Assembly: GCA_040220875.1 (NCBI GenBank)
Contig: JAVJVX010000006.1
Coordinates: 124,001-188,000, forward strand
Source: Alphaproteobacteria bacterium
GTDB taxonomy: Bacteria > Pseudomonadota > Alphaproteobacteria > JAVJVX01
DNA length: 64,000 nt
Reading direction: 5' to 3'
In this document: in pieces, positions 1 through 64,000 of the stretch
How positions within the stretch are numbered: position 1 is the first letter of the stretch
Layout of the letters: each line of letters starts with the position of its first letter
The notes under the pieces: model-generated
What the model was told of the DNA's origin: nothing
Seen by the model: the letters and a program-made list of their open reading frames with translations, nothing else
Database searches by the model: none
Program-made: the position numbers and the translations under genes

Positions 1-456
1 TCCCGGGTGATGGTGGGTCGCGTGGAGGGGCCAGAATCGCTCCATCGTCAGATAGGTGAAAGAGGCGGACCAGGTGATCGTGAGCAGGCCCACGAAGCTC
101 TCGCTCGCCGCCATCAGCCGCATGGCGCCGGTGGGGACGATATCGCCATATCCCAGGGTCGTGTAACTGACCGCGGAAAAATAGACGTAATCAGCCCAGA
201 TGCCGGTAAACGCGCCGGCGATTTCACCGCCAAAGGCCCCGGCGGCGGCAAATTTCTCGGCGCCGTAATAGGCCAGAGCGTAAATGCCAATCTCGGTGAA
301 ATGGGCCAGGGTGGCCGCGAGGACGACAACGACGACACGCAGCCGGGGATCGCCGTGCATTCTTGGCAGGAAGTTCCATATCCGGCGAAGGGCCTCGTAA
401 TGGATCGAGATGCAAATCACGATCAGTGAGAGTCCCAGCCATAACCCGTTCGCCAT
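1..456 (-). CDS. Two-pore-domain-type potassium channel-like protein, C-terminus cut by window edge
   Basis: The frame is open from ATG at 456 to the window edge, giving 152 residues without a stop, so the gene is partial. A GGGGGAGGGG ribosome site precedes the ATG. Hydrophobic segments lie at about residues 4-20, 40-64 and 119-137. The stretch before the last one carries a K+ channel selectivity filter, TTLGYGD at 99-105, close to the canonical TVGYG. This fits the Ion_trans_2 (pore loop plus flanking helices) family in the inner membrane. Transport of K+ is inferred from the filter. It is divergent from the following gamma-glutamyltransferase gene. Confidence 0.8.
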   Translation of the reverse strand, partial: MANGLWLGLSLIVICISIHYEALRRIWNFLPRMHGDPRLRVVVVVLAATLAHFTEIGIYALAYYGAEKFAAAGAFGGEIAGAFTGIWADYVYFSAVSYTTLGYGDIVPTGAMRLMAASESFVGLLTITWSASFTYLTMERFWPLHATHHHPG

Positions 457-600
457 GTTCGCCCCTCCCCCTGACCGGCCTGCCTGCCCAAGCTCCCTGG
501 CCAACCTGCCTGGCCGGCCTGTCCCGGCGGCCCGCGAGACGGTAGGCCCGCCGGCGCCGGTTCGCTAAGATACCCGCGCAAACCTCGATTGGGAAATTCC

Positions 601-2472
601 ATGCGTTCTCTCCCGCCCCCGGCATACCGGCGTCGGCGCGCCACACCGGCGCCGCCTGCCGCCGCCCTCCTTTTCGCCGCCATGCTGCTTCTTCCTTCCT
701 GCGAAGCCGGGCAGCCCGGCGCGCTGTCAGCGTCGGCGCCCGACCGGGCCGGCCCGGCAGACTCAATCGATTCCGCCGGCAGCGCGGCCCCGTCGCGCCA
801 GCGGGCGGCGGCGCACGGGCGGGCGGACGATCCGGCCGGACAGTCCGAGCCGGAGGCGACGAAATTCATGGTCGCCGCCGCCCATCCGCTCGCCGTCGAG
901 GCGGGACTGGAGATGCTGCGCGCCGGGGGCAGCGCGGTGGACGCGGCAATCGCGACCGAGATGGTCCTCACACTGGTCGAGCCGCAGAGTTCCGGTATCG
1001 GCGGCGGCGCCTTCCTGGTGCATTTATCGAAAGATGGCGCCCTCACGACGTATGACGGCCGGGAGACCGCGCCGGCCGCCGCCGGGGGCGACCTTTTCCT
1101 GCGCGACGATGGCACGCCCATGGAATTCTTCGAGGCGGTGGTCGGCGGACGGTCCGTCGGCGTGCCGGGCTTCATGCGCATGGCCGAGCTCGCCCACAAG
1201 GATCACGGCACGCTGCCCTGGGCACAGCTTTTCGAGCCCGCGATCCGACTTTCGGAAAATGGCTTTCCCGTTTCCGAGCGCCTGGCGCGCCAGATTGCGG
1301 AAGACAAGTATCTCGACACGTTCGAGGCGGCGCGCGCGTATTTCTTCACGGCAGACGGCGCCCCCAAACCGGCCGGCACGATCCTCCGCAATCCGGCCCT
1401 GGCCGAAACGCTGCGCCATCTGGCGCAAGCCGGGGCCGGCGCCTTCTATGACGGGCCATTGGCCGAGGACATCGTCGCCGCCGTTCGATCGACCGCACGC
1501 AATCCGGGCCAGCTAACGCCCAAGGACATGGAGACCTACAGGGCCAAGGAACGCCCGGCGCTGTGCGGCCCCTACCGCCGCTGGCTCGTCTGCGGCATGG
1601 GGCCGCCGACCTCGGGCGGGCTCGCCGTCCTGCAAACCCTCGGTATTCTGGAGGAGTTCGACCTGTCCGGCCTCGATCCCAACTCGGCCAAAGCCGTACA
1701 TCTGATCACCGAAGCGATGAACCTGGCCTATGCGGACCGCAACCGCTATGCGGCCGATTCCGATTTCGTGCCGGTCCCGACGGCGGGTCTGTTGCGCACC
1801 TCATATCTGAAGGAACGGGCGCAACTCATTTCGTTCGACCGGGCCATGGGTCCGGCTGCACCTGGTACGCCAAAGGGGGCGGCGCTCGCCCCCAACGCGT
1901 CCGCGCCGCATAATTCGGGCTATTCCACCTCGCATATGAGCATTGTCGACGGCGACGGAAGTGTGGTGTCGATGACCGCGACGATCGAAATGGCATTCGG
2001 CTCGCGCGTGATGACCCGCGGTTTCCTGCTCAATAACGAGCTGACAGATTTTTCCTTCATTCCGGAAATCGACGGTCTCCCGGTAGCCAATCGCGTGGAA
2101 GGGGGCAAGCGGCCACGGAGCACCATGTCGCCCACCATCGTGCTGGACGGGGCGGGAAAGCCCTATCTGATCATCGGCTCACCGGGCGGCCCGTTTATAG
2201 CACCCTATGTGATAAAGACGCTGATCGGTGTGCTCGACTGGGACATGTCGGTCCAGTCGGCTATCGCCCTGCCGAATTTTGCCAACCGCAACGGACCGAT
2301 CGAACTCGAAGCCGACACGGCACTCGGCGATCTGGCGCCGATCCTTCGCGCGCTCGGACATGACGTGAAAAGCCGCCGCCTGCGCAGCGGCCTCCATGGC
2401 ATCCGGGCGACGGAAACTGGTTATGAGGGGGGTGCCGACCCCCGACTGCATGGCGCCGCCCGGGGAGAATGA
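601..2472 (+). CDS. ggt: Gamma-glutamyltransferase (glutathione hydrolase), predicted lipoprotein
   Basis: The 623-residue product matches the GGT family along its length. The family transfers or hydrolyses gamma-glutamyl groups of glutathione and self-cleaves at a threonine. The likely catalytic Thr443 sits in YSTSHMSIVD, aligned with TTHYSVVD of the E. coli enzyme. Other family marks are GIGGGAF near 132 and GSPGG near the end of the small subunit. The N-terminus has a hydrophobic stretch ending LLLPSC34, a plausible lipobox, so the enzyme may be a periplasmic lipoprotein instead of a freely soluble one. The ATG at 601 was chosen over an in-frame TTG at 589 because it directly precedes the signal sequence. 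Confidence 0.9.
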   Translation: MRSLPPPAYRRRRATPAPPAAALLFAAMLLLPSCEAGQPGALSASAPDRAGPADSIDSAGSAAPSRQRAAAHGRADDPAGQSEPEATKFMVAAAHPLAVEAGLEMLRAGGSAVDAAIATEMVLTLVEPQSSGIGGGAFLVHLSKDGALTTYDGRETAPAAAGGDLFLRDDGTPMEFFEAVVGGRSVGVPGFMRMAELAHKDHGTLPWAQLFEPAIRLSENGFPVSERLARQIAEDKYLDTFEAARAYFFTADGAPKPAGTILRNPALAETLRHLAQAGAGAFYDGPLAEDIVAAVRSTARNPGQLTPKDMETYRAKERPALCGPYRRWLVCGMGPPTSGGLAVLQTLGILEEFDLSGLDPNSAKAVHLITEAMNLAYADRNRYAADSDFVPVPTAGLLRTSYLKERAQLISFDRAMGPAAPGTPKGAALAPNASAPHNSGYSTSHMSIVDGDGSVVSMTATIEMAFGSRVMTRGFLLNNELTDFSFIPEIDGLPVANRVEGGKRPRSTMSPTIVLDGAGKPYLIIGSPGGPFIAPYVIKTLIGVLDWDMSVQSAIALPNFANRNGPIELEADTALGDLAPILRALGHDVKSRRLRSGLHGIRATETGYEGGADPRLHGAARGE

Positions 2473-2801
2473 CAGGCCGGGCAACTGTGCCGGCGCGAAA
2501 ACGGGCCCGGATTTTCATCCGGGCCCGTTCCGTCTCACCTTAACCAACCGGGTTTCATCCCGGCACCCAACCGGTGCCTGATCCGGGCAACCCCGCCGCC
2601 TCGTCCCATCAGCGGGTTTGGCCGGGACCGGAAGAGCATCGCAACCGCCTGCCGGGTGCCTTTCCAGGGGGAGATCAGCGGGGCACAGCAAGCCCGGCCG
2701 ACGGCGGCGAAGCATGGCGAAACCGTAGCATCGGGGCCGACCCTCCCGATAGTCGAGGTCACCCGTTTGTGAGACGATTTGAAGAGCCGGGCGTGCCCGG
2801 C
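2473..2801. other. Structured intergenic region between ggt and the sensor kinase gene
   Basis: This 329-base gap has no convincing protein gene; its short open frames look like composition artefacts. It is full of GC-rich inverted repeats. Examples are GGCACC/GGTGCC at about 2562-2578 and CCGGG/CCCGG just before it, plus GCCGGG near 2695-2700 pairing with CCCGGC near 2622 as read on the minus strand. On the minus strand it ends in a strong hairpin with a short T run. It could be the 3' untranslated region of the kinase mRNA or a separate minus-strand small RNA. I do not recognise a known RNA family. Confidence 0.4.
2501..2528 (-). terminator. Strong hairpin, probable intrinsic terminator for minus-strand transcripts
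   Basis: A perfect 12-bp stem, ACGGGCCCGGAT, closes a 4-base loop. Read on the minus strand the stem is followed by TTTT, as expected of a Rho-independent terminator. It could end the sensor kinase transcript or a small RNA. On the plus strand it also lies 28 bases after the ggt stop but lacks a T run there, although it might still act as a weak bidirectional terminator. Confidence 0.6.
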
Positions 2802-4205
2802 TCAATCGCCGAGCGGCAGATAGAGGCGGAACGTCGTGCCCTCGCAGCCGGTCCGGACCATCTCGATTCCGCCTCCATGGGCGGCGACAATCTCACGCGC
2901 AATGGCAAGGCCGAGGCCGCTGCCGCCTGCCTTCTCCGATCCGGCAAAGGGCTCGAACAGGGATTTGAGCGCGTTCGGCGGCAGGCCCGGACCGTTATCG
3001 CTGATATCGATTTCGGCGCTGGCGTTGCGGCGGCACGCCGAGACCGAGACCTTGTGAGCGCCGGCCTGGCGCGCGTTGCCGATGAGATTTGTCAGCACGC
3101 GGTCGATCTGGTCGCGGTCGGCCACAAGGCGAAAATCCTCGCCGACCCTGTTTTCCAGCGTGAAGTCGGTTGCCGCCTCGGCCTTAAGAGGGGTCGCAAG
3201 TTCCTCGATCAGAGGGCGGAGAAATATCGGCTCCGGCCGGACCAGTGGCGCATCACGACGCGCATATTCCAGCGTGCGAACGCACAACGTTACGGCCCGG
3301 TCGATCGACCGGATCAGCGTCGGCGCGACCTTTCGGACGTCAGGATCGGTGCTGGCCGACAGGCGGTCCGACACCAGGCTGGCGGCCGAGAGAATGTTGC
3401 GCAGGTCATGATTGATCCGGGTCATGGCCGCCCCCAGCGCAGCCAGCCGGGTTTTTTGCGACAGCGCGAGGCGCAGGTCCTTTTGCATGCCGGCCAGCGT
3501 TTCCTCGACGAGGCCGATCTCGTCACGCCGGCCCGAGGGCCGGATCTCGCGCGATGCATCCTCGGGATTCGCCTGGAAGTTCAGCATCGAGTCCGTGATC
3601 CGGCGTATCGGCCGCACCATCAGCCAGCGCAGGGCAAAAAACACGAGCCCGGCCGTGATGACCGAAATCATCACCGACAATTGCAGGATGTTCCACGAAT
3701 AATGCAGCATCGCTGCGCGCATCGGCGCTTCGTCGATCAGGACCTCGATCAGGATCGAGGTGTTTTTGGGCGACGGGCCGATCACGCGCAAGACCCGATT
3801 CCCGTCCTGGCGCAATGTATCCACCGCGGCCAGAAGGTAATCGACGAAGCTGAACGTCTCGATATCGAGCGTGAGATCCGCCGTCGGCGGTGTCGACAGT
3901 GTGAGGATGCGCTTGCTGCCGTCGAGATCGATCAACACCACAAGATGCGCCCCCGCATGCCCCAGCAACTCGCGGCTGAGATCGGGGCTGACCATGAAGT
4001 CCGGCGTCGCCTCGAGGGCCAGGGCGGCGAGATGGCCGGTCTGCAGCTTTTCGTCCAGATAGGTTTTCCAGAAATTTGCCATCGAGGGGGCGTAGATCAG
4101 GAATTCCCCCAACATGACGAAAAGGATCGTCAGGATCAGCAAGCGGGAGGACAAGCCGGGCGCAAGTCCGGGGCGCGATTTCCTGTGCTGCACCGTGGCG
4201 GCCAT
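2802..4205 (-). CDS. Membrane sensor histidine kinase with HAMP domain
   Basis: The 467-residue protein has a first membrane helix at about 21-39, a periplasmic sensor region at 40-175, a second helix at about 176-194 and a HAMP linker ending in a DEIG element. The phospho-acceptor box is unusual, INHDLRN with His266, where SHELRT is common. The catalytic ATP domain has NLIGNARQAG (N box), DNGPGLP (G1) and GGSGLGLAIAREI (G2). It should autophosphorylate and pass phosphate to a response regulator, but no regulator gene adjoins it, so it is an orphan. The ATG at 4205 with upstream GGAG is preferred; an in-frame start at 4256 would add 17 residues. Confidence 0.85.
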   Translation of the reverse strand: MAATVQHRKSRPGLAPGLSSRLLILTILFVMLGEFLIYAPSMANFWKTYLDEKLQTGHLAALALEATPDFMVSPDLSRELLGHAGAHLVVLIDLDGSKRILTLSTPPTADLTLDIETFSFVDYLLAAVDTLRQDGNRVLRVIGPSPKNTSILIEVLIDEAPMRAAMLHYSWNILQLSVMISVITAGLVFFALRWLMVRPIRRITDSMLNFQANPEDASREIRPSGRRDEIGLVEETLAGMQKDLRLALSQKTRLAALGAAMTRINHDLRNILSAASLVSDRLSASTDPDVRKVAPTLIRSIDRAVTLCVRTLEYARRDAPLVRPEPIFLRPLIEELATPLKAEAATDFTLENRVGEDFRLVADRDQIDRVLTNLIGNARQAGAHKVSVSACRRNASAEIDISDNGPGLPPNALKSLFEPFAGSEKAGGSGLGLAIAREIVAAHGGGIEMVRTGCEGTTFRLYLPLGD

Positions 4206-4305
4206 CCCGTTGAAATCTCCGCTTCCTGTGCCCGGTGCCCGCCCGAACCGGTCCACGAAGCCGGCGGGCTGGCGCGATCCGGCGCTCGGCCTAGCCTAGC
4301 CTGAT

Positions 4306-4337
4306 CCGGCCATGTTTTCCGGCCATGTTTTCCGGCC
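4306..4337 (+). repeat. Two tandem 13-bp repeats plus partial third copy
   Basis: The unit CCGGCCATGTTTT occurs at 4306-4318 and 4319-4331 and is followed by CCGGCC. It lies in the gap between the kinase gene start and the rpmH promoter. No function is evident; slippage during replication could explain it. Confidence 0.7.
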
Positions 4338-4435
4338 TAGATTGCGCCCGCCGGCCCCGGCGGGCAAGGCTGCGATCGCCCCGGCCAGTCAGGGCCCGGT
4401 GCCTCGAAAGAGGCGGTTTTCAGCCCATCTCCCGG

Positions 4436-4464
4436 TTGACTTCGCCCCCGTCTCCCCCTATACA
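4436..4464 (+). promoter_or_regulatory. Sigma-70 type promoter for rpmH operon
   Basis: TTGACT at 4436-4441 and TATACA at 4459-4464 are separated by 17 bases, close to the bacterial housekeeping consensus. The -10 ends 49 bases before the rpmH start codon. This is where a promoter for the rpmH-rnpA-yidD-yidC cluster is expected. Confidence 0.75.
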
Positions 4465-4513
4465 GCCCGCGCATCATCCTCGCGACCCGTACGCGCGCCA
4501 AGGGAGCCAGACG

Positions 4514-4648
4514 TTGAAACGCACCTACCAGCCCAGCAAACTGATCCGGAAGCGCCGGCACGGGTTCCGGGCGCGTATGGCCAGCGCCGGCGGTGTCAAC
4601 GTGCTGAAAAGGCGCCGCGCCAAGGGGCGCAAGCGCCTCTCCGCCTGA
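4514..4648 (+). CDS. rpmH: 50S ribosomal protein L34
   Basis: The 44-residue product is the complete, highly basic L34 of the large ribosomal subunit, with [20 protein letters not shown] at its N-terminus. The start must be TTG at 4514, because residue 2 onward is the invariant beginning of L34 and no ATG or GTG lies at that position. An AGGGAG ribosome site sits 7 bases upstream. A near-consensus promoter precedes it and rnpA follows directly, the arrangement seen in most bacteria. Confidence 0.97.
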
Positions 4649-4673
4649 CGGCCTTCCGTCCATGGGGGCGGTC

Positions 4674-5078
4674 ATGCCACCCCGTCTCCAGCGCCTCAAA
4701 AATCGCAGCGATTTCCAGCGCGTGGCCCGCGCCCGCCACCGGGCCGTACGCGACGGCCTGATCCTCCAGGCGGCACCGGCGCCGCCCGGCCTGCCCCCAG
4801 GGACGACCCGGATCGGCTTTACCGCAAGCCGCCGCGTGGGTAATGCCGTCACCCGGAACCGGGCCCGACGCCGGCTCAAGGCGGTGGTGGACAGCGTCCT
4901 CCGTCCCCATGGCGCGCCCGGCCATGATTACGTGCTGATTGCCCGGCGTGACACCCCCGCGCGACCCTTTGGTGCGCTGGAAAAGGATCTCGCCCAGGCG
5001 CTCCGGCGGCTCAAGCTCTATGTTGACGCCGACGCCGATATAGGCGATGCAGCCCCGGTTACTCGATCCCACCCCTGA
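4674..5078 (+). CDS. rnpA: Ribonuclease P protein component
   Basis: The 134-residue basic protein is the cofactor of RNase P, which removes 5' leaders from pre-tRNAs. It carries the RNR signature region as [20 protein letters not shown], preceded by the [15 protein letters not shown]-terminal helix typical of the family. It follows rpmH by 25 bases. The ATG at 4674 has a GGGGGCGG stretch before it; an in-frame ATG at 4662 is a possible alternative. The C-terminus runs into the yidD upstream region. Confidence 0.93.
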
Positions 5079-5097
5079 CGCGCGAGCGGACCCGTCC

Positions 5098-5388
5098 ATG
5101 TCGCCTATGAAAGTCATCGCCCAAGCGCTGGTTCTGTTTTACCGGGGCGGAATCTCGCCGTTTCTGCCCGTTTCATGCCGCTACGTGCCGAGCTGCTCGG
5201 CCTATGCGAACGAGGCGATCGGGACCCATGGCGTGTGGCGCGGCATCTGGCTGACGCTTCGCCGGCTCGCCCGATGCCACCCCTGGGGAGGCGCCGGCTA
5301 TGATCCGGTGCCGCCCGCCTTCACGCCGGCCGCCCCGTGCGGCCACGCCACACCGCACGAACATCAGCCGGGCACGGGAGAGAGCTAG
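5098..5388 (+). CDS. yidD: Membrane protein insertion efficiency factor YidD
   Basis: This small 96-residue protein has the family core [24 protein letters not shown] with its conserved cysteines, followed by [13 protein letters not shown]. YidD is a membrane-associated factor that helps YidC-dependent insertion. It sits between rnpA and yidC, its standard place. The ATG at 5098 gives a normal family length; an ATG at 5047 would overlap rnpA by 32 bases and add 17 unlikely residues. The proline-rich tail after the core is not conserved. Confidence 0.92.
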
Positions 5389-5391
5389 ACC

Positions 5392-7158
5392 ATGGGTGAC
5401 CAGAAAAACCTCCTGCTGGCGATCCTCGCCTCGCTCGTCATTCTCCTTGGCTGGCAGTATTTCTTCGAACAGCCGCGCCTCGAGGCGGAGCAGGCAGCCC
5501 AGCGTCTTGCCGCGGAACAAACCCTGGAAGGAGAGCCAGGCGAGATCGGCCCGCCGCGACTGGAACCCGAGGACGGGCAGGACATCGCCGCTGGCGCCCC
5601 GGCACTGCCGGGAGACGTCCCGCGCTATGCCACGGTCGAAGATGCCCGCCAGGCGAGCCCGCGCATCCGCGTGTCGACGCCCAGCCTTCACGGCACGCTG
5701 TCGCTGACGGGCGCGCGTCTCGACGACCTGACCCTCGCCGATTACCGCGTCGAGGCGGATCCCGCCTCGCCGGAGGTGACGCTGCTGACGCCCAAGGGCA
5801 TGGCCCGGCCGTATTACGTCGCCACCGGATGGCTTTCGGCCGACGGGACGATCGACCTGCCCGGCCCGGACACCCTGTGGTCGACGGATAGCACGATCCT
5901 CACACCCGATCGGCCCGTGACGCTTAGCTGGGACAACGGACAGGGCCTCGTTTTCGAGCGGCGCATCGAGGTGGACAAGGACTACATGTTCAGCTTCGAG
6001 GACAGGGTCATCAACAATTCGGGACGGGCCGTGACGCTGTTTCCCTACGCGCTGTCCTCGCGCGCCGGCGTACCCGAGACGATGGGATTCTTTATTCTCC
6101 ACGAAGGTCCCATCGGCGTTCTGAACGAGACCCTCAAGGAATACGACTACGGCGATTTGATGGAAGAAGGGCCTGTGGCGGCCGAAACCGGCCCCGGCGG
6201 CTGGCTCGGCTTTACCGACCATTACTGGCTGGTGAGCCTGATTCCGGCCTATGACACGCCCTCCAAGGTGCGTGTCAGCCACGCGCGCAAGGACGGCGTG
6301 AACCGTTTTCAGGTGGATATGCGGGGCGAGGCCGTCAACATCCCGGCCGGCGCCAGCGACGGTGTGGCCACGCGCGTTTTCGCCGGCGCCAAGGAGGTGC
6401 GGCTTCTCGATTCCTACGAGGCCGCCTACGATATCGACCGCTTCGATCTGGCCGTGGATTTCGGCTGGTTTTATTTCCTGACCAAGCCGATCTTTTACGT
6501 GATGGAGATTTTTGCCGATTTCCTCGGCAATTACGGTCTGGCCATCCTTCTGCTCACGGTCATCATCAAGCTCCTTTTCTTTCCGCTCGCCAACAAGTCG
6601 TATCACGCCATGGCTTCGATGAAGAAGCTCCAGCCGAAGCTCACGGAGCTGCGTGAAAAATACAAGGACGACAAGGCGAAGATGAACCAGGAGCTGATGG
6701 AAATGTACAAGCGGGACAAGATCAATCCCGCGGCCGGCTGCCTGCCGATTCTCATCCAGATCCCTGTTTTCTTTGCCCTCTACAAGGTGTTGTTCGTCAG
6801 CATCGAGATGCGCCATGCGCCGTTTTATGGCTGGATACAGGATCTTTCCGCGCCCGATCCCACCAGCGTGCTGAACGCCTTTGGTCTCCTGCCCTGGAGC
6901 GTGCCCGAGCTTGGGATGCTCAACTTCCTGAATATCGGAATCTGGCCGCTTATCATGGGCGCCAGCATGTATCTGCAACAGAAGCTCAACCCCCAGCCGG
7001 CCGATCCGATACAGGCACGGATGTTCATGCTGATGCCGATCATTTTTACCTTTCTCCTCGCCCAGTTCGCGGCCGGGCTCGTGATCTACTGGGCGTGGAA
7101 CAACATCCTGTCCATCGCCCAGCAGTGGGCGATCATGAAAAAGGATAACGCGGCCTAG
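5392..7158 (+). CDS. yidC: Membrane protein insertase YidC (Oxa1 family)
   Basis: The 588-residue inner-membrane insertase inserts and folds membrane proteins with or without SecYEG. An N-terminal anchor (about 4-22) precedes the large periplasmic beta-domain typical of Gram-negative YidC. The C-terminal half has the conserved insertase helices, with NYGLAILLLTVIIKLLFFP near 380 and AAGCLPILIQIPVFFALYK near 450. A charged cytoplasmic hairpin lies between them. The start is 3 bases after the yidD stop and has a GAGAGA ribosome site, so translation is probably coupled. Confidence 0.97.
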   Translation: MGDQKNLLLAILASLVILLGWQYFFEQPRLEAEQAAQRLAAEQTLEGEPGEIGPPRLEPEDGQDIAAGAPALPGDVPRYATVEDARQASPRIRVSTPSLHGTLSLTGARLDDLTLADYRVEADPASPEVTLLTPKGMARPYYVATGWLSADGTIDLPGPDTLWSTDSTILTPDRPVTLSWDNGQGLVFERRIEVDKDYMFSFEDRVINNSGRAVTLFPYALSSRAGVPETMGFFILHEGPIGVLNETLKEYDYGDLMEEGPVAAETGPGGWLGFTDHYWLVSLIPAYDTPSKVRVSHARKDGVNRFQVDMRGEAVNIPAGASDGVATRVFAGAKEVRLLDSYEAAYDIDRFDLAVDFGWFYFLTKPIFYVMEIFADFLGNYGLAILLLTVIIKLLFFPLANKSYHAMASMKKLQPKLTELREKYKDDKAKMNQELMEMYKRDKINPAAGCLPILIQIPVFFALYKVLFVSIEMRHAPFYGWIQDLSAPDPTSVLNAFGLLPWSVPELGMLNFLNIGIWPLIMGASMYLQQKLNPQPADPIQARMFMLMPIIFTFLLAQFAAGLVIYWAWNNILSIAQQWAIMKKDNAA

Positions 7159-7187
7159 ACGGTGGCGAGGGAAAGGCGGATGCCGGG

Positions 7188-7838
7188 ATGAACGACGCGG
7201 TGCTCTCGGCCGAGGAGGACGCGCTGGAAGCGGGCCGCCGGCTCTTCGCGGGTCCGTGCGTCTTTATCGCCGGGGCCGCGACCGCTGACCGGCTGCCGCC
7301 GGCGGGCTCCCCTGAAATCGCTTTTACCGGCCGGTCCAATGTCGGGAAATCGAGCCTCATCAACGCATTGTCGGGTCAGAACGCCCTGGCCCGCACGTCG
7401 CGGACACCGGGCCGCACGCAGCAGCTCAACTTCTTCGATCTCTCGGCCGGGCGGCTCGTGCTCGTAGACCTGCCGGGCTACGGTTACGCACGGGCCGGCA
7501 GGAAAGTCCGCACGCAGTGGAACGAGCTGGCCCGGCAATATCTGGAAGGCCGGGCGGCGTTGCACCGCGTCTGTCTGCTCGTCGATTCGCGCCACGGCCT
7601 CAAGGACAGTGACCGAGATATCCTCGAACTGATGGACGAAGCCGCGGTTTCCTACCTGCTGGTGCTGACAAAGGCGGACAAGCCCTCCGGGGCCGCCCTG
7701 GCCGCCTGCCTTCGCGAGACGGCGGCGGAAGCCGCGCGCCATCCGGCCTGTTATCCGGCCCTGGCGGTGACCAGCGCGGAATCCGGCCAGGGTATCCCCG
7801 AGTTGCGGGCGCTTCTCACGCAATCCGCTGCCGGGTGA
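7188..7838 (+). CDS. engB: Ribosome biogenesis GTPase EngB (YihA/YsxC)
   Basis: The 216-residue GTPase acts in late assembly of the large ribosomal subunit. G1 is GRSNVGKS at 48-55, the switch region has the TPGRTQ element, G3 is DLPGYGYA, G4 is TKADK and G5 is TSAES. The pattern is specific to EngB as opposed to Era or Der. It follows yidC by 29 bases and precedes argB, a common alphaproteobacterial order. Confidence 0.95.
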
Positions 7839-7869
7839 GAAATTTGGCACATCCTCCGGAATTGGGATA

Positions 7870-8826
7870 ATGTCCCGCCCCATGAAAACGACCAAGCCAG
7901 CCGAAAAAAACGTGTGGCTCGAAAAGGCCAAAACCCTTTCCGAGGCGCTCCCCTATATGCGCCGCTATGCCGGCAGCACCTTCGTGATCAAGTATGGCGG
8001 TCACGCGATGGGGGACGAGCATCTGGCCAGCACCTTTGCGCGTGACGTGGTGCTGCTCAAGCAGGTGGGGATCAACCCCGTGGTGGTGCATGGCGGCGGA
8101 CCGCAGATCGCGGCCATGCTGGAGCGGCTCAAGATCAAGAGCGAATTTGTCGATGGTTTGCGCGTCACCGACGCGGCCACGGTGGACATCGTCGAGATGG
8201 TGCTGTCCGGCTCGATCAACAAACAGATCGTCTCGGCTATCAACAAGGCGGGCGGTAATGCGATCGGGCTTTCGGGCAAGGATGGCAACCTGATCACCGC
8301 GCGCAAACTGACCAAGACGCAACGGGCGACGGATTCGAATATCGAAAAGATTCTCGATCTTGGCTTCGTGGGCGAACCAAAAGAGGTGAACCCGCGCCTG
8401 CTTCAGGACATGCAGAATTCGGCCGTCATCCCGGTCATCGCGCCGATCGGCGTGGGCACGCGGGGCGAGACCTACAATATCAATGCCGACACGGCGGCGG
8501 GTGCCGTGGCATCAGCCATCAAGGCAACGCGGTTCTACCTGTTGACCGACGTCGCCGGCGTGCTGGATCGCGACGGCAATCTCCTGACCGACCTCGATCT
8601 CGAGGAGGCCGAGGCGCGGATCAGCGACGGGACGATCACAGGCGGCATGATCCCCAAGGTTGAGACCTGCATGAGCGCCGTCCGCGCCGGGGTCGAGGCG
8701 TCCGTCATCATCGACGGGCGCACGCCCCACGCGCTTCTGCTCGAGATTTTCACGGCCCATGGCGCGGGCACGCTCATCCGGGGGACCGGGAGTGACAAAG
8801 CGGGCGAACAGCCCGTCAGCGAGTAG
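7870..8826 (+). CDS. argB: Acetylglutamate kinase
   Basis: The 318-residue amino-acid kinase phosphorylates N-acetylglutamate in the second step of arginine synthesis. [10 protein letters not shown] near 39-48 is the nucleotide-binding lysine and glycine element. VVHGGGPQI binds the substrate, and the GGMIPKVE segment is the family's C-terminal signature. The length and N-terminal helix suit the arginine-sensitive hexameric type. The start follows engB by 31 bases and an in-frame ATG lies 12 bases further on. Confidence 0.96.
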
Positions 8827-8834
8827 GATCGCGC

Positions 8835-10112
8835 TCACGCGGCCACAGAGTCGCCGAGATCCAGGAAGAACGAGATCTGCCATTCCATCTCGGATGTCGA
8901 GAGGGGGAAATCGACGCCGGCTTTCGGATGCAATACCGAGGCGGGCGAGACGCGGGCCACGCGCATCTGCAGGGTGGTGGAAAGGCGCATGCCCAGGCCC
9001 GCTTTCCAGACCAGGGCGGTAATGCCCCGGGCGCTGGCCGAATCGATGATCTTGGTCGCGACCTCCTCCGGCAGATCTGCGAGACAGGCGAGGCCGGCGG
9101 CGATGAACGCACTCTCGCGCGCGGCCACGGCCTCGGAAAGAACATCGGCTGTCAGTTCGCCGGCCGCGTGGAGGCGGCGGGCACGGGCGGCGGGCGGCTC
9201 GCCGGCCGTGGCGTCGGACTCGGTCTCTTGAAGCCGCTTTTCCATGACGCGCGCGATCGAGTGGAGAACAGCCGGCGAAAGATCGGTCCGCCGGCTCAAT
9301 TCCTTGAGCAGTGACCGGCTGACAAAGCGCGCGATCCGCGCCAGGGTGGGCCCCGGGATCTGTGTGCGGCGCACCAGCGGCGCGTGCCACGCCTTGATCT
9401 CGCGGGCATGATCAGCAATCACATCGAGAGTTTCCTCGCGGATTTGCGCGCTGTCATTCGCGAGGAGCTCGGCCACCGCCGGTATGTCCCCGGTGCTCAC
9501 GAGCGCATCGGAGACAGGCGCCATCAGGTCACGCCGGCTGGCGATACGCGACAGGCTGCCCGAGCCCGGATGACTGCGGATAATTGCCAGCAGATCCTCC
9601 TCGGACAGCAGGGGAGAGAATTCCAGAAGGGGAGCGGCGACGGACAGGTCCGGATCACGGGCGAGCGCCCGAACGGCGCGCGCCACCTCGGGCGGCACAT
9701 TCGATACCTCGGAAAGGGAGCGGGCCAGGGCGGCGCGGACCCGACTCAACTGGTCGGCCGCCAGAATATCGATCATCTCGGTGATCATGTTTTGCAGTTT
9801 TTCAGCCTGTCCCGGCGCAAGCCCGGGTGCGAACGTCCGGACCTTGCGCGCCAGGGCCAGCCTGACATCATCGTCGGGATCGCGTGCGAGGCGCACATCG
9901 GCCTGAAGCGGTGTCTTCGGGTTGGCCGCTGTCGCGGCCCTCACGCCGGAATCAGGATCGCCCGCCAGGTAATAGAGAACTTCGGGATGCGAATCGGCCC
10001 GCCCGGCCACGCGGCGGCGAACCTTGCCCTTGGCATGCTGGATCAGGTCGCGTTCGCGCGAATAGCCGAGCCGGCCCGGCAGTCTGAGGCGGAGGGCGTC
10101 CATCAGCTTCAT
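8835..10112 (-). CDS. DUF2336 HEAT-like repeat protein of the c-di-GMP operon
   Basis: The 425-residue protein is made of repeated short helical units, for example DPDDDVRLALARKV and DQLSRVRAALARSL, typical of HEAT-like alpha-solenoids. It resembles the alphaproteobacterial DUF2336 family, for which no enzymatic role is established. Its ATG overlaps the stop of the upstream diguanylate cyclase gene by 4 bases (ATGA), so it is translationally coupled to it. This supports a role as scaffold or effector in cyclic-di-GMP signalling, which is inference. It ends 8 bases from the convergent argB stop. Confidence 0.8.
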   Translation of the reverse strand: MKLMDALRLRLPGRLGYSRERDLIQHAKGKVRRRVAGRADSHPEVLYYLAGDPDSGVRAATAANPKTPLQADVRLARDPDDDVRLALARKVRTFAPGLAPGQAEKLQNMITEMIDILAADQLSRVRAALARSLSEVSNVPPEVARAVRALARDPDLSVAAPLLEFSPLLSEEDLLAIIRSHPGSGSLSRIASRRDLMAPVSDALVSTGDIPAVAELLANDSAQIREETLDVIADHAREIKAWHAPLVRRTQIPGPTLARIARFVSRSLLKELSRRTDLSPAVLHSIARVMEKRLQETESDATAGEPPAARARRLHAAGELTADVLSEAVAARESAFIAAGLACLADLPEEVATKIIDSASARGITALVWKAGLGMRLSTTLQMRVARVSPASVLHPKAGVDFPLSTSEMEWQISFFLDLGDSVAA

Positions 10113-11812
10113 GGCGCGGCCTCGGGAATCTGCGAATGCCCGGCCCGTGCCGCCCCGGTGTGGCCCGAACCCATGCGGGCCTTGCTTTCACGCTTGACGG
10201 CGTACATCTCGCTATCGGCCCGAGCGGCGATATCGGCGACAGATTCGGTCGAGTGGGGTTCGACCATGGCGAGCCCGATGGACAGCGCGACCGGCCGCCG
10301 GGGATCCGTGGTGTATTTGCCGAGCACCTCCCCCGCGTTCGCGAGTTGGGCCACCTTGGCGAGTGCGCCCGGACGATCGGTATCGTCAAGCCAAAGGGCG
10401 AATTCATCACCGCCCAGACGCGCAACCAGATCGTTGATACGCGTTTCCTGCGTGAGCAGCGCGGCCACCTCGCGAAGCGCCTCGTCCCCGGCCTGATGGC
10501 CCAGGCGGTCGTTCACTTCCTTGAAGTGATTGAGATCGATGAAGCAGAGCGCTGCCGGCCGGCCCGCGCGGCGAACTCGGGCCAGGCGGGTCTCCGCTTC
10601 CTCGTAGAACACCCGGCGATTGGCGAGGCCCGTCAGCGAATCGGTGCGCGACAGATCGGCCAGCATCTCCTTGTTTTCAACCTGCGCAAGCACAACGCCC
10701 ATCTGACTGGCGATCCGCTCGAACAGGGTTTCGGCCCCCTCTTCCGCATCGGCGCCGAGCCAGACCATCAATGCCGCCTGCCGTACGCCGCGGCGCGTCA
10801 CGGGATGCGCCAGAAGACGCCGTTCGCCAATGGGCCGGTCCGATTGGGCGCCCATGTCATCGAGGGCCGGAATGAGCCCCGCCAATTCGGCCGCCGCCGG
10901 CACCGGCCCATCGGCCGCCGCCAGAACAAGCCCGCCCGAGCCGCCCTCGGGTCTGAGAAGGGCCGACGCCTCGGCCCCGAGCCCGTGCCGGATGACCCGG
11001 ACCGCCGTGGAGAGCATGTCGCCGGCCTCGATCTCATCGTGGATCTTGCGAAATATCCGGTCGAGAATCCGGTCGTGGTTGCGGACGCGCGCCAGATCGC
11101 GTGCCCGGGCGCGCTCGGCGGTGACATCGCGGCAAATGCCGCGCGCCCCCACCCGTCGGCGCTTGCCGTCGAGCAGGCCGATGGCGTGGGCCAGAAAAAT
11201 GCGCGACGTCCCATCGGCCGCGAACATCGTCAACTCGACATCCTCGAGGGTCTCATCGGCGCGGAACGGGTCGGCCCCGTCGATCAGTTCGTCCACAAAA
11301 TCGTGTGCCTGCCGGCCGACGAGGTCGCGCGCGCTGTAGCCCAGAGCACCCCGCGGGGAAACGAAAACGAACCGGCCCGTATTGTCTGTTTCCCAGGCGA
11401 AGTCGCTGGTGAGCTCGATCAGATCCTTGTAGCGCTCGCGCGATTCCACAAGCGCGGCACTCAGATTGCGGTCCAGCGTCACATCCCGCCCCAGCATCGT
11501 CACTGTTCCGTCGCTATCCGCCACAGCCGTGAAATCGAAAAGCCGCTCTCCCCGATCGGGCGCAAGGACGATGCGGGCGGTTCCGGGCACGCCGGACTGC
11601 CGCACCCGATCCGCCAGCTCGCGGAAAGCCACGACCGTGTCCGGCGTCAAGTCATCGCCGCAAGCACGGCGCGCGGCCAGGTTCAGCCAGACAGGGGTAT
11701 TGCGGGCATCAACGCAAAGGGCCGGCTCGAGGCAGGCGGCGAGAAATCCGTCGGCCCTCGGACCGGAGGACGGACGCGAGCGCCCCAGATATGCGAAAAG
11801 ACGGGAAAACAT
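10109..11812 (-). CDS. Diguanylate cyclase with two PAS-like domains and a GAF-like domain
   Basis: The protein makes c-di-GMP from two GTP if active. Counting from an in-frame GTG four codons upstream, PAS-like regions lie at about 30-115 and 130-240, and a GAF-like region at 255-385. The GGDEF domain at 386-545 carries an intact GGDEF motif (471-475). An RxxD inhibitory site (RIND, 462-465) sits exactly five residues ahead, so product feedback is likely. No membrane helix is seen, so it is cytoplasmic. The ATG at 11812 is used; GTG at 11824 is an alternative. It starts within 17 bases of the stop of the EAL gene and overlaps the DUF2336 gene. Confidence 0.9.
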   Translation of the reverse strand: MFSRLFAYLGRSRPSSGPRADGFLAACLEPALCVDARNTPVWLNLAARRACGDDLTPDTVVAFRELADRVRQSGVPGTARIVLAPDRGERLFDFTAVADSDGTVTMLGRDVTLDRNLSAALVESRERYKDLIELTSDFAWETDNTGRFVFVSPRGALGYSARDLVGRQAHDFVDELIDGADPFRADETLEDVELTMFAADGTSRIFLAHAIGLLDGKRRRVGARGICRDVTAERARARDLARVRNHDRILDRIFRKIHDEIEAGDMLSTAVRVIRHGLGAEASALLRPEGGSGGLVLAAADGPVPAAAELAGLIPALDDMGAQSDRPIGERRLLAHPVTRRGVRQAALMVWLGADAEEGAETLFERIASQMGVVLAQVENKEMLADLSRTDSLTGLANRRVFYEEAETRLARVRRAGRPAALCFIDLNHFKEVNDRLGHQAGDEALREVAALLTQETRINDLVARLGGDEFALWLDDTDRPGALAKVAQLANAGEVLGKYTTDPRRPVALSIGLAMVEPHSTESVADIAARADSEMYAVKRESKARMGSGHTGAARAGHSQIPEAAP

Positions 11813-11827
11813 GGTGGCGCCCACGAT

Positions 11828-13576
11828 CTAACCCGCCCGCCCGTTCGGCAGTGCCGCTGCCCTGGCCGGCCGGGGGCCGGAACCCGGGTGAGGCCCGGCG
11901 GCAGCGGTCAGGAACCGGCGGATATCCCTGTCCGGCCGGCCGAACAGGTAGCCCTGACCCATCTCGATGCCGCAGTCCAGAACCAGCGCCGCCGTCGCCT
12001 CGTCCTCGATCATCTCGGCCACCGAGCTGACCTGCAGTTCATGGCACAGCACGCCAATGGCCTTGAGGAAGGCACGATCGCGCGGTGATTTCAGCGCTTC
12101 TCGGACATATTTGCCGTCGATCTTGACCGCGTCCACGTTGATTGCGCGCAGGATCGAATAGGTCATCTCGCCAGTACCGAAATCGTCAAGGCTGATGGCA
12201 TGCCCGGCCACGCGCAGTTCCTGAATCAATCGATTGGCCGCGTCCAGATCGTGGATCCGGCCGTATTCGGTAATCTCGAAGCCGAGCCGCCCCTTGAGTT
12301 GCCGATTGCCGCGCAGCATGGCGTTGAGGCGCGTGACAAAGGGCTGCGAATTGATTGAGGTGCCCGCGATGTTCACCGAGATTTTTGCCCCGGTCCGCCG
12401 GCCTTCGGCGCTCATCATCCAGTCCATAACCATGCGGATGATGGCAAGATCAAATTCTTCCATCTTGCCGACATCTTCGGCGAAGGCGACCATGGCCATG
12501 GGCGATTCTTGCGGGCCCTGATTACGCAGTCGCACCAGCGCCTCGAAGCGCCGGATCTGGCGGGTCCGAAGATCAAGAATGGGCTGATAAACCATGTCGA
12601 AGGCCCGCTCGCGCATGATGATTTGCAGGTCGCGGACCCTGGCCGAAGTCTCCTCGAGCACGCCCGACAGGCCGTCGGAGATGGTCTTGAGCGTAAAGGG
12701 CTTCTGACCGCGCCCCTTGAAGTGGCTGAAGGCATAAACCAGGACCCGGGCCGCCACGTTCTCGTCGAGCTCGCCCGCATCCATGGGCAGGGTCGCTGTC
12801 TCGACCTCGAGCCCCTTGCCTCCGGGATCGATCTCGGCGCTGTAGGTGGCGATCTGCTGACGCAACTCACCTATGTCAGTATTGGCGCGATGGACCAGGC
12901 TGAACTTGTCCTCGGCCATTGTGCCGGCCATGTCGCCATCGAGCGAAAACGACCGCAGGCAGGCGCCGAGATAGGCCTTGAGCTCGGTTTGCGCGGCCAC
13001 GTCGAGTTGCTTCTCGAGTTTGGGCAGCCCCGGGATATCGACAAAGGTCAGACTGACCGCTTCGCCCGCCGCCTGCGCCGAGGCGAGGCGGTGCCCGGCC
13101 CGTTCGGCGAAGCTCGCCTCGGTAAAGAGCGCGGTCTCCCCCTCGCGCTGGGCCAGGTCGCGGACAAGCCCGGCGCTTTCGGCGCCGGGAATCCGGAAAG
13201 CGAGAAAATAGCGCCCGGCCATTTCGCGAAGCCGGTAGCCGAGAAGAATGACACGGGCCGCCGAACCGCCGCCCGGATTCAGATGGATCGTCAGGTTCTC
13301 GACGCGTTTGCCCTGGTTCATCGAATCGAGAACCTGGCGCAGGATCGGCCGGTCGCTCCCCCGCACCAGGTCGAGAACGGATATCCCCGCAAGCTCGCCC
13401 GGATCGCGGCCGGTCAGCGCGGATGTGGCGCCGGCAGCGAAAACGATGCGGCGCGCGGAATCCAGCTCGAGGAGCATGTCCGAGGTGGAAAAGGCAAAGG
13501 CGACGAACCGGTCCCGCTCACTTTTGAGCGTCCGGGCGCGATGGCTCGATCCGTCCTGAGTTCCCTCACCCACCAT
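11828..13576 (-). CDS. PAS-EAL protein, probable cyclic-di-GMP phosphodiesterase
   Basis: This 582-residue protein is first in a three-gene operon. A PAS-like domain covers about 20-130. A region at 140-260 has the size of a GGDEF fold but no GGDEF motif. The EAL domain covers about 325-565. Catalytic positions look intact: FEALVR (Glu345), Asn in ISVNIAG, FEITEYG, the DDFGTG loop, VKIDGK, AEMIEDE and GQGYLFGRP. It should hydrolyse c-di-GMP, opposing the next gene's product. Translation probably starts at ATG 13576; the open frame upstream lacks PAS similarity and is Gly/Pro/Arg-rich. Confidence 0.88.
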   Translation of the reverse strand: MVGEGTQDGSSHRARTLKSERDRFVAFAFSTSDMLLELDSARRIVFAAGATSALTGRDPGELAGISVLDLVRGSDRPILRQVLDSMNQGKRVENLTIHLNPGGGSAARVILLGYRLREMAGRYFLAFRIPGAESAGLVRDLAQREGETALFTEASFAERAGHRLASAQAAGEAVSLTFVDIPGLPKLEKQLDVAAQTELKAYLGACLRSFSLDGDMAGTMAEDKFSLVHRANTDIGELRQQIATYSAEIDPGGKGLEVETATLPMDAGELDENVAARVLVYAFSHFKGRGQKPFTLKTISDGLSGVLEETSARVRDLQIIMRERAFDMVYQPILDLRTRQIRRFEALVRLRNQGPQESPMAMVAFAEDVGKMEEFDLAIIRMVMDWMMSAEGRRTGAKISVNIAGTSINSQPFVTRLNAMLRGNRQLKGRLGFEITEYGRIHDLDAANRLIQELRVAGHAISLDDFGTGEMTYSILRAINVDAVKIDGKYVREALKSPRDRAFLKAIGVLCHELQVSSVAEMIEDEATAALVLDCGIEMGQGYLFGRPDRDIRRFLTAAAGPHPGSGPRPARAAALPNGRAG

Positions 13577-13838
13577 AAAATCCCAAGTCCTGGCCGGCCG
13601 GCCTGAAAGACACCGGCCCGGCGTCGCCCGCTGCACCCGAAGGGCGGGGCCAATCTTGGTGGCTGAGGGCTTAAGAAACCCTGTACCCGAAGGCGTCCCG
13701 GCGGCGGAAATGCAGATGTTTTTGCCGGCGAGGAAGGGCCGGCCCGAGAACCGGGCGGCGGTTGCCAAATCAGCCGAAAGCCCTAGATTCGCGAAAGCCC
13801 TTCATCGGGCCGATGGATGAGTGAGATCAGAGCGCCAC

Positions 13839-14570
13839 ATGGCCGAGAATTCCCCCGATAAAAACGCCGATCCCGGGTCCGAGGCATCCCTTCTGTCTCA
13901 TGTCGAGCATTGGGTCTTCGATCTCGACAACACGCTGTACCCGTCAAGCGAAGCCCTGTTTAGTGAGGTCGATCAGCGCATGGGCGACTTTATCGCCACG
14001 CGCCTGTCACTTTCCTACGAGGACGCACGGAAGGTTCAAAAGGAATATTTTCATCAGTACGGCACGACGCTGCGCGGCCTGATGATCCATCATGACGTCG
14101 ATCCTCATGAGTTCCTGAGCCATGTCCACACGGTCGATGTCGGCAGGCTGAGCCCCAACCCGCGCCTCGATTCCGTTCTTTCACGGATCGAGGGGCACAA
14201 GGTCATCTATACGAACGCCACGACACACCATGCGCGCAATGTGCTCGAGCGCCTTGGCGTCAGCCGTCACTTCCCCGACGTCTTCGATATCATCGCGGCC
14301 GATTTCATTCCGAAACCGGATATCCGCTCCTATCGCGCCTTACTGGCGCGCTATGACATTCGCCCCGAAGCGGCCGTGCTGTTCGAGGACGTGCCCCGCA
14401 ACCTGGAGCCGGCGCGCGCGCTCGGCATGACGACGGTGCTGATCCAGACCGATCACGAGTGGTCGCGGTTCGGCGAGATTGGCGCCCATATCGATCATGT
14501 GGTCGATAACCTGACGGACTGGCTGCACCACGCCCTGCCCGAAATCGTGCCGGACCCGTCCGAGGCCTGA
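13839..14570 (+). CDS. HAD-family pyrimidine 5'-nucleotidase-like phosphatase
   Basis: The 243-residue protein belongs to the haloacid dehalogenase superfamily of the SDT1/YjjG-like pyrimidine 5'-nucleotidase type. HAD motif I is FDLDNTLYP with both aspartates. Motif II is the IYTNAT segment, motif III the lysine in FIPKPD, and motif IV FEDVPRNLEPA. The likely substrate is a nucleoside monophosphate, which is inferred from the family. ATG at 13839 is preferred over GTG at 13821. It lies upstream of dapD, an order seen in related genomes. Confidence 0.85.
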   Translation: MAENSPDKNADPGSEASLLSHVEHWVFDLDNTLYPSSEALFSEVDQRMGDFIATRLSLSYEDARKVQKEYFHQYGTTLRGLMIHHDVDPHEFLSHVHTVDVGRLSPNPRLDSVLSRIEGHKVIYTNATTHHARNVLERLGVSRHFPDVFDIIAADFIPKPDIRSYRALLARYDIRPEAAVLFEDVPRNLEPARALGMTTVLIQTDHEWSRFGEIGAHIDHVVDNLTDWLHHALPEIVPDPSEA

Positions 14571-14705
14571 TATCGGGCCGCCAGCCGCCGGTTCCAACAT
14601 CTGTCCGCCTCACGCGTTGACTTTGCCGCGGGCGCTGGCCATGTTCGGCTCGCCCGGCGGGGCCCCGCCGAAGTAAACGTGCCAGGAAATCGGGAATAGC
14701 CGGAA

Positions 14706-15563
14706 ATGAGCAACGACGATCTTGAAGTCCGGATCAACGACGCCTGGGAGGCGCGCGACAGCATCTCGCCCGATACCACGGGCGCCCATCGCGAGGCCGT
14801 CCTGGCCGCCCTCGACCAGCTTGACCGGGGCGAGCGGCGCGTGGCCGAGCCCGGCCCGGATGGCTGGACAGTCAATGAATGGCTCAAGAAGGCGGTGCTG
14901 CTGTTTTTCCGATTGAACGACATGGTGGCGGTGCCGGGCGGGCCGGTGGATCCGGCGCGCGGCCCGGCGAGCTGGTTCGACAAGGTGCCGTCCAAATTTG
15001 CGGGCTGGGATACCGCGGATTTTCGCGCCGCCGGATTCCGCGCCGTCCCCAACTGCGTCGTCCGCTACTCCGCCCATGTCGCGCCCGGCGTGGTGCTGAT
15101 GCCCAGCTTCGTCAATATCGGCGCTTATGTGGATTCCGGCACCATGATCGACACCTGGGCGACGGTCGGCTCCTGCGCCCAGATCGGGAAGAACTGCCAC
15201 ATTTCGGGCGGGGCCGGTATCGGTGGCGTGCTGGAGCCGCTTCAGGCCAATCCCGTCATCATCGAGGATCAGTGCTTTATCGGCGCTCGCAGCGAGATTG
15301 CCGAAGGTGTCACCATCGGCACCGGCGCGGTCATTTCCATGGGCGTTTTCATCGGCGCATCCACGAAGATCGTCGATCGGGAGACCGGGGAGATCACGCG
15401 CGGTCGGGTGCCGCCCTATTCCGTCGTCGTGCCGGGGGTGCTGCCAGGCAAGACCCGCGACGACGGCAGCGTGGCGCCCGGTCTGGCCTGCGCGGTCATC
15501 GTCAAGAAGGTCGATGCGCAGACGCGCGGCAAGACGTCGATCAATGAACTGCTCCGCGATTAG
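14706..15563 (+). CDS. dapD: 2,3,4,5-tetrahydropyridine-2,6-dicarboxylate N-succinyltransferase
   Basis: The 285-residue enzyme succinylates tetrahydrodipicolinate with succinyl-CoA in the lysine and diaminopimelate pathway. The N-terminal helical domain has [18 protein letters not shown], a DapD hallmark. The left-handed beta-helix follows, with hexapeptide repeats such as [20 protein letters not shown] and [14 protein letters not shown]. dapE follows 29 bases later, and their products catalyse the first and third steps of the succinylase branch. Confidence 0.96.
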
Positions 15564-15592
15564 GCCGCGGACAAAAGAAAACGGATCCCGCC

Positions 15593-16744
15593 ATGGCGGA
15601 CATCGACCCGGTTGATTTGTCGGTAGCGCTCATCCGCTGCCCCAGCGTCACGCCCGAAGAGGCGGGCGCGCTCGACGTGCTGGGCGAAGCCCTGAAGGGC
15701 CTCGGCTTTACCGTCACGCGGCTGCCCTTTTCCGATCCCGGAAGCCCCGCCGTCGATAATCTCTTCGCCCGGCTGGGCAGTGGTCGGCCGCATTTCTGCT
15801 TTGCCGGCCATACCGATGTGGTGCCCGTGGGTGATCGTGACGCCTGGACGGACGATCCGTTCGCGGCAACCCGCCGGGACGGCACGATCTTCGGCCGGGG
15901 TGCCGCCGACATGAAATGCGCGATTGCCGCCTTCACGGCCGCGACGGCTGACTTCCTGGCCCGTCGCGGGGACGGTTTCGCGGGCGCCATCAGCCTGCTG
16001 ATTACCGGCGACGAGGAAGGCCCCGCCGTCAACGGCACCCGCAAGGTGCTGGAATGGCTGGCGGCGCAGGGAGAGGTGCCCGATGCCTGCCTCGTGGGCG
16101 AGCCGACCAACCCGGAAAAGCTTGGCCAGATGATCAAGATCGGCCGCCGCGGCAGCCTGGTGGGCGAACTGACGGTGCGCGGCACGGCCGGGCATTCCGC
16201 CTACCCCCATCTGGCGGACAACCCGATCCGGCGCCTCGTGCCGATGCTGGCGGCGCTGAACGAGGCCGAGCTGGATAAGGGCAACGCCCATTTCCAGCCG
16301 TCCACCGTCGAAATCACGACGATCGATGTCGGCAATGAAGCAACCAACGTGATCCCTGCGACCGCCTTTGCGCGGTTCAATATCCGGTTCAATGACGAAC
16401 ACAGCGGCGCCTCGCTCGAGACCTGGCTGCGCCGGACTTTTGATGCGATCGGCGGCGATTACGATCTGAGCGTCAGCGTTTCGGGCGAATCCTTTCTGAC
16501 CGAGCCGGGGCCTCTGAGCGATCTCGTCAGCGCCGCGGCTGAACGGGTGACGGGAGTGAGGCCCGAATTATCGACCACGGGCGGAACGTCGGATGCCCGC
16601 TTCATCCAGGCCTATTGCCCGGTAGTGGAATTCGGGATGGTGGGAAAAACCATGCACAAGGTGGACGAGCAAGCCAGCGTTGACGATATCGAGGCGCTGC
16701 GTCGCATCTATGACGAGGTGCTGGACGGCTTCTTCCCCGCCTGA
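15593..16744 (+). CDS. dapE: Succinyl-diaminopimelate desuccinylase
   Basis: The 383-residue M20 metallohydrolase removes succinate from N-succinyl-LL-diaminopimelate. Metal ligands are in [12 protein letters not shown] (His and following Asp), GRGAADMKC and the TGDEEGPA motif with catalytic Glu. The dimerisation domain (about 180-290) and the late [13 protein letters not shown] histidine segment are present. With dapD it forms the lysine and peptidoglycan precursor branch. Confidence 0.96.
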
Positions 16745-16798
16745 GACACTGGCCCCCTGAACGAGGTTAAAGCGCGGCGGGCAAGGACTGGACTCTTC

Positions 16799-17371
16799 AT
16801 GGCCTCACAGGCAGACGTGTTTGGCGGACTTTACGCCGCTTTCCGGTTTGTCACGTTCGACCGGTCGGCGGAACGCCTTCTCGGCAAGTCGCGCGTCGCG
16901 TTCTGGTGGTCCTTTCTGGGCCCGCTCCTGGCCCTGCCGGGGTTCTTGCTGTTCAACGCGCTCTTCGTCGGCACCCTGGGCGAAGAGGTGCCGGGCGCCC
17001 TCGCGCTCCTGTCGGGAGCAATCGGCTACGGGCTGGGCGTGCTGGCGGTACCCCTGGTTCTGGCCTTCCTGTCGGATGCCTTCGAGCGGCCGGACAACTG
17101 GATCCCCGCGGTCATCGCCCTGAACTGGGCCGGCTTCATCGAGACAGCCATCGTGCTGTTTTTCGTGGCCCTCTATGCCACCGGCATGTTTCCGGCCGCG
17201 CTGGGCGGCTTCCTGCTTTTCGCCGCCATGATCTTCTGCCTCGTCTATGAATGGTTCGTGGCCAGAACCGCGCTCGGTATTTCCGGCCTTGCCGCCGCCG
17301 GCACGATCATCCTGCTCGCCATTGTCGCCTTCCTCATGGGCCAGGTGGCGGATATCCTGCTGCTCGCCTGA
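16799..17371 (+). CDS. Conserved membrane protein, about five helices
   Basis: The 190-residue product is mostly hydrophobic, with about five membrane spans from residue 32 to the end. An amphipathic N-terminus (about 1-30) contains FRFVTFDRSAERLLG. The pattern of a soluble head followed by packed helices, with YEWFVARTALGIS between the last two, recalls Yip1-like membrane proteins, but I cannot assign it. It lies 54 bases downstream of dapE and may be co-transcribed with it. Confidence 0.7.
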   Translation: MASQADVFGGLYAAFRFVTFDRSAERLLGKSRVAFWWSFLGPLLALPGFLLFNALFVGTLGEEVPGALALLSGAIGYGLGVLAVPLVLAFLSDAFERPDNWIPAVIALNWAGFIETAIVLFFVALYATGMFPAALGGFLLFAAMIFCLVYEWFVARTALGISGLAAAGTIILLAIVAFLMGQVADILLLA

Positions 17372-17402
17372 CGCGCGGGCGCCCGGCCGACCGCGGCGGT
17401 TC

Positions 17403-17903
17403 CTAATCGCCGTAAAAGGCGACGACGGCGCGCGCCGCCTCGGCCGTCATGTAGTAGCGATTTTCGCCCCGCTCGTTATCCCACTCGACCGTGAGCACCC
17501 TGTCCTCAAATCCCGCCAGATCTCGGGTGAGGCTGGTCCAGAGCCCGCGCATCACCCCGGCAAGCTCGGCGCTGCTCGCCAGCCCGAGAGCGTGGCGGAG
17601 ATCACGTGCATAGAGTCCCCCCTCGCCCGCCTGGGCGAATTCCCAGAGCGCGTTAGCGCCGTTGGACGCGGGCCCGTAACGCCGAAAGAACCGCGCCAGC
17701 GCCGCCTCGGGCAGGCTGGCACGGCCGGCCGCGTCCGTCCCGGTCTCCTGATCGCCCGCCACCCCGGTGGCCCCTTGCCCCGCCGCCAGCGGGATCACCA
17801 GACGGCCCCGGCGCGCGGCCCGAAGGAACTCGTCCATCGTCACTGAAACGGTCAGTTCAAGCCGGCCATCCGGGTTGAGCCGGGCCTTGGGAATCTCTCT
17901 CAT
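17403..17903 (-). CDS. Unrecognised 166-residue protein behind an AT-rich control region
   Basis: I do not recognise this family. The N-terminal 35 residues are basic and contain SVTMDEFLRAARRGRL. A glycine-rich linker follows, and residues 65-166 look like a compact helical domain with FFRRYGPASNGANALWEF and a hydrophobic end, YYMTAEAARAVVAFYG. The C-terminal part could be a winged-helix or SAM-like fold, but this is a guess. No clear ribosome site precedes the ATG. Its upstream region is exceptionally AT-rich and full of ATGCAT-type repeats, unlike anything else in the window, which suggests dedicated regulation or lateral origin. Confidence 0.65.
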   Translation of the reverse strand: MREIPKARLNPDGRLELTVSVTMDEFLRAARRGRLVIPLAAGQGATGVAGDQETGTDAAGRASLPEAALARFFRRYGPASNGANALWEFAQAGEGGLYARDLRHALGLASSAELAGVMRGLWTSLTRDLAGFEDRVLTVEWDNERGENRYYMTAEAARAVVAFYGD

Positions 17904-18003
17904 GCATACACATAAGCATTTTTATGCATTTTTGTATATTATAGTTATCAGGTTTATTCGGTATTTTTATGCACAAGAATTATTGTGCATTATTATGCAT
18001 AAT
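17901..18003 (-). promoter_or_regulatory. AT-rich promoter/operator region with palindromes
   Basis: This is the only long AT-rich stretch in the window. On the minus strand TATAAT (17943-17938) is a perfect -10 hexamer 35 bases before the ATG at 17903. An inverted repeat ATGCACAA-N6-TTGTGCAT spans 17969-17990. A 12-bp palindrome ATTATGCATAAT spans 17992-18003, and ATGCAT recurs at 17901-17906 and near 17924-17929. These look like sites for a dimeric regulator. The palindrome overlaps the truA stop codon. Confidence 0.6.
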
Positions 18004-18733
18004 CTACAGAAACAAGGTACAGGCCCCAGGGCGGAGCCGTAGGACCGCCGGCGGCGCGGTCGCGAGCGACCAGAGCCGCCCGGAGATCGGCCGCCGTCCA
18101 TTTCCCCTCGCCCACCAGCCGCAGCGTGCCGACCAGATTGCGGACCTGATGGTGGAGGAAGGACCGGGCCTCGGCAGTGATGCGAATTTCATCCCCTTCC
18201 TGCCGGACATCGAGGCGATCGAGGGTTTTGACCGGCGATCTGGCCTGGCACATCTGGGCGCGGAAAGTCGTGAAATCATGTTCGCCGAGGAGATGCTGCG
18301 CGGCCGCATGCATTGCGGGCGCGTCAAGCGGCACCGGCACGTGCCAGACCCGATTCAGATCAAGGGTCGGGGCGGGGCCGCGGTTGAGAATGCGGTACAG
18401 GTAGCGCCGGCGGACGGCATCGAAGCGGGCATGGAAATCTTCCGCGACTGCCTGCGCCTCGAGCACCGAGACGGGGTGCGCCTTCAGATGGAAATTGAGC
18501 GCACGACGCACCGTATCGCCCACCACCTGCTTCTCGATATCGACATGGGCCACCTGGCCGAGCGCATGGACGCCGGCATCGGTGCGGCCGGCGCCATATA
18601 CCCGCGTTCGTTCCCCACAGAAGGCGAAAACAGCGTCTTCCAGCACTTCCTGCACGCCCAGGCCGTTGGCCTGGCGCTGCCAACCCTGAAACGGCCCGCC
18701 GTCATACTCGATCACCAGGCGATAACGGGTCAC
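17993..18733 (-). CDS. truA: tRNA pseudouridine(38-40) synthase TruA
   Basis: The 246-residue enzyme converts uridines 38-40 of the tRNA anticodon arm to pseudouridine. The catalytic aspartate is in [14 protein letters not shown], a TruA signature. The N-terminus [16 protein letters not shown] and the [15 protein letters not shown] motif confirm the family. Its ATG overlaps the fmt stop by 4 bases. The stop codon lies inside the AT-rich palindrome cluster. Confidence 0.95.
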
Positions 18734-19752
18734 GAGCCCGCCCCCGGACGTCTCTCCGCGCCCGTCAATGGTACCGGCGGCAGGCGGGTCCCGGGGGGCA
18801 ACACATGCCCGCGGAGGAATTCGGCCGCACTCATCCGCGCCCTGCCGGCGCGCTGCACCTCGAGAAGATGAAGAGCCCCCGCACCGCAGGCAACACAGAG
18901 CCCGTCATCGAGAACTTCGCCGGGCGCTCCCGAAACCCCGGTCGCCGCCAGGGCGGCATGGAGCACCTTGACCCGGCGCCCGGGGCCCGGATCAGGCCCC
19001 CGACCCCTGGCCTCATCGGTGCCGGGCAAGACAAACCAGGCGCCCGGCCGGGGGGCGAAGGCGCGGATGAGCCGGAGAATGTCTTGCGCCGGTTGCGTCC
19101 AGTCGATCGCGGCCTCGTCCGGAGAAATCTTCGCGGCATAGCTGGCCTCGACCGGGTCCTGCGGGCGAGCAACGAGCCGGCCGGACAGGGCGAGGGTGTC
19201 GAGCGCCGCCAGTATCATCTCGGCCCCGAGATCGGACAGCCGGTCATGGAGCTGGCCCGCATCGAGCGCGTCGATCGCTACCGCCCGCCGGCTGACCACG
19301 GGGCCGGTATCGAGTCCCCTTTCCATCCGCATGATGGAGATGCCGGTCTCCCGGTCTCCTGCCAGGATCGCGCGCTGGATGGGGGCGGCCCCGCGCCAGC
19401 GCGGCAGGAGAGAGGCGTGGATGTTAAGACACCCGAAGCGCGGCGCCGCAAGGATCGCCTCCGGCAGGATCAGGCCATAGGCGGCCACCACCGCCACATC
19501 GGCCGCGAGCGCGCGGAACCGGTCGCGCTCCTCCTCCTGCCTGAAATCCCGCGGATGGTGCACCCGGAGGCCGAGGCGCTCGGCTTCGAGGTGCACCGGC
19601 GTCGCGAGTTCGCGGTGGCCGCGCCCACGCGGGCGGGGCGGCTGGGTATAGACGGCGGGAATATCATATCCGGCGCCGGAGATGGCCCGGAGCGCCGGCA
19701 CCGCGAAGTCCGGTGATCCCATGAAGACCACCCTGAGCTGTCCCGTCGTCAT
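18730..19752 (-). CDS. fmt: Methionyl-tRNA formyltransferase
   Basis: The 340-residue enzyme formylates initiator Met-tRNA. The folate-binding catalytic site has [16 protein letters not shown] (Asn, His) and the later Asp in the ERGLDTGPV element. A C-terminal OB-like domain follows. It lies between def (4 bases upstream) and truA (4-base overlap) in one operon, so formylation and deformylation genes are co-expressed. Confidence 0.96.
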
Positions 19753-19756
19753 GGGC

Positions 19757-20278
19757 TCAGGCCGGCGTCGCGGCGAGTTTCCTGGCCTTGATCAGTTTGC
19801 GAAGGATCATATTACGCTTGATGCTCGACAGCCGGTCGATGAACAGGATGCCATCGAGATGATCGATCTCGTGCTGCACCACCGTTGCCAGAAGGCCCGA
19901 CAGACGCGCCTCGCGAATCTCGTTGTCCGCATCCAAGAAGCGCACCGTTGCCTCGGCAGGGCGTACGACCTCGGCGTAATGATCCGGGACCGACAGGCAA
20001 CCTTCCTCCCAGCTATTATCCGCGTCAGAAACGTCGATGATTTCAGGATTGGCCATCTTGAGGGGCTGGGGCGATTCTCCGTCGCGCGCGATATCCACCA
20101 CGATCACCCGTTTGAGCACGCCCACCTGCGGCGCGGCCAGACCGATCCCCGGCGCCGCGTACATGGTCTCGAGCATGTCGTCCATCAACGCCCGCACGTT
20201 GTCGTCCACCCGGTCGACCGGGGTCGACACCTTTTTCAGGCGCGGATCGGGGGCTGTCAGGATTTCGCGTTTGGCCAT
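19757..20278 (-). CDS. def: Peptide deformylase
   Basis: The 173-residue metalloenzyme removes formyl from nascent proteins. All three motifs are present: GIGLAAPQVGV, EEGCLSVP (Cys metal ligand) and QHEIDHLDGILFIDRL (two His ligands and catalytic Glu). It is the first gene of the def-fmt-truA operon and is divergent from rmuC. Confidence 0.97.
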   Translation of the reverse strand: MAKREILTAPDPRLKKVSTPVDRVDDNVRALMDDMLETMYAAPGIGLAAPQVGVLKRVIVVDIARDGESPQPLKMANPEIIDVSDADNSWEEGCLSVPDHYAEVVRPAEATVRFLDADNEIREARLSGLLATVVQHEIDHLDGILFIDRLSSIKRNMILRKLIKARKLAATPA

Positions 20279-20457
20279 ATCGCTTTCCGCCTCGAGGCTA
20301 GCATATCCGGTCTACCTAGGAAGCCGGCACGTGAAGGTCAAGGCTGACCAGCGCTTCGGGCGCCGGCGCGCCCGGACGGGCAGGGCGGAAATTTCCACCC
20401 GCCGTCCGGGTCGTGCTAGATTCGCCGCCACTTCGGCCAACCGGAAAGTGAGGCGCC

Positions 20458-21588
20458 ATGGTGGATCCCTGGTTTCTGGCGATACTGACGGCCGCCATTC
20501 TGGGGGCGGCCGGCATCATCGGCGCGTGCCTCTTCGCCGCGCTCAGGCGGCCAGCCGCCAGCCCCGCGGCCGAGGGCGACAAGATGGCCGAACTTTCGGC
20601 CCGCCTCAGCCAGCTCCTCGAACACAACCAGACGAGCCAGGACCAGATGTCCCAGCGCCTCCTGGCGCAGGAGCGCCATCTCAACGAACGCCTGGGTCAG
20701 GTGGGTGACAAGCTGACCACGACGCTGGACAAGCTGTCAGACAAGAACGAAACCTCGCTCACCGATCTCAAGCAGCGCATCGCGGTGATCGACGCGGCGC
20801 AGAAGAATATCGCTGATCTGTCCGGCCAGGTGACGACGTTGCAGGAAATCTTTTCCAACAAGCAGGCGCGCGGCGCGTTTGGCGAGCGCATGATGGAAGA
20901 CATGGTGCGCGACCAGTTGCCGCCCAGCGTCTACGGATTCCAGGTGAAGCTTTCCAACGGCACGCTGGTGGATTGCGTCCTCCGGTTTCCCGAGCCCCTG
21001 GGCCAGCTCAGTGTGGACAGCAAATTTCCGCGCGAAGCCTACCAGGCGCTGCGCAAGGCAGGCGACCCCGAAGGCGAGGCCCGGGCGCGTCGGGCCTTTG
21101 GCGCGGCGATCAACAAGCATGTCAAGGACATTGCGGGCAAATACATCATCCCCGGCGAGACGGCCGAGGTCGCGCTGATGTTCGTGCCGAGTGAGGCGAT
21201 CTTCGCCGAACTGCATGACCGGCATACCGATGTCGTGGACGCGGCGCTGCGCGCCAAGGTCTATCCCGTCTCGCCTTTGACGTTCTGGGCGACTCTCAAC
21301 GTCATGCGGACGGTGATGCGCGACGTGCGCATGCATGAACAGGCGCGTCTCATCCAGCACGAGGTCCTCGAGATGATGAAGGACGTGAACCGGCTCGATG
21401 ATCGCGCCAGCAAGCTGGAAAGCCATTTCGATTTGGCGCGCGACGATATCCGCAAAGTACGGATATCGACTGACAAGCTGCTCAAGCGCGGCGAGAAGAT
21501 TCAGGGGGCGGAACTGGAGCCCCCCGAGGGCGAGGCCACGGAGAAAGCCATTTCGCTCGACGAACACCGCGCCGGGCGGCACCATTAG
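20458..21588 (+). CDS. rmuC: DNA recombination protein RmuC
   Basis: The 376-residue protein limits inversion at short repeats in E. coli and has a PD-(D/E)XK nuclease-like core. An N-terminal membrane anchor (about 5-27) is followed by a coiled coil (about 40-130). The conserved core contains RGAFGERMMEDMV, the VDSKFPREAYQAL nuclease-like motif and EVALMFVPSEAIFAE. The shape and order match RmuC. It is divergent from def. Confidence 0.92.
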   Translation: MVDPWFLAILTAAILGAAGIIGACLFAALRRPAASPAAEGDKMAELSARLSQLLEHNQTSQDQMSQRLLAQERHLNERLGQVGDKLTTTLDKLSDKNETSLTDLKQRIAVIDAAQKNIADLSGQVTTLQEIFSNKQARGAFGERMMEDMVRDQLPPSVYGFQVKLSNGTLVDCVLRFPEPLGQLSVDSKFPREAYQALRKAGDPEGEARARRAFGAAINKHVKDIAGKYIIPGETAEVALMFVPSEAIFAELHDRHTDVVDAALRAKVYPVSPLTFWATLNVMRTVMRDVRMHEQARLIQHEVLEMMKDVNRLDDRASKLESHFDLARDDIRKVRISTDKLLKRGEKIQGAELEPPEGEATEKAISLDEHRAGRHH

Positions 21589-21620
21589 CCGGTGATGGTG
21601 GCGGGCCGGCCGGGGCGCCC

Positions 21621-22214
21621 CTAAACGGGGTTCCGGGTGCGCAGCGCCAGTTGCAGCGTTCCGTCATCCATGTAGTCCAATTCGCCTCCAACCGGCAGCC
21701 CCCGCGCGAGCCGGGTAATTTGCACCCCCGTTTCGCCCAGGTGATCGGCGATGTAATGGGCCGTCGTCTGGCCATCCACCGTGGCGCCGAGAGCAAGGAT
21801 GACCTCGCGAATTTCGCCCGCCCCGACGCGGCCCCTCAGGGAGGCGAGATTGAGATCTTCCGGCCGGATTCCGTCCAGCGCCGACAGGGTTCCGCCCACG
21901 ACATGATACAGCCCCTTGTAGGAGGCCGTGCGCTCGATCGCCCAGAGATCACCCACCTCCTGCACGACGCAGACCAGCGACTTGTCGCGCTCGGAATCAC
22001 GACAGACCGAGCACGGATCGACTGTGTCGAGATTGCCGCAGACGGCACAGTTTCTGACGCTCTCCGCCGCGCCCGCCAGCGCCTGGGCCAGCGGCTGCAT
22101 CAGGCTTTCGCGGCGCTTGAGAAGAAAGAGCGCGGCACGGCGCGCCGAGCGCGGTCCGAGACCGGGAAGTTTCGCCAGGAGATGGATCAGGCGGTCGATG
22201 TCCGTCGTGACCAT
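21621..22214 (-). CDS. recR: Recombination mediator RecR
   Basis: The 197-residue protein works with RecFO to load RecA at gaps. It has a helix-hairpin-helix (LPGLGPRSARRAALFLLK), a four-cysteine zinc finger (Cys56, 59, 68, 71), and a Toprim domain starting CVVQEVGDLWAIE. It forms the classic dnaX-ybaB-recR cluster, 36 bases after ybaB. Confidence 0.96.
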   Translation of the reverse strand: MVTTDIDRLIHLLAKLPGLGPRSARRAALFLLKRRESLMQPLAQALAGAAESVRNCAVCGNLDTVDPCSVCRDSERDKSLVCVVQEVGDLWAIERTASYKGLYHVVGGTLSALDGIRPEDLNLASLRGRVGAGEIREVILALGATVDGQTTAHYIADHLGETGVQITRLARGLPVGGELDYMDDGTLQLALRTRNPV

Positions 22215-22250
22215 GGCGCGGTTATACCCCGTCTTCGCCGTCGCGAACGT

Positions 22251-22574
22251 TCAGAAAGGCAGGTTGATGCCAGGCGGCAATTCGAGCCCGCCCGTGACTT
22301 TGGACATTTCCTCGCTGGCCATGGCCTCGGCCTTCTGCCGGCCGTCATTGACGGCGGCGACGATAAGATCTTCCAGGACCTCGACATCCTCGCCCGAGAC
22401 CAGTGCGGGATCGATCCGGACCTTGCGCAATTCACCCTTGCCCGAGACCACAGCCTCGACCATGCCGCCCCCCGCCTGACCCGTTACCTCGGCTTCGGCC
22501 AGCCGTTCCTGCGCGGCCTGCATATCGGCCTGCATCTTTTGCGCCTGCTTCAACATCTGGCCCAGATTCTTCAC
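22251..22574 (-). CDS. YbaB/EbfC family nucleoid-associated protein
   Basis: The 107-residue protein matches the YbaB/EbfC family, small DNA-binding dimers. It has the N-terminal LGQMLKQAQKMQADMQAAQ helix, the VSGKGELRKVRIDP strand region and the C-terminal GGLELPPGINLPF. The start is 7 bases after the dnaX stop, so it is likely translationally coupled. Confidence 0.95.
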   Translation of the reverse strand: MKNLGQMLKQAQKMQADMQAAQERLAEAEVTGQAGGGMVEAVVSGKGELRKVRIDPALVSGEDVEVLEDLIVAAVNDGRQKAEAMASEEMSKVTGGLELPPGINLPF

Positions 22575-22581
22575 GGTCCCG

Positions 22582-24477
22582 TCACTCCTTTTCCGAAATC
22601 GCCTCTCGGGCGGGCGGCGTCACGCGCCGGATCTCCGCCCCCTCGAAGGTCTCGAGTATCGCAGCCACCAGCGGGTCCCGGGCGGCCGCCTCAATCCGTC
22701 CCGCCTCACGCGCCTCGGCCTGTTCGGCCAGCGTCGGCGTCCCCGGATGGCTGTCGGTGACGCTGACAATCCAGCGCCGCCCCGTCCACTCACCCAGGTG
22801 GCGCGCGGTGTCCGGCGCCAGACTGCGCGGCGCGCGAGGTCCCGGATGAAGCTCGAGCCGCCCCGGCTCGAAACGGACGAGATGCACATGGGCATTGAGA
22901 TGGGAATAGAGCTGGATCTGCTTTTTCTCCCGGAACAGCGACACCAGCTCCTCGAAAGAGGCGGGCATGGGGCCGGCCGCCGTGTCCTCGGGCACCGGAT
23001 CGGGCAATGGATCGGACAATGGATCGGGCCGGGGCGTCGGCCGGGACGCCACCCCTGAGGCTATCCCTGAGGCGATCCCTGAGGCTACTCCGGACGGCAC
23101 TGGCGAACCCGCCCGCGACGTCACCTGCGTTGCTGCCGGGGTTCCCATGTCGGCCGCTATCCGGGTCGCCGCGCGGGGAGTCTTTTCGTCCGTCAGGTGC
23201 TGGGCCGGCCCCGACGCGGCGCCGCGATTTCCGGGTCCGCCGGACGCGGGCGCCTCTCCCCCTGCCGGACCCTTCTCGGCCTGCAACTGGCGCACGAGCT
23301 CGTCCGGGCTCGGCAAATCGGCCGCGAAGCCGAGGCGCACCAGCACCATTTCCGCCGCCTGGGCCGGCAGAGGTGCCGTCTGCACCTCGCCCAGCCCTTT
23401 GATCAGCATCTGCCAGGCGCGCGTCAGGATCGCCATCGACAGCCCGTCGGCCATGGAACGCCCGCGGACGCGTTCCGCCTCGGGGATATCGGGGCTATCG
23501 GCCAGCGATGGCACCAGCTTGATCCGGGTAACCCAGTGCACCACATCCATCAGATCCTGAATGACGAGGACCGGATCGGCGCCCGATTCGTGGAGCCCGT
23601 CGAATATGTCGAGGGCCCCCGCGGTCTGACCCGACATCAGCGCCTCGAGCAGATCGAAGATGCGGGTTCGGTCCGCCAGGCCAAGCATGTCACGCGCCTG
23701 ATCCTGATCGAACGCTGCCGACTGGTCAGACGCATGGGCGATCGCCTGTTCGAGCAGCGAAAGCCCGTCGCGGACCGAGCCATCGGCCGCCCGTGCGAGG
23801 AGGGCGATCGCTTCGGGCGTAACCGCCGCCGCTTCCGCCTCGGCCACCCGGGTCAGGTGCTCCGCCAGCAGCGTCATGTCTACCCGGCGCAGATCGAAGC
23901 GCTGGCAGCGCGACAGCACGGTGACCGGCACCCGGCGCACTTCCGTCGTGGCGAAGATGAACTTCACGTGCTCGGGCGGCTCTTCAAGCGTCTTCAGAAG
24001 CGCGTTGAACGCCTGTTTCGAGAGCATGTGGACTTCGTCGATGATGTAGACCTTGTATCGGGCGGATACGGGCCGGTACCGAACGCCATCGATAATTTCG
24101 CGGACATCGTCGATGCCGGTGCGGCTCGCCGCATCCATCTCGATGACATCCACATGCCGGTCGGCCGCGATATCGCGGCAATGCACGCATGTCCCGCACG
24201 GCGTCATGGTTGGGCCATCGGTGCCGTCAGGGCCGATGCAGTTGAGCGCGCGGGCGATGATGCGGGCGGTCGAGGTCTTGCCTACCCCCCGCACGCCCGT
24301 CAGCAGATAGGCATGCGCCAGGCGTCCCGAGGCGATGGCATTGGACAGCACGCGCACCATCGCGTCCTGTCCGATGAGGCCGGCGAAATCCGCCGGCCGG
24401 TACTTTCTCGCCAGGACACGGTAGGGCGCCGGGTTCGCAGCTTCGGGGGAACGCTCGATTTCGTCGCTTGGTGACAC
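22582..24477 (-). CDS. dnaX: DNA polymerase III subunit gamma/tau
   Basis: The 631-residue clamp-loader ATPase has Walker A GVRGVGKTS at 61-69, zinc cysteines 80, 94, 97 and 100, DEVHM at 147-151 as Walker B, and an SRC arginine finger in VLSRCQRFDLRR. Residues after about 390 form a low-complexity Pro/Ala/Gly linker with short tandem repeats. A tau-like C-terminal domain follows. I saw no E. coli-type A AAA AAG slippery site positioned to make a separate gamma form. It is transcribed after the SRP RNA gene. Confidence 0.95.
   Translation of the reverse strand: MSPSDEIERSPEAANPAPYRVLARKYRPADFAGLIGQDAMVRVLSNAIASGRLAHAYLLTGVRGVGKTSTARIIARALNCIGPDGTDGPTMTPCGTCVHCRDIAADRHVDVIEMDAASRTGIDDVREIIDGVRYRPVSARYKVYIIDEVHMLSKQAFNALLKTLEEPPEHVKFIFATTEVRRVPVTVLSRCQRFDLRRVDMTLLAEHLTRVAEAEAAAVTPEAIALLARAADGSVRDGLSLLEQAIAHASDQSAAFDQDQARDMLGLADRTRIFDLLEALMSGQTAGALDIFDGLHESGADPVLVIQDLMDVVHWVTRIKLVPSLADSPDIPEAERVRGRSMADGLSMAILTRAWQMLIKGLGEVQTAPLPAQAAEMVLVRLGFAADLPSPDELVRQLQAEKGPAGGEAPASGGPGNRGAASGPAQHLTDEKTPRAATRIAADMGTPAATQVTSRAGSPVPSGVASGIASGIASGVASRPTPRPDPLSDPLPDPVPEDTAAGPMPASFEELVSLFREKKQIQLYSHLNAHVHLVRFEPGRLELHPGPRAPRSLAPDTARHLGEWTGRRWIVSVTDSHPGTPTLAEQAEAREAGRIEAAARDPLVAAILETFEGAEIRRVTPPAREAISEKE
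22997..23089 (-). repeat. Two sets of 12-bp tandem repeats inside dnaX linker
   Basis: Three near-identical 12-mers starting GGATCGG (plus strand) cover 22997-23032. Three copies of a CCTGAGGCNA(T/C)(C/T) 12-mer cover 23054-23089. In the protein they encode DPLSDPLPDP-like and GIASGIASGVAS runs in the tau linker. The unit length keeps the frame, so copy number could vary without disrupting the domains on either side. Confidence 0.8.
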
Positions 24478-24600
24478 GATAGCCTGTGGGTCCTGAACCT
24501 GTCGGTGCTGGGTTGAGCGGCGCCCGGGCGTCCGGCCGGGCTTCGTCCGAAGCCGGCGGGCGCACGGTCGGCCCCCATCCGGCGGCCGGGATGTCAGGGT

Positions 24601-24697
24601 GGGAGACCGGACAGCGACCCGAGCGAAATCTCGTTACGGCTGCTTCCTTCCGGACCTGACCGGGTTGGCGAGCGGCTCGTCCACCGCCGGGCTCCCG
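24601..24697 (-). ncRNA. ffs: Signal recognition particle RNA (4.5S, small bacterial type)
   Basis: The minus strand carries the SRP RNA apical core GTCAGGTCCGGAAGGAAGCAG, whose GGAA tetraloop region and asymmetric loop bind Ffh. The ends GGGAG and CTCCC pair to close one long hairpin of about 97 nt. It lies just upstream of dnaX, a common bacterial location. Exact ends are estimated from the pairing and from the promoter. Confidence 0.93.
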
Positions 24698-24701
24698 CGT
24701 C

Positions 24702-24732
24702 ACTATATCAGTATTGGGCCGGGTCCCTGCAA
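24702..24732 (-). promoter_or_regulatory. Promoter of SRP RNA
   Basis: On the minus strand TATAGT (24707-24702) lies about 7 bases before the predicted first base of the SRP RNA. TTGCAG (24732-24727) is a -35-like element 19 bases upstream. The position agrees with the RNA start inferred from base pairing. Confidence 0.6.
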
Positions 24733-24892
24733 CGCCTAACATGGCGCGGCCCGGGCGGCCGGCTTTCTCTTATAATCCGGCGGCCAACTCCCTATAATCG
24801 CGCCGGAGCAACCCGTCCCCGGCAGGAGCCTCCACTCTGTCTTCGCCGGCTGCCCAGACACCCTGATCCGGAAATCCGTCCAGAAACCCGTC

Positions 24893-25681
24893 ATGTGCCG
24901 AATGCTTGCCTATGTGGGGCCGCCCGTCCCCCTGGAGCGACTGATCCTCGAACCGGATCACTCGCTTTACACCCAGAGCTACGCGCCCCGCGAAATGTCG
25001 AGCGGCGTCGTCAATGCCGACGGGTTCGGCTTCTCGTGGTACGATTCCGCGCGCGGCGAAGAGGCCTTCTGCTACAAGTCGATACTGCCGATTTGGGGCG
25101 ACGGGAACCTTCGGGGCCTGGCGCGTTACGTCACCTCGGGTCATGTCCTCGCCAATGTGCGCAGCGCGACACCCGGACAGGGGGTCGATCACGCCAATAC
25201 GCATCCGTTCGTTTCGGGCCCGTTCTCGGGGATGCATAACGGCTTCGTCGACAACTTCCACGAAACGCTGTACCGGCGGCTGCGCGAATCGCTTTCCGAC
25301 GAAAGTTTCCGCCTATTGCGGGGCAGCACCGATTCCGAGCATATCTTCGGCGCGTTTCTGGATGGCGCGCGCGACGGCGCCGACCTTGCCGCCGCCCTCG
25401 AAGCCGCCCTCGACCGCGCCGCCGGCCTCGCCCCGGATACCCGCATGAGCCTCGCCTTCGTGGTCAGCGACGGCAGGACCATGGCCATCAGCCGCGCCAG
25501 CCGGCATATGCCCGCGCCGTCGCTTTACATGGCCCGTGGGCACAGGACCTTTGCGGACGGAGTCCTGATCGCAAGCGAACCCTTCGATGAGGACCCGGCC
25601 TGGCGGATGCTGCCGGCCCAGACTGTCCTGTCGGTCAGCCCTGGCCTCGAGGTCATCAGCCGGCCCTGGGCCGGCGCCTAG
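24893..25681 (+). CDS. egtC: Class II glutamine amidotransferase, ergothioneine biosynthesis EgtC
   Basis: The 262-residue protein is an Ntn-hydrolase whose Cys2 becomes N-terminal after Met removal (MCRMLAYVG). Further marks are NADGFGFSWY, NTHPF and MHNGFVDNF. In ergothioneine synthesis EgtC removes glutamate from the gamma-glutamyl sulfoxide intermediate. The assignment rests on direct linkage to egtB, which starts 9 bases later, and egtD. It is divergent from the SRP RNA promoter. Confidence 0.88.
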   Translation: MCRMLAYVGPPVPLERLILEPDHSLYTQSYAPREMSSGVVNADGFGFSWYDSARGEEAFCYKSILPIWGDGNLRGLARYVTSGHVLANVRSATPGQGVDHANTHPFVSGPFSGMHNGFVDNFHETLYRRLRESLSDESFRLLRGSTDSEHIFGAFLDGARDGADLAAALEAALDRAAGLAPDTRMSLAFVVSDGRTMAISRASRHMPAPSLYMARGHRTFADGVLIASEPFDEDPAWRMLPAQTVLSVSPGLEVISRPWAGA

Positions 25682-25690
25682 GGAGCGCGC

Positions 25691-26920
25691 ATGGGCGCGA
25701 GCACCGATGATATCCGGAACGAATTCCGCGGCCGGCTCGAATCCGCCCGGAAAACGACGCTGACGCTGGCGGCCGGGCTTGCGGATGAGACGTTTCGCGG
25801 CCAGGTCCATCCCGGCTTCAGCCCGATCGCCTGGCATCTCGGCCATATCGCGTTTACCGAATGGATCTGGCTTCTCGAGGCCTGCGCCGGCGAGGCCGGC
25901 CCGGACGATGCGCTGCGCCGGTTATATGCGTCGGACGGGTTGCCCAAGGAGGAGCGGCGCCGGGTCCCGCCCTGGGGCGAGATCACGGCGTTCGCCGAGG
26001 CGATCCGCGCCCGCGCCGTCGCCGCGCTGCACGCGATGAGCCCCGAGCAACACGGCGGCTACTGGCGCTTCGTTATCCAGCACGAGTGCCAGCATGGCGA
26101 GACCATCACCTTTCTGCGCCAGATGGGGGGCCTGCTGGCGACGCCTTCGCCCGAGGAGGGGGCGCGTGACGTTCCCGTCGGCGATATGATCGTCCTTGCG
26201 CCGGGAAAATTCCTGATGGGCTCGGACTCGCCCGATGCCCTCGACAACGAGCGCCCCGCCCACGAGGTGACAACCGACGCCTGTCTGATCGACCGGTTTC
26301 CGGTGACCCAGGGAGAGTTCGCCCGGTTCATCCGGGCCGGCGGCTATGAAAACCCTGAATGGTGGTCGGCGACCGGCTGGCAGTGGCGGACCCGCACCCT
26401 GCCCCGAGGCGCCGATATCCGGCCCCTCTACTGGCGCGCCGGGGGACCGGGGCATCCCGTCTCAGGCGTCTCCCTTTACGAGGCCGAGGCCTTTGCCGCC
26501 TATGCCGGCAAACGGCTGCCGACCGAGGCCGAATGGGAGAAGGCCGCGCTGGCGCCGAACGGTGCCGCCCTCTATCCTTGGGGCGACGCGCCACCGACTG
26601 CCGAGCTGGCCAATCTTGGTGGCGCGGTGGGCGGCACGACGCCGGTGGGCTGCCATAGCGCCGGCGCCAGTGCTGTCGGCGCCGAGGACATGATCGGCAA
26701 TGTCTGGGAATGGACGACCAGCCCCTTTGCGCCATATGACGGGTTCAAGGCGTTTCCATACAGAGGGTATTCGGCTGCATATTTCGACGGGCGCCATCGG
26801 GTCCTGAAGGGCGGGAGCTGGGCGACCCAGGCGCCGGCCGTGCGCCGTTCGTTCCGCAACTGGTATTTGCCCGGCGTGCGCGAAATCTACGCCGGTTTTC
26901 GCTGCGCCCGCGATCTGTAA
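25691..26920 (+). CDS. egtB: Ergothioneine sulfoxide synthase EgtB
   Basis: The 409-residue iron enzyme joins trimethylhistidine (hercynine) to a thiol donor with O2. The DinB-like N-terminal domain supplies iron ligands: His52 (GHIAFTEW) and the HxxxH pair His131/His135 (QHECQHGET). The C-terminal half is a formylglycine-generating-enzyme-like domain with MIGNVWEWT and the closing GFRCARD. Because egtC is adjacent, the donor is probably gamma-glutamylcysteine, as in mycobacteria, not free cysteine; this is inference. Confidence 0.92.
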   Translation: MGASTDDIRNEFRGRLESARKTTLTLAAGLADETFRGQVHPGFSPIAWHLGHIAFTEWIWLLEACAGEAGPDDALRRLYASDGLPKEERRRVPPWGEITAFAEAIRARAVAALHAMSPEQHGGYWRFVIQHECQHGETITFLRQMGGLLATPSPEEGARDVPVGDMIVLAPGKFLMGSDSPDALDNERPAHEVTTDACLIDRFPVTQGEFARFIRAGGYENPEWWSATGWQWRTRTLPRGADIRPLYWRAGGPGHPVSGVSLYEAEAFAAYAGKRLPTEAEWEKAALAPNGAALYPWGDAPPTAELANLGGAVGGTTPVGCHSAGASAVGAEDMIGNVWEWTTSPFAPYDGFKAFPYRGYSAAYFDGRHRVLKGGSWATQAPAVRRSFRNWYLPGVREIYAGFRCARDL

Positions 26921-27064
26921 GGGAAATCGGGCATTTTTCCGCCGGCCCGTCCAGCCACGCCCGACCTGGCCGGGCCTGGCCGGACCTGGCAAAAGAAAAT
27001 GCACCTGTTCGCACCGGTTTTGACGGCCTAGGCTGATGCTTCCACCAATTGGGCAAGAGTTGTC

Positions 27065-28078
27065 ATGAGCACGAAAACAAGTCCCGAGCGCTTTACCTTC
27101 ACGCAGCTTTCCCCGGCAGGCGGCGCGCAGGACGACGGGCCCCTGATCATCGACGGGCTTTCCCAGACGCCCAAGCGTCTGCCCAGTAAATATTTTTACG
27201 ACGAGCTCGGTTCGGACCTTTTCGAGCAGATTTGCGAGTTGCCGGAATACTACCCGACGCGGACCGAGGAAGGGATACTGGCCGCGCACGCGGGCGATAT
27301 CGCCGCAACGACCGGCGCCTGCGAGATCATCGAGCTGGGCAGCGGCAGTTCCAGGAAGACGCCGATGCTTCTCGGCGCCTACGAACGCCACGGCCATCCG
27401 CTCGATTACGTGCCGATCGACGTGAACGGCGATATGGTGCGCGCCAGCGCAGCACCATTGCTGGAACGGTTCGACGGACTCAGGGTTCGGGGCATCGGGG
27501 GCACCTACGAGCAGGCGCTGGCGGAAATCCGCACTGCCGGCCCCGATGGAGACGATGCCCGACCGGCGCAGCGGATGGTCGTGTTTCTGGGATCGACGAT
27601 CGGTAATTTCCTGCCGGCACAGATCGGCGGTTTTCTCGACCGGCTTCATCGCGCGCTCGATCCCGGCGATTTTTTCCTGGTCGGAACCGACCTTCAAAAG
27701 GATCCGGCCATTCTGGAAGCCGCCTATAACGACAGCGACGGCGTGACCGCGGAATTCAACCTCAATATGCTCCGTCACCTGAACCGTCGTTTCCGCGGTG
27801 ACTTCGTCTTGTCGAAATTCCGGCATTTCGCCTATTACAATCGCGAGCTGGACCAGATCGAAATGCATCTCGAAAGCGAGACCGACCAGCTCGTCAGCCT
27901 CTCGGCCCTCAATTTCGATTTCCGGCTGGGCGCCGGCGAAAAAATCCGGACCGAAGTGTCGCGGAAATTCAACGTCGGGCAATTGTCCGGGACGATGGCC
28001 GCTCACGGCTTCCAACAGATCACGAGCTGGACGGATGATAATAACTGGTTCGCCGTCACGCTGAGCCAGCGGGTTTAA
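27065..28078 (+). CDS. egtD: L-histidine N(alpha)-methyltransferase EgtD
   Basis: The 337-residue SAM-dependent enzyme trimethylates histidine to hercynine, the first step of ergothioneine synthesis. It has the family N-terminus LPSKYFYDELGSDLFEQIC, the SAM loop ELGSGSSRKT and VVFLGSTIGNF. It follows egtB after a 144-base gap that could hold its own promoter. egtE and egtA are not in this cluster. Confidence 0.93.
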   Translation: MSTKTSPERFTFTQLSPAGGAQDDGPLIIDGLSQTPKRLPSKYFYDELGSDLFEQICELPEYYPTRTEEGILAAHAGDIAATTGACEIIELGSGSSRKTPMLLGAYERHGHPLDYVPIDVNGDMVRASAAPLLERFDGLRVRGIGGTYEQALAEIRTAGPDGDDARPAQRMVVFLGSTIGNFLPAQIGGFLDRLHRALDPGDFFLVGTDLQKDPAILEAAYNDSDGVTAEFNLNMLRHLNRRFRGDFVLSKFRHFAYYNRELDQIEMHLESETDQLVSLSALNFDFRLGAGEKIRTEVSRKFNVGQLSGTMAAHGFQQITSWTDDNNWFAVTLSQRV

Positions 28079-28130
28079 CGCAACCAGAACCGCCTCAAGG
28101 CACACCCCCGCCCTTGCGAGCATCGGCCCC

Positions 28131-29057
28131 ATGACCCTTCGAATGAACTTTTATTCAGGCGCGCGGATCGACCGGGCTTCCCATATCCGCGCCGATGTGG
28201 CCTGGATTCGCGACCGGCTGCTCCACCCGGAGACTCGTCTGGTGCCAGTCTGGCAATCGCAGAACCTGATTCGCCGTGGAGAGAGGCCGAGCGCCGGAAT
28301 GCCGCGCGTCGCCGATCTCCCCGATATCGCCGACAGGCTCGGGGACGGGTCGCAACTGGCGCTGCTGGGCCTGGTGGAGGGCGTTCCGTATTTCGCGTTT
28401 AGCGTGCGCGATGACGATGAGGAGCTGTCCAGCCGGTTTGCGCCCCATGGCGAATTCATGGGGCTGCGCACGGTCGGCTCGGTGCTGGACGATCACGAGG
28501 CCGCGTTGCTGGCCTATGCGCGGGGGCTGATGCACTGGCACAGCCGGTCGGGGTTCTGTTCCGTTTGCGGCCATCCGACACGTTCGGTCGCGGCCGGCCA
28601 CCTCAGGGTATGCACGAATGAGCGCTGCGGCGCCGAGCACCATCCGAGGACCGATCCGGCCGTGATCATGCTGGTATCGAATGGCGACCAGTGCCTGCTG
28701 GGCCGCCAGGCATCCTGGCCCCGGGGCATGCATTCGACGCTGGCGGGATTCGTCGAACCCGGCGAGAGCCTCGAGGAGGCAGTGGTCCGGGAGGTGTTCG
28801 AGGAATCCGGGATCCGGGTGCGCAACATCCGCTACCATTCGAGTCAGCCCTGGCCGTTTCCGGCCTCGATCATGATCGGCTTTTACGCGGAAGCGGATAG
28901 CACCGAAATCGCGCCCGTCGCCGACGAGCTCGAGGCGGTCGGCTGGTACAGCCGCCAGTGGCTGAAGCAGGCCCATGACGAGTTGGAATTCCGCCTGCCA
29001 CCGGCACTGTCGATCGCGCGCCGACTGGCGGATGACTGGATCGGAGAGAATATCTAG
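28131..29057 (+). CDS. nudC: NAD(+) diphosphatase (NADH pyrophosphatase) NudC
   Basis: The 308-residue Nudix hydrolase cleaves NAD(H) to NMN(H) and AMP and removes NAD caps from RNA. A four-cysteine zinc ribbon (FCSVCGH and CTNERCG) precedes the Nudix box GFVEPGESLEEAVVREVFEE, with SGI following. The SQPWPFPASIM motif downstream is specific to the NudC subfamily. It overlaps the convergent pheA stop by 4 bases. Confidence 0.95.
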   Translation: MTLRMNFYSGARIDRASHIRADVAWIRDRLLHPETRLVPVWQSQNLIRRGERPSAGMPRVADLPDIADRLGDGSQLALLGLVEGVPYFAFSVRDDDEELSSRFAPHGEFMGLRTVGSVLDDHEAALLAYARGLMHWHSRSGFCSVCGHPTRSVAAGHLRVCTNERCGAEHHPRTDPAVIMLVSNGDQCLLGRQASWPRGMHSTLAGFVEPGESLEEAVVREVFEESGIRVRNIRYHSSQPWPFPASIMIGFYAEADSTEIAPVADELEAVGWYSRQWLKQAHDELEFRLPPALSIARRLADDWIGENI

Positions 29058-29926
29058 CGACCGCGCCCCTGATAACGGAACGGGTTGGCTGGATACGTCC
29101 CCAGCACCTTCACCTCGGCCGAATAGAAATTCAGCTCTTCCAGCGCCAGTTGCACGTTGCGCGCGCGCGGATCACCTTCGATATCGGCGTAAAACATGGT
29201 GGAGGTGAATCCGCCATCCAGCATGTAGCTTTCAAGCTTGGTCATGTTGACGCCATTCGTGGCGAAGCCGCCCATGGCCTTGTAAAGAGCCGCCGGGACG
29301 TTGCGCACACGAAAAACGAAGCTGGTCAGCACGTGCTCTGTCCCGGGCGGGATCTCCACCGCCTCGGTCCCCAGAATCAGGAACCGCGTGGTGTTGTGGT
29401 CGGCGTCCTCGATATCGGAGGCAAGAATATCGAGACCATAGATTTCGGCCGACAGGGCGGATGCGATGGCACCTATGGCAGGGTCGCCGCGTTCGGCGAT
29501 TTCCGCCGCCGCCCCTGCGGTATCCGCGTGGGCGCGCGCCCGGAGGTCGTGCCGGCGGAGAAATTTGTGGCATTGCGAGAGCGCCTGGACGTGGCTGTGC
29601 ACCTCGCGGAGACCCTCCACCGTCGCCCCTTTCACACCCAGAAGCTGGTGATTGACCCGATGAAAATGCTCCCCCCGGATGATGAGGGCGGTATGGGGCA
29701 GGATCATGTGGATTTCCGCCACCCGGCCGGCCACCGAGTTCTCGATCGGGATCATGGCGAGCACCGCCCTGCCGTTCTCCACCGCTTCAAACGCGGCCTC
29801 GAAGGTCGGACAGGGCAGCGGCGTCATCCCGGGATAGGCCTCGCGGCAGGCCAGATGGGAGTACGCCCCCGGCACCCCCTGAAAGGCGATCGTATTTTGC
29901 GGAGAGGGAGGGTCGGTATCCGTCAT
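29054..29926 (-). CDS. pheA: Prephenate dehydratase
   Basis: The 290-residue single-function enzyme converts prephenate to phenylpyruvate. The catalytic part has FQGVPGAYSH, PIENSVAG, the THR-type ADTAGAA loop and HNTTRFL. The C-terminal ACT domain has GVNMTKLESY and should bind phenylalanine for feedback inhibition. ATG at 29926 is the first start with conserved sequence after it; the upstream open extension is unlikely coding. There is no chorismate mutase domain. Confidence 0.94.
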   Translation of the reverse strand: MTDTDPPSPQNTIAFQGVPGAYSHLACREAYPGMTPLPCPTFEAAFEAVENGRAVLAMIPIENSVAGRVAEIHMILPHTALIIRGEHFHRVNHQLLGVKGATVEGLREVHSHVQALSQCHKFLRRHDLRARAHADTAGAAAEIAERGDPAIGAIASALSAEIYGLDILASDIEDADHNTTRFLILGTEAVEIPPGTEHVLTSFVFRVRNVPAALYKAMGGFATNGVNMTKLESYMLDGGFTSTMFYADIEGDPRARNVQLALEELNFYSAEVKVLGTYPANPFRYQGRGR

Positions 29927-29993
29927 CAGGCGGCCTGGCCGTGGTTTTTTCCGGTGTTGCGGCGGGTCGAAGGGCCGCGATCGCGGTCCGAAA

Positions 29994-30809
29994 TCAGGCT
30001 GGCCGGGCGAGACTGGCGCGCGCCCGCTCAAGGTCGGCCGGAGTATCGACACCCAATGGAACAGTGTCAACGTGCGCGGCATTGATGGTCATGCCGTCCT
30101 CGAGGGCGCGAAGCTGTTCCAGTTTCTCGGATTTTTCACGCTCACTCGGCGGCAGGCCGACGAAGCGGATCAGGGCCGGTCGGCGGTAGGCGTAAAGCCC
30201 GATATGATGGAAGGCGGGTGTCTCGGGAACCCTTGGCAACCGGCGCACGAAATCTGTCGCCCGGCCCAGGCCGGCCGCGTCCATCTTCGGCACCAGCGCC
30301 TTGACGACGTGGGGCGTCTCGCCTTCGCCGGGGCCGAGATCGGCCACCACCGTTGCCATATCGGCCGCCTTCGGTGTCTCGGGCGACCATCCGGGCTGGC
30401 CCTCTGCCGGGGGATCGAGGGCATCAAGGGCCGCGCGGATCACAGCGGGATCCAGGGTTGGCAGGTCACCCTGCACGTTGACGATGGCGGGGTAGCGCGC
30501 ATGGCGGTCCAGTACCGTCAGCGCCTCGTAGATCCGGTCGCTGCCGGACGGGTGATCGGGCGCGGTCAGGACCGCCTGTCCGCCCGCCGCCATAACGGCC
30601 TCGACGATCTCCGCCTCGGCCGCGGCCACCACAACCGGGCCGACCCCCGCTTCCACCGCCCGGCGCCAGACGTGGACGATCATCGGCAGGCCCGCGATAT
30701 CGGCGAGCGGCTTGCCCGGCAGCCGGGTCGAGGCCAGACGCGCGGGAATGAGCACGATCGCCCGCCCCTCGCCGGGCGGTCTCGCGGCTGGCGTCACCGT
30801 TTCGGCCAT
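29994..30809 (-). CDS. kdsB: 3-deoxy-manno-octulosonate cytidylyltransferase
   Basis: The 271-residue enzyme activates Kdo as CMP-Kdo for lipopolysaccharide core synthesis. The nucleotide-binding start IPARLASTRLPGKPLADI, the GSDRIYEAL segment and VNVQGDLPTLDP match KdsB. It implies a Gram-negative cell with Kdo-containing LPS. It lies upstream of pheA in the same orientation, 67 bases apart. Confidence 0.95.
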   Translation of the reverse strand: MAETVTPAARPPGEGRAIVLIPARLASTRLPGKPLADIAGLPMIVHVWRRAVEAGVGPVVVAAAEAEIVEAVMAAGGQAVLTAPDHPSGSDRIYEALTVLDRHARYPAIVNVQGDLPTLDPAVIRAALDALDPPAEGQPGWSPETPKAADMATVVADLGPGEGETPHVVKALVPKMDAAGLGRATDFVRRLPRVPETPAFHHIGLYAYRRPALIRFVGLPPSEREKSEKLEQLRALEDGMTINAAHVDTVPLGVDTPADLERARASLARPA

Positions 30810-30973
30810 GCGCCCTTCCTTCCGGCCCCGGCCGGGGCCTGCGCCACCCGCGGACTGGGGTCGCGAAAGATCAGAAAATCAAGACCTTATACGAATTGGA
30901 CAGAGCCGGGTGAAGTGGCTAATCTCCGCCCCAATTTCGGGGTTCGATATCAGGTCTCAGCGGAAGTCACGGC

Positions 30974-31519
30974 ATGAATTCTTTCGAAATCAACAAAATC
31001 GTGGGAGCGGTGCTGGTCACGGCGCTAGCCATCAAGACTTTTGATGTGGTGGTCGACCATTTCGCCCACCCCGAACCGCTCGAAGAGAAGGCCTTTGCCG
31101 TCGCCGTGCCCGAGGACGGAGTCCCGCGGGCGACCACCGAGCTGACCGAGGCCGCGGAGATCAAACCGGTGGCGCCGCTGCTGGCCAGCGCGTCGGTGGA
31201 GAACGGCGAACAGGTTTTCCGCAAATGCGCCATCTGCCACACCCTGGACAAGGGGGGCGCCAACAAGCGCGGCCCCAATCTTTACGGCGTGGTGGGCGGT
31301 CCGAAAGCCCATATTCCGGGCTTTAACTACTCCCAGGCCATGGTCGAAGCCGGCGGCACCTGGGATTACGAGGCGCTGAACAAATATCTGGAAAAGCCGC
31401 GCGATTATATACCCGGTAACCAGATGGCTTTCGCCGGGCTCAAGAGTGTCGAGGACCGCGCTGCGGTGATTGCCCTCCTCCGCTCCAAAAGCGACAACCC
31501 GCCCCCGCTGCCCGAATAG
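30974..31519 (+). CDS. Membrane-anchored cytochrome c (CycM-like)
   Basis: The 181-residue protein has an N-terminal membrane anchor (about 9-27), a linker rich in Glu, Pro and Ala, and one class I cytochrome c domain. Heme attaches at CAICH (85-89), and the distal ligand is probably Met151 in PGNQMAFAG. Such anchored cytochromes carry electrons from the bc1 complex to terminal oxidases in alphaproteobacteria. It is divergent from kdsB. Confidence 0.92.
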   Translation: MNSFEINKIVGAVLVTALAIKTFDVVVDHFAHPEPLEEKAFAVAVPEDGVPRATTELTEAAEIKPVAPLLASASVENGEQVFRKCAICHTLDKGGANKRGPNLYGVVGGPKAHIPGFNYSQAMVEAGGTWDYEALNKYLEKPRDYIPGNQMAFAGLKSVEDRAAVIALLRSKSDNPPPLPE

Positions 31520-31574
31520 GGGGAGCGAGGCGACCCACCGCCGTGCCGAAAGCGGGCCGGCAGAACAGGGGAAG

Positions 31575-32366
31575 ATGACCGCCGTACCCTTGGACGTGCC
31601 GCAGGGCACGGTGGAGTTCGCCCACGAACTCGCTGATGCGAGCGGCGAAATCCTGCGCCGCTACTTCCGCGGCCGGTTCGAGACCACGCGCAAAAGCGAC
31701 GAGAGCCCCGTTACGGAGGCCGACCGCCTGGCGGAACAGGCGATCCGCCGGCAGATATCCGAGACCTTTCCCGATCACGGGATCATTGGCGAGGAGTTCG
31801 GGGCCGAGCGTGAGGAAGCCAACTTCGTCTGGGTCATCGATCCGATCGACGGGACCAAGAGCTTCGTCACCGGCAAGCCGCTCTTCGGCACGCTGATCGC
31901 GCTGCTGAACCGGGGGGCGCCGGTCCTGGGCGTGATCGATCAGCCAATTCTGCGCGAGCGCTGGGTTGGCGTGGCGGGGCGCGAAACCCTGTTCAATGAC
32001 CGCCCGATTCGAACCCGTCCCTGTTCCGTGCTTTCGGAGGCCATGCTTTACGCGACCTCCCCCCATATGTTCAAAGGCACGGCGGCGGCGGCATTCGACC
32101 GTGTCCGCGAGCGGGTCGCCTGGCCTAATTATGGCGCCGATTGTTACGCCTACGGGCTCGTCGCCTCGGGCTTCGCCGACCTTGTGGTCGAGGCCGATCT
32201 GAAACTTTTCGACTTCGCCGCTCTCGTCCCGGTCATTACCGGCGCGGGCGGCGTGATGTGCGACTGGTCGGGCGACCCGCTGTCACCCGCCTCTGCGGGC
32301 GAGGTGATCGCCGCCGGCGATGCGGCCCTCATCCCCCAGATCCTGCCCCTTCTGCGGGGCTGCTGA
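31575..32366 (+). CDS. hisN: Inositol monophosphatase-family phosphatase, probable histidinol-phosphatase
   Basis: The 264-residue protein belongs to the Mg-dependent IMPase family. Metal and catalytic residues are in GEEFGAE, WVIDPIDGTKSF and the later DLKLFDFAA segment. Alphaproteobacterial members with this sequence style usually serve as histidinol-phosphate phosphatase, but inositol or nucleotide monophosphatase activity cannot be excluded. ATG at 31575 follows an AGGGGAAG ribosome site. Confidence 0.82.
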   Translation: MTAVPLDVPQGTVEFAHELADASGEILRRYFRGRFETTRKSDESPVTEADRLAEQAIRRQISETFPDHGIIGEEFGAEREEANFVWVIDPIDGTKSFVTGKPLFGTLIALLNRGAPVLGVIDQPILRERWVGVAGRETLFNDRPIRTRPCSVLSEAMLYATSPHMFKGTAAAAFDRVRERVAWPNYGADCYAYGLVASGFADLVVEADLKLFDFAALVPVITGAGGVMCDWSGDPLSPASAGEVIAAGDAALIPQILPLLRGC

Positions 32367-32515
32367 CTTCCCGCCACGAACACCACCCTTGTCAGCCCAT
32401 TAATTTGACGATTTTCCGGATGCCCGGAACGACACCCCTTGCCCGGGCGAAGCGAGCAGATAGACTTCGGCCCGGCCCTGCGCCCGTTCCCATTCATCCT
32501 TTTGCTGGACCCGGC

Positions 32516-34330
32516 ATGCGCTTCCTTACCCCCGTTCCACTTTTGATCTTGCTCATTTTAGGCTGCGATCCGGCGCCCCCCGCCCTCGCCCAGGAGGAAG
32601 TCCCGGCCCGGCACGGCATCGCGATGCATGGGACGACGAAATACGGACCCGACTTCACCCATTTCGATTACGTCAATCCGGATGCGCCCAAGGGCGGGAC
32701 AGCGCGCATGGCGGCAATCGGCACCTTTGACAGCCTCAATCCGTTTATCCTGAAAGGCACGGCGGCGGCCGGGATCGGCGCCATACACGATACGCTGATG
32801 GCCAACTCGGGCGACGAGGCCTTTTCCGAATACGGCCTGATCGCCAAATCGATCGAGGTCCCGGCGGACCGGTCCTGGGTCATCTTCAACCTGCACGAGG
32901 AGGCGCGGTTCTCCGACGACTCGGCCATCACCGCCGATGACGTGATTTTCAGTTTCGATACGCTCAGCCACAAGGGACACCCGTTCTACCGCGCCTATTA
33001 CGGCAGCGTTGCCGAGGCCGAAAAACTGGGGCCGCACCGGGTACGGTTTTCCTTCAAGCCCGGCGAAAATCGCGAACTGCCGCTGATCCTGGGCCAGTTG
33101 CCGGTTCTCTCGAAGGCGTACTGGACGGCGGCCGATTTCGAGAAGACCACGCTGGAACCACCCGTCGGCAGCGGCCCCTATACCGTCGCCGAGCTGGACC
33201 CGGGACGCAGCATCACCTATCGCCGCAACCCCGAATACTGGGCCCGGTCCCTGCCGGTGCGCCGGGGCACCAACAATTTCGATGTCATCCGTTATGACTA
33301 TTACCGCGACAACACAGTGGCGCTGGAGGCATTCAAGGCGGGCGAATACGATTTCCGCCGCGAAAACTCCTCCAAGAACTGGGCCACGGCCTACGATTTT
33401 CCGGCCGTCGAAGACGGGCGCGTGAAGGTCGAGGAGATCCCCAACGACGTGCCGACCGGCATGCAGGGCTTCGCTTTCAATATCCGGCGGTCGATGTTCA
33501 TGGATCGCGGCGTACGCTGGGCACTCGCCCATGCCTTCGACTTCGAGTGGTCGAACAAGAATCTCTTCTACGGGGCCTATGAGCGGACCAAGAGCTATTT
33601 CTCGAATTCCGAGTTGGCCTCGCGCGGGCTTCCTCTGGGGCGCGAGCTGGAAATTCTGAACCGGTATCGCGGCCTCGTTCCGGAAGAGGTCTTCACTCAA
33701 CCCTACGAGCCGCCGAGCACGAAAGACCGGCGGCTTCGTGACAATCTGCGCGAGGCGCTCCGCCTGCTGGAACAGGCGGGCTGGATGGTCCGAAATGGAC
33801 AGCTGACGAATCTGGAGACCGGCGAACCGATGGAATTCGAGATTCTGTTGGTCAGTCCCGATTTCGAGCGGGTGGCCCTGCCATTCGCCAAAAACCTCGA
33901 ACGGCTGGGAATCAAGGCGAATGTCCGCACCGTGGATACCGCGCAGTACCAGAACCGGCTCGATAATTTCGATTTCGACATGGTCGTCGCGGGTATCGGG
34001 CAGTCCCTGTCGCCGGGGAACGAGCAGCGCGATTTCTGGGGCTCGGAAAGTGCCAATACGCCGGGCGGCCGCAACCTGATCGGCATCGTCGACCCGGTGG
34101 TGGACGAGCTGGTGGAGCTGGTGATCGCCGCGCCCGATCGTGAAAGCCTCGTGGCCCGGACGCGCGCCTTGGACCGGGTCCTGCTTTGGGGTCATTACGT
34201 CATCCCCCACTGGCACATCCGCCATTTCCGGGTCGCGTACTGGGACAAGTTCGATCGCCCCGCCATCACGCCCGAATACGATCTCGCCTTCGATACCTGG
34301 TGGGTCGACCCGGCCCGCACCGAGCCCTGA
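32516..34330 (+). CDS. yejA: ABC transporter substrate-binding protein YejA-like
   Basis: The 604-residue protein is an extracytoplasmic solute-binding protein of the oligopeptide (SBP_bac_5) family. A signal sequence covers about 1-25; it contains both LILLILGC (possible lipobox) and an ALA|Q cleavage site, so anchoring is uncertain. [29 protein letters not shown] is split here only by description: its key parts are HGIAMHG and [10 protein letters not shown], typical of the YejA branch. It starts the yejABEF operon, whose E. coli homologue imports microcin C-type peptides. Confidence 0.9.
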
Positions 34331-34343
34331 GGCGCCTGCCGCC

Positions 34344-35441
34344 GTGCCCGCCTATATCCTTCGCCGGCTGCTGCTGATCGTTCCGACCCTTTTCGGAATC
34401 ATGGTGGTCAATTTCATCGTGGTCCAGGCCGCGCCCGGCGGGCCGGTCGAACAGGCCATTGCCGAACTGCGCGGGGTCGCTGTGGGGGCGACCGCGCGGA
34501 TCGGCGGGGCGGATAGCGGCGAAATGCGGCAGCGCGACGCCAGCGACGGCGGCAGCTCCAGCTATCGCGGCGCCCAGGGTATCGATCCCGCGTTTCTGCG
34601 TGAACTCGAGGCGCAATACGGTTTCGACAAGCCGGCGGGCGAGCGGTTCTGGCAGATGATGGGCAATTATCTGCGCTTCGATTTCGGCGAGAGCTTCTTT
34701 CGCGACCAGAGTGTCATCGATCTCGTCCTCGACAAGCTGCCGGTGTCCATTTCGCTCGGCCTCTGGTCGACGCTCATCATCTATCTCATTTCCATTCCCC
34801 TTGGCATCACCAAGGCGATCCGCGACGGCAGCCGCTTCGATGTCTGGACGAGCGCTATTGTGATCGTGGGCTACGCCATCCCCGGGTTTCTTTTTGCCAT
34901 TCTGCTCGTCGTGCTGTTCGCTGGCGGCAGCTTTCTCGACTTCTTCCCGCTGCGCGGCCTGACCTCGGAAAACTGGGACGACCTCGGCCTCTTTGCCAAG
35001 ATCGCGGATTATTTCTGGCACCTCACCCTGCCGGTGCTGGCGATGGTAATCGGCGGTTTTGCCGGGCTGACCATGCTGACCAAGAATTCCTTTCTGGAAG
35101 AGATCAACAAGCAATACGTGACGACCGCCCGCGCAAAAGGGCTTGGGGAGGGCGCGGTCCTTTACCATCACGTGTTTCGCAATGCGATGCTGATCGTGAT
35201 TGCGGGATTCCCGGGCGCCTTCCTTTCGATTCTTTTTACCTCCTCCCTTCTGATCGAGGTGATTTTCTCGCTCGACGGACTTGGTCTGTTGGGCTTCGAA
35301 TCCGCCATAAATCGCGACTACCCCGTGATGTTCGGAAGCCTCTATTTCTTCACTCTCATCGGCCTTTTACTGAAGCTGGTGAGCGATCTCATGTATGTGC
35401 TGGTGGATCCACGCATCGACTTCGAATCGCGAGGCGTGTGA
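34344..35441 (+). CDS. yejB: ABC transporter permease YejB
   Basis: The 365-residue inner-membrane permease begins [17 protein letters not shown] after a GTG start at 34344, matching the N-terminus and length of E. coli YejB. It has about six helices, with the cytoplasmic EAA-like loop around [20 protein letters not shown] that contacts the ATPase. A serine/glycine-rich insertion lies near residues 50-80. It starts 13 bases after yejA. Confidence 0.93.
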
Positions 35442-35463
35442 CGTGGCGACAAGGGCAATAGGA

Positions 35464-36510
35464 ATGTCGCGCTGGCGCCCGTCACCCCTGACACGCCGGC
35501 GCCTCGATGCGTTCCGGCGCAACCGCCGGGGCTATTACTCGCTATGGATTTTTCTGGTGCTGTTCGGACTGAGCCTGTTTGCCGAGTTTCTGGCGAACGA
35601 CCGGCCCATCCTCGTCCGGTTCGACGGTGCCTTCTACATGCCGGTCGTGACCGATTATCCCGAGACCGCCTTCGGCGGCGATTTTCCGACTGCGGCCGAC
35701 TACCGTGACCCGTACGTGCGGGACCTCATCACGGAAAAGGGCTGGATGGTCTGGCCACTAATTCCCTACAGCTACGATACGATCAACCGCGCACTCGACC
35801 GCCCGGCTCCGGCCCCGCCTTCGCCCGACAACTGGCTTGGCACCGACGATCAGGGGCGCGATGTCCTGGCGCGGCTGATCTACGGCTTTCGCATCTCGGT
35901 GCTGTTCGGCCTCACCCTGACCATATTGAGTTCGATCATCGGCGTGGCTGCCGGCGCGGTGCAGGGCTATTTCGGTGGTTGGACGGACCTGATGTTCCAG
36001 CGCTTCATCGAGATCTGGAGCGGCCTGCCAACGCTTTATCTGCTGATCATTCTCGCAAGCGTCGTGCAGCCAAATTTCTGGTGGCTGCTGGGGCTCATGC
36101 TGCTTTTCAGCTGGATGGGGCTGGTCGATGTCGTGCGCGCGGAATTTCTCCGGGCGCGGAACTTCGATTATGTGCGCGCGGCGCGCGCGCTTGGCCTGTC
36201 GAACATCGCCGTGATGTGGCGCCACGTATTGCCCAACGCCATGGTGGCGACACTTACCTTTTTGCCCTTCATCCTGAACGGATCGATTACCACACTGACC
36301 TCGCTTGATTTTCTCGGGTTTGGCCTGCCGCCGGGCTCGGCCTCGCTGGGCGAACTGCTGGCCCAGGGCAAGGCCAATCTGCAAGCGCCGTGGCTCGGCA
36401 TGACCGCATTCCTCGTTTTGGCCGTGATGTTGAGCCTTCTGATTTTCATTGGCGAAGCGGTGCGCGACGCGTTTGATCCGCGCAAGGCATTGCCCGAGGC
36501 ACGGCGATGA
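35464..36510 (+). CDS. yejE: ABC transporter permease YejE
   Basis: The 348-residue permease starts MSRWRPSPLTRRRLDAFRRN and continues RRGYYSLWIFLVLFGLSLF, very close to E. coli YejE. The family motif WLGTDDQGRDV (NWLGTDDQGRDVLARL) and the EAA loop ARALGLSNIAVMWRHVLPNA are present. ATG at 35464 is preferred over GTG at 35443. It overlaps yejF by 4 bases. Confidence 0.93.
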   Translation: MSRWRPSPLTRRRLDAFRRNRRGYYSLWIFLVLFGLSLFAEFLANDRPILVRFDGAFYMPVVTDYPETAFGGDFPTAADYRDPYVRDLITEKGWMVWPLIPYSYDTINRALDRPAPAPPSPDNWLGTDDQGRDVLARLIYGFRISVLFGLTLTILSSIIGVAAGAVQGYFGGWTDLMFQRFIEIWSGLPTLYLLIILASVVQPNFWWLLGLMLLFSWMGLVDVVRAEFLRARNFDYVRAARALGLSNIAVMWRHVLPNAMVATLTFLPFILNGSITTLTSLDFLGFGLPPGSASLGELLAQGKANLQAPWLGMTAFLVLAVMLSLLIFIGEAVRDAFDPRKALPEARR

Positions 36511-38150
36511 CGGCGTCACCAGAGGAGACGCTGGTGCGGGTGGAGAATCTGTCCGTCGCCTTCAGCCTGGGCCGGGATGAGACGGCACTGGCGGTCCGGG
36601 GCGTTGATTTCGACATCCGGCGGGGCGAGACCCTGGCCCTGGTGGGCGAAAGCGGCTCGGGCAAGACGGTGACCGCGCTTTCGCTTCTCCAGCTTCTGCC
36701 TTACCCGGCGGCGAGCCATCCGAGCGGCCGCATCCGCTTTGAAGGCGAGGACCTTCTCGGCGCCAGCGCCGAAACGCTCCGCCGGGTGCGCGGCAACCGG
36801 ATTTCGATGATCTTCCAGGAGCCCATGACCTCGCTCAACCCGCTGCACACGATCGAGCGCCAGATCGGCGAAACCCTCAGCCTGCACAAGGGGCTGAAAG
36901 GGGGCGCCGTACGGGCCCGCACCCTCGAACTGCTGGAGCTCGTCGGGCTGGCGGACGGGGAAAGCCGTCTCAATGCCTTTCCGCATCAGCTTTCCGGCGG
37001 GCAACGTCAGCGGGTGATGATCGCAATGGCGCTGGCAAACGAGCCTGACCTGCTGATTGCGGATGAGCCGACCACCGCGCTCGACGTGACCATTCAGGCG
37101 CAGATTCTGGCACTTCTGAAGGATTTGCAGGGACGTTTCGGCATGGCGGTCCTGCTGATCACCCATGACCTCGGGATCGTGCGTCACATGGCCCACCGCC
37201 TTGCCGTCATGCGCGCGGGCGAGATCGTCGAAACCGGCCCGGCCGAGGCAATTTTCGCCAAGCCCGGCCACCCCTATACGCGCGCACTGATGGCGGCCGA
37301 GCAGCGCGATACCCCGACACCCCGGTCGCTCGATACCGAGGTCGTGCTCGATTCGGAAGACCTGAAAGTGTGGTTTCCCGTCCGGCAGGGGCTGCTCCGG
37401 CGCACGAAGGATCATATCAAGGCGGTGGACGGGCTGAGCCTGTCCCTCAGGCGCGGCCGGACGCTTGGTGTCGTGGGCGAAAGCGGCTCGGGCAAAACCA
37501 CCCTCGGCCTCGCCCTCCTGCGACTGACCCAGAGCACCGGGGCGATCCGTTTTCAGGGTGAGCGGATCGACGGCCGGGACTGGCGCCAGCTGCGCCATTT
37601 GCGCCGGCGGATGCAGATGGTTTTCCAGGACCCGTTCAGCTCCCTCAGCCCGCGGTATTCGGTGCGCCAGATCATCGAGGAGGGGCTGAAGCTGCATCGC
37701 ATCGGGGCCGATGCCGGCGCCCGGACGCGGCTTATCGAGGAAGTGCTCGAGGAGGTCGGCCTCGACCGCACCACGATCGACCGCTACCCCCACGAATTTT
37801 CGGGCGGGCAGCGCCAGCGCATCGCCATCGCCCGAGCCCTTGTCCTGAGGCCCGATCTCCTGGTCCTGGACGAGCCCACCTCAGCCCTCGATATGTCCGT
37901 CCAGGCCCAGGTAATCGACCTTCTGCGCAGGCTTCAGGCCCGGCACAACCTGGCCTATCTGTTCATCAGCCACGACCTCAGGGTGGTCCGGGCTCTGGCC
38001 GACGACATCCTCGTGATGCAGAACGGCCGGGTGGTCGAGGCAGGCCGGGCGGACCGCATTTTCGAGGCACCCCAGGCGCCCTATACCCGGGCGCTTTTCG
38101 CCGCCGCCCTCGATCACCGCGCTGTGGCCGGCGGCATCGTCGCCACCTGA
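36507..38150 (+). CDS. yejF: ABC transporter ATP-binding protein YejF, two fused ATPase domains
   Basis: The 547-residue protein has two complete ABC domains. The first has GESGSGKT, LSGGQRQRVMIA and LLIADEPTTALD; the second has GESGSGKT, FSGGQRQRIAIA and LLVLDEPTSALD. The fusion of both ATPases in one chain is the YejF architecture. It powers the YejB/YejE importer. Confidence 0.95.
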   Translation: MTASPEETLVRVENLSVAFSLGRDETALAVRGVDFDIRRGETLALVGESGSGKTVTALSLLQLLPYPAASHPSGRIRFEGEDLLGASAETLRRVRGNRISMIFQEPMTSLNPLHTIERQIGETLSLHKGLKGGAVRARTLELLELVGLADGESRLNAFPHQLSGGQRQRVMIAMALANEPDLLIADEPTTALDVTIQAQILALLKDLQGRFGMAVLLITHDLGIVRHMAHRLAVMRAGEIVETGPAEAIFAKPGHPYTRALMAAEQRDTPTPRSLDTEVVLDSEDLKVWFPVRQGLLRRTKDHIKAVDGLSLSLRRGRTLGVVGESGSGKTTLGLALLRLTQSTGAIRFQGERIDGRDWRQLRHLRRRMQMVFQDPFSSLSPRYSVRQIIEEGLKLHRIGADAGARTRLIEEVLEEVGLDRTTIDRYPHEFSGGQRQRIAIARALVLRPDLLVLDEPTSALDMSVQAQVIDLLRRLQARHNLAYLFISHDLRVVRALADDILVMQNGRVVEAGRADRIFEAPQAPYTRALFAAALDHRAVAGGIVAT

Positions 38151-38284
38151 GCTCGCGCGCCCACGCCCAGCCCCCGGTTTAATCAAACAATATCAATGTT
38201 TTATCTTGGTCCGGGCGGTGTCCGCGACCCGTGGTCCAGCGTCGTCCCGCATCCGGGCCGACTCGCTTCCCGAATCGTCTTGCT

Positions 38285-38329
38285 ATTGCAAATCATTCGC
38301 AATAAGGTGCCGCCTGATTGCGAATGATT
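38285..38329. promoter_or_regulatory. Inverted pair of Fur-like boxes upstream of porin gene
   Basis: AATCATTCGCAAT (38291-38303) and its exact reverse complement ATTGCGAATGATT (38317-38329) are 13 bases apart. The first is also part of ATTGC-N9-GCAAT (38285-38303). Both arms contain the ATCATT/AATGAT hexamer typical of ferric uptake regulator sites. They lie 108-152 bases before the porin start codon. A 13-bp hairpin terminator for yejF is an alternative reading, but the arms are AT-rich with no T run. Confidence 0.55.
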
Positions 38330-38436
38330 ATGACTTTCGTTCGCAGAAAACAATACCGGTTGCGTGGCGGGCGCCGACGGCCCCGCCCAGGGATCCAGCC
38401 GGGCCCGAATCTGCAGAACAAAGGGGGAGCACTTCC

Positions 38437-39684
38437 ATGAATGACATCAACCGAAAGGCGCGCATGTTCCGGACGGTGGCCGCCGGTGCCGTATTGGCGG
38501 CGCCGATCCTGGCCCTGTCCGGCGCCGCCGCCAGCGCCCAGTCGCCCACCCCGCAGGAGATGTGGGACGCGCTGCAGCGCCAGCAGGAGAAGATCGACGC
38601 CCTCGAGCAGCGCCTCGAGGAAACCGATACCAGGGTGGAGGCCTCGGCCGACGCGATCGAGGCGGCCGGGACCGGCGGCGAGGGCTGGTGGAACCGGACG
38701 TCACTCGGCGGCTATGGCGAGCTTCATTACAATGGGGGCGACAAGGACGAACTCGATTTCCATCGGTTCGTTCTGTTCATCAATCACCAGTTCAGCGACC
38801 GCACCCGACTTTTCTCGGAGCTGGAGCTGGAGCATTCCCTTGCCGGGGACGGGGCGCCGGGCGAGGTAGAGCTCGAACAGGCCTTCATCGAGCACGATTT
38901 CAGTCAGTCCACGACCGGACGGGCGGGCCTGTTCCTCATCCCCGTGGGCATTCTGAACGAGACCCACGAGCCGCCGACCTTTTACGGCGTCGAGCGCAAT
39001 CGCGTCGAAAGCAACATCATCCCGACCACCTGGTGGGAAGGTGGCGCCGGCTTCGATTACACGACGCAGAACGGCCTGCGCTTCGACGCGCTCGTGCATG
39101 GCGGGCTGGACGTGCCAATCACCGGCTCCAACGCCTTCCGTGTCCGCAGCGGACGACAGAAAGTCGCCGAATCGACGTTGCGCAGTCCCGCCCTGACGGG
39201 CCGCATCCGCTATACCGGCCTGCCGGGTATCGAACTGGCCACCACCTTCCAGCATCAGTTCGATGTGACCCAGGGCGATGCGGGCGACCCTGATACGGAC
39301 GCGACCCTGTGGGAAGCGCATGTCGATGCCGAACGCCAGATCGCGCAGCAGGTCAGCCTGGGACTCCGGGCGCTCTATGCGCGCTGGGACCTCAAAGGCT
39401 TCGCGGCAGAGGCCGTCGGGCGGGACAAGCAATACGGCTGGTATGTCGAGCCATCCTTCAAGGTCGCCACCGGTATCGGCGGGCTCGGCTTTTTCGCGCG
39501 CTACAGCGAGGATGACAACAACGCCGGCAATTCGATCGACACCAAGACAAGCCAGGTCACTGTCGGGATGAACTACTGGCTTCACCCCAATGTGGTCCTG
39601 AAATGGGATTTCGATTTTCAGGACACGCCTGCGGGGGTGGCCGATGACGATCGGCTCAATCTGGGGATCGGCTTCCAGTTCTAA
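38437..39684 (+). CDS. Outer-membrane porin-like beta-barrel protein
   Basis: The 415-residue protein has a signal peptide ending ASA|Q near 35 and a short coiled coil at about 42-66 (QRQQEKIDALEQRLEETD). A barrel with alternating polar and aromatic strands follows, ending in the terminal phenylalanine (IGFQF) recognised by the Bam machinery. It resembles phosphate-selective-type porins with an N-terminal coiled coil. An AAGGGGGAG ribosome site precedes ATG 38437. Upstream Fur-like boxes and downstream flavin-transfer genes suggest a role in iron or flavin-linked metabolism. Confidence 0.8.
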   Translation: MNDINRKARMFRTVAAGAVLAAPILALSGAAASAQSPTPQEMWDALQRQQEKIDALEQRLEETDTRVEASADAIEAAGTGGEGWWNRTSLGGYGELHYNGGDKDELDFHRFVLFINHQFSDRTRLFSELELEHSLAGDGAPGEVELEQAFIEHDFSQSTTGRAGLFLIPVGILNETHEPPTFYGVERNRVESNIIPTTWWEGGAGFDYTTQNGLRFDALVHGGLDVPITGSNAFRVRSGRQKVAESTLRSPALTGRIRYTGLPGIELATTFQHQFDVTQGDAGDPDTDATLWEAHVDAERQIAQQVSLGLRALYARWDLKGFAAEAVGRDKQYGWYVEPSFKVATGIGGLGFFARYSEDDNNAGNSIDTKTSQVTVGMNYWLHPNVVLKWDFDFQDTPAGVADDDRLNLGIGFQF

Positions 39685-39686
39685 CG

Positions 39687-39723
39687 TGCGTCTCCCTTGG
39701 TGCGTCTCCCTTGGCGCGTCTCC
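39687..39723 (+). repeat. Tandem 14-bp repeat after porin gene
   Basis: TGCGTCTCCCTTGG occurs at 39687-39700 and 39701-39714, followed by a partial third copy CGCGTCTCC. It begins 2 bases after the porin stop. No function is evident. Confidence 0.75.
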
Positions 39724-39809
39724 TGCCGGGCACGGGACTTGACCTTTTCAAAGCGCTCATGTCCCGTGCTCGGACCCTTTTTCCAAGCTTGGGGGGATTC
39801 CGGAACCCA

Positions 39810-40367
39810 ATGCCTTCGCGGTTGCCACTTCATCTGGCCGTCCTGCTGACGGCGCTTTACCTCGCCGCCCCGGTGGCGGCGGAAGATGTCTATCTTGCGC
39901 CCGATGCCTTTCTGGACAGCGTGTTTTCGGGCAGCCCCCCGCGAGCGGAAACCATCTGGCTGACGGGCGCGCGGCGCGACGCGGCGGCGCGCATCCTCAA
40001 TCGTCGGCCGGCGGCCCTCCGGGTCCGCTACTGGCGGGACGGGCCGCGCACCGCGTGGATCCTGGAGGAGATCGGAAAGACCCTGCCGATCACGGCGGGA
40101 TTCGTCGTCGAGGAAGGGCCGGAGGGCGGTGAGCTGGCCAGGCTGGACGTGCTGATTTACCGGGAAAGCCACGGCTGGGAAGTGCGCCACGATTTCTTCA
40201 CGGAACAGTTTGAACGGGCCCGCCTGACGGAGAAGCTTACGCTTACCCGTGCGGTCGATGGAATCTCGGGCGCGACGCTCTCGGTCAGCGCCATGAAGGC
40301 CATGGCCCAGCTCGCGCTGTATCTCCACGGCGAGGTAATGACTGAAGCCGGGGAGAGGACGCGATGA
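39810..40367 (+). CDS. Small periplasmic FMN-binding domain protein
   Basis: The 185-residue protein has a signal peptide ending VAA|E near 24 and an FMN-binding domain of the NqrC/RnfG/NosR type. The motif DGISGATLSVSAM supplies SGAT-x-S with Thr156 as the expected site where ApbE attaches FMN through a phosphoester. It therefore should be a covalently flavinylated periplasmic electron carrier. Its stop overlaps the next gene by 4 bases, and apbE is third in the set, so its modifying enzyme is co-expressed. Confidence 0.85.
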   Translation: MPSRLPLHLAVLLTALYLAAPVAAEDVYLAPDAFLDSVFSGSPPRAETIWLTGARRDAAARILNRRPAALRVRYWRDGPRTAWILEEIGKTLPITAGFVVEEGPEGGELARLDVLIYRESHGWEVRHDFFTEQFERARLTEKLTLTRAVDGISGATLSVSAMKAMAQLALYLHGEVMTEAGERTR

Positions 40368-41161
40368 GCCGGCCGTCGTCCCGCAAAACCAACGGCGATC
40401 GCAGTTCCTGGCTGCGCTGGCACCGCCGTGTCGGGCTCGCGGCGGCGCTTGTCATCGTCATCGTGGCGATCACGGGTGTCCTGCTCAACCACGTCGAGGA
40501 ATTCGGCCTGCGCGAGACCACAACCACCCTTCCGTTTCTGACCCGGCATTACGCTCCCTCGAGCGACGTCGCCATGACCGGGACCGCACTCAACGGCACC
40601 TGGCTGGTGGCGGCCGAGGGACGGCTGTTTCTCGATGGTCGTGGTGTGGCCGAGATCGGCGAGGGATTTCGCGGCGCGGTCGTGCTCGACGACATAATTG
40701 CCGTGGCAAGCGCCTCGGATATCGTTCTTCTCACCCATGACGGATTCCTGATCGAACGGCTCGGCCAGGCCAGCCTGCCCGGCGCCGTCGAACGAATCGG
40801 CCTGGTCGACGGACAAGTCGCGGTCGCGACCGCGCGCGGTTCGTTTGCGGCCGATGACGAGTTTCTGGCCTGGCGGCCGCTCACAGGTGGCTCCGCGGGA
40901 GACACCGCGCCGACAGCGGTGGTCTGGGCCCTGCCCGGCACGGTACCGGACAATATCCGGACCGAGGTGCTGGGGGCGCTCGGCCGGGCCGGCGTATCGC
41001 TGGAGCGACTGGTGCTCGATCTGCACACGGGGCGAATTCTGGGAAGCTGGGGGGTCTATCTGGTAGACCTTGCGGCGCTCAGCCTGATCTTCCTTGTCGT
41101 GACCGGTATTTTCCGCCGCCGCCCGCGGAACGGCGGCCGAAAGGATGGATCATGGTCATGA
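40364..41161 (+). CDS. PepSY-associated two-helix membrane protein
   Basis: The 265-residue protein begins with WLRWHRRVGLAAALVIVIVA, a His-containing first helix like those of PepSY-TM proteins. It has a long periplasmic middle and a second helix at about 230-252 ending RRRP. Some PepSY-TM proteins bind heme between such helices and pass electrons across the membrane. Here it would connect inner-membrane electrons to the flavinylated partner encoded just upstream; that role is inference. Both ends overlap neighbours, so it is tightly coupled. Confidence 0.75.
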   Translation: MSRPSSRKTNGDRSSWLRWHRRVGLAAALVIVIVAITGVLLNHVEEFGLRETTTTLPFLTRHYAPSSDVAMTGTALNGTWLVAAEGRLFLDGRGVAEIGEGFRGAVVLDDIIAVASASDIVLLTHDGFLIERLGQASLPGAVERIGLVDGQVAVATARGSFAADDEFLAWRPLTGGSAGDTAPTAVVWALPGTVPDNIRTEVLGALGRAGVSLERLVLDLHTGRILGSWGVYLVDLAALSLIFLVVTGIFRRRPRNGGRKDGSWS

Positions 41162-42180
41162 CGTCCTCGGACAGAAGCGTCGGACGACGGCGGGTCCTGA
41201 CGGTTCTGGCAGGGCTCCCCGTCATGGCGGCTGGCCTGGCGGCCGCGGCCCGGCAGACGAATGCAGGGGCGCCGGCCATCGCCCGCTGGACGGGAAGCGC
41301 GCTCGGCGCGGATGCAGGCCTGCAGGTCGCGCATCCGGATGCGCGCGTGGCGGCGCAACTCGTCGCATCCTGCCGGCAAGAGATCGAACGGATCGAACGG
41401 CTGTTCAGCCTGTACCGGCCGGACTCGGCTCTGGCACGCCTCAACCGCACCGGAACGCTCAACCGGCCGCCGGCCGATTTCCGCCTGCTGCTGGATTATT
41501 GCCGGCAAATCTTCGAAAGCACGGCAGGCGCCTTCGATCCTACCGTTCAGCCCTTGTGGGAAGCTTGCCGCGATCATTTCTCAGCCGGCACCGCGGACGA
41601 AGCGGCCCTCGACGAGCGTCTTGCCAGGGCGCGGAGGCTGACAGGGTTTCAGCATGTGCAGGCAGATGATCGCGCCATCCGCTTCGCCCGGGACGGCATG
41701 GCGGTGACGCTGAACGGAATTGCACAAGGCTTCCTGACGGACCGGATCGCCGCCCTGCTCCGCCGGCACGGTGTGAACAGCGCGCTCGTCGAGACCGGCG
41801 AAACCTACGGCTTGGGCCAGCGGCCCGATGGCAGTGGCCCCTGGCGGATCGGCCTGGCGGCGCCGGGGTATCGCAGCCTGTCGCGGATCGTAAGCCTGTC
41901 GGACCGCGCCGTCGCGACCTCGGCCCCCGATGCCGCCCGGTTCGACAGGGAGGGCCGGTATCACCATCTGTTCGACCCTGCCACGGGCCGGCCCAGCCAG
42001 CGCTATCGGAGCGCGTCGGTCATCGCCCCCACCGCCTGGCTGGCCGACGGGTTTTCCACCGCATTCAGCACAATGAGCCGGGCCGAAATCGAGGCCGCTC
42101 TCGCGCGCCACCCCGGCACGGGCGCCCTTTTAATCGACCGCAAGGGCCGGCAGCAGATTCTGGGCGATATGCCGATATAG
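41158..42180 (+). CDS. apbE: FAD:protein FMN transferase ApbE
   Basis: The enzyme (340 residues from ATG 41158; ATG 41152 also possible) attaches FMN to threonine in SGAT-type motifs. SVGRRRVLTVLAG at the N-terminus is a twin-arginine signal, so it is exported. Family motifs are GAFDPTVQPLW, LNGIAQGFLTDR (the usual Lys of GxxKG is Gln here), ALVETGE, the VATSAPDAARF loop and ADGFSTAFSTM with the metal-binding Asp. ATGA overlaps the PepSY gene stop. Confidence 0.92.
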   Translation: MTSSDRSVGRRRVLTVLAGLPVMAAGLAAAARQTNAGAPAIARWTGSALGADAGLQVAHPDARVAAQLVASCRQEIERIERLFSLYRPDSALARLNRTGTLNRPPADFRLLLDYCRQIFESTAGAFDPTVQPLWEACRDHFSAGTADEAALDERLARARRLTGFQHVQADDRAIRFARDGMAVTLNGIAQGFLTDRIAALLRRHGVNSALVETGETYGLGQRPDGSGPWRIGLAAPGYRSLSRIVSLSDRAVATSAPDAARFDREGRYHHLFDPATGRPSQRYRSASVIAPTAWLADGFSTAFSTMSRAEIEAALARHPGTGALLIDRKGRQQILGDMPI

Positions 42181-42187
42181 GGCCGAA

Positions 42188-42541
42188 TTAATCGCCGGTC
42201 GCGCCGCCCGCCCTTCGGCCGGCAACGGAATCGGCCAGTTCGGCCAGAAAGACGGATCCGGTAACCGTCCGATGGACGATGATGGAACGCTTGTCGCGCG
42301 TATCGGTGCGCCGCCGGACGAAGCCGAGACCTTCCAGCCGGTCCAGCGCGCGGGTCACCGCCGGCTTGCCGATACCGAGCCTGGCCGCGAGCCCGCGGAC
42401 CGTGGGCAGGCCGCCCTCGAGATAGACCGCCAGCATGACTGCCGTCTGACGCAGGGTCAGGTCGGGCCCGTCGAGGCGGAGGATTTCCTCGACCGCCGCC
42501 TGCCAGGTCCGAAGCGCGGCAGGGCCCGATTTTTCCACCAT
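42188..42541 (-). CDS. MarR-family transcriptional regulator
   Basis: The 117-residue protein is a compact winged helix-turn-helix. The recognition region is TVRGLAARLGIGKPAVTRAL, followed by DRLEGLGFVRRR and the wing DTRDKRSIIVHRT. It should bind DNA as a dimer and respond to a small ligand. GAGGG lies 6 bases before ATG 42541; ATG 42589 would add a low-complexity 16-residue extension. It is convergent with apbE, 7 bases away, so what it controls is unclear. Confidence 0.85.
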   Translation of the reverse strand: MVEKSGPAALRTWQAAVEEILRLDGPDLTLRQTAVMLAVYLEGGLPTVRGLAARLGIGKPAVTRALDRLEGLGFVRRRTDTRDKRSIIVHRTVTGSVFLAELADSVAGRRAGGATGD

Positions 42542-42643
42542 GAACGGCCCTCGCTCGCCCTGCCGGGCCGCCCGTGCCGGCCCGGTCATTTCGCACCCGA
42601 AACAATGTAGGAAATTTTCACCGGCCCGCCAAGCCGCGCCGCA

Positions 42644-44113
42644 CTAGCCGGCGGCGAACCGCGCGCGGATCAGGTGGTAGGCGGCACGCAGGCCGAGCGC
42701 CTCGCCGCCTTCCGGCCGGCCCGGCCGGCTCGAGATGTTGTAGGCCATGACATCCATATGGGCCCAGGGGACTCCCGGCCCGACGAAATGAGCGAGGAAA
42801 AGGGCCGCGGTAATGGCGCCGGCATAGGGCGTGGAGCCGGTATTGGAGATATCGCCCACCTTGCTGTCGATCTGGGTGCGATAACCCTGATGCAGCGGCA
42901 GGCGCCAGAGCGGGTCGGCCAGCCTCTCGCCGGCCGCCATGAGATCCAGGGCGAGATCATCCTGATTGGCGAACAGCGCCGCGATATCGGTGCCGAGCGC
43001 GACACGCGCCGCTCCCGTCAGCGTCGCCCAGTCCAGCAGGAGGGCCGGCTTTTCCCGGCTGGCCTCGAACAGCGCGTCGGCCAGGATGACGCGGCCTTCC
43101 GCATCGGTATGACCGATCTCGATGGTCGTCCCCTTGCGCGTCGGCACCACGTCGAGCGGCCGCATGGCCCGGCCGGAAGGGCTGTTCTCGACCGCCGGAA
43201 TGAGGACGCGCAGGCGGATCGGCGTCCCCGCCTCCATCAGCGCGCCCGCGAGGCCAAGGACATGCGCCGCGCCACCCATGTCCTTCTTCATCAGCTTCAT
43301 GGCCTGATCGGGCTTGAGATTGAGACCGCCCGTATCGAAGGTGACACCCTTGCCGACGAGTGTGACTTTGGGATCGCGCGGCCGGCCCCAGACGAGATCG
43401 ATCAGGCAGGGCGGCCGGTCGCTCCCCTGACCGACGGCATAAATCGCCGGGTAGTTTTTTTTGAGCAGCGCGGCGCCCGAGATCACGTGGCACCGGGCAC
43501 CGAATTCCCGCGCAAGATCGCGCGCCGCCGCGGCCAGTTCCGCGGGCCCAAGATCGGAGGCCGGCAGATTCACCAGATCGCGGGTGCGCCCGACGGCCCG
43601 TGCGAGCCGGGCGACATGGGCACTGTCTACCCCGTCCGGCCAGGCGAGGCGCGCCCCCTGTTCGCCCGAGGGCGTCGACTTGAAGCGCTCGAACCGGTAG
43701 GCACCGAGCGCCCAGCCAAGGCAAAGCTGCTCCAGCATGGCCAAATCCGGCGCGGGATCGGAATGGTCCGGCTCGATCCGGTAGCGGCCCGGCGCCAGGG
43801 CGCCCGGCAAATGGGAAAGCCCGTAGAGCACCGCCTCGGGATCGGCTGAATCGAACCCCACCAGCACATGCGATACGAGCCCATCCACGGCCGGGACCGC
43901 GAGGAAACGATGGGTCTCAGCCTTGAAGCCGGTCGCCTCAATCCAGCGCCGCTCGCGCGCGCCCGCCTTTTTCCGGTAACGCGCGAGCCCCGCCGGACTG
44001 ACAAGACGAAGCCCGATGGTCCGCCCGCCGCCTCGCACCGGCGCGAAACCGGGGGGATCGTTTACGATCGTCCGAGGACGGCGCCGTGAAGATGAAGGTG
44101 GACGGGACGCCAT
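42644..44113 (-). CDS. M17-family leucyl aminopeptidase
   Basis: The 489-residue protein is a two-metal cytosolic aminopeptidase. Metal and catalytic residues are in LVGKGVTFDTGGLNLK, KKDMGGAA and the signature HTDAEGRVILADAL (usually NTDAEGR). SGRAMRPLDVV and the C-terminal AHMDVMAYN segment agree. It should release N-terminal residues from peptides. Its ATG overlaps the stop of the TAXI-protein gene by 1 base (TGATG), which suggests peptide or amino-acid uptake linked to breakdown. Confidence 0.93.
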   Translation of the reverse strand: MASRPPSSSRRRPRTIVNDPPGFAPVRGGGRTIGLRLVSPAGLARYRKKAGARERRWIEATGFKAETHRFLAVPAVDGLVSHVLVGFDSADPEAVLYGLSHLPGALAPGRYRIEPDHSDPAPDLAMLEQLCLGWALGAYRFERFKSTPSGEQGARLAWPDGVDSAHVARLARAVGRTRDLVNLPASDLGPAELAAAARDLAREFGARCHVISGAALLKKNYPAIYAVGQGSDRPPCLIDLVWGRPRDPKVTLVGKGVTFDTGGLNLKPDQAMKLMKKDMGGAAHVLGLAGALMEAGTPIRLRVLIPAVENSPSGRAMRPLDVVPTRKGTTIEIGHTDAEGRVILADALFEASREKPALLLDWATLTGAARVALGTDIAALFANQDDLALDLMAAGERLADPLWRLPLHQGYRTQIDSKVGDISNTGSTPYAGAITAALFLAHFVGPGVPWAHMDVMAYNISSRPGRPEGGEALGLRAAYHLIRARFAAG

Positions 44114-45222
44114 CAGCGGTCTCCTCCATTTTCGGATGGCAACAGCCCGCGTTCGCGATAGAACCGGGCGGCGCCCGGGTGGAGCGGCGCGCCCAGCCCC
44201 CTGAGTGCGCTCGTCAAGCGGATGTTCTGCCCCAGTGGGTGACCGGCCCTCAGGATCGGCAGCGTGCGGTCATGCCAGAGCGCCCTGGTTATCTCGTAGA
44301 CCAGTTCTTCGGGCTGGTCGGCGGAAATAATCCACTGGGCGTCAACGCCGAGGGTGGGGACATCCCGCGTCTGGCCCCGGTAGGTGCCGGCCGGTATCGT
44401 GGCCGGCTGCACGAAGCGGGACGTGCGGATGATTTGATCGACGGGCGCACCAAACAGCGGCAGAAACCTGAGATCCAACCTGCCGGTCAGCGCGGCGACC
44501 GATTTTATGGGCGCGCCGGCCAGGACGAAAAAAGCGGTGATCTTCTTCTCCATCAGCGCGGCGCCCGCGGCGTCGGGCCGCAGGTAGAGCGGCGTGACAT
44601 AGGCCGTCTCGAAATCCGCTTCGGCCAGCCCGTAGGCGGCCAGGACGCGCCGTGCGATGACCATGGTGCCGGAACTCTCCCCGCCCAGGGATAGCGGCTT
44701 GAAACCGAGCCCCCGGATCGAGGTGATGGCGCTATCCTGTCTGACGACGAGATGCATGGCTTCGGGAAAGAGCGAGGCGATGCTCCGCAGCTTCTGGTCG
44801 CGGCCCGGGACATCGAAGGGAGCGGCGCCATGATAGGCCGCATGGGCGAGATCAGCCTGGACGAGCGCCGATTCCAGATCACCGCTGCGCAACCGGGCCA
44901 GATTGTCTACCGACCCCTCGGTAGCCTGTGCCACCGCCACGAGACCGTCGACCCCGCAGCTTCCCCCGGCGGCGCAGGACGGCGTGCCGGGCGGGCGCGA
45001 TATGCCGGTGGCGATCAGCCCGCCCACGGGGAAATACGTGCCGGAACTGGGACCGGTGCCGATGCGGAAATAGGTGATTTCCGGCACCAGGGTTTGGGCA
45101 GCGGCGGCGGCCGGCCAGGCGGAGAGGGCGAGCAGGCCGAGAAGCCCGGGCAGAAGGGCCAGGCGCAAGCGGCGCGGCTTCCGCCGGACTGTCCAGTTTG
45201 CCCAAACCCGCCGAGTGATCAT
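44113..45222 (-). CDS. TAXI-family TRAP transporter solute-binding protein
   Basis: The 369-residue protein has a basic N-terminus and signal helix (about 19-42) ending AAA|Q. A TAXI domain follows, with FRIGTGPSSGTYFPVGGLIATG as its hallmark (key residues Gly-Thr-Gly and Ser-Gly-Thr-Tyr-Phe-Pro). It binds an acidic organic solute such as glutamate in known TAXI systems. No TRAP permease gene is next to it, so it either pairs with a distant permease or works as a sensor partner. ATG at 45222 is the first start giving a signal peptide. Confidence 0.88.
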   Translation of the reverse strand: MITRRVWANWTVRRKPRRLRLALLPGLLGLLALSAWPAAAAAQTLVPEITYFRIGTGPSSGTYFPVGGLIATGISRPPGTPSCAAGGSCGVDGLVAVAQATEGSVDNLARLRSGDLESALVQADLAHAAYHGAAPFDVPGRDQKLRSIASLFPEAMHLVVRQDSAITSIRGLGFKPLSLGGESSGTMVIARRVLAAYGLAEADFETAYVTPLYLRPDAAGAALMEKKITAFFVLAGAPIKSVAALTGRLDLRFLPLFGAPVDQIIRTSRFVQPATIPAGTYRGQTRDVPTLGVDAQWIISADQPEELVYEITRALWHDRTLPILRAGHPLGQNIRLTSALRGLGAPLHPGAARFYRERGLLPSENGGDR

Positions 45223-45295
45223 GAAAGTCAAAATAGCGCGGGCACGCACCGAAAGCCAGAGACGCCTCGCACCGGACAGCGGAACGAATGGCCGT

Positions 45296-46057
45296 TCAGG
45301 GCGTAGCGGTACCGAGCGTGTTGAACAGCAGGGCGTCATTGGGAGCAAGGGTATCGGCGTAGCAAAGCTTGCTGTGGCTCAAATCCAGATCGAGAAGCAT
45401 CTCGGCCATTTTATGAGCGACAAGGCCCGGATTGATGACCGGCACCGGCAGGCGCTCGACCAGGTAGTGATGCGCCCGGTGCATGGTCGTGGAACCAATG
45501 ACGATGACCTGGGCGCCGTCCTCCTCGATGGCTTTCTCGCACTCCTCGGCAATGCGGGGAAAGACCTCGCCTTCCTTGCCGGCCAGCAGTTTCTGGGGAT
45601 CGGGGCCGATATCCGCGCTGCGGATGGAGGCGACCCGATGCCACAGCCCCTGGTCGTCGAAGGTGCGCTTGTACAGGATCTTCCAGCGGTCCCACATGGT
45701 CACGACGGAAAACTTGTTGCCGAGCATGCACGCAAGGAGGAAAGAGGTCGCGCCTGGTCCGATGACGGGGATGGACAGGCGCGAGCGCAGGGCGAGCACC
45801 GCCGAATCGCTGGTGGTATTGATGCAGATGGCATCGACCCCCTCTTCGGCCGCCCGCAATCCTGCCTCCAGCACGAAGGCTTCCGCGATGGCGATCTCGT
45901 AATAGCTGTCCATGGTGGTGGCACCGGCCCGGGTGCAGCAGAACTCCACCTCGATACCGGGCTTGATGTGTTCCGGCGGGATCTGGACGGCGACATCTTC
46001 CGCCAGCGCTTCCTCGGGAACCCAGACGGGGTAGATAACGCGAATGCGCTTGGTCAC
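45296..46057 (-). CDS. Asp/Glu/hydantoin racemase-fold protein lacking the usual cysteines
   Basis: The 253-residue protein has the two-lobed racemase fold with INTTSDSAV near 79-87 and VIGSTTM near 186-192. In true racemases these two places carry catalytic cysteines (for example GCTG-type motifs). Here Thr81 or Asn80 and Ser189 occupy them, so a two-cysteine racemization seems impossible. A decarboxylase, isomerase or non-catalytic binding role is possible. It is upstream of the TAXI and aminopeptidase genes on the same strand, 73 bases from the TAXI start. Confidence 0.75.
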   Translation of the reverse strand: MTKRIRVIYPVWVPEEALAEDVAVQIPPEHIKPGIEVEFCCTRAGATTMDSYYEIAIAEAFVLEAGLRAAEEGVDAICINTTSDSAVLALRSRLSIPVIGPGATSFLLACMLGNKFSVVTMWDRWKILYKRTFDDQGLWHRVASIRSADIGPDPQKLLAGKEGEVFPRIAEECEKAIEEDGAQVIVIGSTTMHRAHHYLVERLPVPVINPGLVAHKMAEMLLDLDLSHSKLCYADTLAPNDALLFNTLGTATP

Positions 46058-46280
46058 GGGGCAATCTCCTCTATGGGACTATCAGGGCGGGACCGTCGGA
46101 CTTCAGCAGTCCATGTTTCAGGACCCATGTTAGTGCATTATCGAGCCCCGGCAATTACGGCGACGACGACCGGACTTGCCGTGCCCCCTGCGGATGCTAG
46201 AGTTCGCCGCCCTGCCGACCCCGGCCGGTCGGCCATCATCAAAAAGGACAGGCGAGGTCTCCGCGTTCATCGGAGGAAAA

Positions 46281-47150
46281 ATGGCGCTGCCATCCAGGGA
46301 AAGAATTATTCTCGTGACCGGCGCGACCGGCCAGCAGGGCGGCGCGACGGCGCGACAGCTTCTGGCTGATGGCTGGCATGTCAGGGCCATGACCCGCGCC
46401 CCTGACGGCGCGCCGGCCCGCGCCCTGGCCGAGGCGGGAGCCGAAACCGTTTACGGCGATCCCGACAGGCCGGACACGATGGTCGAGGCGTTTCGGAACG
46501 TGTACGGGGTGTTTTCGGTTCAGGCGTTTTTCGGCGAGGATGTTGCCCACGAAATCGCGCAAGGCCGTGCCATCGCGGATGCGGCGGCGAAAGCCGATGT
46601 CGAGCATTTAGTCTATACCAGCGTGGAGAGTTCCGATCGGGCGACGGGCGTTCCGCATTTCGACAGCAAATTCGAGCTTGAGAACTACGCGAAGAGCCTG
46701 AGCCTGCCGCTCTCCGTCCTGCGGCCGGCGTTCTTCATGGATAATTTCGCGACCCTGCCCGATTTCCGGGCCGGCGTTCTGTCGGGGACGCTTGCCCTGC
46801 CGCTGCCGGCGGACGTGCCGCTGCACCTGATTGCGACCTCCGATATCGGCAAGGCGGCGGCGGCGGTGTTCCGCGCGCGCGAGGAGTTTCTCGGCCGCGC
46901 GGTCGGACTGGCGGCCGAGGCCCTGACCGGCCCCGAAATCTGCCGAGTTTTTTCAGGCGTCCTGGGACGCGAGATTGCCTACGCACCTTTTCCGGTCGAA
47001 TCTCTGAAAGACACGGCCAGGGAGTTCTATCTCATGTTCTCGTGGTTCAGGGATGTGGGATACGGTACCGATATCGCCGCCTGCCGCCAGTTGCTGCCCG
47101 ATATCCTCTCGCTCGAGGACTGGGCGCGCGGCGTGGACTGGTCGGGCTAG
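46281..47150 (+). CDS. NmrA-like NAD(P)-binding protein
   Basis: The 289-residue Rossmann protein starts with ILVTGATGQQGGATARQLL, the dinucleotide-binding loop of the NmrA branch of atypical short-chain dehydrogenases. It lacks a clear YxxxK catalytic pair; the FDSKFELENY segment sits where that pair would be. NmrA-like proteins act as redox sensors or as reductases. A CGGAGG ribosome site precedes ATG 46281. It is followed by a FAD oxidoreductase gene on the same strand. Confidence 0.85.
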   Translation: MALPSRERIILVTGATGQQGGATARQLLADGWHVRAMTRAPDGAPARALAEAGAETVYGDPDRPDTMVEAFRNVYGVFSVQAFFGEDVAHEIAQGRAIADAAAKADVEHLVYTSVESSDRATGVPHFDSKFELENYAKSLSLPLSVLRPAFFMDNFATLPDFRAGVLSGTLALPLPADVPLHLIATSDIGKAAAAVFRAREEFLGRAVGLAAEALTGPEICRVFSGVLGREIAYAPFPVESLKDTAREFYLMFSWFRDVGYGTDIAACRQLLPDILSLEDWARGVDWSG

Positions 47151-47211
47151 GCGGCTATCACTGGCACCGGTGTTCGTGTCACCGGGCGAAAAGGGGGAGG
47201 ATATCGAGACC

Positions 47212-48585
47212 ATGACTGGGACCGGACCCGCAAACGGGCAAGGCGACGAGGCGCTCCACCAGCGCTTCCTGCCCCTCAGCGCCTATATGACAGCCCCGGC
47301 CGACCCGTGCCCGCCCCTCTCCACCGATATCGTCACCGACGCCGTGGTGATCGGCGGCGGGTGGACCGGACTCCACGCTGCCCTCTCGCTCCGCGAGAAG
47401 GGCATGGACGTGGCCCTGGTGGAGCAGTTCCACTGCGGCTATGGCGGCAGCGGGCGAAGCGGCGGGCATCTCGTGGGACCCGGCAAGGAAATGCGCCGCT
47501 TTTTCAAGAACCCCGATTCGGATGCTGCCCGGCAATATGCGCGCTACATCGCGCGCGTCGTGGATATTGCCGAAGCGAAGCTGTCCGCCTACGGGATCGA
47601 GGCCGATTACATCCCTTCCGGCAATCTGTTCGGCGCCACGCATCCCAAGATGCTGCAGGAAACCGCAGCCCTGGCGCAGGCCGCGCAGCGCGCCGGTTTC
47701 GAGGTCGAGCATTGGGACGAGCGCGATTGCCGCACGCGCGAGCTGCCAACGGCCTGGCTGGGCGGGATGTATTGCCCGCGCGGCGGCACGCTCAATCCGG
47801 GCAAGTATGTTCTGGGATTGCGCGATGCGGCGAAGCGGGCCGGAGTCAAACTGTTCGAGAACACGCCGGTTACGGCGATCGAGGATGGCCAGCCGGCCAC
47901 CCTGCGCACGCCCGAGGGGAGCGTGCGCGCGAACCGGGTGATCATCGCCGCCGGCACCTTCACGCCGACGACACTGAAACGGCTGACCAACCGGGTCGCG
48001 ACGTTTCGCATCGGCGCGTTCGAGACGGCACCGCTGTCGGAGTTCCAGCGCGACCGCCTCGGCTGGCCCAACCGGGAAGGGCTCGTCAGCATGCATAACG
48101 TGATCGAAGCCTACCGCCTGACCGCACAGGGCACGATCGTCGCCAACACGAAACGCATATTCGCGACCTTCGGCAACCGGCCCCGAACCCGGTACGAACC
48201 GGGCATTTTCGAACCGATGGTGCGCGGGTTCCGCGACCGGTTCCCGGAACTCCGGGACGTGGCTGTCGAGTCGCTCTGGGCTGGCTGGTGCGGGCTTACG
48301 CCGGACATGTTCCCGCGCATCGAGGTTGCGGGAAAGCACGGCAATATCCTTTCCGGTATCGGCTTCAACGGTCATGGTGTGGCGCCCACCGCGGCGATGG
48401 GCGAAACCCTTGCCTGCCTCGCCGCCGGCGAGGATCATCCCCATCTGGCGCTGCTGCAACGCCGGACCATGCCCTGGCCGCCCGAGCCCATCCGCTGGCT
48501 GGCGGTCTCCACCTTTCTTCGGTGGCTCGATTTCGGAGACGCGATCACGGACCGGCAATTGCGCCGCCGGGCGGGGCAGGGCTAG
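47212..48585 (+). CDS. FAD-dependent amine oxidoreductase (DAO family, PuuB-like)
   Basis: The 457-residue flavoprotein has the FAD loop VVIGGGWTGLHAAL near 46-59 and the GYGGSGRSGGH segment typical of gamma-glutamylputrescine oxidase-like enzymes. The C-terminal NILSGIGFNGHGVA closes the FAD site. The fold oxidises C-N bonds of amines or amino acids. The exact substrate is unknown. It lies 61 bases after the NmrA-like gene and 30 bases before the iron-sulfur gene, so the three may form an operon. Confidence 0.85.
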   Translation: MTGTGPANGQGDEALHQRFLPLSAYMTAPADPCPPLSTDIVTDAVVIGGGWTGLHAALSLREKGMDVALVEQFHCGYGGSGRSGGHLVGPGKEMRRFFKNPDSDAARQYARYIARVVDIAEAKLSAYGIEADYIPSGNLFGATHPKMLQETAALAQAAQRAGFEVEHWDERDCRTRELPTAWLGGMYCPRGGTLNPGKYVLGLRDAAKRAGVKLFENTPVTAIEDGQPATLRTPEGSVRANRVIIAAGTFTPTTLKRLTNRVATFRIGAFETAPLSEFQRDRLGWPNREGLVSMHNVIEAYRLTAQGTIVANTKRIFATFGNRPRTRYEPGIFEPMVRGFRDRFPELRDVAVESLWAGWCGLTPDMFPRIEVAGKHGNILSGIGFNGHGVAPTAAMGETLACLAAGEDHPHLALLQRRTMPWPPEPIRWLAVSTFLRWLDFGDAITDRQLRRRAGQG

Positions 48586-48615
48586 CCCCGGTCGCGGCCC
48601 CTAAAGGAGGGAAAA

Positions 48616-49629
48616 ATGGGTTTCCTTGTGGGGAGCGAGACGGCCGAGGGATACGTGCCCTCGCTCCTGTTCCGGCTGTTGAGACCGAGAACGTCCGGCA
48701 ACACGATCAATGGGCTCGGCGAGACCCGTCGGCGGCGCCCGACGCCGGTCTATCACCGCTTCGATTTTCTCCACCCCTGGATCGTCGAGGGCGCTACCTT
48801 CATCGCCCGCAAGCTTCTGATCAACAAACACCGTCCCTACTTCATCCGCACGGTGCAGATGGCGAGAACCGGCCATATTCCGGTGGCGGCGGCGCGGGTC
48901 GACGATACGGCGGAAAACTGGACACGCCAGATCAGGGAATTCGCGCTGGCCCAGCCCGGATGCGACGTGATCGGCATCGCCGCCCTCGATCCCCTTTGGG
49001 TATTCGACCGCGACCGGATCGACGCCCGAAACGTGATCCTGGTCGGCTACCGCATGGATTACGATCAGTTCGCCCATAATCTGAAGGGCCGCTTTATCGA
49101 TGGCGAGATCGCGGTCTTCGATTCCTATCTGGGTTCGCAGGAAGCGGCGGTCGCGATTGCCAACTGGATCCGCGCGAAGGGCTGGCCGGCCGAAGGTATC
49201 GGCGGGCCGAAGGGAAGTGCGCTCAATATCCTGGACGCCGCTATCGCCGCCGGTCTTGGGGAGCTCGGCAAGCACGGCTCGATCATGAATGACAGGCTCG
49301 GCTCGTGCTTTCGTCTGGCCTATGTGACGACGGACCTGCCACTGATGCCCGATGCGCCAGTCGAGCTCGGGGTGGACGAATTCTGCAAGAGCTGCCGGCT
49401 TTGCACCAGCGAATGTCCGGCTAACGCGATTGACGATACCAAGAAAACGGTGCGCGGGGTCGAGAAGTGGTACGTCGATTTTGACAAATGCGTGCCGTAC
49501 TTCAACGAGCATCACGGATGCGGCCTTTGCCTGTCTATCTGTCCGTGGAGCCGGCCCGGTGTCGGACCCAAGCTGGTGCAGAAGATGCTCCGGAAAAAGC
49601 GGGAACGGGCGGGGGCAGCGGCCGACTAA
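48616..49629 (+). CDS. Reductive-dehalogenase-like double [4Fe-4S] protein
   Basis: The 337-residue protein carries the region GLGELGKHGSIMNDRLG followed by TTDLPL, characteristic of RdhA and related corrinoid reductases. Eight cysteines form two cluster motifs: Cys257, 260, 263, 267 and Cys292, 302, 305, 309 with CPW. It lacks a twin-arginine signal and no RdhB anchor gene is near, so it is cytoplasmic and non-respiratory. It is shorter than respiratory RdhA and could be a catabolic dehalogenase or a QueG-like reductase. A strong AAAGGAGGG ribosome site precedes the start. Confidence 0.8.
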   Translation: MGFLVGSETAEGYVPSLLFRLLRPRTSGNTINGLGETRRRRPTPVYHRFDFLHPWIVEGATFIARKLLINKHRPYFIRTVQMARTGHIPVAAARVDDTAENWTRQIREFALAQPGCDVIGIAALDPLWVFDRDRIDARNVILVGYRMDYDQFAHNLKGRFIDGEIAVFDSYLGSQEAAVAIANWIRAKGWPAEGIGGPKGSALNILDAAIAAGLGELGKHGSIMNDRLGSCFRLAYVTTDLPLMPDAPVELGVDEFCKSCRLCTSECPANAIDDTKKTVRGVEKWYVDFDKCVPYFNEHHGCGLCLSICPWSRPGVGPKLVQKMLRKKRERAGAAAD

Positions 49630-50072
49630 TAGACCGACCGGCTTTGCGTATCGGGAACAAGGCGGGCCTCGCTGACGCCATGGACGGCACAGACCTCGTC
49701 CTTGTCGGAGACATCGCCGCTGACGCCGACGGCGCCGAGAATACCGCCCTCTTCATTGCGGATCAGGACGCCGCCCGGTGCCGCGAACAGGCGCCCACCC
49801 GAAATCACCGCGAAGGTCTGCATGTTTTGCGGCATTTTCTCTGCGAGATCGGCGAGCACGCGGCTCGGCACGCCGAGACCGAGCGCCCCCCAGGCCTTGG
49901 CGAAGGCGATGTCGGCACGCATGATGCCTGACCCGTCCTCGCGCTTGAGCGCCACCAGATGGCCGCCCGCATCAAGCACCGCCACGGTGAGCGGCGCGCA
50001 TCCCGTCTCCCGCCCCTTGGCGAGGGCCGTGTCCACGATGGTCGCCGCCGCCGCCAATGTCAGTCTGTCCAT
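49626..50072 (-). CDS. GlcG/HbpS family (DUF336) protein
   Basis: The 148-residue protein has the family pattern VAVLDAGGHLVALKREDGS, AFAKAWGALGLG, and a final GAVGVSGDVSDKDE. HbpS-type members bind heme and GlcG is linked to glycolate use, but the function of most is unknown. ATG 50072 with upstream GGGGAT is preferred over an in-frame start at 50108. It overlaps the iron-sulfur gene end by 4 bases in convergent arrangement. Confidence 0.85.
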   Translation of the reverse strand: MDRLTLAAAATIVDTALAKGRETGCAPLTVAVLDAGGHLVALKREDGSGIMRADIAFAKAWGALGLGVPSRVLADLAEKMPQNMQTFAVISGGRLFAAPGGVLIRNEEGGILGAVGVSGDVSDKDEVCAVHGVSEARLVPDTQSRSVY

Positions 50073-50118
50073 GCAAAATCCCCGCCCTGCCAGGCCGCCG
50101 TCCGCCATCCGCCATCCG

Positions 50119-50700
50119 TCAGCCGCGCGCCCTGCCCGCGGCGCTGGCTGCTTCCACTTCCGCCAGTTTCCCCGTTTTCACGTCGTAGATATAGCCGTAG
50201 ATCGGTATATGGCCCGGCACGAGGGGATGGTGGCGGATCCGTCGGACATCCTCGACGACCGCGGTCTCCAGATCCGTAAAGGTGAGCCAGGGCATGTAGC
50301 GCCCCTCGGGCGAGCCGCCGTCCTTTTCGACGTTTTCCCAGCCAGCGTCGGTCAGACGCGCGGCATTGAGGCTTTCCGCCAGGAGCGCGCCCATCTGCGC
50401 CTCGTCGAAGGTCGCCATTCCGCACCCCGTATGCAGGATGACGAACCATTCCCGCGTGCCCAGAAGCTTTTGCGAAATCACGAGGGAGCGAATGGCGTCG
50501 TCGCTGGCCCGCCCGCCGGCGTTGCGGATGACATGGGCGTCACCCTCCGCCAGGCCGGCGAATTTGGCGGGGTCCATCCGGGCATCCATGCAGGTGAGGA
50601 CCGCGAACCGGCGCGCCGGCGGCACCTCCAGATCGCCCAGGCTGAACCCGGCCGCGTAGCGGGCGTTCGCGCCCTCGACTTCCTTTTTCACCTCGCTCAT
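50119..50700 (-). CDS. Beta-class carbonic anhydrase
   Basis: The 193-residue zinc enzyme interconverts CO2 and bicarbonate. Zinc ligands are Cys37 (CMDARMDP), His90 and Cys93 (HTGCGM), and the Asp39-Arg41 dyad is intact. [15 protein letters not shown] is typical of the family. It precedes the GlcG-type gene on the same strand by 46 bases. No signal peptide is seen, so it is cytoplasmic. Confidence 0.93.
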
Positions 50701-50783
50701 TTAGATCCCCTTCGTCGATGTTCCGGCGTCAGGGGAAAATGGAGTCGATCCCGAATAAAATCAACCGGGTGGCCGACCCGAGC

Positions 50784-51848
50784 TCAGGCGAGGCATTTGA
50801 GGCGGGGCATCACCTGTTCACCGAAATCCCGGATCCCGGCCACAAAATCGACCCAGCTGAACAGCATGCCGTCGATGCCGGTTTCGGCCACGATCTGGTC
50901 GATCTTTCGGGCCACGGTATCGTGGGAGCCGAAGATGACGGGGAAACTCATGAAAGCGATATTGCCTTCGTCCAGGCCCTTGGCCAGGCAGGCCTTGAGC
51001 TGATCGGCGGTCCCGCCCTGATTCTGATCGAGATCAGCGCTACGCAGGATATTCTCGATTGCGCCCTTGTCGGCGCCCGCGATGATGTCCTCGCCGATTT
51101 TCAGCGCCTCTCCATCGCTCGGAGCGGTAATCAGACCGAAAAGCGCATAAGTGCCGACCCGGCGCCCATGGGCTGCACCGCGCGCCTTCAGCCCGTCCGC
51201 GATCTTCTTGATTTCCGGCACTTCCGCCATGATGAAATTGTGATCGCCATGGCCGGCCACGAAGTCCCAGCCCCGTGGGGACTGCCCGGCGCACACGATC
51301 GGAATGTCGTGTGACGGCGTTGGCAGGCAAGCGCAATCTTCCAGGTCGAAAAACTCCGAATGATGCGTCACGCGACCGTCAGCCCAAAGTGCCTTGATGA
51401 TGGACAGATATTCCGCCGCATAATCGTAGCGACGCTCGTAGTAGGAATCGCCGCGCCACAGTCCCATCTGGGTGTATTCAGGCTTGTTCCAGCCGGTAAC
51501 GATATTCAGACCGCACCGCCCTTCGCTCATGTCGTCGAGCGTGGCGATCATGCGGGCCACGTAGGCGGGATGCTGGCTGAGGATCGCGGCACTGGGGAAG
51601 AGGCCGATCTCTTTTGTCGAGGCGGCGAGGCCGGCCATCAGCGTGAAGGATTCGAGACAGGCGTCCCAATATCCGGTCTCGCCGCCGAATCCGCGGAATT
51701 TCATCATGGACAGGACGAAATCCAGATTCTGCCGCTCCGCCTCAACCGAGATGGCGCGATTGTGCTCGAAAGTCGGCAGGTATGTGGGGGCCGCTTTCGA
51801 TACGATATAGCCGTTGCTTCCATTCGGCAGGAACACACCGAACTTCAT
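50784..51848 (-). CDS. LLM-class flavin monooxygenase, RutA-like
   Basis: The 354-residue protein is a bacterial luciferase-like flavin enzyme. It resembles RutA, the pyrimidine ring-opening oxygenase, in many places: PTYLPTFEHNRAISVEAE, LSMMKFRGFGG, LESFTLMAGLAA, VTGWNKPEYTQMG and ICAGQS-like VCAGQSPRGWDF. RutA opens uracil between N3 and C4 using reduced FMN and O2. The rest of the rut operon is not here, so another amide-ring substrate is possible. A GGAGG ribosome site precedes the start. Confidence 0.85.
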   Translation of the reverse strand: MKFGVFLPNGSNGYIVSKAAPTYLPTFEHNRAISVEAERQNLDFVLSMMKFRGFGGETGYWDACLESFTLMAGLAASTKEIGLFPSAAILSQHPAYVARMIATLDDMSEGRCGLNIVTGWNKPEYTQMGLWRGDSYYERRYDYAAEYLSIIKALWADGRVTHHSEFFDLEDCACLPTPSHDIPIVCAGQSPRGWDFVAGHGDHNFIMAEVPEIKKIADGLKARGAAHGRRVGTYALFGLITAPSDGEALKIGEDIIAGADKGAIENILRSADLDQNQGGTADQLKACLAKGLDEGNIAFMSFPVIFGSHDTVARKIDQIVAETGIDGMLFSWVDFVAGIRDFGEQVMPRLKCLA

Positions 51849-51909
51849 TCTCTCCGCCTCCTCGCCGGACTCCGGAAAACCTGCAACCTGCCCTCGTGGA
51901 GGCGGCCGG

Positions 51910-53265
51910 CTAGCGGCCGGCCGCTTCCAGTGCGGTCAAGGTGACGTCATCCGTTTCGATCCCCGGAATGTTGGTCTGAAACTCCTTGGGAACGAAGAAG
52001 TTGGTGGAATGGAGCCGCTGAAAATCCGTGATACGGCCCCAGTTTGTCAGGGGTGCGACTTCCGCCTTGCCTGTGTCCGGGTCGATGAAACCGTCCTGAC
52101 TTTCGAACATCTTCCACCCGAACTGCACCCATTTCCAGTAATCGCCCTTCCGGTCGTAGGCGTTTGCGTGGAGGAACGACCAGTTTTCGGCGTCGAAATA
52201 AATCACGCGTCGGCTATAGGGATGAAAGGCCGGCGGGATCGCCTCAACGATGAACACGTCGCGCGGCATCCAGTCGTCCTCGACATTCCAGTATGGTGCC
52301 TGGTCCAACTGCGACAGCGGGAAACGCTCCGGGATTGTGGCTCCTTCCGGATCCCAGGCAGCCCTGCTGCCGGGCCGGGAGGCCTCACTCTCCGCCACCG
52401 CGAGCACCCAGGCGCGTCCGAGAAGCTTGTAGCCCGCATACCATGTCGGGTGGGCGGCGAAATTGAGATCATCCTGGAGCTGGTCGGTGCCGCCGATGGG
52501 ATCCACCCAGGCGCCGCCCGACAGCCGGCGAATCCGGCGCACGGTGCGGATATAGGCCCAGGTGTCGTTGTAGCGTGGTGTGGTGTAGTTGATTGTAAAG
52601 GTCCCCAACCCCTTGATATCGTGGGGGTATGTGGCGAAAAGCATGGTTTTGTGAAACACCGTGCCGTCGCCAAGACTGTGCGGCCCGTCAATGCTGGTAT
52701 AGCGTCCCGACATGTGAACCCGGGTGAAGTTCCAGCGCTGGATCCTGTCGATCCCGTTGGTCCCATCGATGAGCATATAGGCGAAATTCGGGTCCAGCAG
52801 CCCGCTCGCCCCGCCGGTGTTATCACCCAACGTGGCCGGGAGATTGCGGTGGTTCCAAACCACCTTCACGGCCGCATTCGGGTCATCGACATCGACGTCG
52901 GGGAAAGGCGCGCCCGCGACCCAGTTAGTGATATCGAAGCTCGATGGGTCGAGGGTGACGGTGCCCTTGAATTTCTCGGTCACCATCCGCTTGCGGTACC
53001 CCGGCAGGAGCGGCTCGTACGGGGTGAGGCGCAGCGTCATGCCCTGATTGCGGACCTGCCATTCGACGCGGTCGCCCATGACATCGCCGATCCGGTGGTT
53101 GTCGAAGCATTTAGTGAGAACGGAGTCGATATTTTCGGCATTGATGACTGTTCCCGCTTCGATGACCTCGCCCTCGCACGTAGCGGCGTTGGCGTTGGAG
53201 GATACGAAAACGAGGAAACTTCCCAATCCGATCAATACACTCCTGGCCATATTTCCGGTATTCAT
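51910..53265 (-). CDS. DUF1329 family exported protein
   Basis: The 451-residue protein has a signal peptide (about 6-28, ending ANA|A) and a long beta-rich body with many Trp and Tyr residues. It fits DUF1329, a periplasmic or outer-membrane-associated family with a LolA-like shape, often encoded near catabolic or hydrophobic-compound genes. Landmarks are NWVAGAPFPDVD, WAYIRTVRRIRRLSGG and SRRVIYFDAENWSF. A GAGGAGA ribosome site precedes it. It shares an operon direction with the flavin monooxygenase 61 bases downstream. Confidence 0.85.
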   Translation of the reverse strand: MNTGNMARSVLIGLGSFLVFVSSNANAATCEGEVIEAGTVINAENIDSVLTKCFDNHRIGDVMGDRVEWQVRNQGMTLRLTPYEPLLPGYRKRMVTEKFKGTVTLDPSSFDITNWVAGAPFPDVDVDDPNAAVKVVWNHRNLPATLGDNTGGASGLLDPNFAYMLIDGTNGIDRIQRWNFTRVHMSGRYTSIDGPHSLGDGTVFHKTMLFATYPHDIKGLGTFTINYTTPRYNDTWAYIRTVRRIRRLSGGAWVDPIGGTDQLQDDLNFAAHPTWYAGYKLLGRAWVLAVAESEASRPGSRAAWDPEGATIPERFPLSQLDQAPYWNVEDDWMPRDVFIVEAIPPAFHPYSRRVIYFDAENWSFLHANAYDRKGDYWKWVQFGWKMFESQDGFIDPDTGKAEVAPLTNWGRITDFQRLHSTNFFVPKEFQTNIPGIETDDVTLTALEAAGR

Positions 53266-53320
53266 CCCATCTCTCCTCTCACGAAAAAAATCTTTACCCC
53301 TTCACAGCCCGAATAATCGG

Positions 53321-54859
53321 TCACAGGGTCTTCCAATCCTCTGCCTGCTCCAGGGCGTGTGCTGCCCGGATTAGCGTCACCTCGTCGAAGTGGCGGCCGA
53401 CCAACATCATCCCGACCGGCAATCCATCGGCCAGACCGCAGGGCACGCTCATGGCGGGGTGACCCGACACGCTGATCGGTGCGGTGTTGCGCATCATTTC
53501 CCACGCCCGGCGAAGGAACAGCTCGCGCGAACAATCTCTCGGTGGAATTTCCTGCGCCCGCATCGGAGTCGTCGGCATCACCAGGATGTCGTAGCTTTCC
53601 AATTGCGCGTCATAAGCGGCGCGCAACGTACGGCGAAGATTCTGCGCTTTCGAGTAGTAGCGGCCGTTGTACTGATCGTTCAGGTACTGGCCCATGAAAA
53701 TAGTGAGTTTGACCGTATCAGGCAGATCGTTCGGCTGAGTCTTCCAGCCGCGAGCATACATGTCGCGCAGTGTCGTGTTGTGATAGCCCTGCCAATTCGA
53801 TCCTACCCCGTGCCCATTGATCATCTGGACGGTCGATCCCTCAATCCCAATTCCAAACCAGAAACAGGGTCCGTCCGCGTGTTCGGGAATGGAGATCTCC
53901 TCAGCCTCGGCCCCCAGGCGTTCGAACAGCTTGACCGCCGCGCGGACCTTCCGATCGACCTCGGGCTCGCTGGGTCCCAGCAGCCCCATCTGGTCCTGGC
54001 CGAACCCTTCCCGGACGACGCCCAGCCTGAGCCCCTTGACCCCCTGGCCGAGCCCGGCCGCGTAGTCCTGCACCGGCACGGGCGTCCCCTGGCGCGGATC
54101 GAGTCCGTCCGAGCCGGCCATGACCTGAAGCAGCAGGGGCAGGTCCGCGACCCGGGCGGCCATGGGCCCTACCGTGTCCAGGGTCATGTCGCTTCCCATG
54201 ATCCCGGTATAGGGCACCACACCGAAGGTCGGTTTCAGGCCGTAAACGCCGGTCCAGGAGGCCGGGAGACGGATTGACCCTGCCTGATCCCCGCCGAGCG
54301 CGATATCCACCTCGCCGGTGGACACCAGAATTGCCGAGCCGCCGGACGAGCCGCCGGCGCCGTGCGTCGGCTTCCATGGATTGCGTAATTCCCGCGGCGC
54401 ATTGCCGTGGCCGTTGCCGTCGAACGAAAGGTCCGTGGTCGCGGCCTTGCCCATGATGGTACCGCCGGCGTCAAGGATTCGCGTGACGACCGTGGCATCG
54501 ATATCCGGCACGAAACCTTCAAGCACGCGCGTGCCGTTCATCATTGGCACGCCTGCGACGCAGACCGTGTCCTTGATGGCTATCTTTTTGCCAGCGAGCG
54601 GACCGCTGGCGGCCCCCCTGATCTCCGTCTTGCAGTGCCAGGCATTGTACGGGTCTTCTGCCGGACCAGGCCGATAGCCTGGAGTTCGCGGATACTTTAC
54701 CGGCAGTTTTGGTTCCGGATACTCATCCAGCCTGTCGAAGGCGGCCGACAGGTCCCTGAGATACCCTTCGTATTCGATGGCGTCATCCGTAGTGAGTGAA
54801 AAGCCGTAGCGCTCGGCAATCTGGAGAATCTGGTCTCTGTTCGGCGGTGTAATAGTCAT
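53321..54859 (-). CDS. Amidase signature family hydrolase
   Basis: The 512-residue enzyme has the Ser-cisSer-Lys triad: Lys96 (AIKDT), the cis-serine in GGSSGGSA (171-172) and the nucleophile Ser195 in GGDQAGSIRLP. It hydrolyses an amide to acid and ammonia; the substrate is not predictable from sequence. A second domain with MINGHGVGSNWQGYH is family-typical. ATG 54859 is chosen because conserved sequence begins there; the longer frame upstream overlaps the hydrolase gene and looks non-coding. Confidence 0.92.
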   Translation of the reverse strand: MTITPPNRDQILQIAERYGFSLTTDDAIEYEGYLRDLSAAFDRLDEYPEPKLPVKYPRTPGYRPGPAEDPYNAWHCKTEIRGAASGPLAGKKIAIKDTVCVAGVPMMNGTRVLEGFVPDIDATVVTRILDAGGTIMGKAATTDLSFDGNGHGNAPRELRNPWKPTHGAGGSSGGSAILVSTGEVDIALGGDQAGSIRLPASWTGVYGLKPTFGVVPYTGIMGSDMTLDTVGPMAARVADLPLLLQVMAGSDGLDPRQGTPVPVQDYAAGLGQGVKGLRLGVVREGFGQDQMGLLGPSEPEVDRKVRAAVKLFERLGAEAEEISIPEHADGPCFWFGIGIEGSTVQMINGHGVGSNWQGYHNTTLRDMYARGWKTQPNDLPDTVKLTIFMGQYLNDQYNGRYYSKAQNLRRTLRAAYDAQLESYDILVMPTTPMRAQEIPPRDCSRELFLRRAWEMMRNTAPISVSGHPAMSVPCGLADGLPVGMMLVGRHFDEVTLIRAAHALEQAEDWKTL

Positions 54860-54942
54860 GTCTGGGCTGATTCCAACTCGTTGTTGTGCCGCTGGCTCTT
54901 CCGGCAATTCCGTCACGAAGAACTTGCTTCGGGTGCGGGCCT

Positions 54943-55680
54943 TTACGTTCCCCGCCCCTGCTGCAGCCAATACCGGAGCACGGCGGTCGTCGCCTGGGGC
55001 TGTTCGATGGCCGGCGCATGCGCCGCCTGTTCGATGAAAACCATCGCCGCTCCCGGGATATTTTGTGCCATTTCGACGGCGAGATCGGGCGCCATCCATT
55101 TATCGTCCCGGCCGGTGATCACAACGGTGGGACACCGAATGGCGGCGAGATGGGGACGACCGTCGGGCCGCGTGGCGATCGCATTGAGCTGCCGGTGGAA
55201 AACGCCCGGCCGCGAAAGGACGCGCGTAAGCATGGTTTCCAGGATGCGGCCAGGCTCTCTGTCGACCGCGTCCGCGTAAAGCGTGGCGGCAATCACCTCT
55301 TTCCGCGTGGCGACAAAATTCTGCTCATCATCTAGCGTGAAAAACTGGGAGATCGCGGAGGACAGCGTGCCTTTGTTGACGGCCGCCGTTCCCTCGTTTG
55401 GTCGCGCGGACGTGCACACAAGGGCCAGGCGTTCGATCCGGTCGGGCGCGCGCCGCACCATCTCCTGCGCCACGAAGCCCCCCATCGACTGACCGACGAG
55501 ACTGAAGCCGCCGGCAATCTCGTCCAGCAACCTTTCGGCCGTCGCGCTGACCGTGTCGTCCTGGTCCGGGACCGCCACCCGGCATTCCGCGATGTCCCGG
55601 AGATGGGTGGTCTGATGGTGCCAAAGAGCCTCGTCGGAGCCGAAGCCGGGGATGAGGATAAGTTGCTCGCTTCTGGCCAT
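54943..55680 (-). CDS. Alpha/beta hydrolase
   Basis: The 245-residue protein has an oxyanion segment LIPGFGSDEALW, nucleophile Ser65 in GQSMGG, an acid in ITGRDDKWM and the catalytic His in EQAAHAPAIEQP. The size and motif resemble carboxylesterase-like enzymes such as RutD or 3-oxoadipate enol-lactonase. It is first in the minus-strand set that continues with the amidase, DUF1329 protein and flavin monooxygenase, and is divergent from a MarR regulator. Confidence 0.9.
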   Translation of the reverse strand: MARSEQLILIPGFGSDEALWHHQTTHLRDIAECRVAVPDQDDTVSATAERLLDEIAGGFSLVGQSMGGFVAQEMVRRAPDRIERLALVCTSARPNEGTAAVNKGTLSSAISQFFTLDDEQNFVATRKEVIAATLYADAVDREPGRILETMLTRVLSRPGVFHRQLNAIATRPDGRPHLAAIRCPTVVITGRDDKWMAPDLAVEMAQNIPGAAMVFIEQAAHAPAIEQPQATTAVLRYWLQQGRGT

Positions 55681-55716
55681 TTGGGGGAAGTCCCGATCCT
55701 TCAGGTGAGTCGCGCA

Positions 55717-55752
55717 ATGCTGGCGACGCCCTGGATGCTGGCGACGCCCTGG
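55717..55752 (+). repeat. Tandem 18-bp repeat, two copies
   Basis: ATGCTGGCGACGCCCTGG occurs at 55717-55734 and 55735-55752, back to back, in the divergent intergenic region between the hydrolase and MarR genes. It may be a slippage product. Confidence 0.8.
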
Positions 55753-55809
55753 GGCCGAGTCAAGTTTTCTTTTTAAATCAAATAGTTACGGTAATTTTGT
55801 CGGCAATCC

Positions 55810-55828
55810 TTCGAACATTGCGTTTGAA
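55810..55828. promoter_or_regulatory. Candidate MarR operator, imperfect palindrome
   Basis: TTCGAAC-ATTGC-GTTTGAA is a 19-bp dyad with one mismatch, in an AT-rich divergent promoter region. Its place between the MarR gene (start 55882) and the hydrolase gene (start 55680) suits an operator controlling both. Confidence 0.45.
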
Positions 55829-55881
55829 ACATTAATGGCAACGTGTCAGTATTTTTCAGTCCCGGCGAAACGAGGCTGTCC

Positions 55882-56421
55882 ATGACCGCGAACGACTTCG
55901 ATCTTGCCGACCCGAAATCGCATTTCTCGACAGACGAGCGCGCGCGGTATTTCGAGGATCTCGAATATGCCTTCATCCGCTGCCTCGCCGCCTATCAGAG
56001 ATGGATCGAGGAATCCCACCTGTCGGCTACCGGCACGACCCTGGGACATCAGGACATCTTCGTGCTGCACACGATCCGGCTGCATGAAGTGCCGAAGACA
56101 CTTTCCGAGATCTCGGAATTCCTCAATCGGAAGGATCTGACGAATCTCAGTTACAGCCTTCGTAAACTCGACAAGGCCGGCTTTATCCGGCGCGTGCCCA
56201 GCACGAGCGGTCGCCAGCGGCGGTACGAAGTCACCGACGAGGGCGAGCAGGTCACCAACCTGGCCGCCACCCTGCGTGAAAAGGTGCTTCTGCCGAGCTA
56301 TGCCGACCGGGCGCAGGGCAACATGCCGGCAGTAGCAGAAATCGAAGCGCTGATGGAGACCTACGAGCGCGCCACCCATGTCGCCGTTACCCATCGGACG
56401 AAGCTTGGCAGGACCCGATAG
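55882..56421 (+). CDS. MarR-like winged-helix regulator of catabolic genes
   Basis: The 179-residue protein has a helical N-terminus (FEDLEYAFIRCLAAYQRW), an HTH around TLSEISEFLNRKDLTNLSYSL and a wing with VPSTSGRQRRYEVTDEG, the MarR pattern. ATG 55882 has GAGG at a normal distance; GTG 55843 is an alternative. It is divergent from the hydrolase-amidase-DUF1329-monooxygenase set, so local control of that set is the simplest inference. Confidence 0.85.
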   Translation: MTANDFDLADPKSHFSTDERARYFEDLEYAFIRCLAAYQRWIEESHLSATGTTLGHQDIFVLHTIRLHEVPKTLSEISEFLNRKDLTNLSYSLRKLDKAGFIRRVPSTSGRQRRYEVTDEGEQVTNLAATLREKVLLPSYADRAQGNMPAVAEIEALMETYERATHVAVTHRTKLGRTR

Positions 56422-56622
56422 GTCGGACCCCCATCGGCCGGCGTCCTGACAGGGCCGGACCGGGCCGGCCCCGCGCGGGCAGGCGGCGCGTTTCCCTTAT
56501 CAAAAATTAACCAAATGGGACGAGGATCGACTATCGAACTCGACATCGTGCACGGGTGTGCCGATATTGGGCGGATCGGCGCCCCCGGGCGTGCATAAAC
56601 AGTAGTAAGAAGAGTCCCCCCG

Positions 56623-58671
56623 ATGCCCGCTGCTCCGCTGCCCGCTGACGAAGCCGAGCGTCTCGCCGCCCTGCGCGGCTACGCTATCCTCGATACCCCG
56701 CCCGAAGAGAATTTCGATCGCATCGTACGCCTCGCCTGCCGGCTGTTCAGCGTCCCGATCGCCCTGATTTCCCTCGTCGACGAGAACCGGCAATGGTTCA
56801 AGGCACGTCAGGGGCTGGAGGCTACCGAGACACCCCGCGATGTCGCCTTCTGCGCCCATGCCATCCTTGAGGACGGCGTGCTCGTGGTTCCCGACGCGAC
56901 CCAGGATCAGCGGTTTGCGGACAATCCGCTCGTCCAGGGCGGGCCGGGAATCCGGTTTTACGCCGGCGCCCCCCTCATTTCGCCAACCGGCCAGCGGATC
57001 GGCACCCTTTGCCTTATTGACACGATCAGCCGGACGGATTTTTCCGCCGCCGATCGGGCCTCCCTTCGCGATCTCGGGGGCGTGGTCATGGACGAGATGG
57101 AGATGCGCCGAACCCGGGAGATGATCCGCGAGAATGAAGACCGCTATCGCCGGCTCTACAACAAGACGCCCGCGATGATGTATTCGATTGACGAAGAGGG
57201 ACGGATGCTGGCGGTCAGCGATTACTGGCTGCAGCATCTGGGTTACGGGCGCGAAGAGGTCCTTGGCCGGAAATCGGTGGATTTTCTCACGCCCGAGTCC
57301 CGTGATCGGGCGGTACGGGAGGCGCTTCCCCGCTTTTTCGAGATGGGCGAGGTACGGGATGTGCCGTTGCAGTTCGTGACTCGCGACGGTGGGGTGCTTG
57401 ATACCGAGCTGTCGGCCGTCGCCGAGCGCGATCAGGAAGGCCGTTTCCTCAATTCGCTGACGCTCGTCAGGGACGTGACGCAGCAGAAAGCGATCGAGGC
57501 CCAGTTTCGTCAGGCACAGAAAATGGAGGCCGTGGGCCAGTTGACCGGCGGCGTCGCGCATGATTTCAACAATTTACTCGCGGTAATCCTCGGCAATCTT
57601 CAGCTTCTGCAGGCCTCGGGCCAGCTTGAGGGCAAGGCGGAGAAACGGGCGCAAGCGGCCCTGGAGGCGACGGAGCGCGGCGCCGAGCTTACCCGGCGGC
57701 TGCTTGCCTATGCGCGAAAGTCGCGGCTCGAAACGACGGTCGTGGAGGCCGATTCCCTGGTCCGCAATACCGAGAGCCTTCTTGCGCGGACGCTGGGCGA
57801 GTCGGTCACCCTCACCCTCGATCTGGCAGCCGGGGGCAGCCATATCTCGATCGATACCAGCCAGCTCGAAACCGCCATTCTCAACCTCGCGATCAACGGC
57901 CGCGATGCCATGGGTGGCGGCGGCACCCTGCGGATCCGCACGGCGAGACAGCGGGTCGGCGGCCGCCAGGGCGGGCTGGCGGGCGCGCCGCCGGCCGGGG
58001 ATTATGTCGTCATTTCGGTCAAAGATTCCGGCCCCGGGATCGATCCCGAAATCCTCGACAAGGTCTTCGATCCATTTTTTACCACCAAGGAGGCCGGCAA
58101 GGGGACGGGGCTCGGCCTCAGCATGGTCTACGGCTTCATCCGTCAGTCGGGCGGCCACGTCCAGATTCAATCCGTGGGCGGCGAAGGTGCGACCGTGCTC
58201 ATGTACCTGCCCGCGGCCAAGGCACCGGCCGAAGAGACGGCGCGCCCCTTGACGGACGACGCGTCCCCGCGGGGAAATGAAACCGTTCTCGTGGTGGAGG
58301 ACAGCCCGAGTGTCAGGGAAATGGCGATCGCGCTGCTGGAGAGCCTGGGCTACGCCACCGTCCCGGCCCCGAATGGCGCAGTCGCAATCAGTATTCTCCA
58401 TGAGCGGCCGGATGTCGAAATCCTGTTCACGGATATCGTGATGCCAGGCGGCATGAACGGGACCAATCTGGCCGCGGCGGCCCTGGCGATCCGCCCAGAT
58501 CTGGCCGTTCTTTACACCTCGGGCTTCGCCGAGCATTCGCTGACGCCCGATAGCAGGCCCAACGATGACTGGCCCCTGATCGGCAAACCCTACCGCAAGG
58601 CGGAGCTGGCGCGACGCCTGCGCCAGGCGCTGGCCCTGGGCAAGCAGCGCCAGCCCACCGAGACGATCTGA
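56623..58671 (+). CDS. Hybrid sensor histidine kinase: GAF-PAS-kinase-receiver
   Basis: The 682-residue soluble protein has a GAF domain (about 25-165), a PAS domain (about 180-290), a phospho-acceptor helix [13 protein letters not shown] and an ATPase domain with [17 protein letters not shown] and [13 protein letters not shown]-terminal receiver has the acidic pair in VVEDSP, Asp in [14 protein letters not shown] and GKPY. HDFNN kinases of this sort usually signal in alphaproteobacteria. It lies 6 bases before a stand-alone receiver gene, so a phosphorelay is likely. Confidence 0.93.
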
Positions 58672-58677
58672 AAAAAG

Positions 58678-59085
58678 ATGCCGGGAAAGATACAGGGAAA
58701 GACGCCGCTGGCACTCGTCATAGATGACGACGACGCCGTGCGCGACACACTCTGCGACATGCTGGAGGAGATCGGCCTGCGCACCGCTGCGGCGGAGGAC
58801 GGCGAGAAAGGCATACGCCTGTTCAAGGCAGAGCCGCCCGATGTCGTCGTCACCGACATCCTTATGCCAGTGATGGAAGGGATCGAGACCATTATCCGGA
58901 TCCGCCAGATCGACCCCGATGTGCCGATCATCGCGATCTCCGGCGGCAACGCAAGCAACCAGCCTTATCTGGATTACGCGCGCAAGCTAGGGGCCAGCCG
59001 GATCCTCGAGAAGCCGATCCGTCTGCAAGAGCTGACCCGGGCCCTGGGTGACCTGGCACCGTCCGCCCGCCGCGAAGCGGATTAG
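58678..59085 (+). CDS. Single-domain response regulator
   Basis: The 135-residue protein is only a receiver domain: DDDD acidic pocket near 17-20, phospho-acceptor Asp in VTDILMP, switch Ser in AISGG and Lys in LEKPI. Having no output domain, it probably relays phosphate or acts by protein contact. It follows the hybrid kinase gene by 6 bases and is its likely partner. Confidence 0.92.
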   Translation: MPGKIQGKTPLALVIDDDDAVRDTLCDMLEEIGLRTAAAEDGEKGIRLFKAEPPDVVVTDILMPVMEGIETIIRIRQIDPDVPIIAISGGNASNQPYLDYARKLGASRILEKPIRLQELTRALGDLAPSARREAD

Positions 59086-59164
59086 CCACTTGCCAGGATA
59101 GCGCCCTGGTTGCCTGGCGCGGCCGGTCAGGGCAGTCTAGGCGCCGGGGTCATGGGGAGGCGTC

Positions 59165-60514
59165 ATGCGTAAGATCGCCATTATCGGGTCGGGCCAGACC
59201 GGTCTTCTGGCCGGGATAGGGCTTCGGGACAAGGGCTACGACGTCACGCTTTATTCGGACCGGACGGCGCGCGACTGGCTCGAGAACAGCGTGCCCACGG
59301 GAATTGCCGGAATCCAGATACGAACAACCGAGCTCGAGCGCTCGCTCGGCCTGGCCTTCTGGGAGGAGGAGGCGGTGCGGACGGCGGGCGTGGATTTCAC
59401 CTTCAGCCTCGACGGCAGGAACATCTTCTTCCGCCTGCAGGGCCGTTACAAGGGCCCGCTTTACGCGATCGACCTGCGCCTCAAATCAGCCCGCTGGATG
59501 GAGGAATTCGAGAAGCGCGGCGGCCGCCTCATCATTCAATCGGTCGACGAGGCGGCGCTTGACGCCATCGCCGACCAGAACGACCTGACCCTGGTCGCCG
59601 CCGGCAAGGCTGAGATGATGGGCCGAATCTTCGAACGCGATGCCGCCCGCAGCGTCTATGAGCGCCCGCAACGGAATCTGGCCATGCTGCTGGTAAAGGA
59701 CGTGAAGCCCTTTCGCCAGGGCATTCCGTTCGAGGCGATGAAATTCAATTTCTTCGCGCCGTTCGGCGAATATTTCTGGGTCCCTTTCTACCACATGAAC
59801 GGGACAAATTGCATGTCCGTGCTGTTCGAGGCGAAGGAAGGCGGGCCGATGGATCGCTGGATGGGGAGGTGCGAGGACGGACATCAGGCGGTCGAGATCG
59901 CCAAGGATTTCATTCGCGAGCACGCGCCCTGGGAATTCGACAACGTTCGCGACATGACCCTGATGGACGACAAGGGCTGGCTCGTCGGCAAATTTCCGCC
60001 AACCGTGCGCAAGCCGGTGGGACGGCTTTCCTCGGGCCGGATCGTGGCGCCGCTGGGCGACACGTGCATGGCTTTCGATCCGATCGGCGGCATGGGGGCG
60101 AACAATGCCTCGAATTCCGCGAAGATCATGATGGAGGAAATCGTCGCCCATGGCGACCGGCCCTTCGACGCCGGCTGGATGACGCGAACCTTCGAGCGCC
60201 ACTGGACAGAATTCGGCCAGCATGCTTGGACGTTCAACAACCTGCTGTTGGAGCCGCTGGACGCGCCGGCGCGGGAGGTTCTGGTCGCCACCTCGCAGTC
60301 CCGTCAACTGGCCGACGACTTCTTTTCCCATTTCAACGAGCCGCGCGAGTTCTTCCCCATGCTGACGGAGTTGGGGGCGGCACGGGACTACATCTCGGAA
60401 ACGACGGGACGGCACTGGCTGGTCAGTGCCATTCGCGGCTGGACGCGGATTCTGCTCCACCAGTTGCGCCAGAAGCTGGCGGGCCGTCCGCTGACACCAA
60501 AGCCCGCGCGTTAG
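59165..60514 (+). CDS. StyA-like FAD monooxygenase (styrene/indole monooxygenase family)
   Basis: The 449-residue flavoprotein has the FAD loop IAIIGSGQTGLLAGIGL, the NSVPTGIAGIQIRT segment, YAIDLRLKSARWMEEFE, and GDTCMAFDPIGGMGANNAS near the C-terminal FAD site. These are marks of StyA-type external flavoprotein monooxygenases that epoxidise styrene or indole. StyA needs a separate FAD reductase (StyB), and none lies nearby. An AUG with AGGCGUC upstream starts it; it is alone in its direction. Confidence 0.85.
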   Translation: MRKIAIIGSGQTGLLAGIGLRDKGYDVTLYSDRTARDWLENSVPTGIAGIQIRTTELERSLGLAFWEEEAVRTAGVDFTFSLDGRNIFFRLQGRYKGPLYAIDLRLKSARWMEEFEKRGGRLIIQSVDEAALDAIADQNDLTLVAAGKAEMMGRIFERDAARSVYERPQRNLAMLLVKDVKPFRQGIPFEAMKFNFFAPFGEYFWVPFYHMNGTNCMSVLFEAKEGGPMDRWMGRCEDGHQAVEIAKDFIREHAPWEFDNVRDMTLMDDKGWLVGKFPPTVRKPVGRLSSGRIVAPLGDTCMAFDPIGGMGANNASNSAKIMMEEIVAHGDRPFDAGWMTRTFERHWTEFGQHAWTFNNLLLEPLDAPAREVLVATSQSRQLADDFFSHFNEPREFFPMLTELGAARDYISETTGRHWLVSAIRGWTRILLHQLRQKLAGRPLTPKPAR

Positions 60515-60541
60515 CCGCCGGCCACGCGGGCCGGGCCGGAA

Positions 60542-60892
60542 TCAGGCCTCGGCCGCGCAGGCGACACAGCGCGCGACGGCCGGGTCGATCTCGAGCCGGC
60601 CCTGCGGAATTTCTTCGCCGCAGCCTGCACATTCGCCGTAGCTGCCGTCCGCGATGCGGCCGAGCGCGGCCGCAATCTGGGCGAGACGCTGGGCGCGCCG
60701 GCCGGCAGTCGCCCTGGCCATGGCCTGGACCTGCATCGCGTCCATGCGCGAAAGCCGGCCGACACTCTGCTGGTCCAGGATAACGGGCTCTCCGTCCTTC
60801 CTGGCTCCCGACTGCAGGGCCAGAAGGCTCTCGCGCTCCGCCTCGAGACGGCGGCGAAATAGAGCAAGATCAAGCGGTGGCGATACGGTCAT
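60542..60892 (-). CDS. TraR/DksA-type zinc finger protein
   Basis: The 116-residue protein has two N-terminal helices and a four-cysteine zinc finger (Cys88, 91, 109, 112: ECAGCGEEIP and RCVACA). It belongs to the TraR/DksA family that binds the RNA polymerase secondary channel. It is shorter than DksA and lacks the tip acidic pair of E. coli DksA in recognisable form, so its effect on polymerase is uncertain. ATG 60892 is preferred over a longer frame. Confidence 0.85.
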   Translation of the reverse strand: MTVSPPLDLALFRRRLEAERESLLALQSGARKDGEPVILDQQSVGRLSRMDAMQVQAMARATAGRRAQRLAQIAAALGRIADGSYGECAGCGEEIPQGRLEIDPAVARCVACAAEA

Positions 60893-60964
60893 AATAGGCA
60901 ACCAATTCAGGCTCCGGGCCACCGACGGCCCTTCGGAAACAGATCGGAACGGATACACCCGGCA

Positions 60965-61558
60965 ATGGACAGCGAACTGAACGGCCTTCTTGACGAACTC
61001 GCAACCCTCGAGCGGCGCCTCGAGGAGAGGCTAGCTGCCCGGCGCGCCGCCTACCAGTACGAGATTCGCCGCCGCCGGGTCATTTTCGCGGCCGACATCC
61101 GCGCCCACCACAAGGCCGCCCGCAAACGGCTCGGCCGGTTCCTGCGCGACTCGCCGCTCTCCACCCTGATCACTTCGCCCATCATCTATTCCCTCGTCGT
61201 ACCCCTTGCCCTCCTCGATCTGATGACCTGCCTCTACCAGTGGACCTGCTTCGCCATCTGGCGCATTCCCCGCGTCCGGCGGGCCGATTATGTGGTGCTG
61301 GATCGTCACCGCCTGCCCTATCTGAACGCCGTGCAGAAGCTCAATTGCGTCTATTGCGGTTATGCAAACGGGGTGATCGCCTTTGGGCGCGAGGTGGCGG
61401 CCCGGACCGAACAATACTGGTGCCCGATCAAGCACGCGCTCAAGGCGAAGGGCACCCCCCGCCGCACCCGGAGCTTCCTGGACTATGGAGATGGCAGGGA
61501 AATCGAGGAAAAGTTCCGCGAGTTCCGCCGCAGGCTCAGGGAAGCGGCCGACGACTAG
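60965..61558 (+). CDS. Unassigned membrane protein with cysteine motif
   Basis: The 197-residue protein has a charged coiled-coil N-terminus (about 5-55), one or two membrane helices (about 65-100), and a cytoplasmic region with LNCVYCGYANGV (two Cys, C-x2-C) and a further YWCPIKHA cysteine. The spacing could hold a metal or heme. The end is basic and acidic, helical. I cannot name the family. It overlaps the convergent membrane gene at 61536 by 23 bases. Confidence 0.65.
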   Translation: MDSELNGLLDELATLERRLEERLAARRAAYQYEIRRRRVIFAADIRAHHKAARKRLGRFLRDSPLSTLITSPIIYSLVVPLALLDLMTCLYQWTCFAIWRIPRVRRADYVVLDRHRLPYLNAVQKLNCVYCGYANGVIAFGREVAARTEQYWCPIKHALKAKGTPRRTRSFLDYGDGREIEEKFREFRRRLREAADD

Positions 61559-62204
61559 CCGGCCCCAAACGGCGCCAGCCAGCCGTGACCACGGCAGCCA
61601 GAACAGCCCCGGCCGCGGCCAGCGCGGAATCCTTCTGCGCGTCGAACGGGTCGCCCTGAGTGCCGAGATAGGCATAAGCCGCCTCGGGCTGCACCAGGAG
61701 AGCGACAATCCATTCAATAATCTCGTACAGCACGCTGGCGGCGAGGAGAACGCAAAGCGTCATCGTAACCAGCCAGCCGCCTCTGAGGCCGGCCGATCCC
61801 GATAGCACGTCCTTGAGCGGATAATAGAACAGCAGACCAAACAGGAAATGCACGACCCGGTCATAGGGATTGCGCGGAAGCGACCAGGCCTCCTGCAGCC
61901 AGTAGCCGAGCGGCACCTCCGCATAGGTGAAATGCGCGCCCAGCGTGTGAAAGCAGAGAAACGCGAAGATCAGCAGATATGAGACATCGGAGAGTTGATA
62001 GAGGCGTCCTGTGACGACCAGCAGAAGGGCCAGCGCCACGACAAGCAGATTCTCGAGGAACCAGTCGAACGGATAGACCGGGTCGATCGCGCCCACCGTC
62101 CAGATTGCAAAATAGCCGAGCGCGAGGCCCTGAAGCAGACGGTTTTGCCCGAACGGCACGCGTTCGCGATCAGTGGTGCCCGTCAGGGAAAAAGGCGCGC
62201 GCAT
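61536..62204 (-). CDS. DUF2238 (YjdF-like) inner membrane protein
   Basis: The 222-residue protein has about six membrane helices. FTYAEVPLGYWLQEAW, YDRVVHFLFGLLFYYPLKD and YEIIEWIVA are characteristic of DUF2238/YjdF proteins, and LGTQGDPFDAQKD lies before the last helix. Function is unknown. It ends within the convergent 60965 gene and follows the SnoaL-like gene in the same direction by 5 bases. Confidence 0.85.
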   Translation of the reverse strand: MRAPFSLTGTTDRERVPFGQNRLLQGLALGYFAIWTVGAIDPVYPFDWFLENLLVVALALLLVVTGRLYQLSDVSYLLIFAFLCFHTLGAHFTYAEVPLGYWLQEAWSLPRNPYDRVVHFLFGLLFYYPLKDVLSGSAGLRGGWLVTMTLCVLLAASVLYEIIEWIVALLVQPEAAYAYLGTQGDPFDAQKDSALAAAGAVLAAVVTAGWRRLGPASRRPLP

Positions 62205-62209
62205 CGCCG

Positions 62210-62761
62210 TCAGCGGGTCTCTGGTTTCACATAGGGCGCCGCGTCGACCAGCGTCTCGGCCCAGCCCTTGTCATGCGGCGCCATGATATGGAAATGGGTC
62301 CGCACGTGGGAAAAGAGCCAGGTCCCATCCACCTTGCGCAGTTCGTCATCGTAGCTCGCGACGCACCAGATCGCGTCTACCCGATCCTCGAAGTAATTCT
62401 GCGATCGGAGCGGGGCGAACATGAACCATTTGCCGCGCGCTGTCTTGCCACCGGAGTCGATGCGTATCTCGATCGGCAAAAAGAAATGGACACGCCAGTC
62501 GATCGGGTCGTTCTCGAACCAGGCGCGGATTTCGGAATGCCCCCGTTTGACGCCAAGGCCGCCGGTATATTCGAGCGTCGCATCCTCGGTGAACAGCGCC
62601 ACCAGCGCCTCGACATCGAGCACGGGATCGGCCGCCAGCGCAAACCGGTTCTTGGCTTCCTTGACGGCCTCGATGTCCTCGAGCTCCGCGACCCGCCGGG
62701 CCAGCGGTTCGAGCTCCGCCAACCGCGCCTCGAGCGCGGCCATCCTTTCTTCCGCCGTCAT
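62210..62761 (-). CDS. SnoaL/NTF2-like protein
   Basis: The 183-residue protein has a short N-terminal coiled coil (AALEARLAELEPLARRVAELE) and an NTF2-like cone with ALFTEDATLEYTGG and a His pair in FSHVRTHFHIM. Such folds act as isomerases, dehydratases or nonenzymatic binding proteins. The start at 62761 has AAAGGGG before it. It is close to the sugar acetyltransferase gene upstream (29 bases). Confidence 0.8.
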   Translation of the reverse strand: MTAEERMAALEARLAELEPLARRVAELEDIEAVKEAKNRFALAADPVLDVEALVALFTEDATLEYTGGLGVKRGHSEIRAWFENDPIDWRVHFFLPIEIRIDSGGKTARGKWFMFAPLRSQNYFEDRVDAIWCVASYDDELRKVDGTWLFSHVRTHFHIMAPHDKGWAETLVDAAPYVKPETR

Positions 62762-62790
62762 GTCGTCCCCTTTCTCGCGCTTCCGCCGGA

Positions 62791-63369
62791 TCAGGCGCCG
62801 GCGATTTCCTCGAGCCGCTCCGGCCCCGCGAGCCGGTAGCGCCGCCCCTCCCGGGGGCAAACCAGATCCGCGCCGAGCCGCTCGCCAGCATGGCTCATCC
62901 AGCCGATCCGCTGTCCCGGCACGCCGATGACAAGGGCGAAATCCGGCACATCGCGGGTGACGACCGTGCCGGCTCCGACAAAAGCGTAGGCGCCGATCGT
63001 CACGCCACAGACGATAGTGCAATTGGCGCCAAGGGTCGCGCCGCGCCGCACCAGCGTGTCACGAAACTCGCTTTTGCGGTCCACCTCACTGCGCGGGTTG
63101 TGGACATTGGTAAAGACCATGCTGGGGCCGCAAAAAACGCCATCCTCCAGGGTCACGTTGTCATAGACCGAGACGTTGTTCTGGATCTTGACCCGATCGC
63201 CAATGACGACCTTGTTGCCGACAAAGACGTTCTGTCCCAGCGTGCAGTTGGCACCGATCCGGGCGCCCGGTGAGACATGGGACCAATGCCAGATGCGCGT
63301 GCCGGCACCGACCTCGGCCCCGGCATCGACGATTGATGTCTCGTGAATGAGTGAACTTCCGGCCGTCAT
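62791..63369 (-). CDS. Sugar-nucleotide N-acetyltransferase, WbpD/WlbB-like
   Basis: The 192-residue protein is a left-handed beta-helix acetyltransferase. Hexapeptide repeats run from [20 protein letters not shown] to [17 protein letters not shown], with the family residues in [11 protein letters not shown] and [17 protein letters not shown]. The closest known role is acetylation of UDP-3-amino-glucuronate derivatives for surface polysaccharide. The adjacent WlbA-like oxidoreductase supports this. Confidence 0.88.
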
Positions 63370-64000
63370 CTAAGCCACCGCCTGCCTGCAATAGGGATGA
63401 TAAGCGCCCTGAAGCCCCGCGGGCGCCGCCTCGCGGATGCGATAGACCGTCGCGATGGACGATCGCGCCTCGCCGAGGCCGAAACCGTGGCCGTTCAGGA
63501 TTGCATCATAGCTGGCCGTGTGCAGATCGCCGAACCCGTCCGAGAACTCGAGCTCCTCGTTCTCGATCACGATCGAGCGATAGGTGCGTTTGCCGGACGA
63601 GACGGCCTGCTCGGGCAGGTAATCCGCATTGATCGAGAGAAACCAGCGGACACGCGCGCGCCGATACTCGAGAAAGCCGGCGGCCGTGTCATCACGGTGG
63701 ATGTGGACCGTGCTGTCCTTGAGCTCGCCAAAGACCCAGGACAGCATGTCGAAGAAGTGAACACCGATATTCGTGGCGACGCCGCCCGATTTGTGCACAT
63801 CCCCTTTCCAGCTCACGCCATACCATTTACCCCGCGAGGTCAGATAAGTGAGATCCACGTCGAAGATCTTGTCCTTCGGGGCCGCCATGACCCGGTCCCG
63901 AAGTGCCCGGACAGACGGATGCAAACGGAGTTGAAGAATATTGTAGACCCGCTTGCCGGTCTCGCGTTCGATTTCCTCGAGTCCATCGATGTTCCAGGGG
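63370..64000 (-). CDS. Gfo/Idh/MocA oxidoreductase, WlbA/WbpB-like, N-terminus cut by window edge
   Basis: About 210 residues of the C-terminal part are present and the frame continues past the edge. VYNILQLRLHPSVRALRD, VDLTYLTSRGKWYGVSWKGD, GGVATNIGVHFFDMLSWVF and the SSGKRTYRSI segment match WlbA-type UDP-GlcNAcA 3-dehydrogenase. It should make the 3-keto sugar for transamination and later acetylation by the next gene's product. Its stop adjoins the acetyltransferase start. Confidence 0.88.
   Translation of the reverse strand, partial: PWNIDGLEEIERETGKRVYNILQLRLHPSVRALRDRVMAAPKDKIFDVDLTYLTSRGKWYGVSWKGDVHKSGGVATNIGVHFFDMLSWVFGELKDSTVHIHRDDTAAGFLEYRRARVRWFLSINADYLPEQAVSSGKRTYRSIVIENEELEFSDGFGDLHTASYDAILNGHGFGLGEARSSIATVYRIREAAPAGLQGAYHPYCRQAVA

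Follow-up and report, generated by a model that had tools for sequence, protein, structure and literature searches.

The window, i.e. the whole 64-kb stretch of DNA analysed, carries at 38437-42180 four co-directional genes encoding a porin, an FMN_bind protein, a PepSY_TM protein and an ApbE, with two strong Fur-type boxes upstream. This gene run had been claimed in a sequence-only reading of the same DNA and was borne out by the coordinates and Pfam matches, as were the paired Fur-like boxes ahead of the porin. The features of the locus are the following:

38287..38301, no strand assigned: Fur-type box 1, TGCAAATCATTCGCA, a 7-1-7 inverted repeat with the maximum score of the 7-1-7 Fur consensus
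38319..38333, no strand assigned: Fur-type box 2, TGCGAATGATTATGA (score 12.4 of 13.4)
38437..39684, + strand: porin, 415 aa (weak porin matches; AlphaFold model, Foldseek)
39686..39723, + strand: 14-bp direct tandem repeat GTGCGTCTCCCTTG, 2.7 copies (TRF)
39726..39782, + strand: terminator-like hairpin, candidate attenuator (stem of ~13-16 bp, loop of 14, then ACCCTTTTT)
39810..40367, + strand: secreted FMN_bind protein, 185 aa (PF04205 above cut-off)
40257..40277, + strand: putative flavinylation motif D150-G-I-S-G-A-T156 (conservation, 73 sequences)
40364..41161, + strand: two-helix PepSY_TM protein, 265 aa (PF03929, E 6e-15)
41152..42180, + strand: ApbE, FAD:protein FMN transferase (PF02424, E 3e-61; alternative start 41158)

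Two overlaps of 4 bases had been claimed. The one between the FMN_bind and PepSY_TM genes was confirmed; that between PepSY_TM and ApbE comes to 4 bases if ATG 41158 is the start and to 10 if it is ATG 41152. The porin and FMN_bind genes lie 125 bp apart, and this gap, with its 14-bp tandem repeat and strong terminator-like hairpin, was absent from the sequence-only reading. Its fold z-score was -2.6, and a hairpin followed by a T-run was found between porin and FMN_bind in 20/77 related loci vs 9/230 control stretches; we regard the hairpin as a candidate attenuator between the porin and the redox genes. No match was obtained in a sigma-70 promoter scan of the region. The MarR gene downstream (42188-42589, minus strand) was judged unrelated as a regulator, because it had 0 homologues in the 80 related loci.

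These 80 loci span Alpha- and Gammaproteobacteria and Verrucomicrobia; Tepidicaulis marinus and Pelagicoccus mobilis are among the carriers that can be cultivated. The FMN_bind gene is accompanied by the porin gene in 77 of them and by the PepSY_TM gene in 77, in the same order and on the same strand, and an independent porin search bore out this linkage in reverse. Among 190 Alphaproteobacteria, strong porin and strong FMN_bind matches occurred in the same 7 genomes (Fisher p ~6e-13), the two genes being adjacent in all but one fragmented assembly. Porin, FMN_bind and PepSY_TM are thus a conserved trio, the opposite of the rarely shared homologues that had been named as grounds for giving up the proposal. 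Its suggested search for the four-gene order held for the trio only: apbE adjoins the module in 18/80 loci, downstream of it in some and on the opposite strand in others. A core role in the cassette was therefore ruled out for apbE, which is nearly always present elsewhere in the genome (ApbE is encoded in 39/40 module genomes) and is a facultative member or usual helper. A chance neighbourhood is excluded, since gene order and boxes are both conserved, and two-way co-occurrence likewise rules out that these genes merely happen to be neighbours. The Chromatiales neighbours argC, hemJ, erpA, ptsP and a FecCD-type permease gene were set aside as lineage synteny rather than module partners.

Boxes 1 and 2 are the two best matches to the Fur consensus across the whole window. 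In the 2.54-Mb host genome, box 1 is the only exact TGCRAATNATTYGCA match, and the second-best Fur-type box (1 mismatch) sits 92 bp before feoA, so that the best boxes of this genome are common to the porin operon and feoAB. With its predicted sites, the operon has the promoter Fur box expected of a Fur regulon member. Boxes scoring >=12 were detected in 51% of 69 porin promoters vs 0.5% of 405 control promoters and 0.1% of shuffles, and they are kept before orthologous porins across phyla, gammaproteobacterial and verrucomicrobial copies included. Iron genes also adjoin the module in some genomes, i.e. a FeoB gene in three loci (L062, L068 and L099), FTR1 plus a cupredoxin in one (L104) and a bacterioferritin gene in 9. 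Together with the cross-phyla boxes and those common to feoAB, this greatly strengthens the iron link first proposed from sequence. The module has no fixed Fe(II) importer, because FeoB is encoded in 22/40 module genomes and its enrichment among the 7 class carriers was not significant (2/7 vs 23/183, p 0.23); FeoB as an obligatory partner is accordingly unsupported. FTR1 was ruled out as the importer in the host genome, from which it is absent. The single TonB receptor of this genome carries a B12 riboswitch.

The FMN_bind protein has a signal peptide read from its sequence (..AAPVAA|ED). PF04205 is matched above cut-off by the window protein and by all 73 family members, in which D150, G154, A155, T156 and S158 are invariant. 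The claimed SGAT-x-S site at Thr156 stands in motif and numbering when the start is placed at 39810, and the full motif, DGISGAT, agrees with the published ApbE motif D-x-x-[S/T]-G-A-[S/T] (PMC12052999). The FMN_bind domain and this motif are shared with NqrC, RnfG and UrdA-type proteins. The cassette protein differs from these in lacking an Nqr/Rnf or reductase context and in forming its own subfamily with invariant WILEEIGK, RES and FFTxQF blocks. An NqrC/RnfG subunit was ruled out by the RnfG score (16.6 bits vs a cut-off of 205) and by the missing Nqr/Rnf genes at this locus, which holds the only FMN_bind gene of the host genome. A PDB sequence search with the FMN_bind alignment gave no informative match. 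ApbE, also present as a sole copy, scores above the PF02424 cut-off and is probably exported, judging from its twin-arginine-like signal (GRRRVLTVL); family membership of the two proteins suggests that ApbE flavinylates FMN_bind.

All 68 members of the PepSY_TM family match PF03929, and the window protein, whose gene adjoins FMN_bind and apbE, is above cut-off for both PF03929 and PF16357. Its model (pLDDT 89.5) shows two long membrane helices, predicted as TM1 (~10-42) and TM2 (~228-251), around a periplasmic 12-strand propeller-like domain (~71-172). Both helices align to FoxB (7ABW). His20 and His221, invariant in the 68 homologues, align with FoxB histidines, and His43 (at least 90% conserved) lies next to a His-His pair of FoxB TM1. 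The protein thus has the conserved axial histidines at helix ends of the FoxB type but, across the 68 homologues, two helices and a propeller-like domain instead of at least four helices with periplasmic PepSY domains. The two-helix PepSY-type protein of the sequence-only reading is retained as to its helices and PF03929, and refined, on the model, to a reduced PepSY_TM form in which a predicted propeller-like domain replaces the PepSY domains. Transmembrane electron transfer by this protein is suggested by its families.

The porin combines a signal peptide, an N-terminal coiled coil (~residues 39-77) and a 16-stranded barrel (AlphaFold model with 16 strands, mean pLDDT 84), and Foldseek retrieved OmpC, OmpK36, OprP and DcaP porins (E 1e-12 to 1e-14). 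PF07396 (Porin_O_P) gave 17.4 bits, under the cut-off of 20.9, for the window porin, and 55/61 family members match it at E<=0.1. A PDB sequence search with the porin alignment gave no informative match. Strand number and coiled coil are as in OprP, OprO and DcaP. In OprP, however, an arginine ladder selects phosphate, whereas the predicted lumen positions of the cassette porin hold on average 17.6 acidic, 8.8 basic and 5.7 His residues. The lumen side thus appears rich in conserved Glu, Asp and His, lacks the basic lumen of phosphate-selective porins O/P and disfavours an OprP-like phosphate porin.

Among known systems, the cassette falls with the PepSY-like flavinylation systems (Meheust et al. 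2021, PMC8238504), in which a PepSY_TM (PF03929/PF16357) gene likewise stands beside apbE and a flavinylation substrate; in Shewanella and Caulobacter, such clusters have a link to iron and are repressed by Fur (PMC8238504). Those systems typically, as a descriptive rather than defining trait, have three transmembrane helices, and 2833/3220 use DUF2271, many with DUF4198 and sometimes a TonB receptor (PMC8238504); the cassette has two helices, FMN_bind and a porin. With the FoxB, HiuB and FpvG ferrisiderophore reductases it shares the superfamily, heme-ligand-like histidines in corresponding helices and Fur control. These reductases possess four or more helices, bear a substrate cavity in their periplasmic PepSY domains (PMC13038864) and work with TonB receptors, in contrast to the two helices, propeller-like domain, separate flavoprotein and porin found here. 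LbtU and FslE/FupA also bring iron across the outer membrane without TonB in a Fur setting, FupA working with FeoB, but no redox partner genes are known for them. Porins are not mentioned in the two main flavinylation surveys or the ApbE review, and no description of a porin, FMN_bind and PepSY set was found. The suspicion that the porin-led set is undescribed therefore holds within the literature searched.

We consider it likely that the trio and ApbE form a Fur-controlled, assimilatory module for periplasmic ferric reduction, supplied through its own porin. Under iron shortage, Fur would leave the two boxes and the operon would be expressed; less certainly, attenuation at the hairpin would probably give more porin than redox protein. 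The porin may admit ferric iron to the periplasm, probably as small or labile chelates, this substrate being again less certain. ApbE would draw on exported FAD and link FMN covalently to the FMN_bind protein at Thr156. PepSY_TM, probably and with similarly less certainty a homodimer rebuilding a FoxB-like four-helix heme bundle, would move electrons from the membrane (the donor perhaps being quinol) to the FMN_bind protein, which may in turn reduce Fe(III). The resulting Fe(II) would be taken in by a separate inner-membrane transporter, which in the host genome would be FeoAB. The two-helix PepSY_TM protein has no characterised homologue, a point we count against this explanation, as we do the variable Fe(II) importer.

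Reduction of ferrisiderophores or xenosiderophores, in which the porin would let siderophores through independently of TonB, as LbtU or FslE do, and the redox chain would free the iron, as FoxB or HiuB do, seems to us unlikely. PepSY_TM is kin to FoxB (a ferrisiderophore reductase, PMC13038864), Fur controls the siderophore reductases HiuABC and FoxB, outer-membrane receptors that take up iron without TonB are known (PMC5378763), and the pore loop HEPxTFYGVERN is unusually conserved in the barrel. However, the siderophore-holding PepSY cavity of FoxB is missing, neither a TonB receptor nor an ABC importer for siderophores was seen to recur beside the module, and no NCBIfam siderophore-porin model matched at E<=0.01 (the LbtU model possibly being absent from the set searched).

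Fur orthologues (Mur) in some Alphaproteobacteria sense and respond to manganese, and Fur-type boxes alone cannot tell an iron- from a manganese-sensing regulator. The same chain might serve another metal, most plausibly copper, through Cu(II) reduction for oxidase assembly, or manganese homeostasis under a manganese-sensing Fur (Mur). In Bordetella, the PepSY_TM protein CrpH has been connected with copper and with the function of oxidases (PMC13038864). We hold this to be improbable, as gammaproteobacterial and verrucomicrobial copies likewise carry Fur-type boxes, the box is common to feoA in the host genome, and FeoB, FTR1 and bacterioferritin are among the neighbours, with no recurring copper gene seen near the module. 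A respiratory or redox-balancing system dumping electrons on flavins, humics or Fe(III) as acceptors, outside the cell or in the periplasm, is very improbable: ApbE/FMN_bind proteins elsewhere work in extracellular electron transfer and with anaerobic reductases (PMC8238504), but Fur repression fits iron starvation, not iron respiration, and genes for multiheme cytochromes or terminal reductases were not seen to recur beside the module.

Ferric reduction fed by the porin would make the trio what looks like an undescribed way of bringing iron in through a pore and reducing it before uptake. As a tentative extension, conceivable though doubtful, the acidic porin might pass labile ferric iron, and the covalent-flavin protein and two-helix, propeller-bearing cytochrome might trap it as Fe(II) independently of TonB, as the main high-affinity iron entry replacing siderophore receptors where, as here, the sole TonB receptor is B12-controlled. 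Little is known of how iron passes the outer membrane where TonB receptors are lacking; the usual assumption is that ferrous iron diffuses through porins, FupA of Francisella being a rare specific case (PMC5378763). A Fur-boxed cassette pairing one porin subfamily with a flavin reductase, from Alphaproteobacteria to Verrucomicrobia, makes TonB-less iron passage testable, and also offers a minimal PepSY_TM protein that has yet to be studied, along with a simple set of four genes for rebuilding in E. coli.

We delimited the cassette as four co-directional genes, bearing out the succession proposed by the sequence-only reading, and found in the 125-bp gap between the porin and FMN_bind genes two elements which that reading had overlooked:

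38437-42180, all co-directional: porin, secreted FMN_bind (PF04205) protein, PepSY_TM (PF03929) protein and ApbE (FAD:protein FMN transferase)
39686-39723: 14-bp direct repeat GTGCGTCTCCCTTG, 2.7 copies, directly 3' of the porin stop codon
39726-39782: terminator-like hairpin, strong and with a T-run, between the porin and the redox genes

The genes of an Opp/Dpp-type peptide ABC transporter (two permeases and a fused double ATPase; 34140-38150) stop just upstream, and a Bacterial small SRP RNA (Rfam RF00169, 55 bits) lies at 24601-24693 on the minus strand. The proposed 4-base overlap holds between the FMN_bind and PepSY_TM genes; that between PepSY_TM and apbE is 4 or 10 bases, as set by the ApbE start. 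The FMN_bind protein is 185 aa long; its SGAT threonine was confirmed as residue 156 and lies inside the full ApbE motif D-x-x-[S/T]-G-A-[S/T] as published (PMC12052999). Among 73 FMN_bind sequences, D150, G154, A155, T156 and S158 are invariant, as are the blocks WILEEIGK, RES and FFTxQF, which are peculiar to this subfamily.

With the FMN_bind protein as query, 84,980 species genomes yielded 251 relatives, the best 80 of which were kept as loci; these come from Alpha- and Gammaproteobacteria, from Verrucomicrobia (Opitutales, Pelagicoccus) and from a small number of metagenome bins with other labels. Within these best 80, the porin and the PepSY_TM gene were each found in 77, with order and strand kept, and all three porin-less loci, as well as one of the three lacking PepSY_TM, are at a contig or stretch end. 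As choosing loci via FMN_bind introduces a bias, the test was redone in 190 same-class genomes using FMN_bind and porin profiles. Seven genomes gave strong FMN_bind matches (about 1e-70), and the porin profile was strong in the same seven and in no other (Fisher p about 6e-13); the two genes were adjacent in six of them and on separate contigs in the seventh, and one further genome had a weak FMN_bind match (3e-18) and no porin. Far from having homologues rarely found together, the porin, FMN_bind and PepSY_TM genes are a real, conserved module.

Of the four genes, apbE is not a core member: it adjoins the trio in just 18/80 loci (12 downstream, five divergent upstream, one convergent). ApbE proteins as a family flavinylate their substrates, and an apbE gene is present in 39 of the 40 module genomes. 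The window's own genome encodes exactly one ApbE and one FMN_bind protein, which can therefore serve only each other or non-FMN_bind substrates.

The paired Fur-like boxes reported before the porin are two Fur-type 15-mers (38287 and 38319), the top two matches of the window. When a 7-1-7 Fur consensus was scored (maximum 13.4, cut 12), 51 % of 69 porin promoters reached at least 12, versus 0.5 % of 405 promoters belonging to other genes of these loci; among shuffles the share was 0.1 %. Across the whole own genome, TGCRAATNATTYGCA is matched perfectly by the first box alone and with one mismatch at a single site, 92 bp upstream of feoA in a feoAB pair. The third-best Fur-like box, TGATAATCATTTGCA (L091, G000:C5:164430), precedes an uncharacterised 170-aa ORF, then a ZnuA-like binding protein, and may be a target of Zur or Fur. 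This genome encodes two FUR-family proteins; no FTR1 was found in it. Its single TonB-dependent receptor (L087, G000:C6:220000-227000, 1581-3825) is most likely BtuB, and the adjoining Peripla_BP_2 binding protein probably BtuF, since a cobalamin riboswitch lies upstream and this binding protein adjoins.

Iron genes also border the module elsewhere. FeoB, an Fe(II) importer going by its family, flanks it in three loci (L062, L068, L099), the chance expectation being 0.16 by a rough Poisson estimate. FeoB, a MerR-type regulator and an ArsP-type permease are immediately upstream of porin-FMN_bind-PepSY_TM-apbE in L099 (G059:C15, 1860-7404), and the divergent FeoB and porin genes of L068 have Fur-like sequences in their common intergenic region (4180-4470). 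FeoB is not an obligatory partner, being encoded in 22/40 module genomes. An FTR1 iron permease and a cupredoxin flank the module and apbE in L104 (G097:C3:107000-118000, 2098-4723 and 8139-10652), with a TonB-dependent receptor on the opposite side. Bacterioferritin flanks the module in nine loci, not all independent.

Hairpins like that of the porin/FMN_bind gap occur in 20/77 related loci versus 9/230 control stretches. Their recurrence suggests conserved transcript attenuation, and for this reason a partial terminator setting a high porin-to-redox ratio is plausible but unproven.

The porin model comprises a coiled coil and 16 strands, with OmpC, OmpK36, OprP and DcaP as close folds. Positions predicted to face the lumen, as deduced from hydropathy alternation rather than coordinates, are mostly conserved acids and histidines (E95, H97, D107, H109, E128, E130, E132, E338), a character opposite to the arginine ladder of OprP.

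PepSY_TM proteins as a family transfer electrons via heme. His20, His43 and His221 are conserved among the homologues of the two-helix protein. In its model (pLDDT 89.5), a 12-strand domain lies between the two membrane helices. The domain's top Foldseek matches are beta-propellers (NHL, WD40, BamB), including one made of two half-propeller chains; all have E above 0.004, so we call the modelled domain propeller-like without assigning a fold. The two helices match TM1 and the last TM of the ferrisiderophore reductase FoxB (7ABW), whose inner helices echo them more weakly, so that FoxB looks like a duplicated form of this unit; a homodimer would give back four helices. All PepSY_TM proteins compared in PMC13038864 have at least four helices, hence the two-helix form appears not to have been studied before.

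As Meheust et al. (PMC8238504) define them operationally, PepSY-like flavinylation systems include this cassette; iron reduction had already been suggested for such clusters by these authors, who also cited their repression by Fur. Most of those systems have a DUF2271 substrate; new here is an FMN_bind substrate that forms an invariable threesome with PepSY_TM and a porin of its own. The suggestion that this porin-led set may be undescribed stands: the flavinylation surveys and ApbE review consulted mention no porins and text searches returned no description, although some members may stand uncommented in supplementary tables. Also new are the two-helix propeller-like PepSY_TM protein, a range that crosses phyla, and the presence of conserved Fur boxes instead of a TonB receptor.

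The module probably couples Fur-controlled entry through the porin to periplasmic Fe(III) reduction and Fe(II) uptake. What the data show are the gene set, its conservation, the motifs and the boxes; iron as the substrate, the direction of electron flow, the dimer, the selectivity of the porin and attenuation are proposals. Iron shortage would trigger expression of the module. Ferric iron or labile chelates would pass through the porin, and electrons carried across the inner membrane by the PepSY_TM cytochrome would reach the FMN_bind protein. Reduction of Fe(III) would follow, and the resulting Fe(II) would be imported by FeoAB in this genome and by other importers elsewhere.
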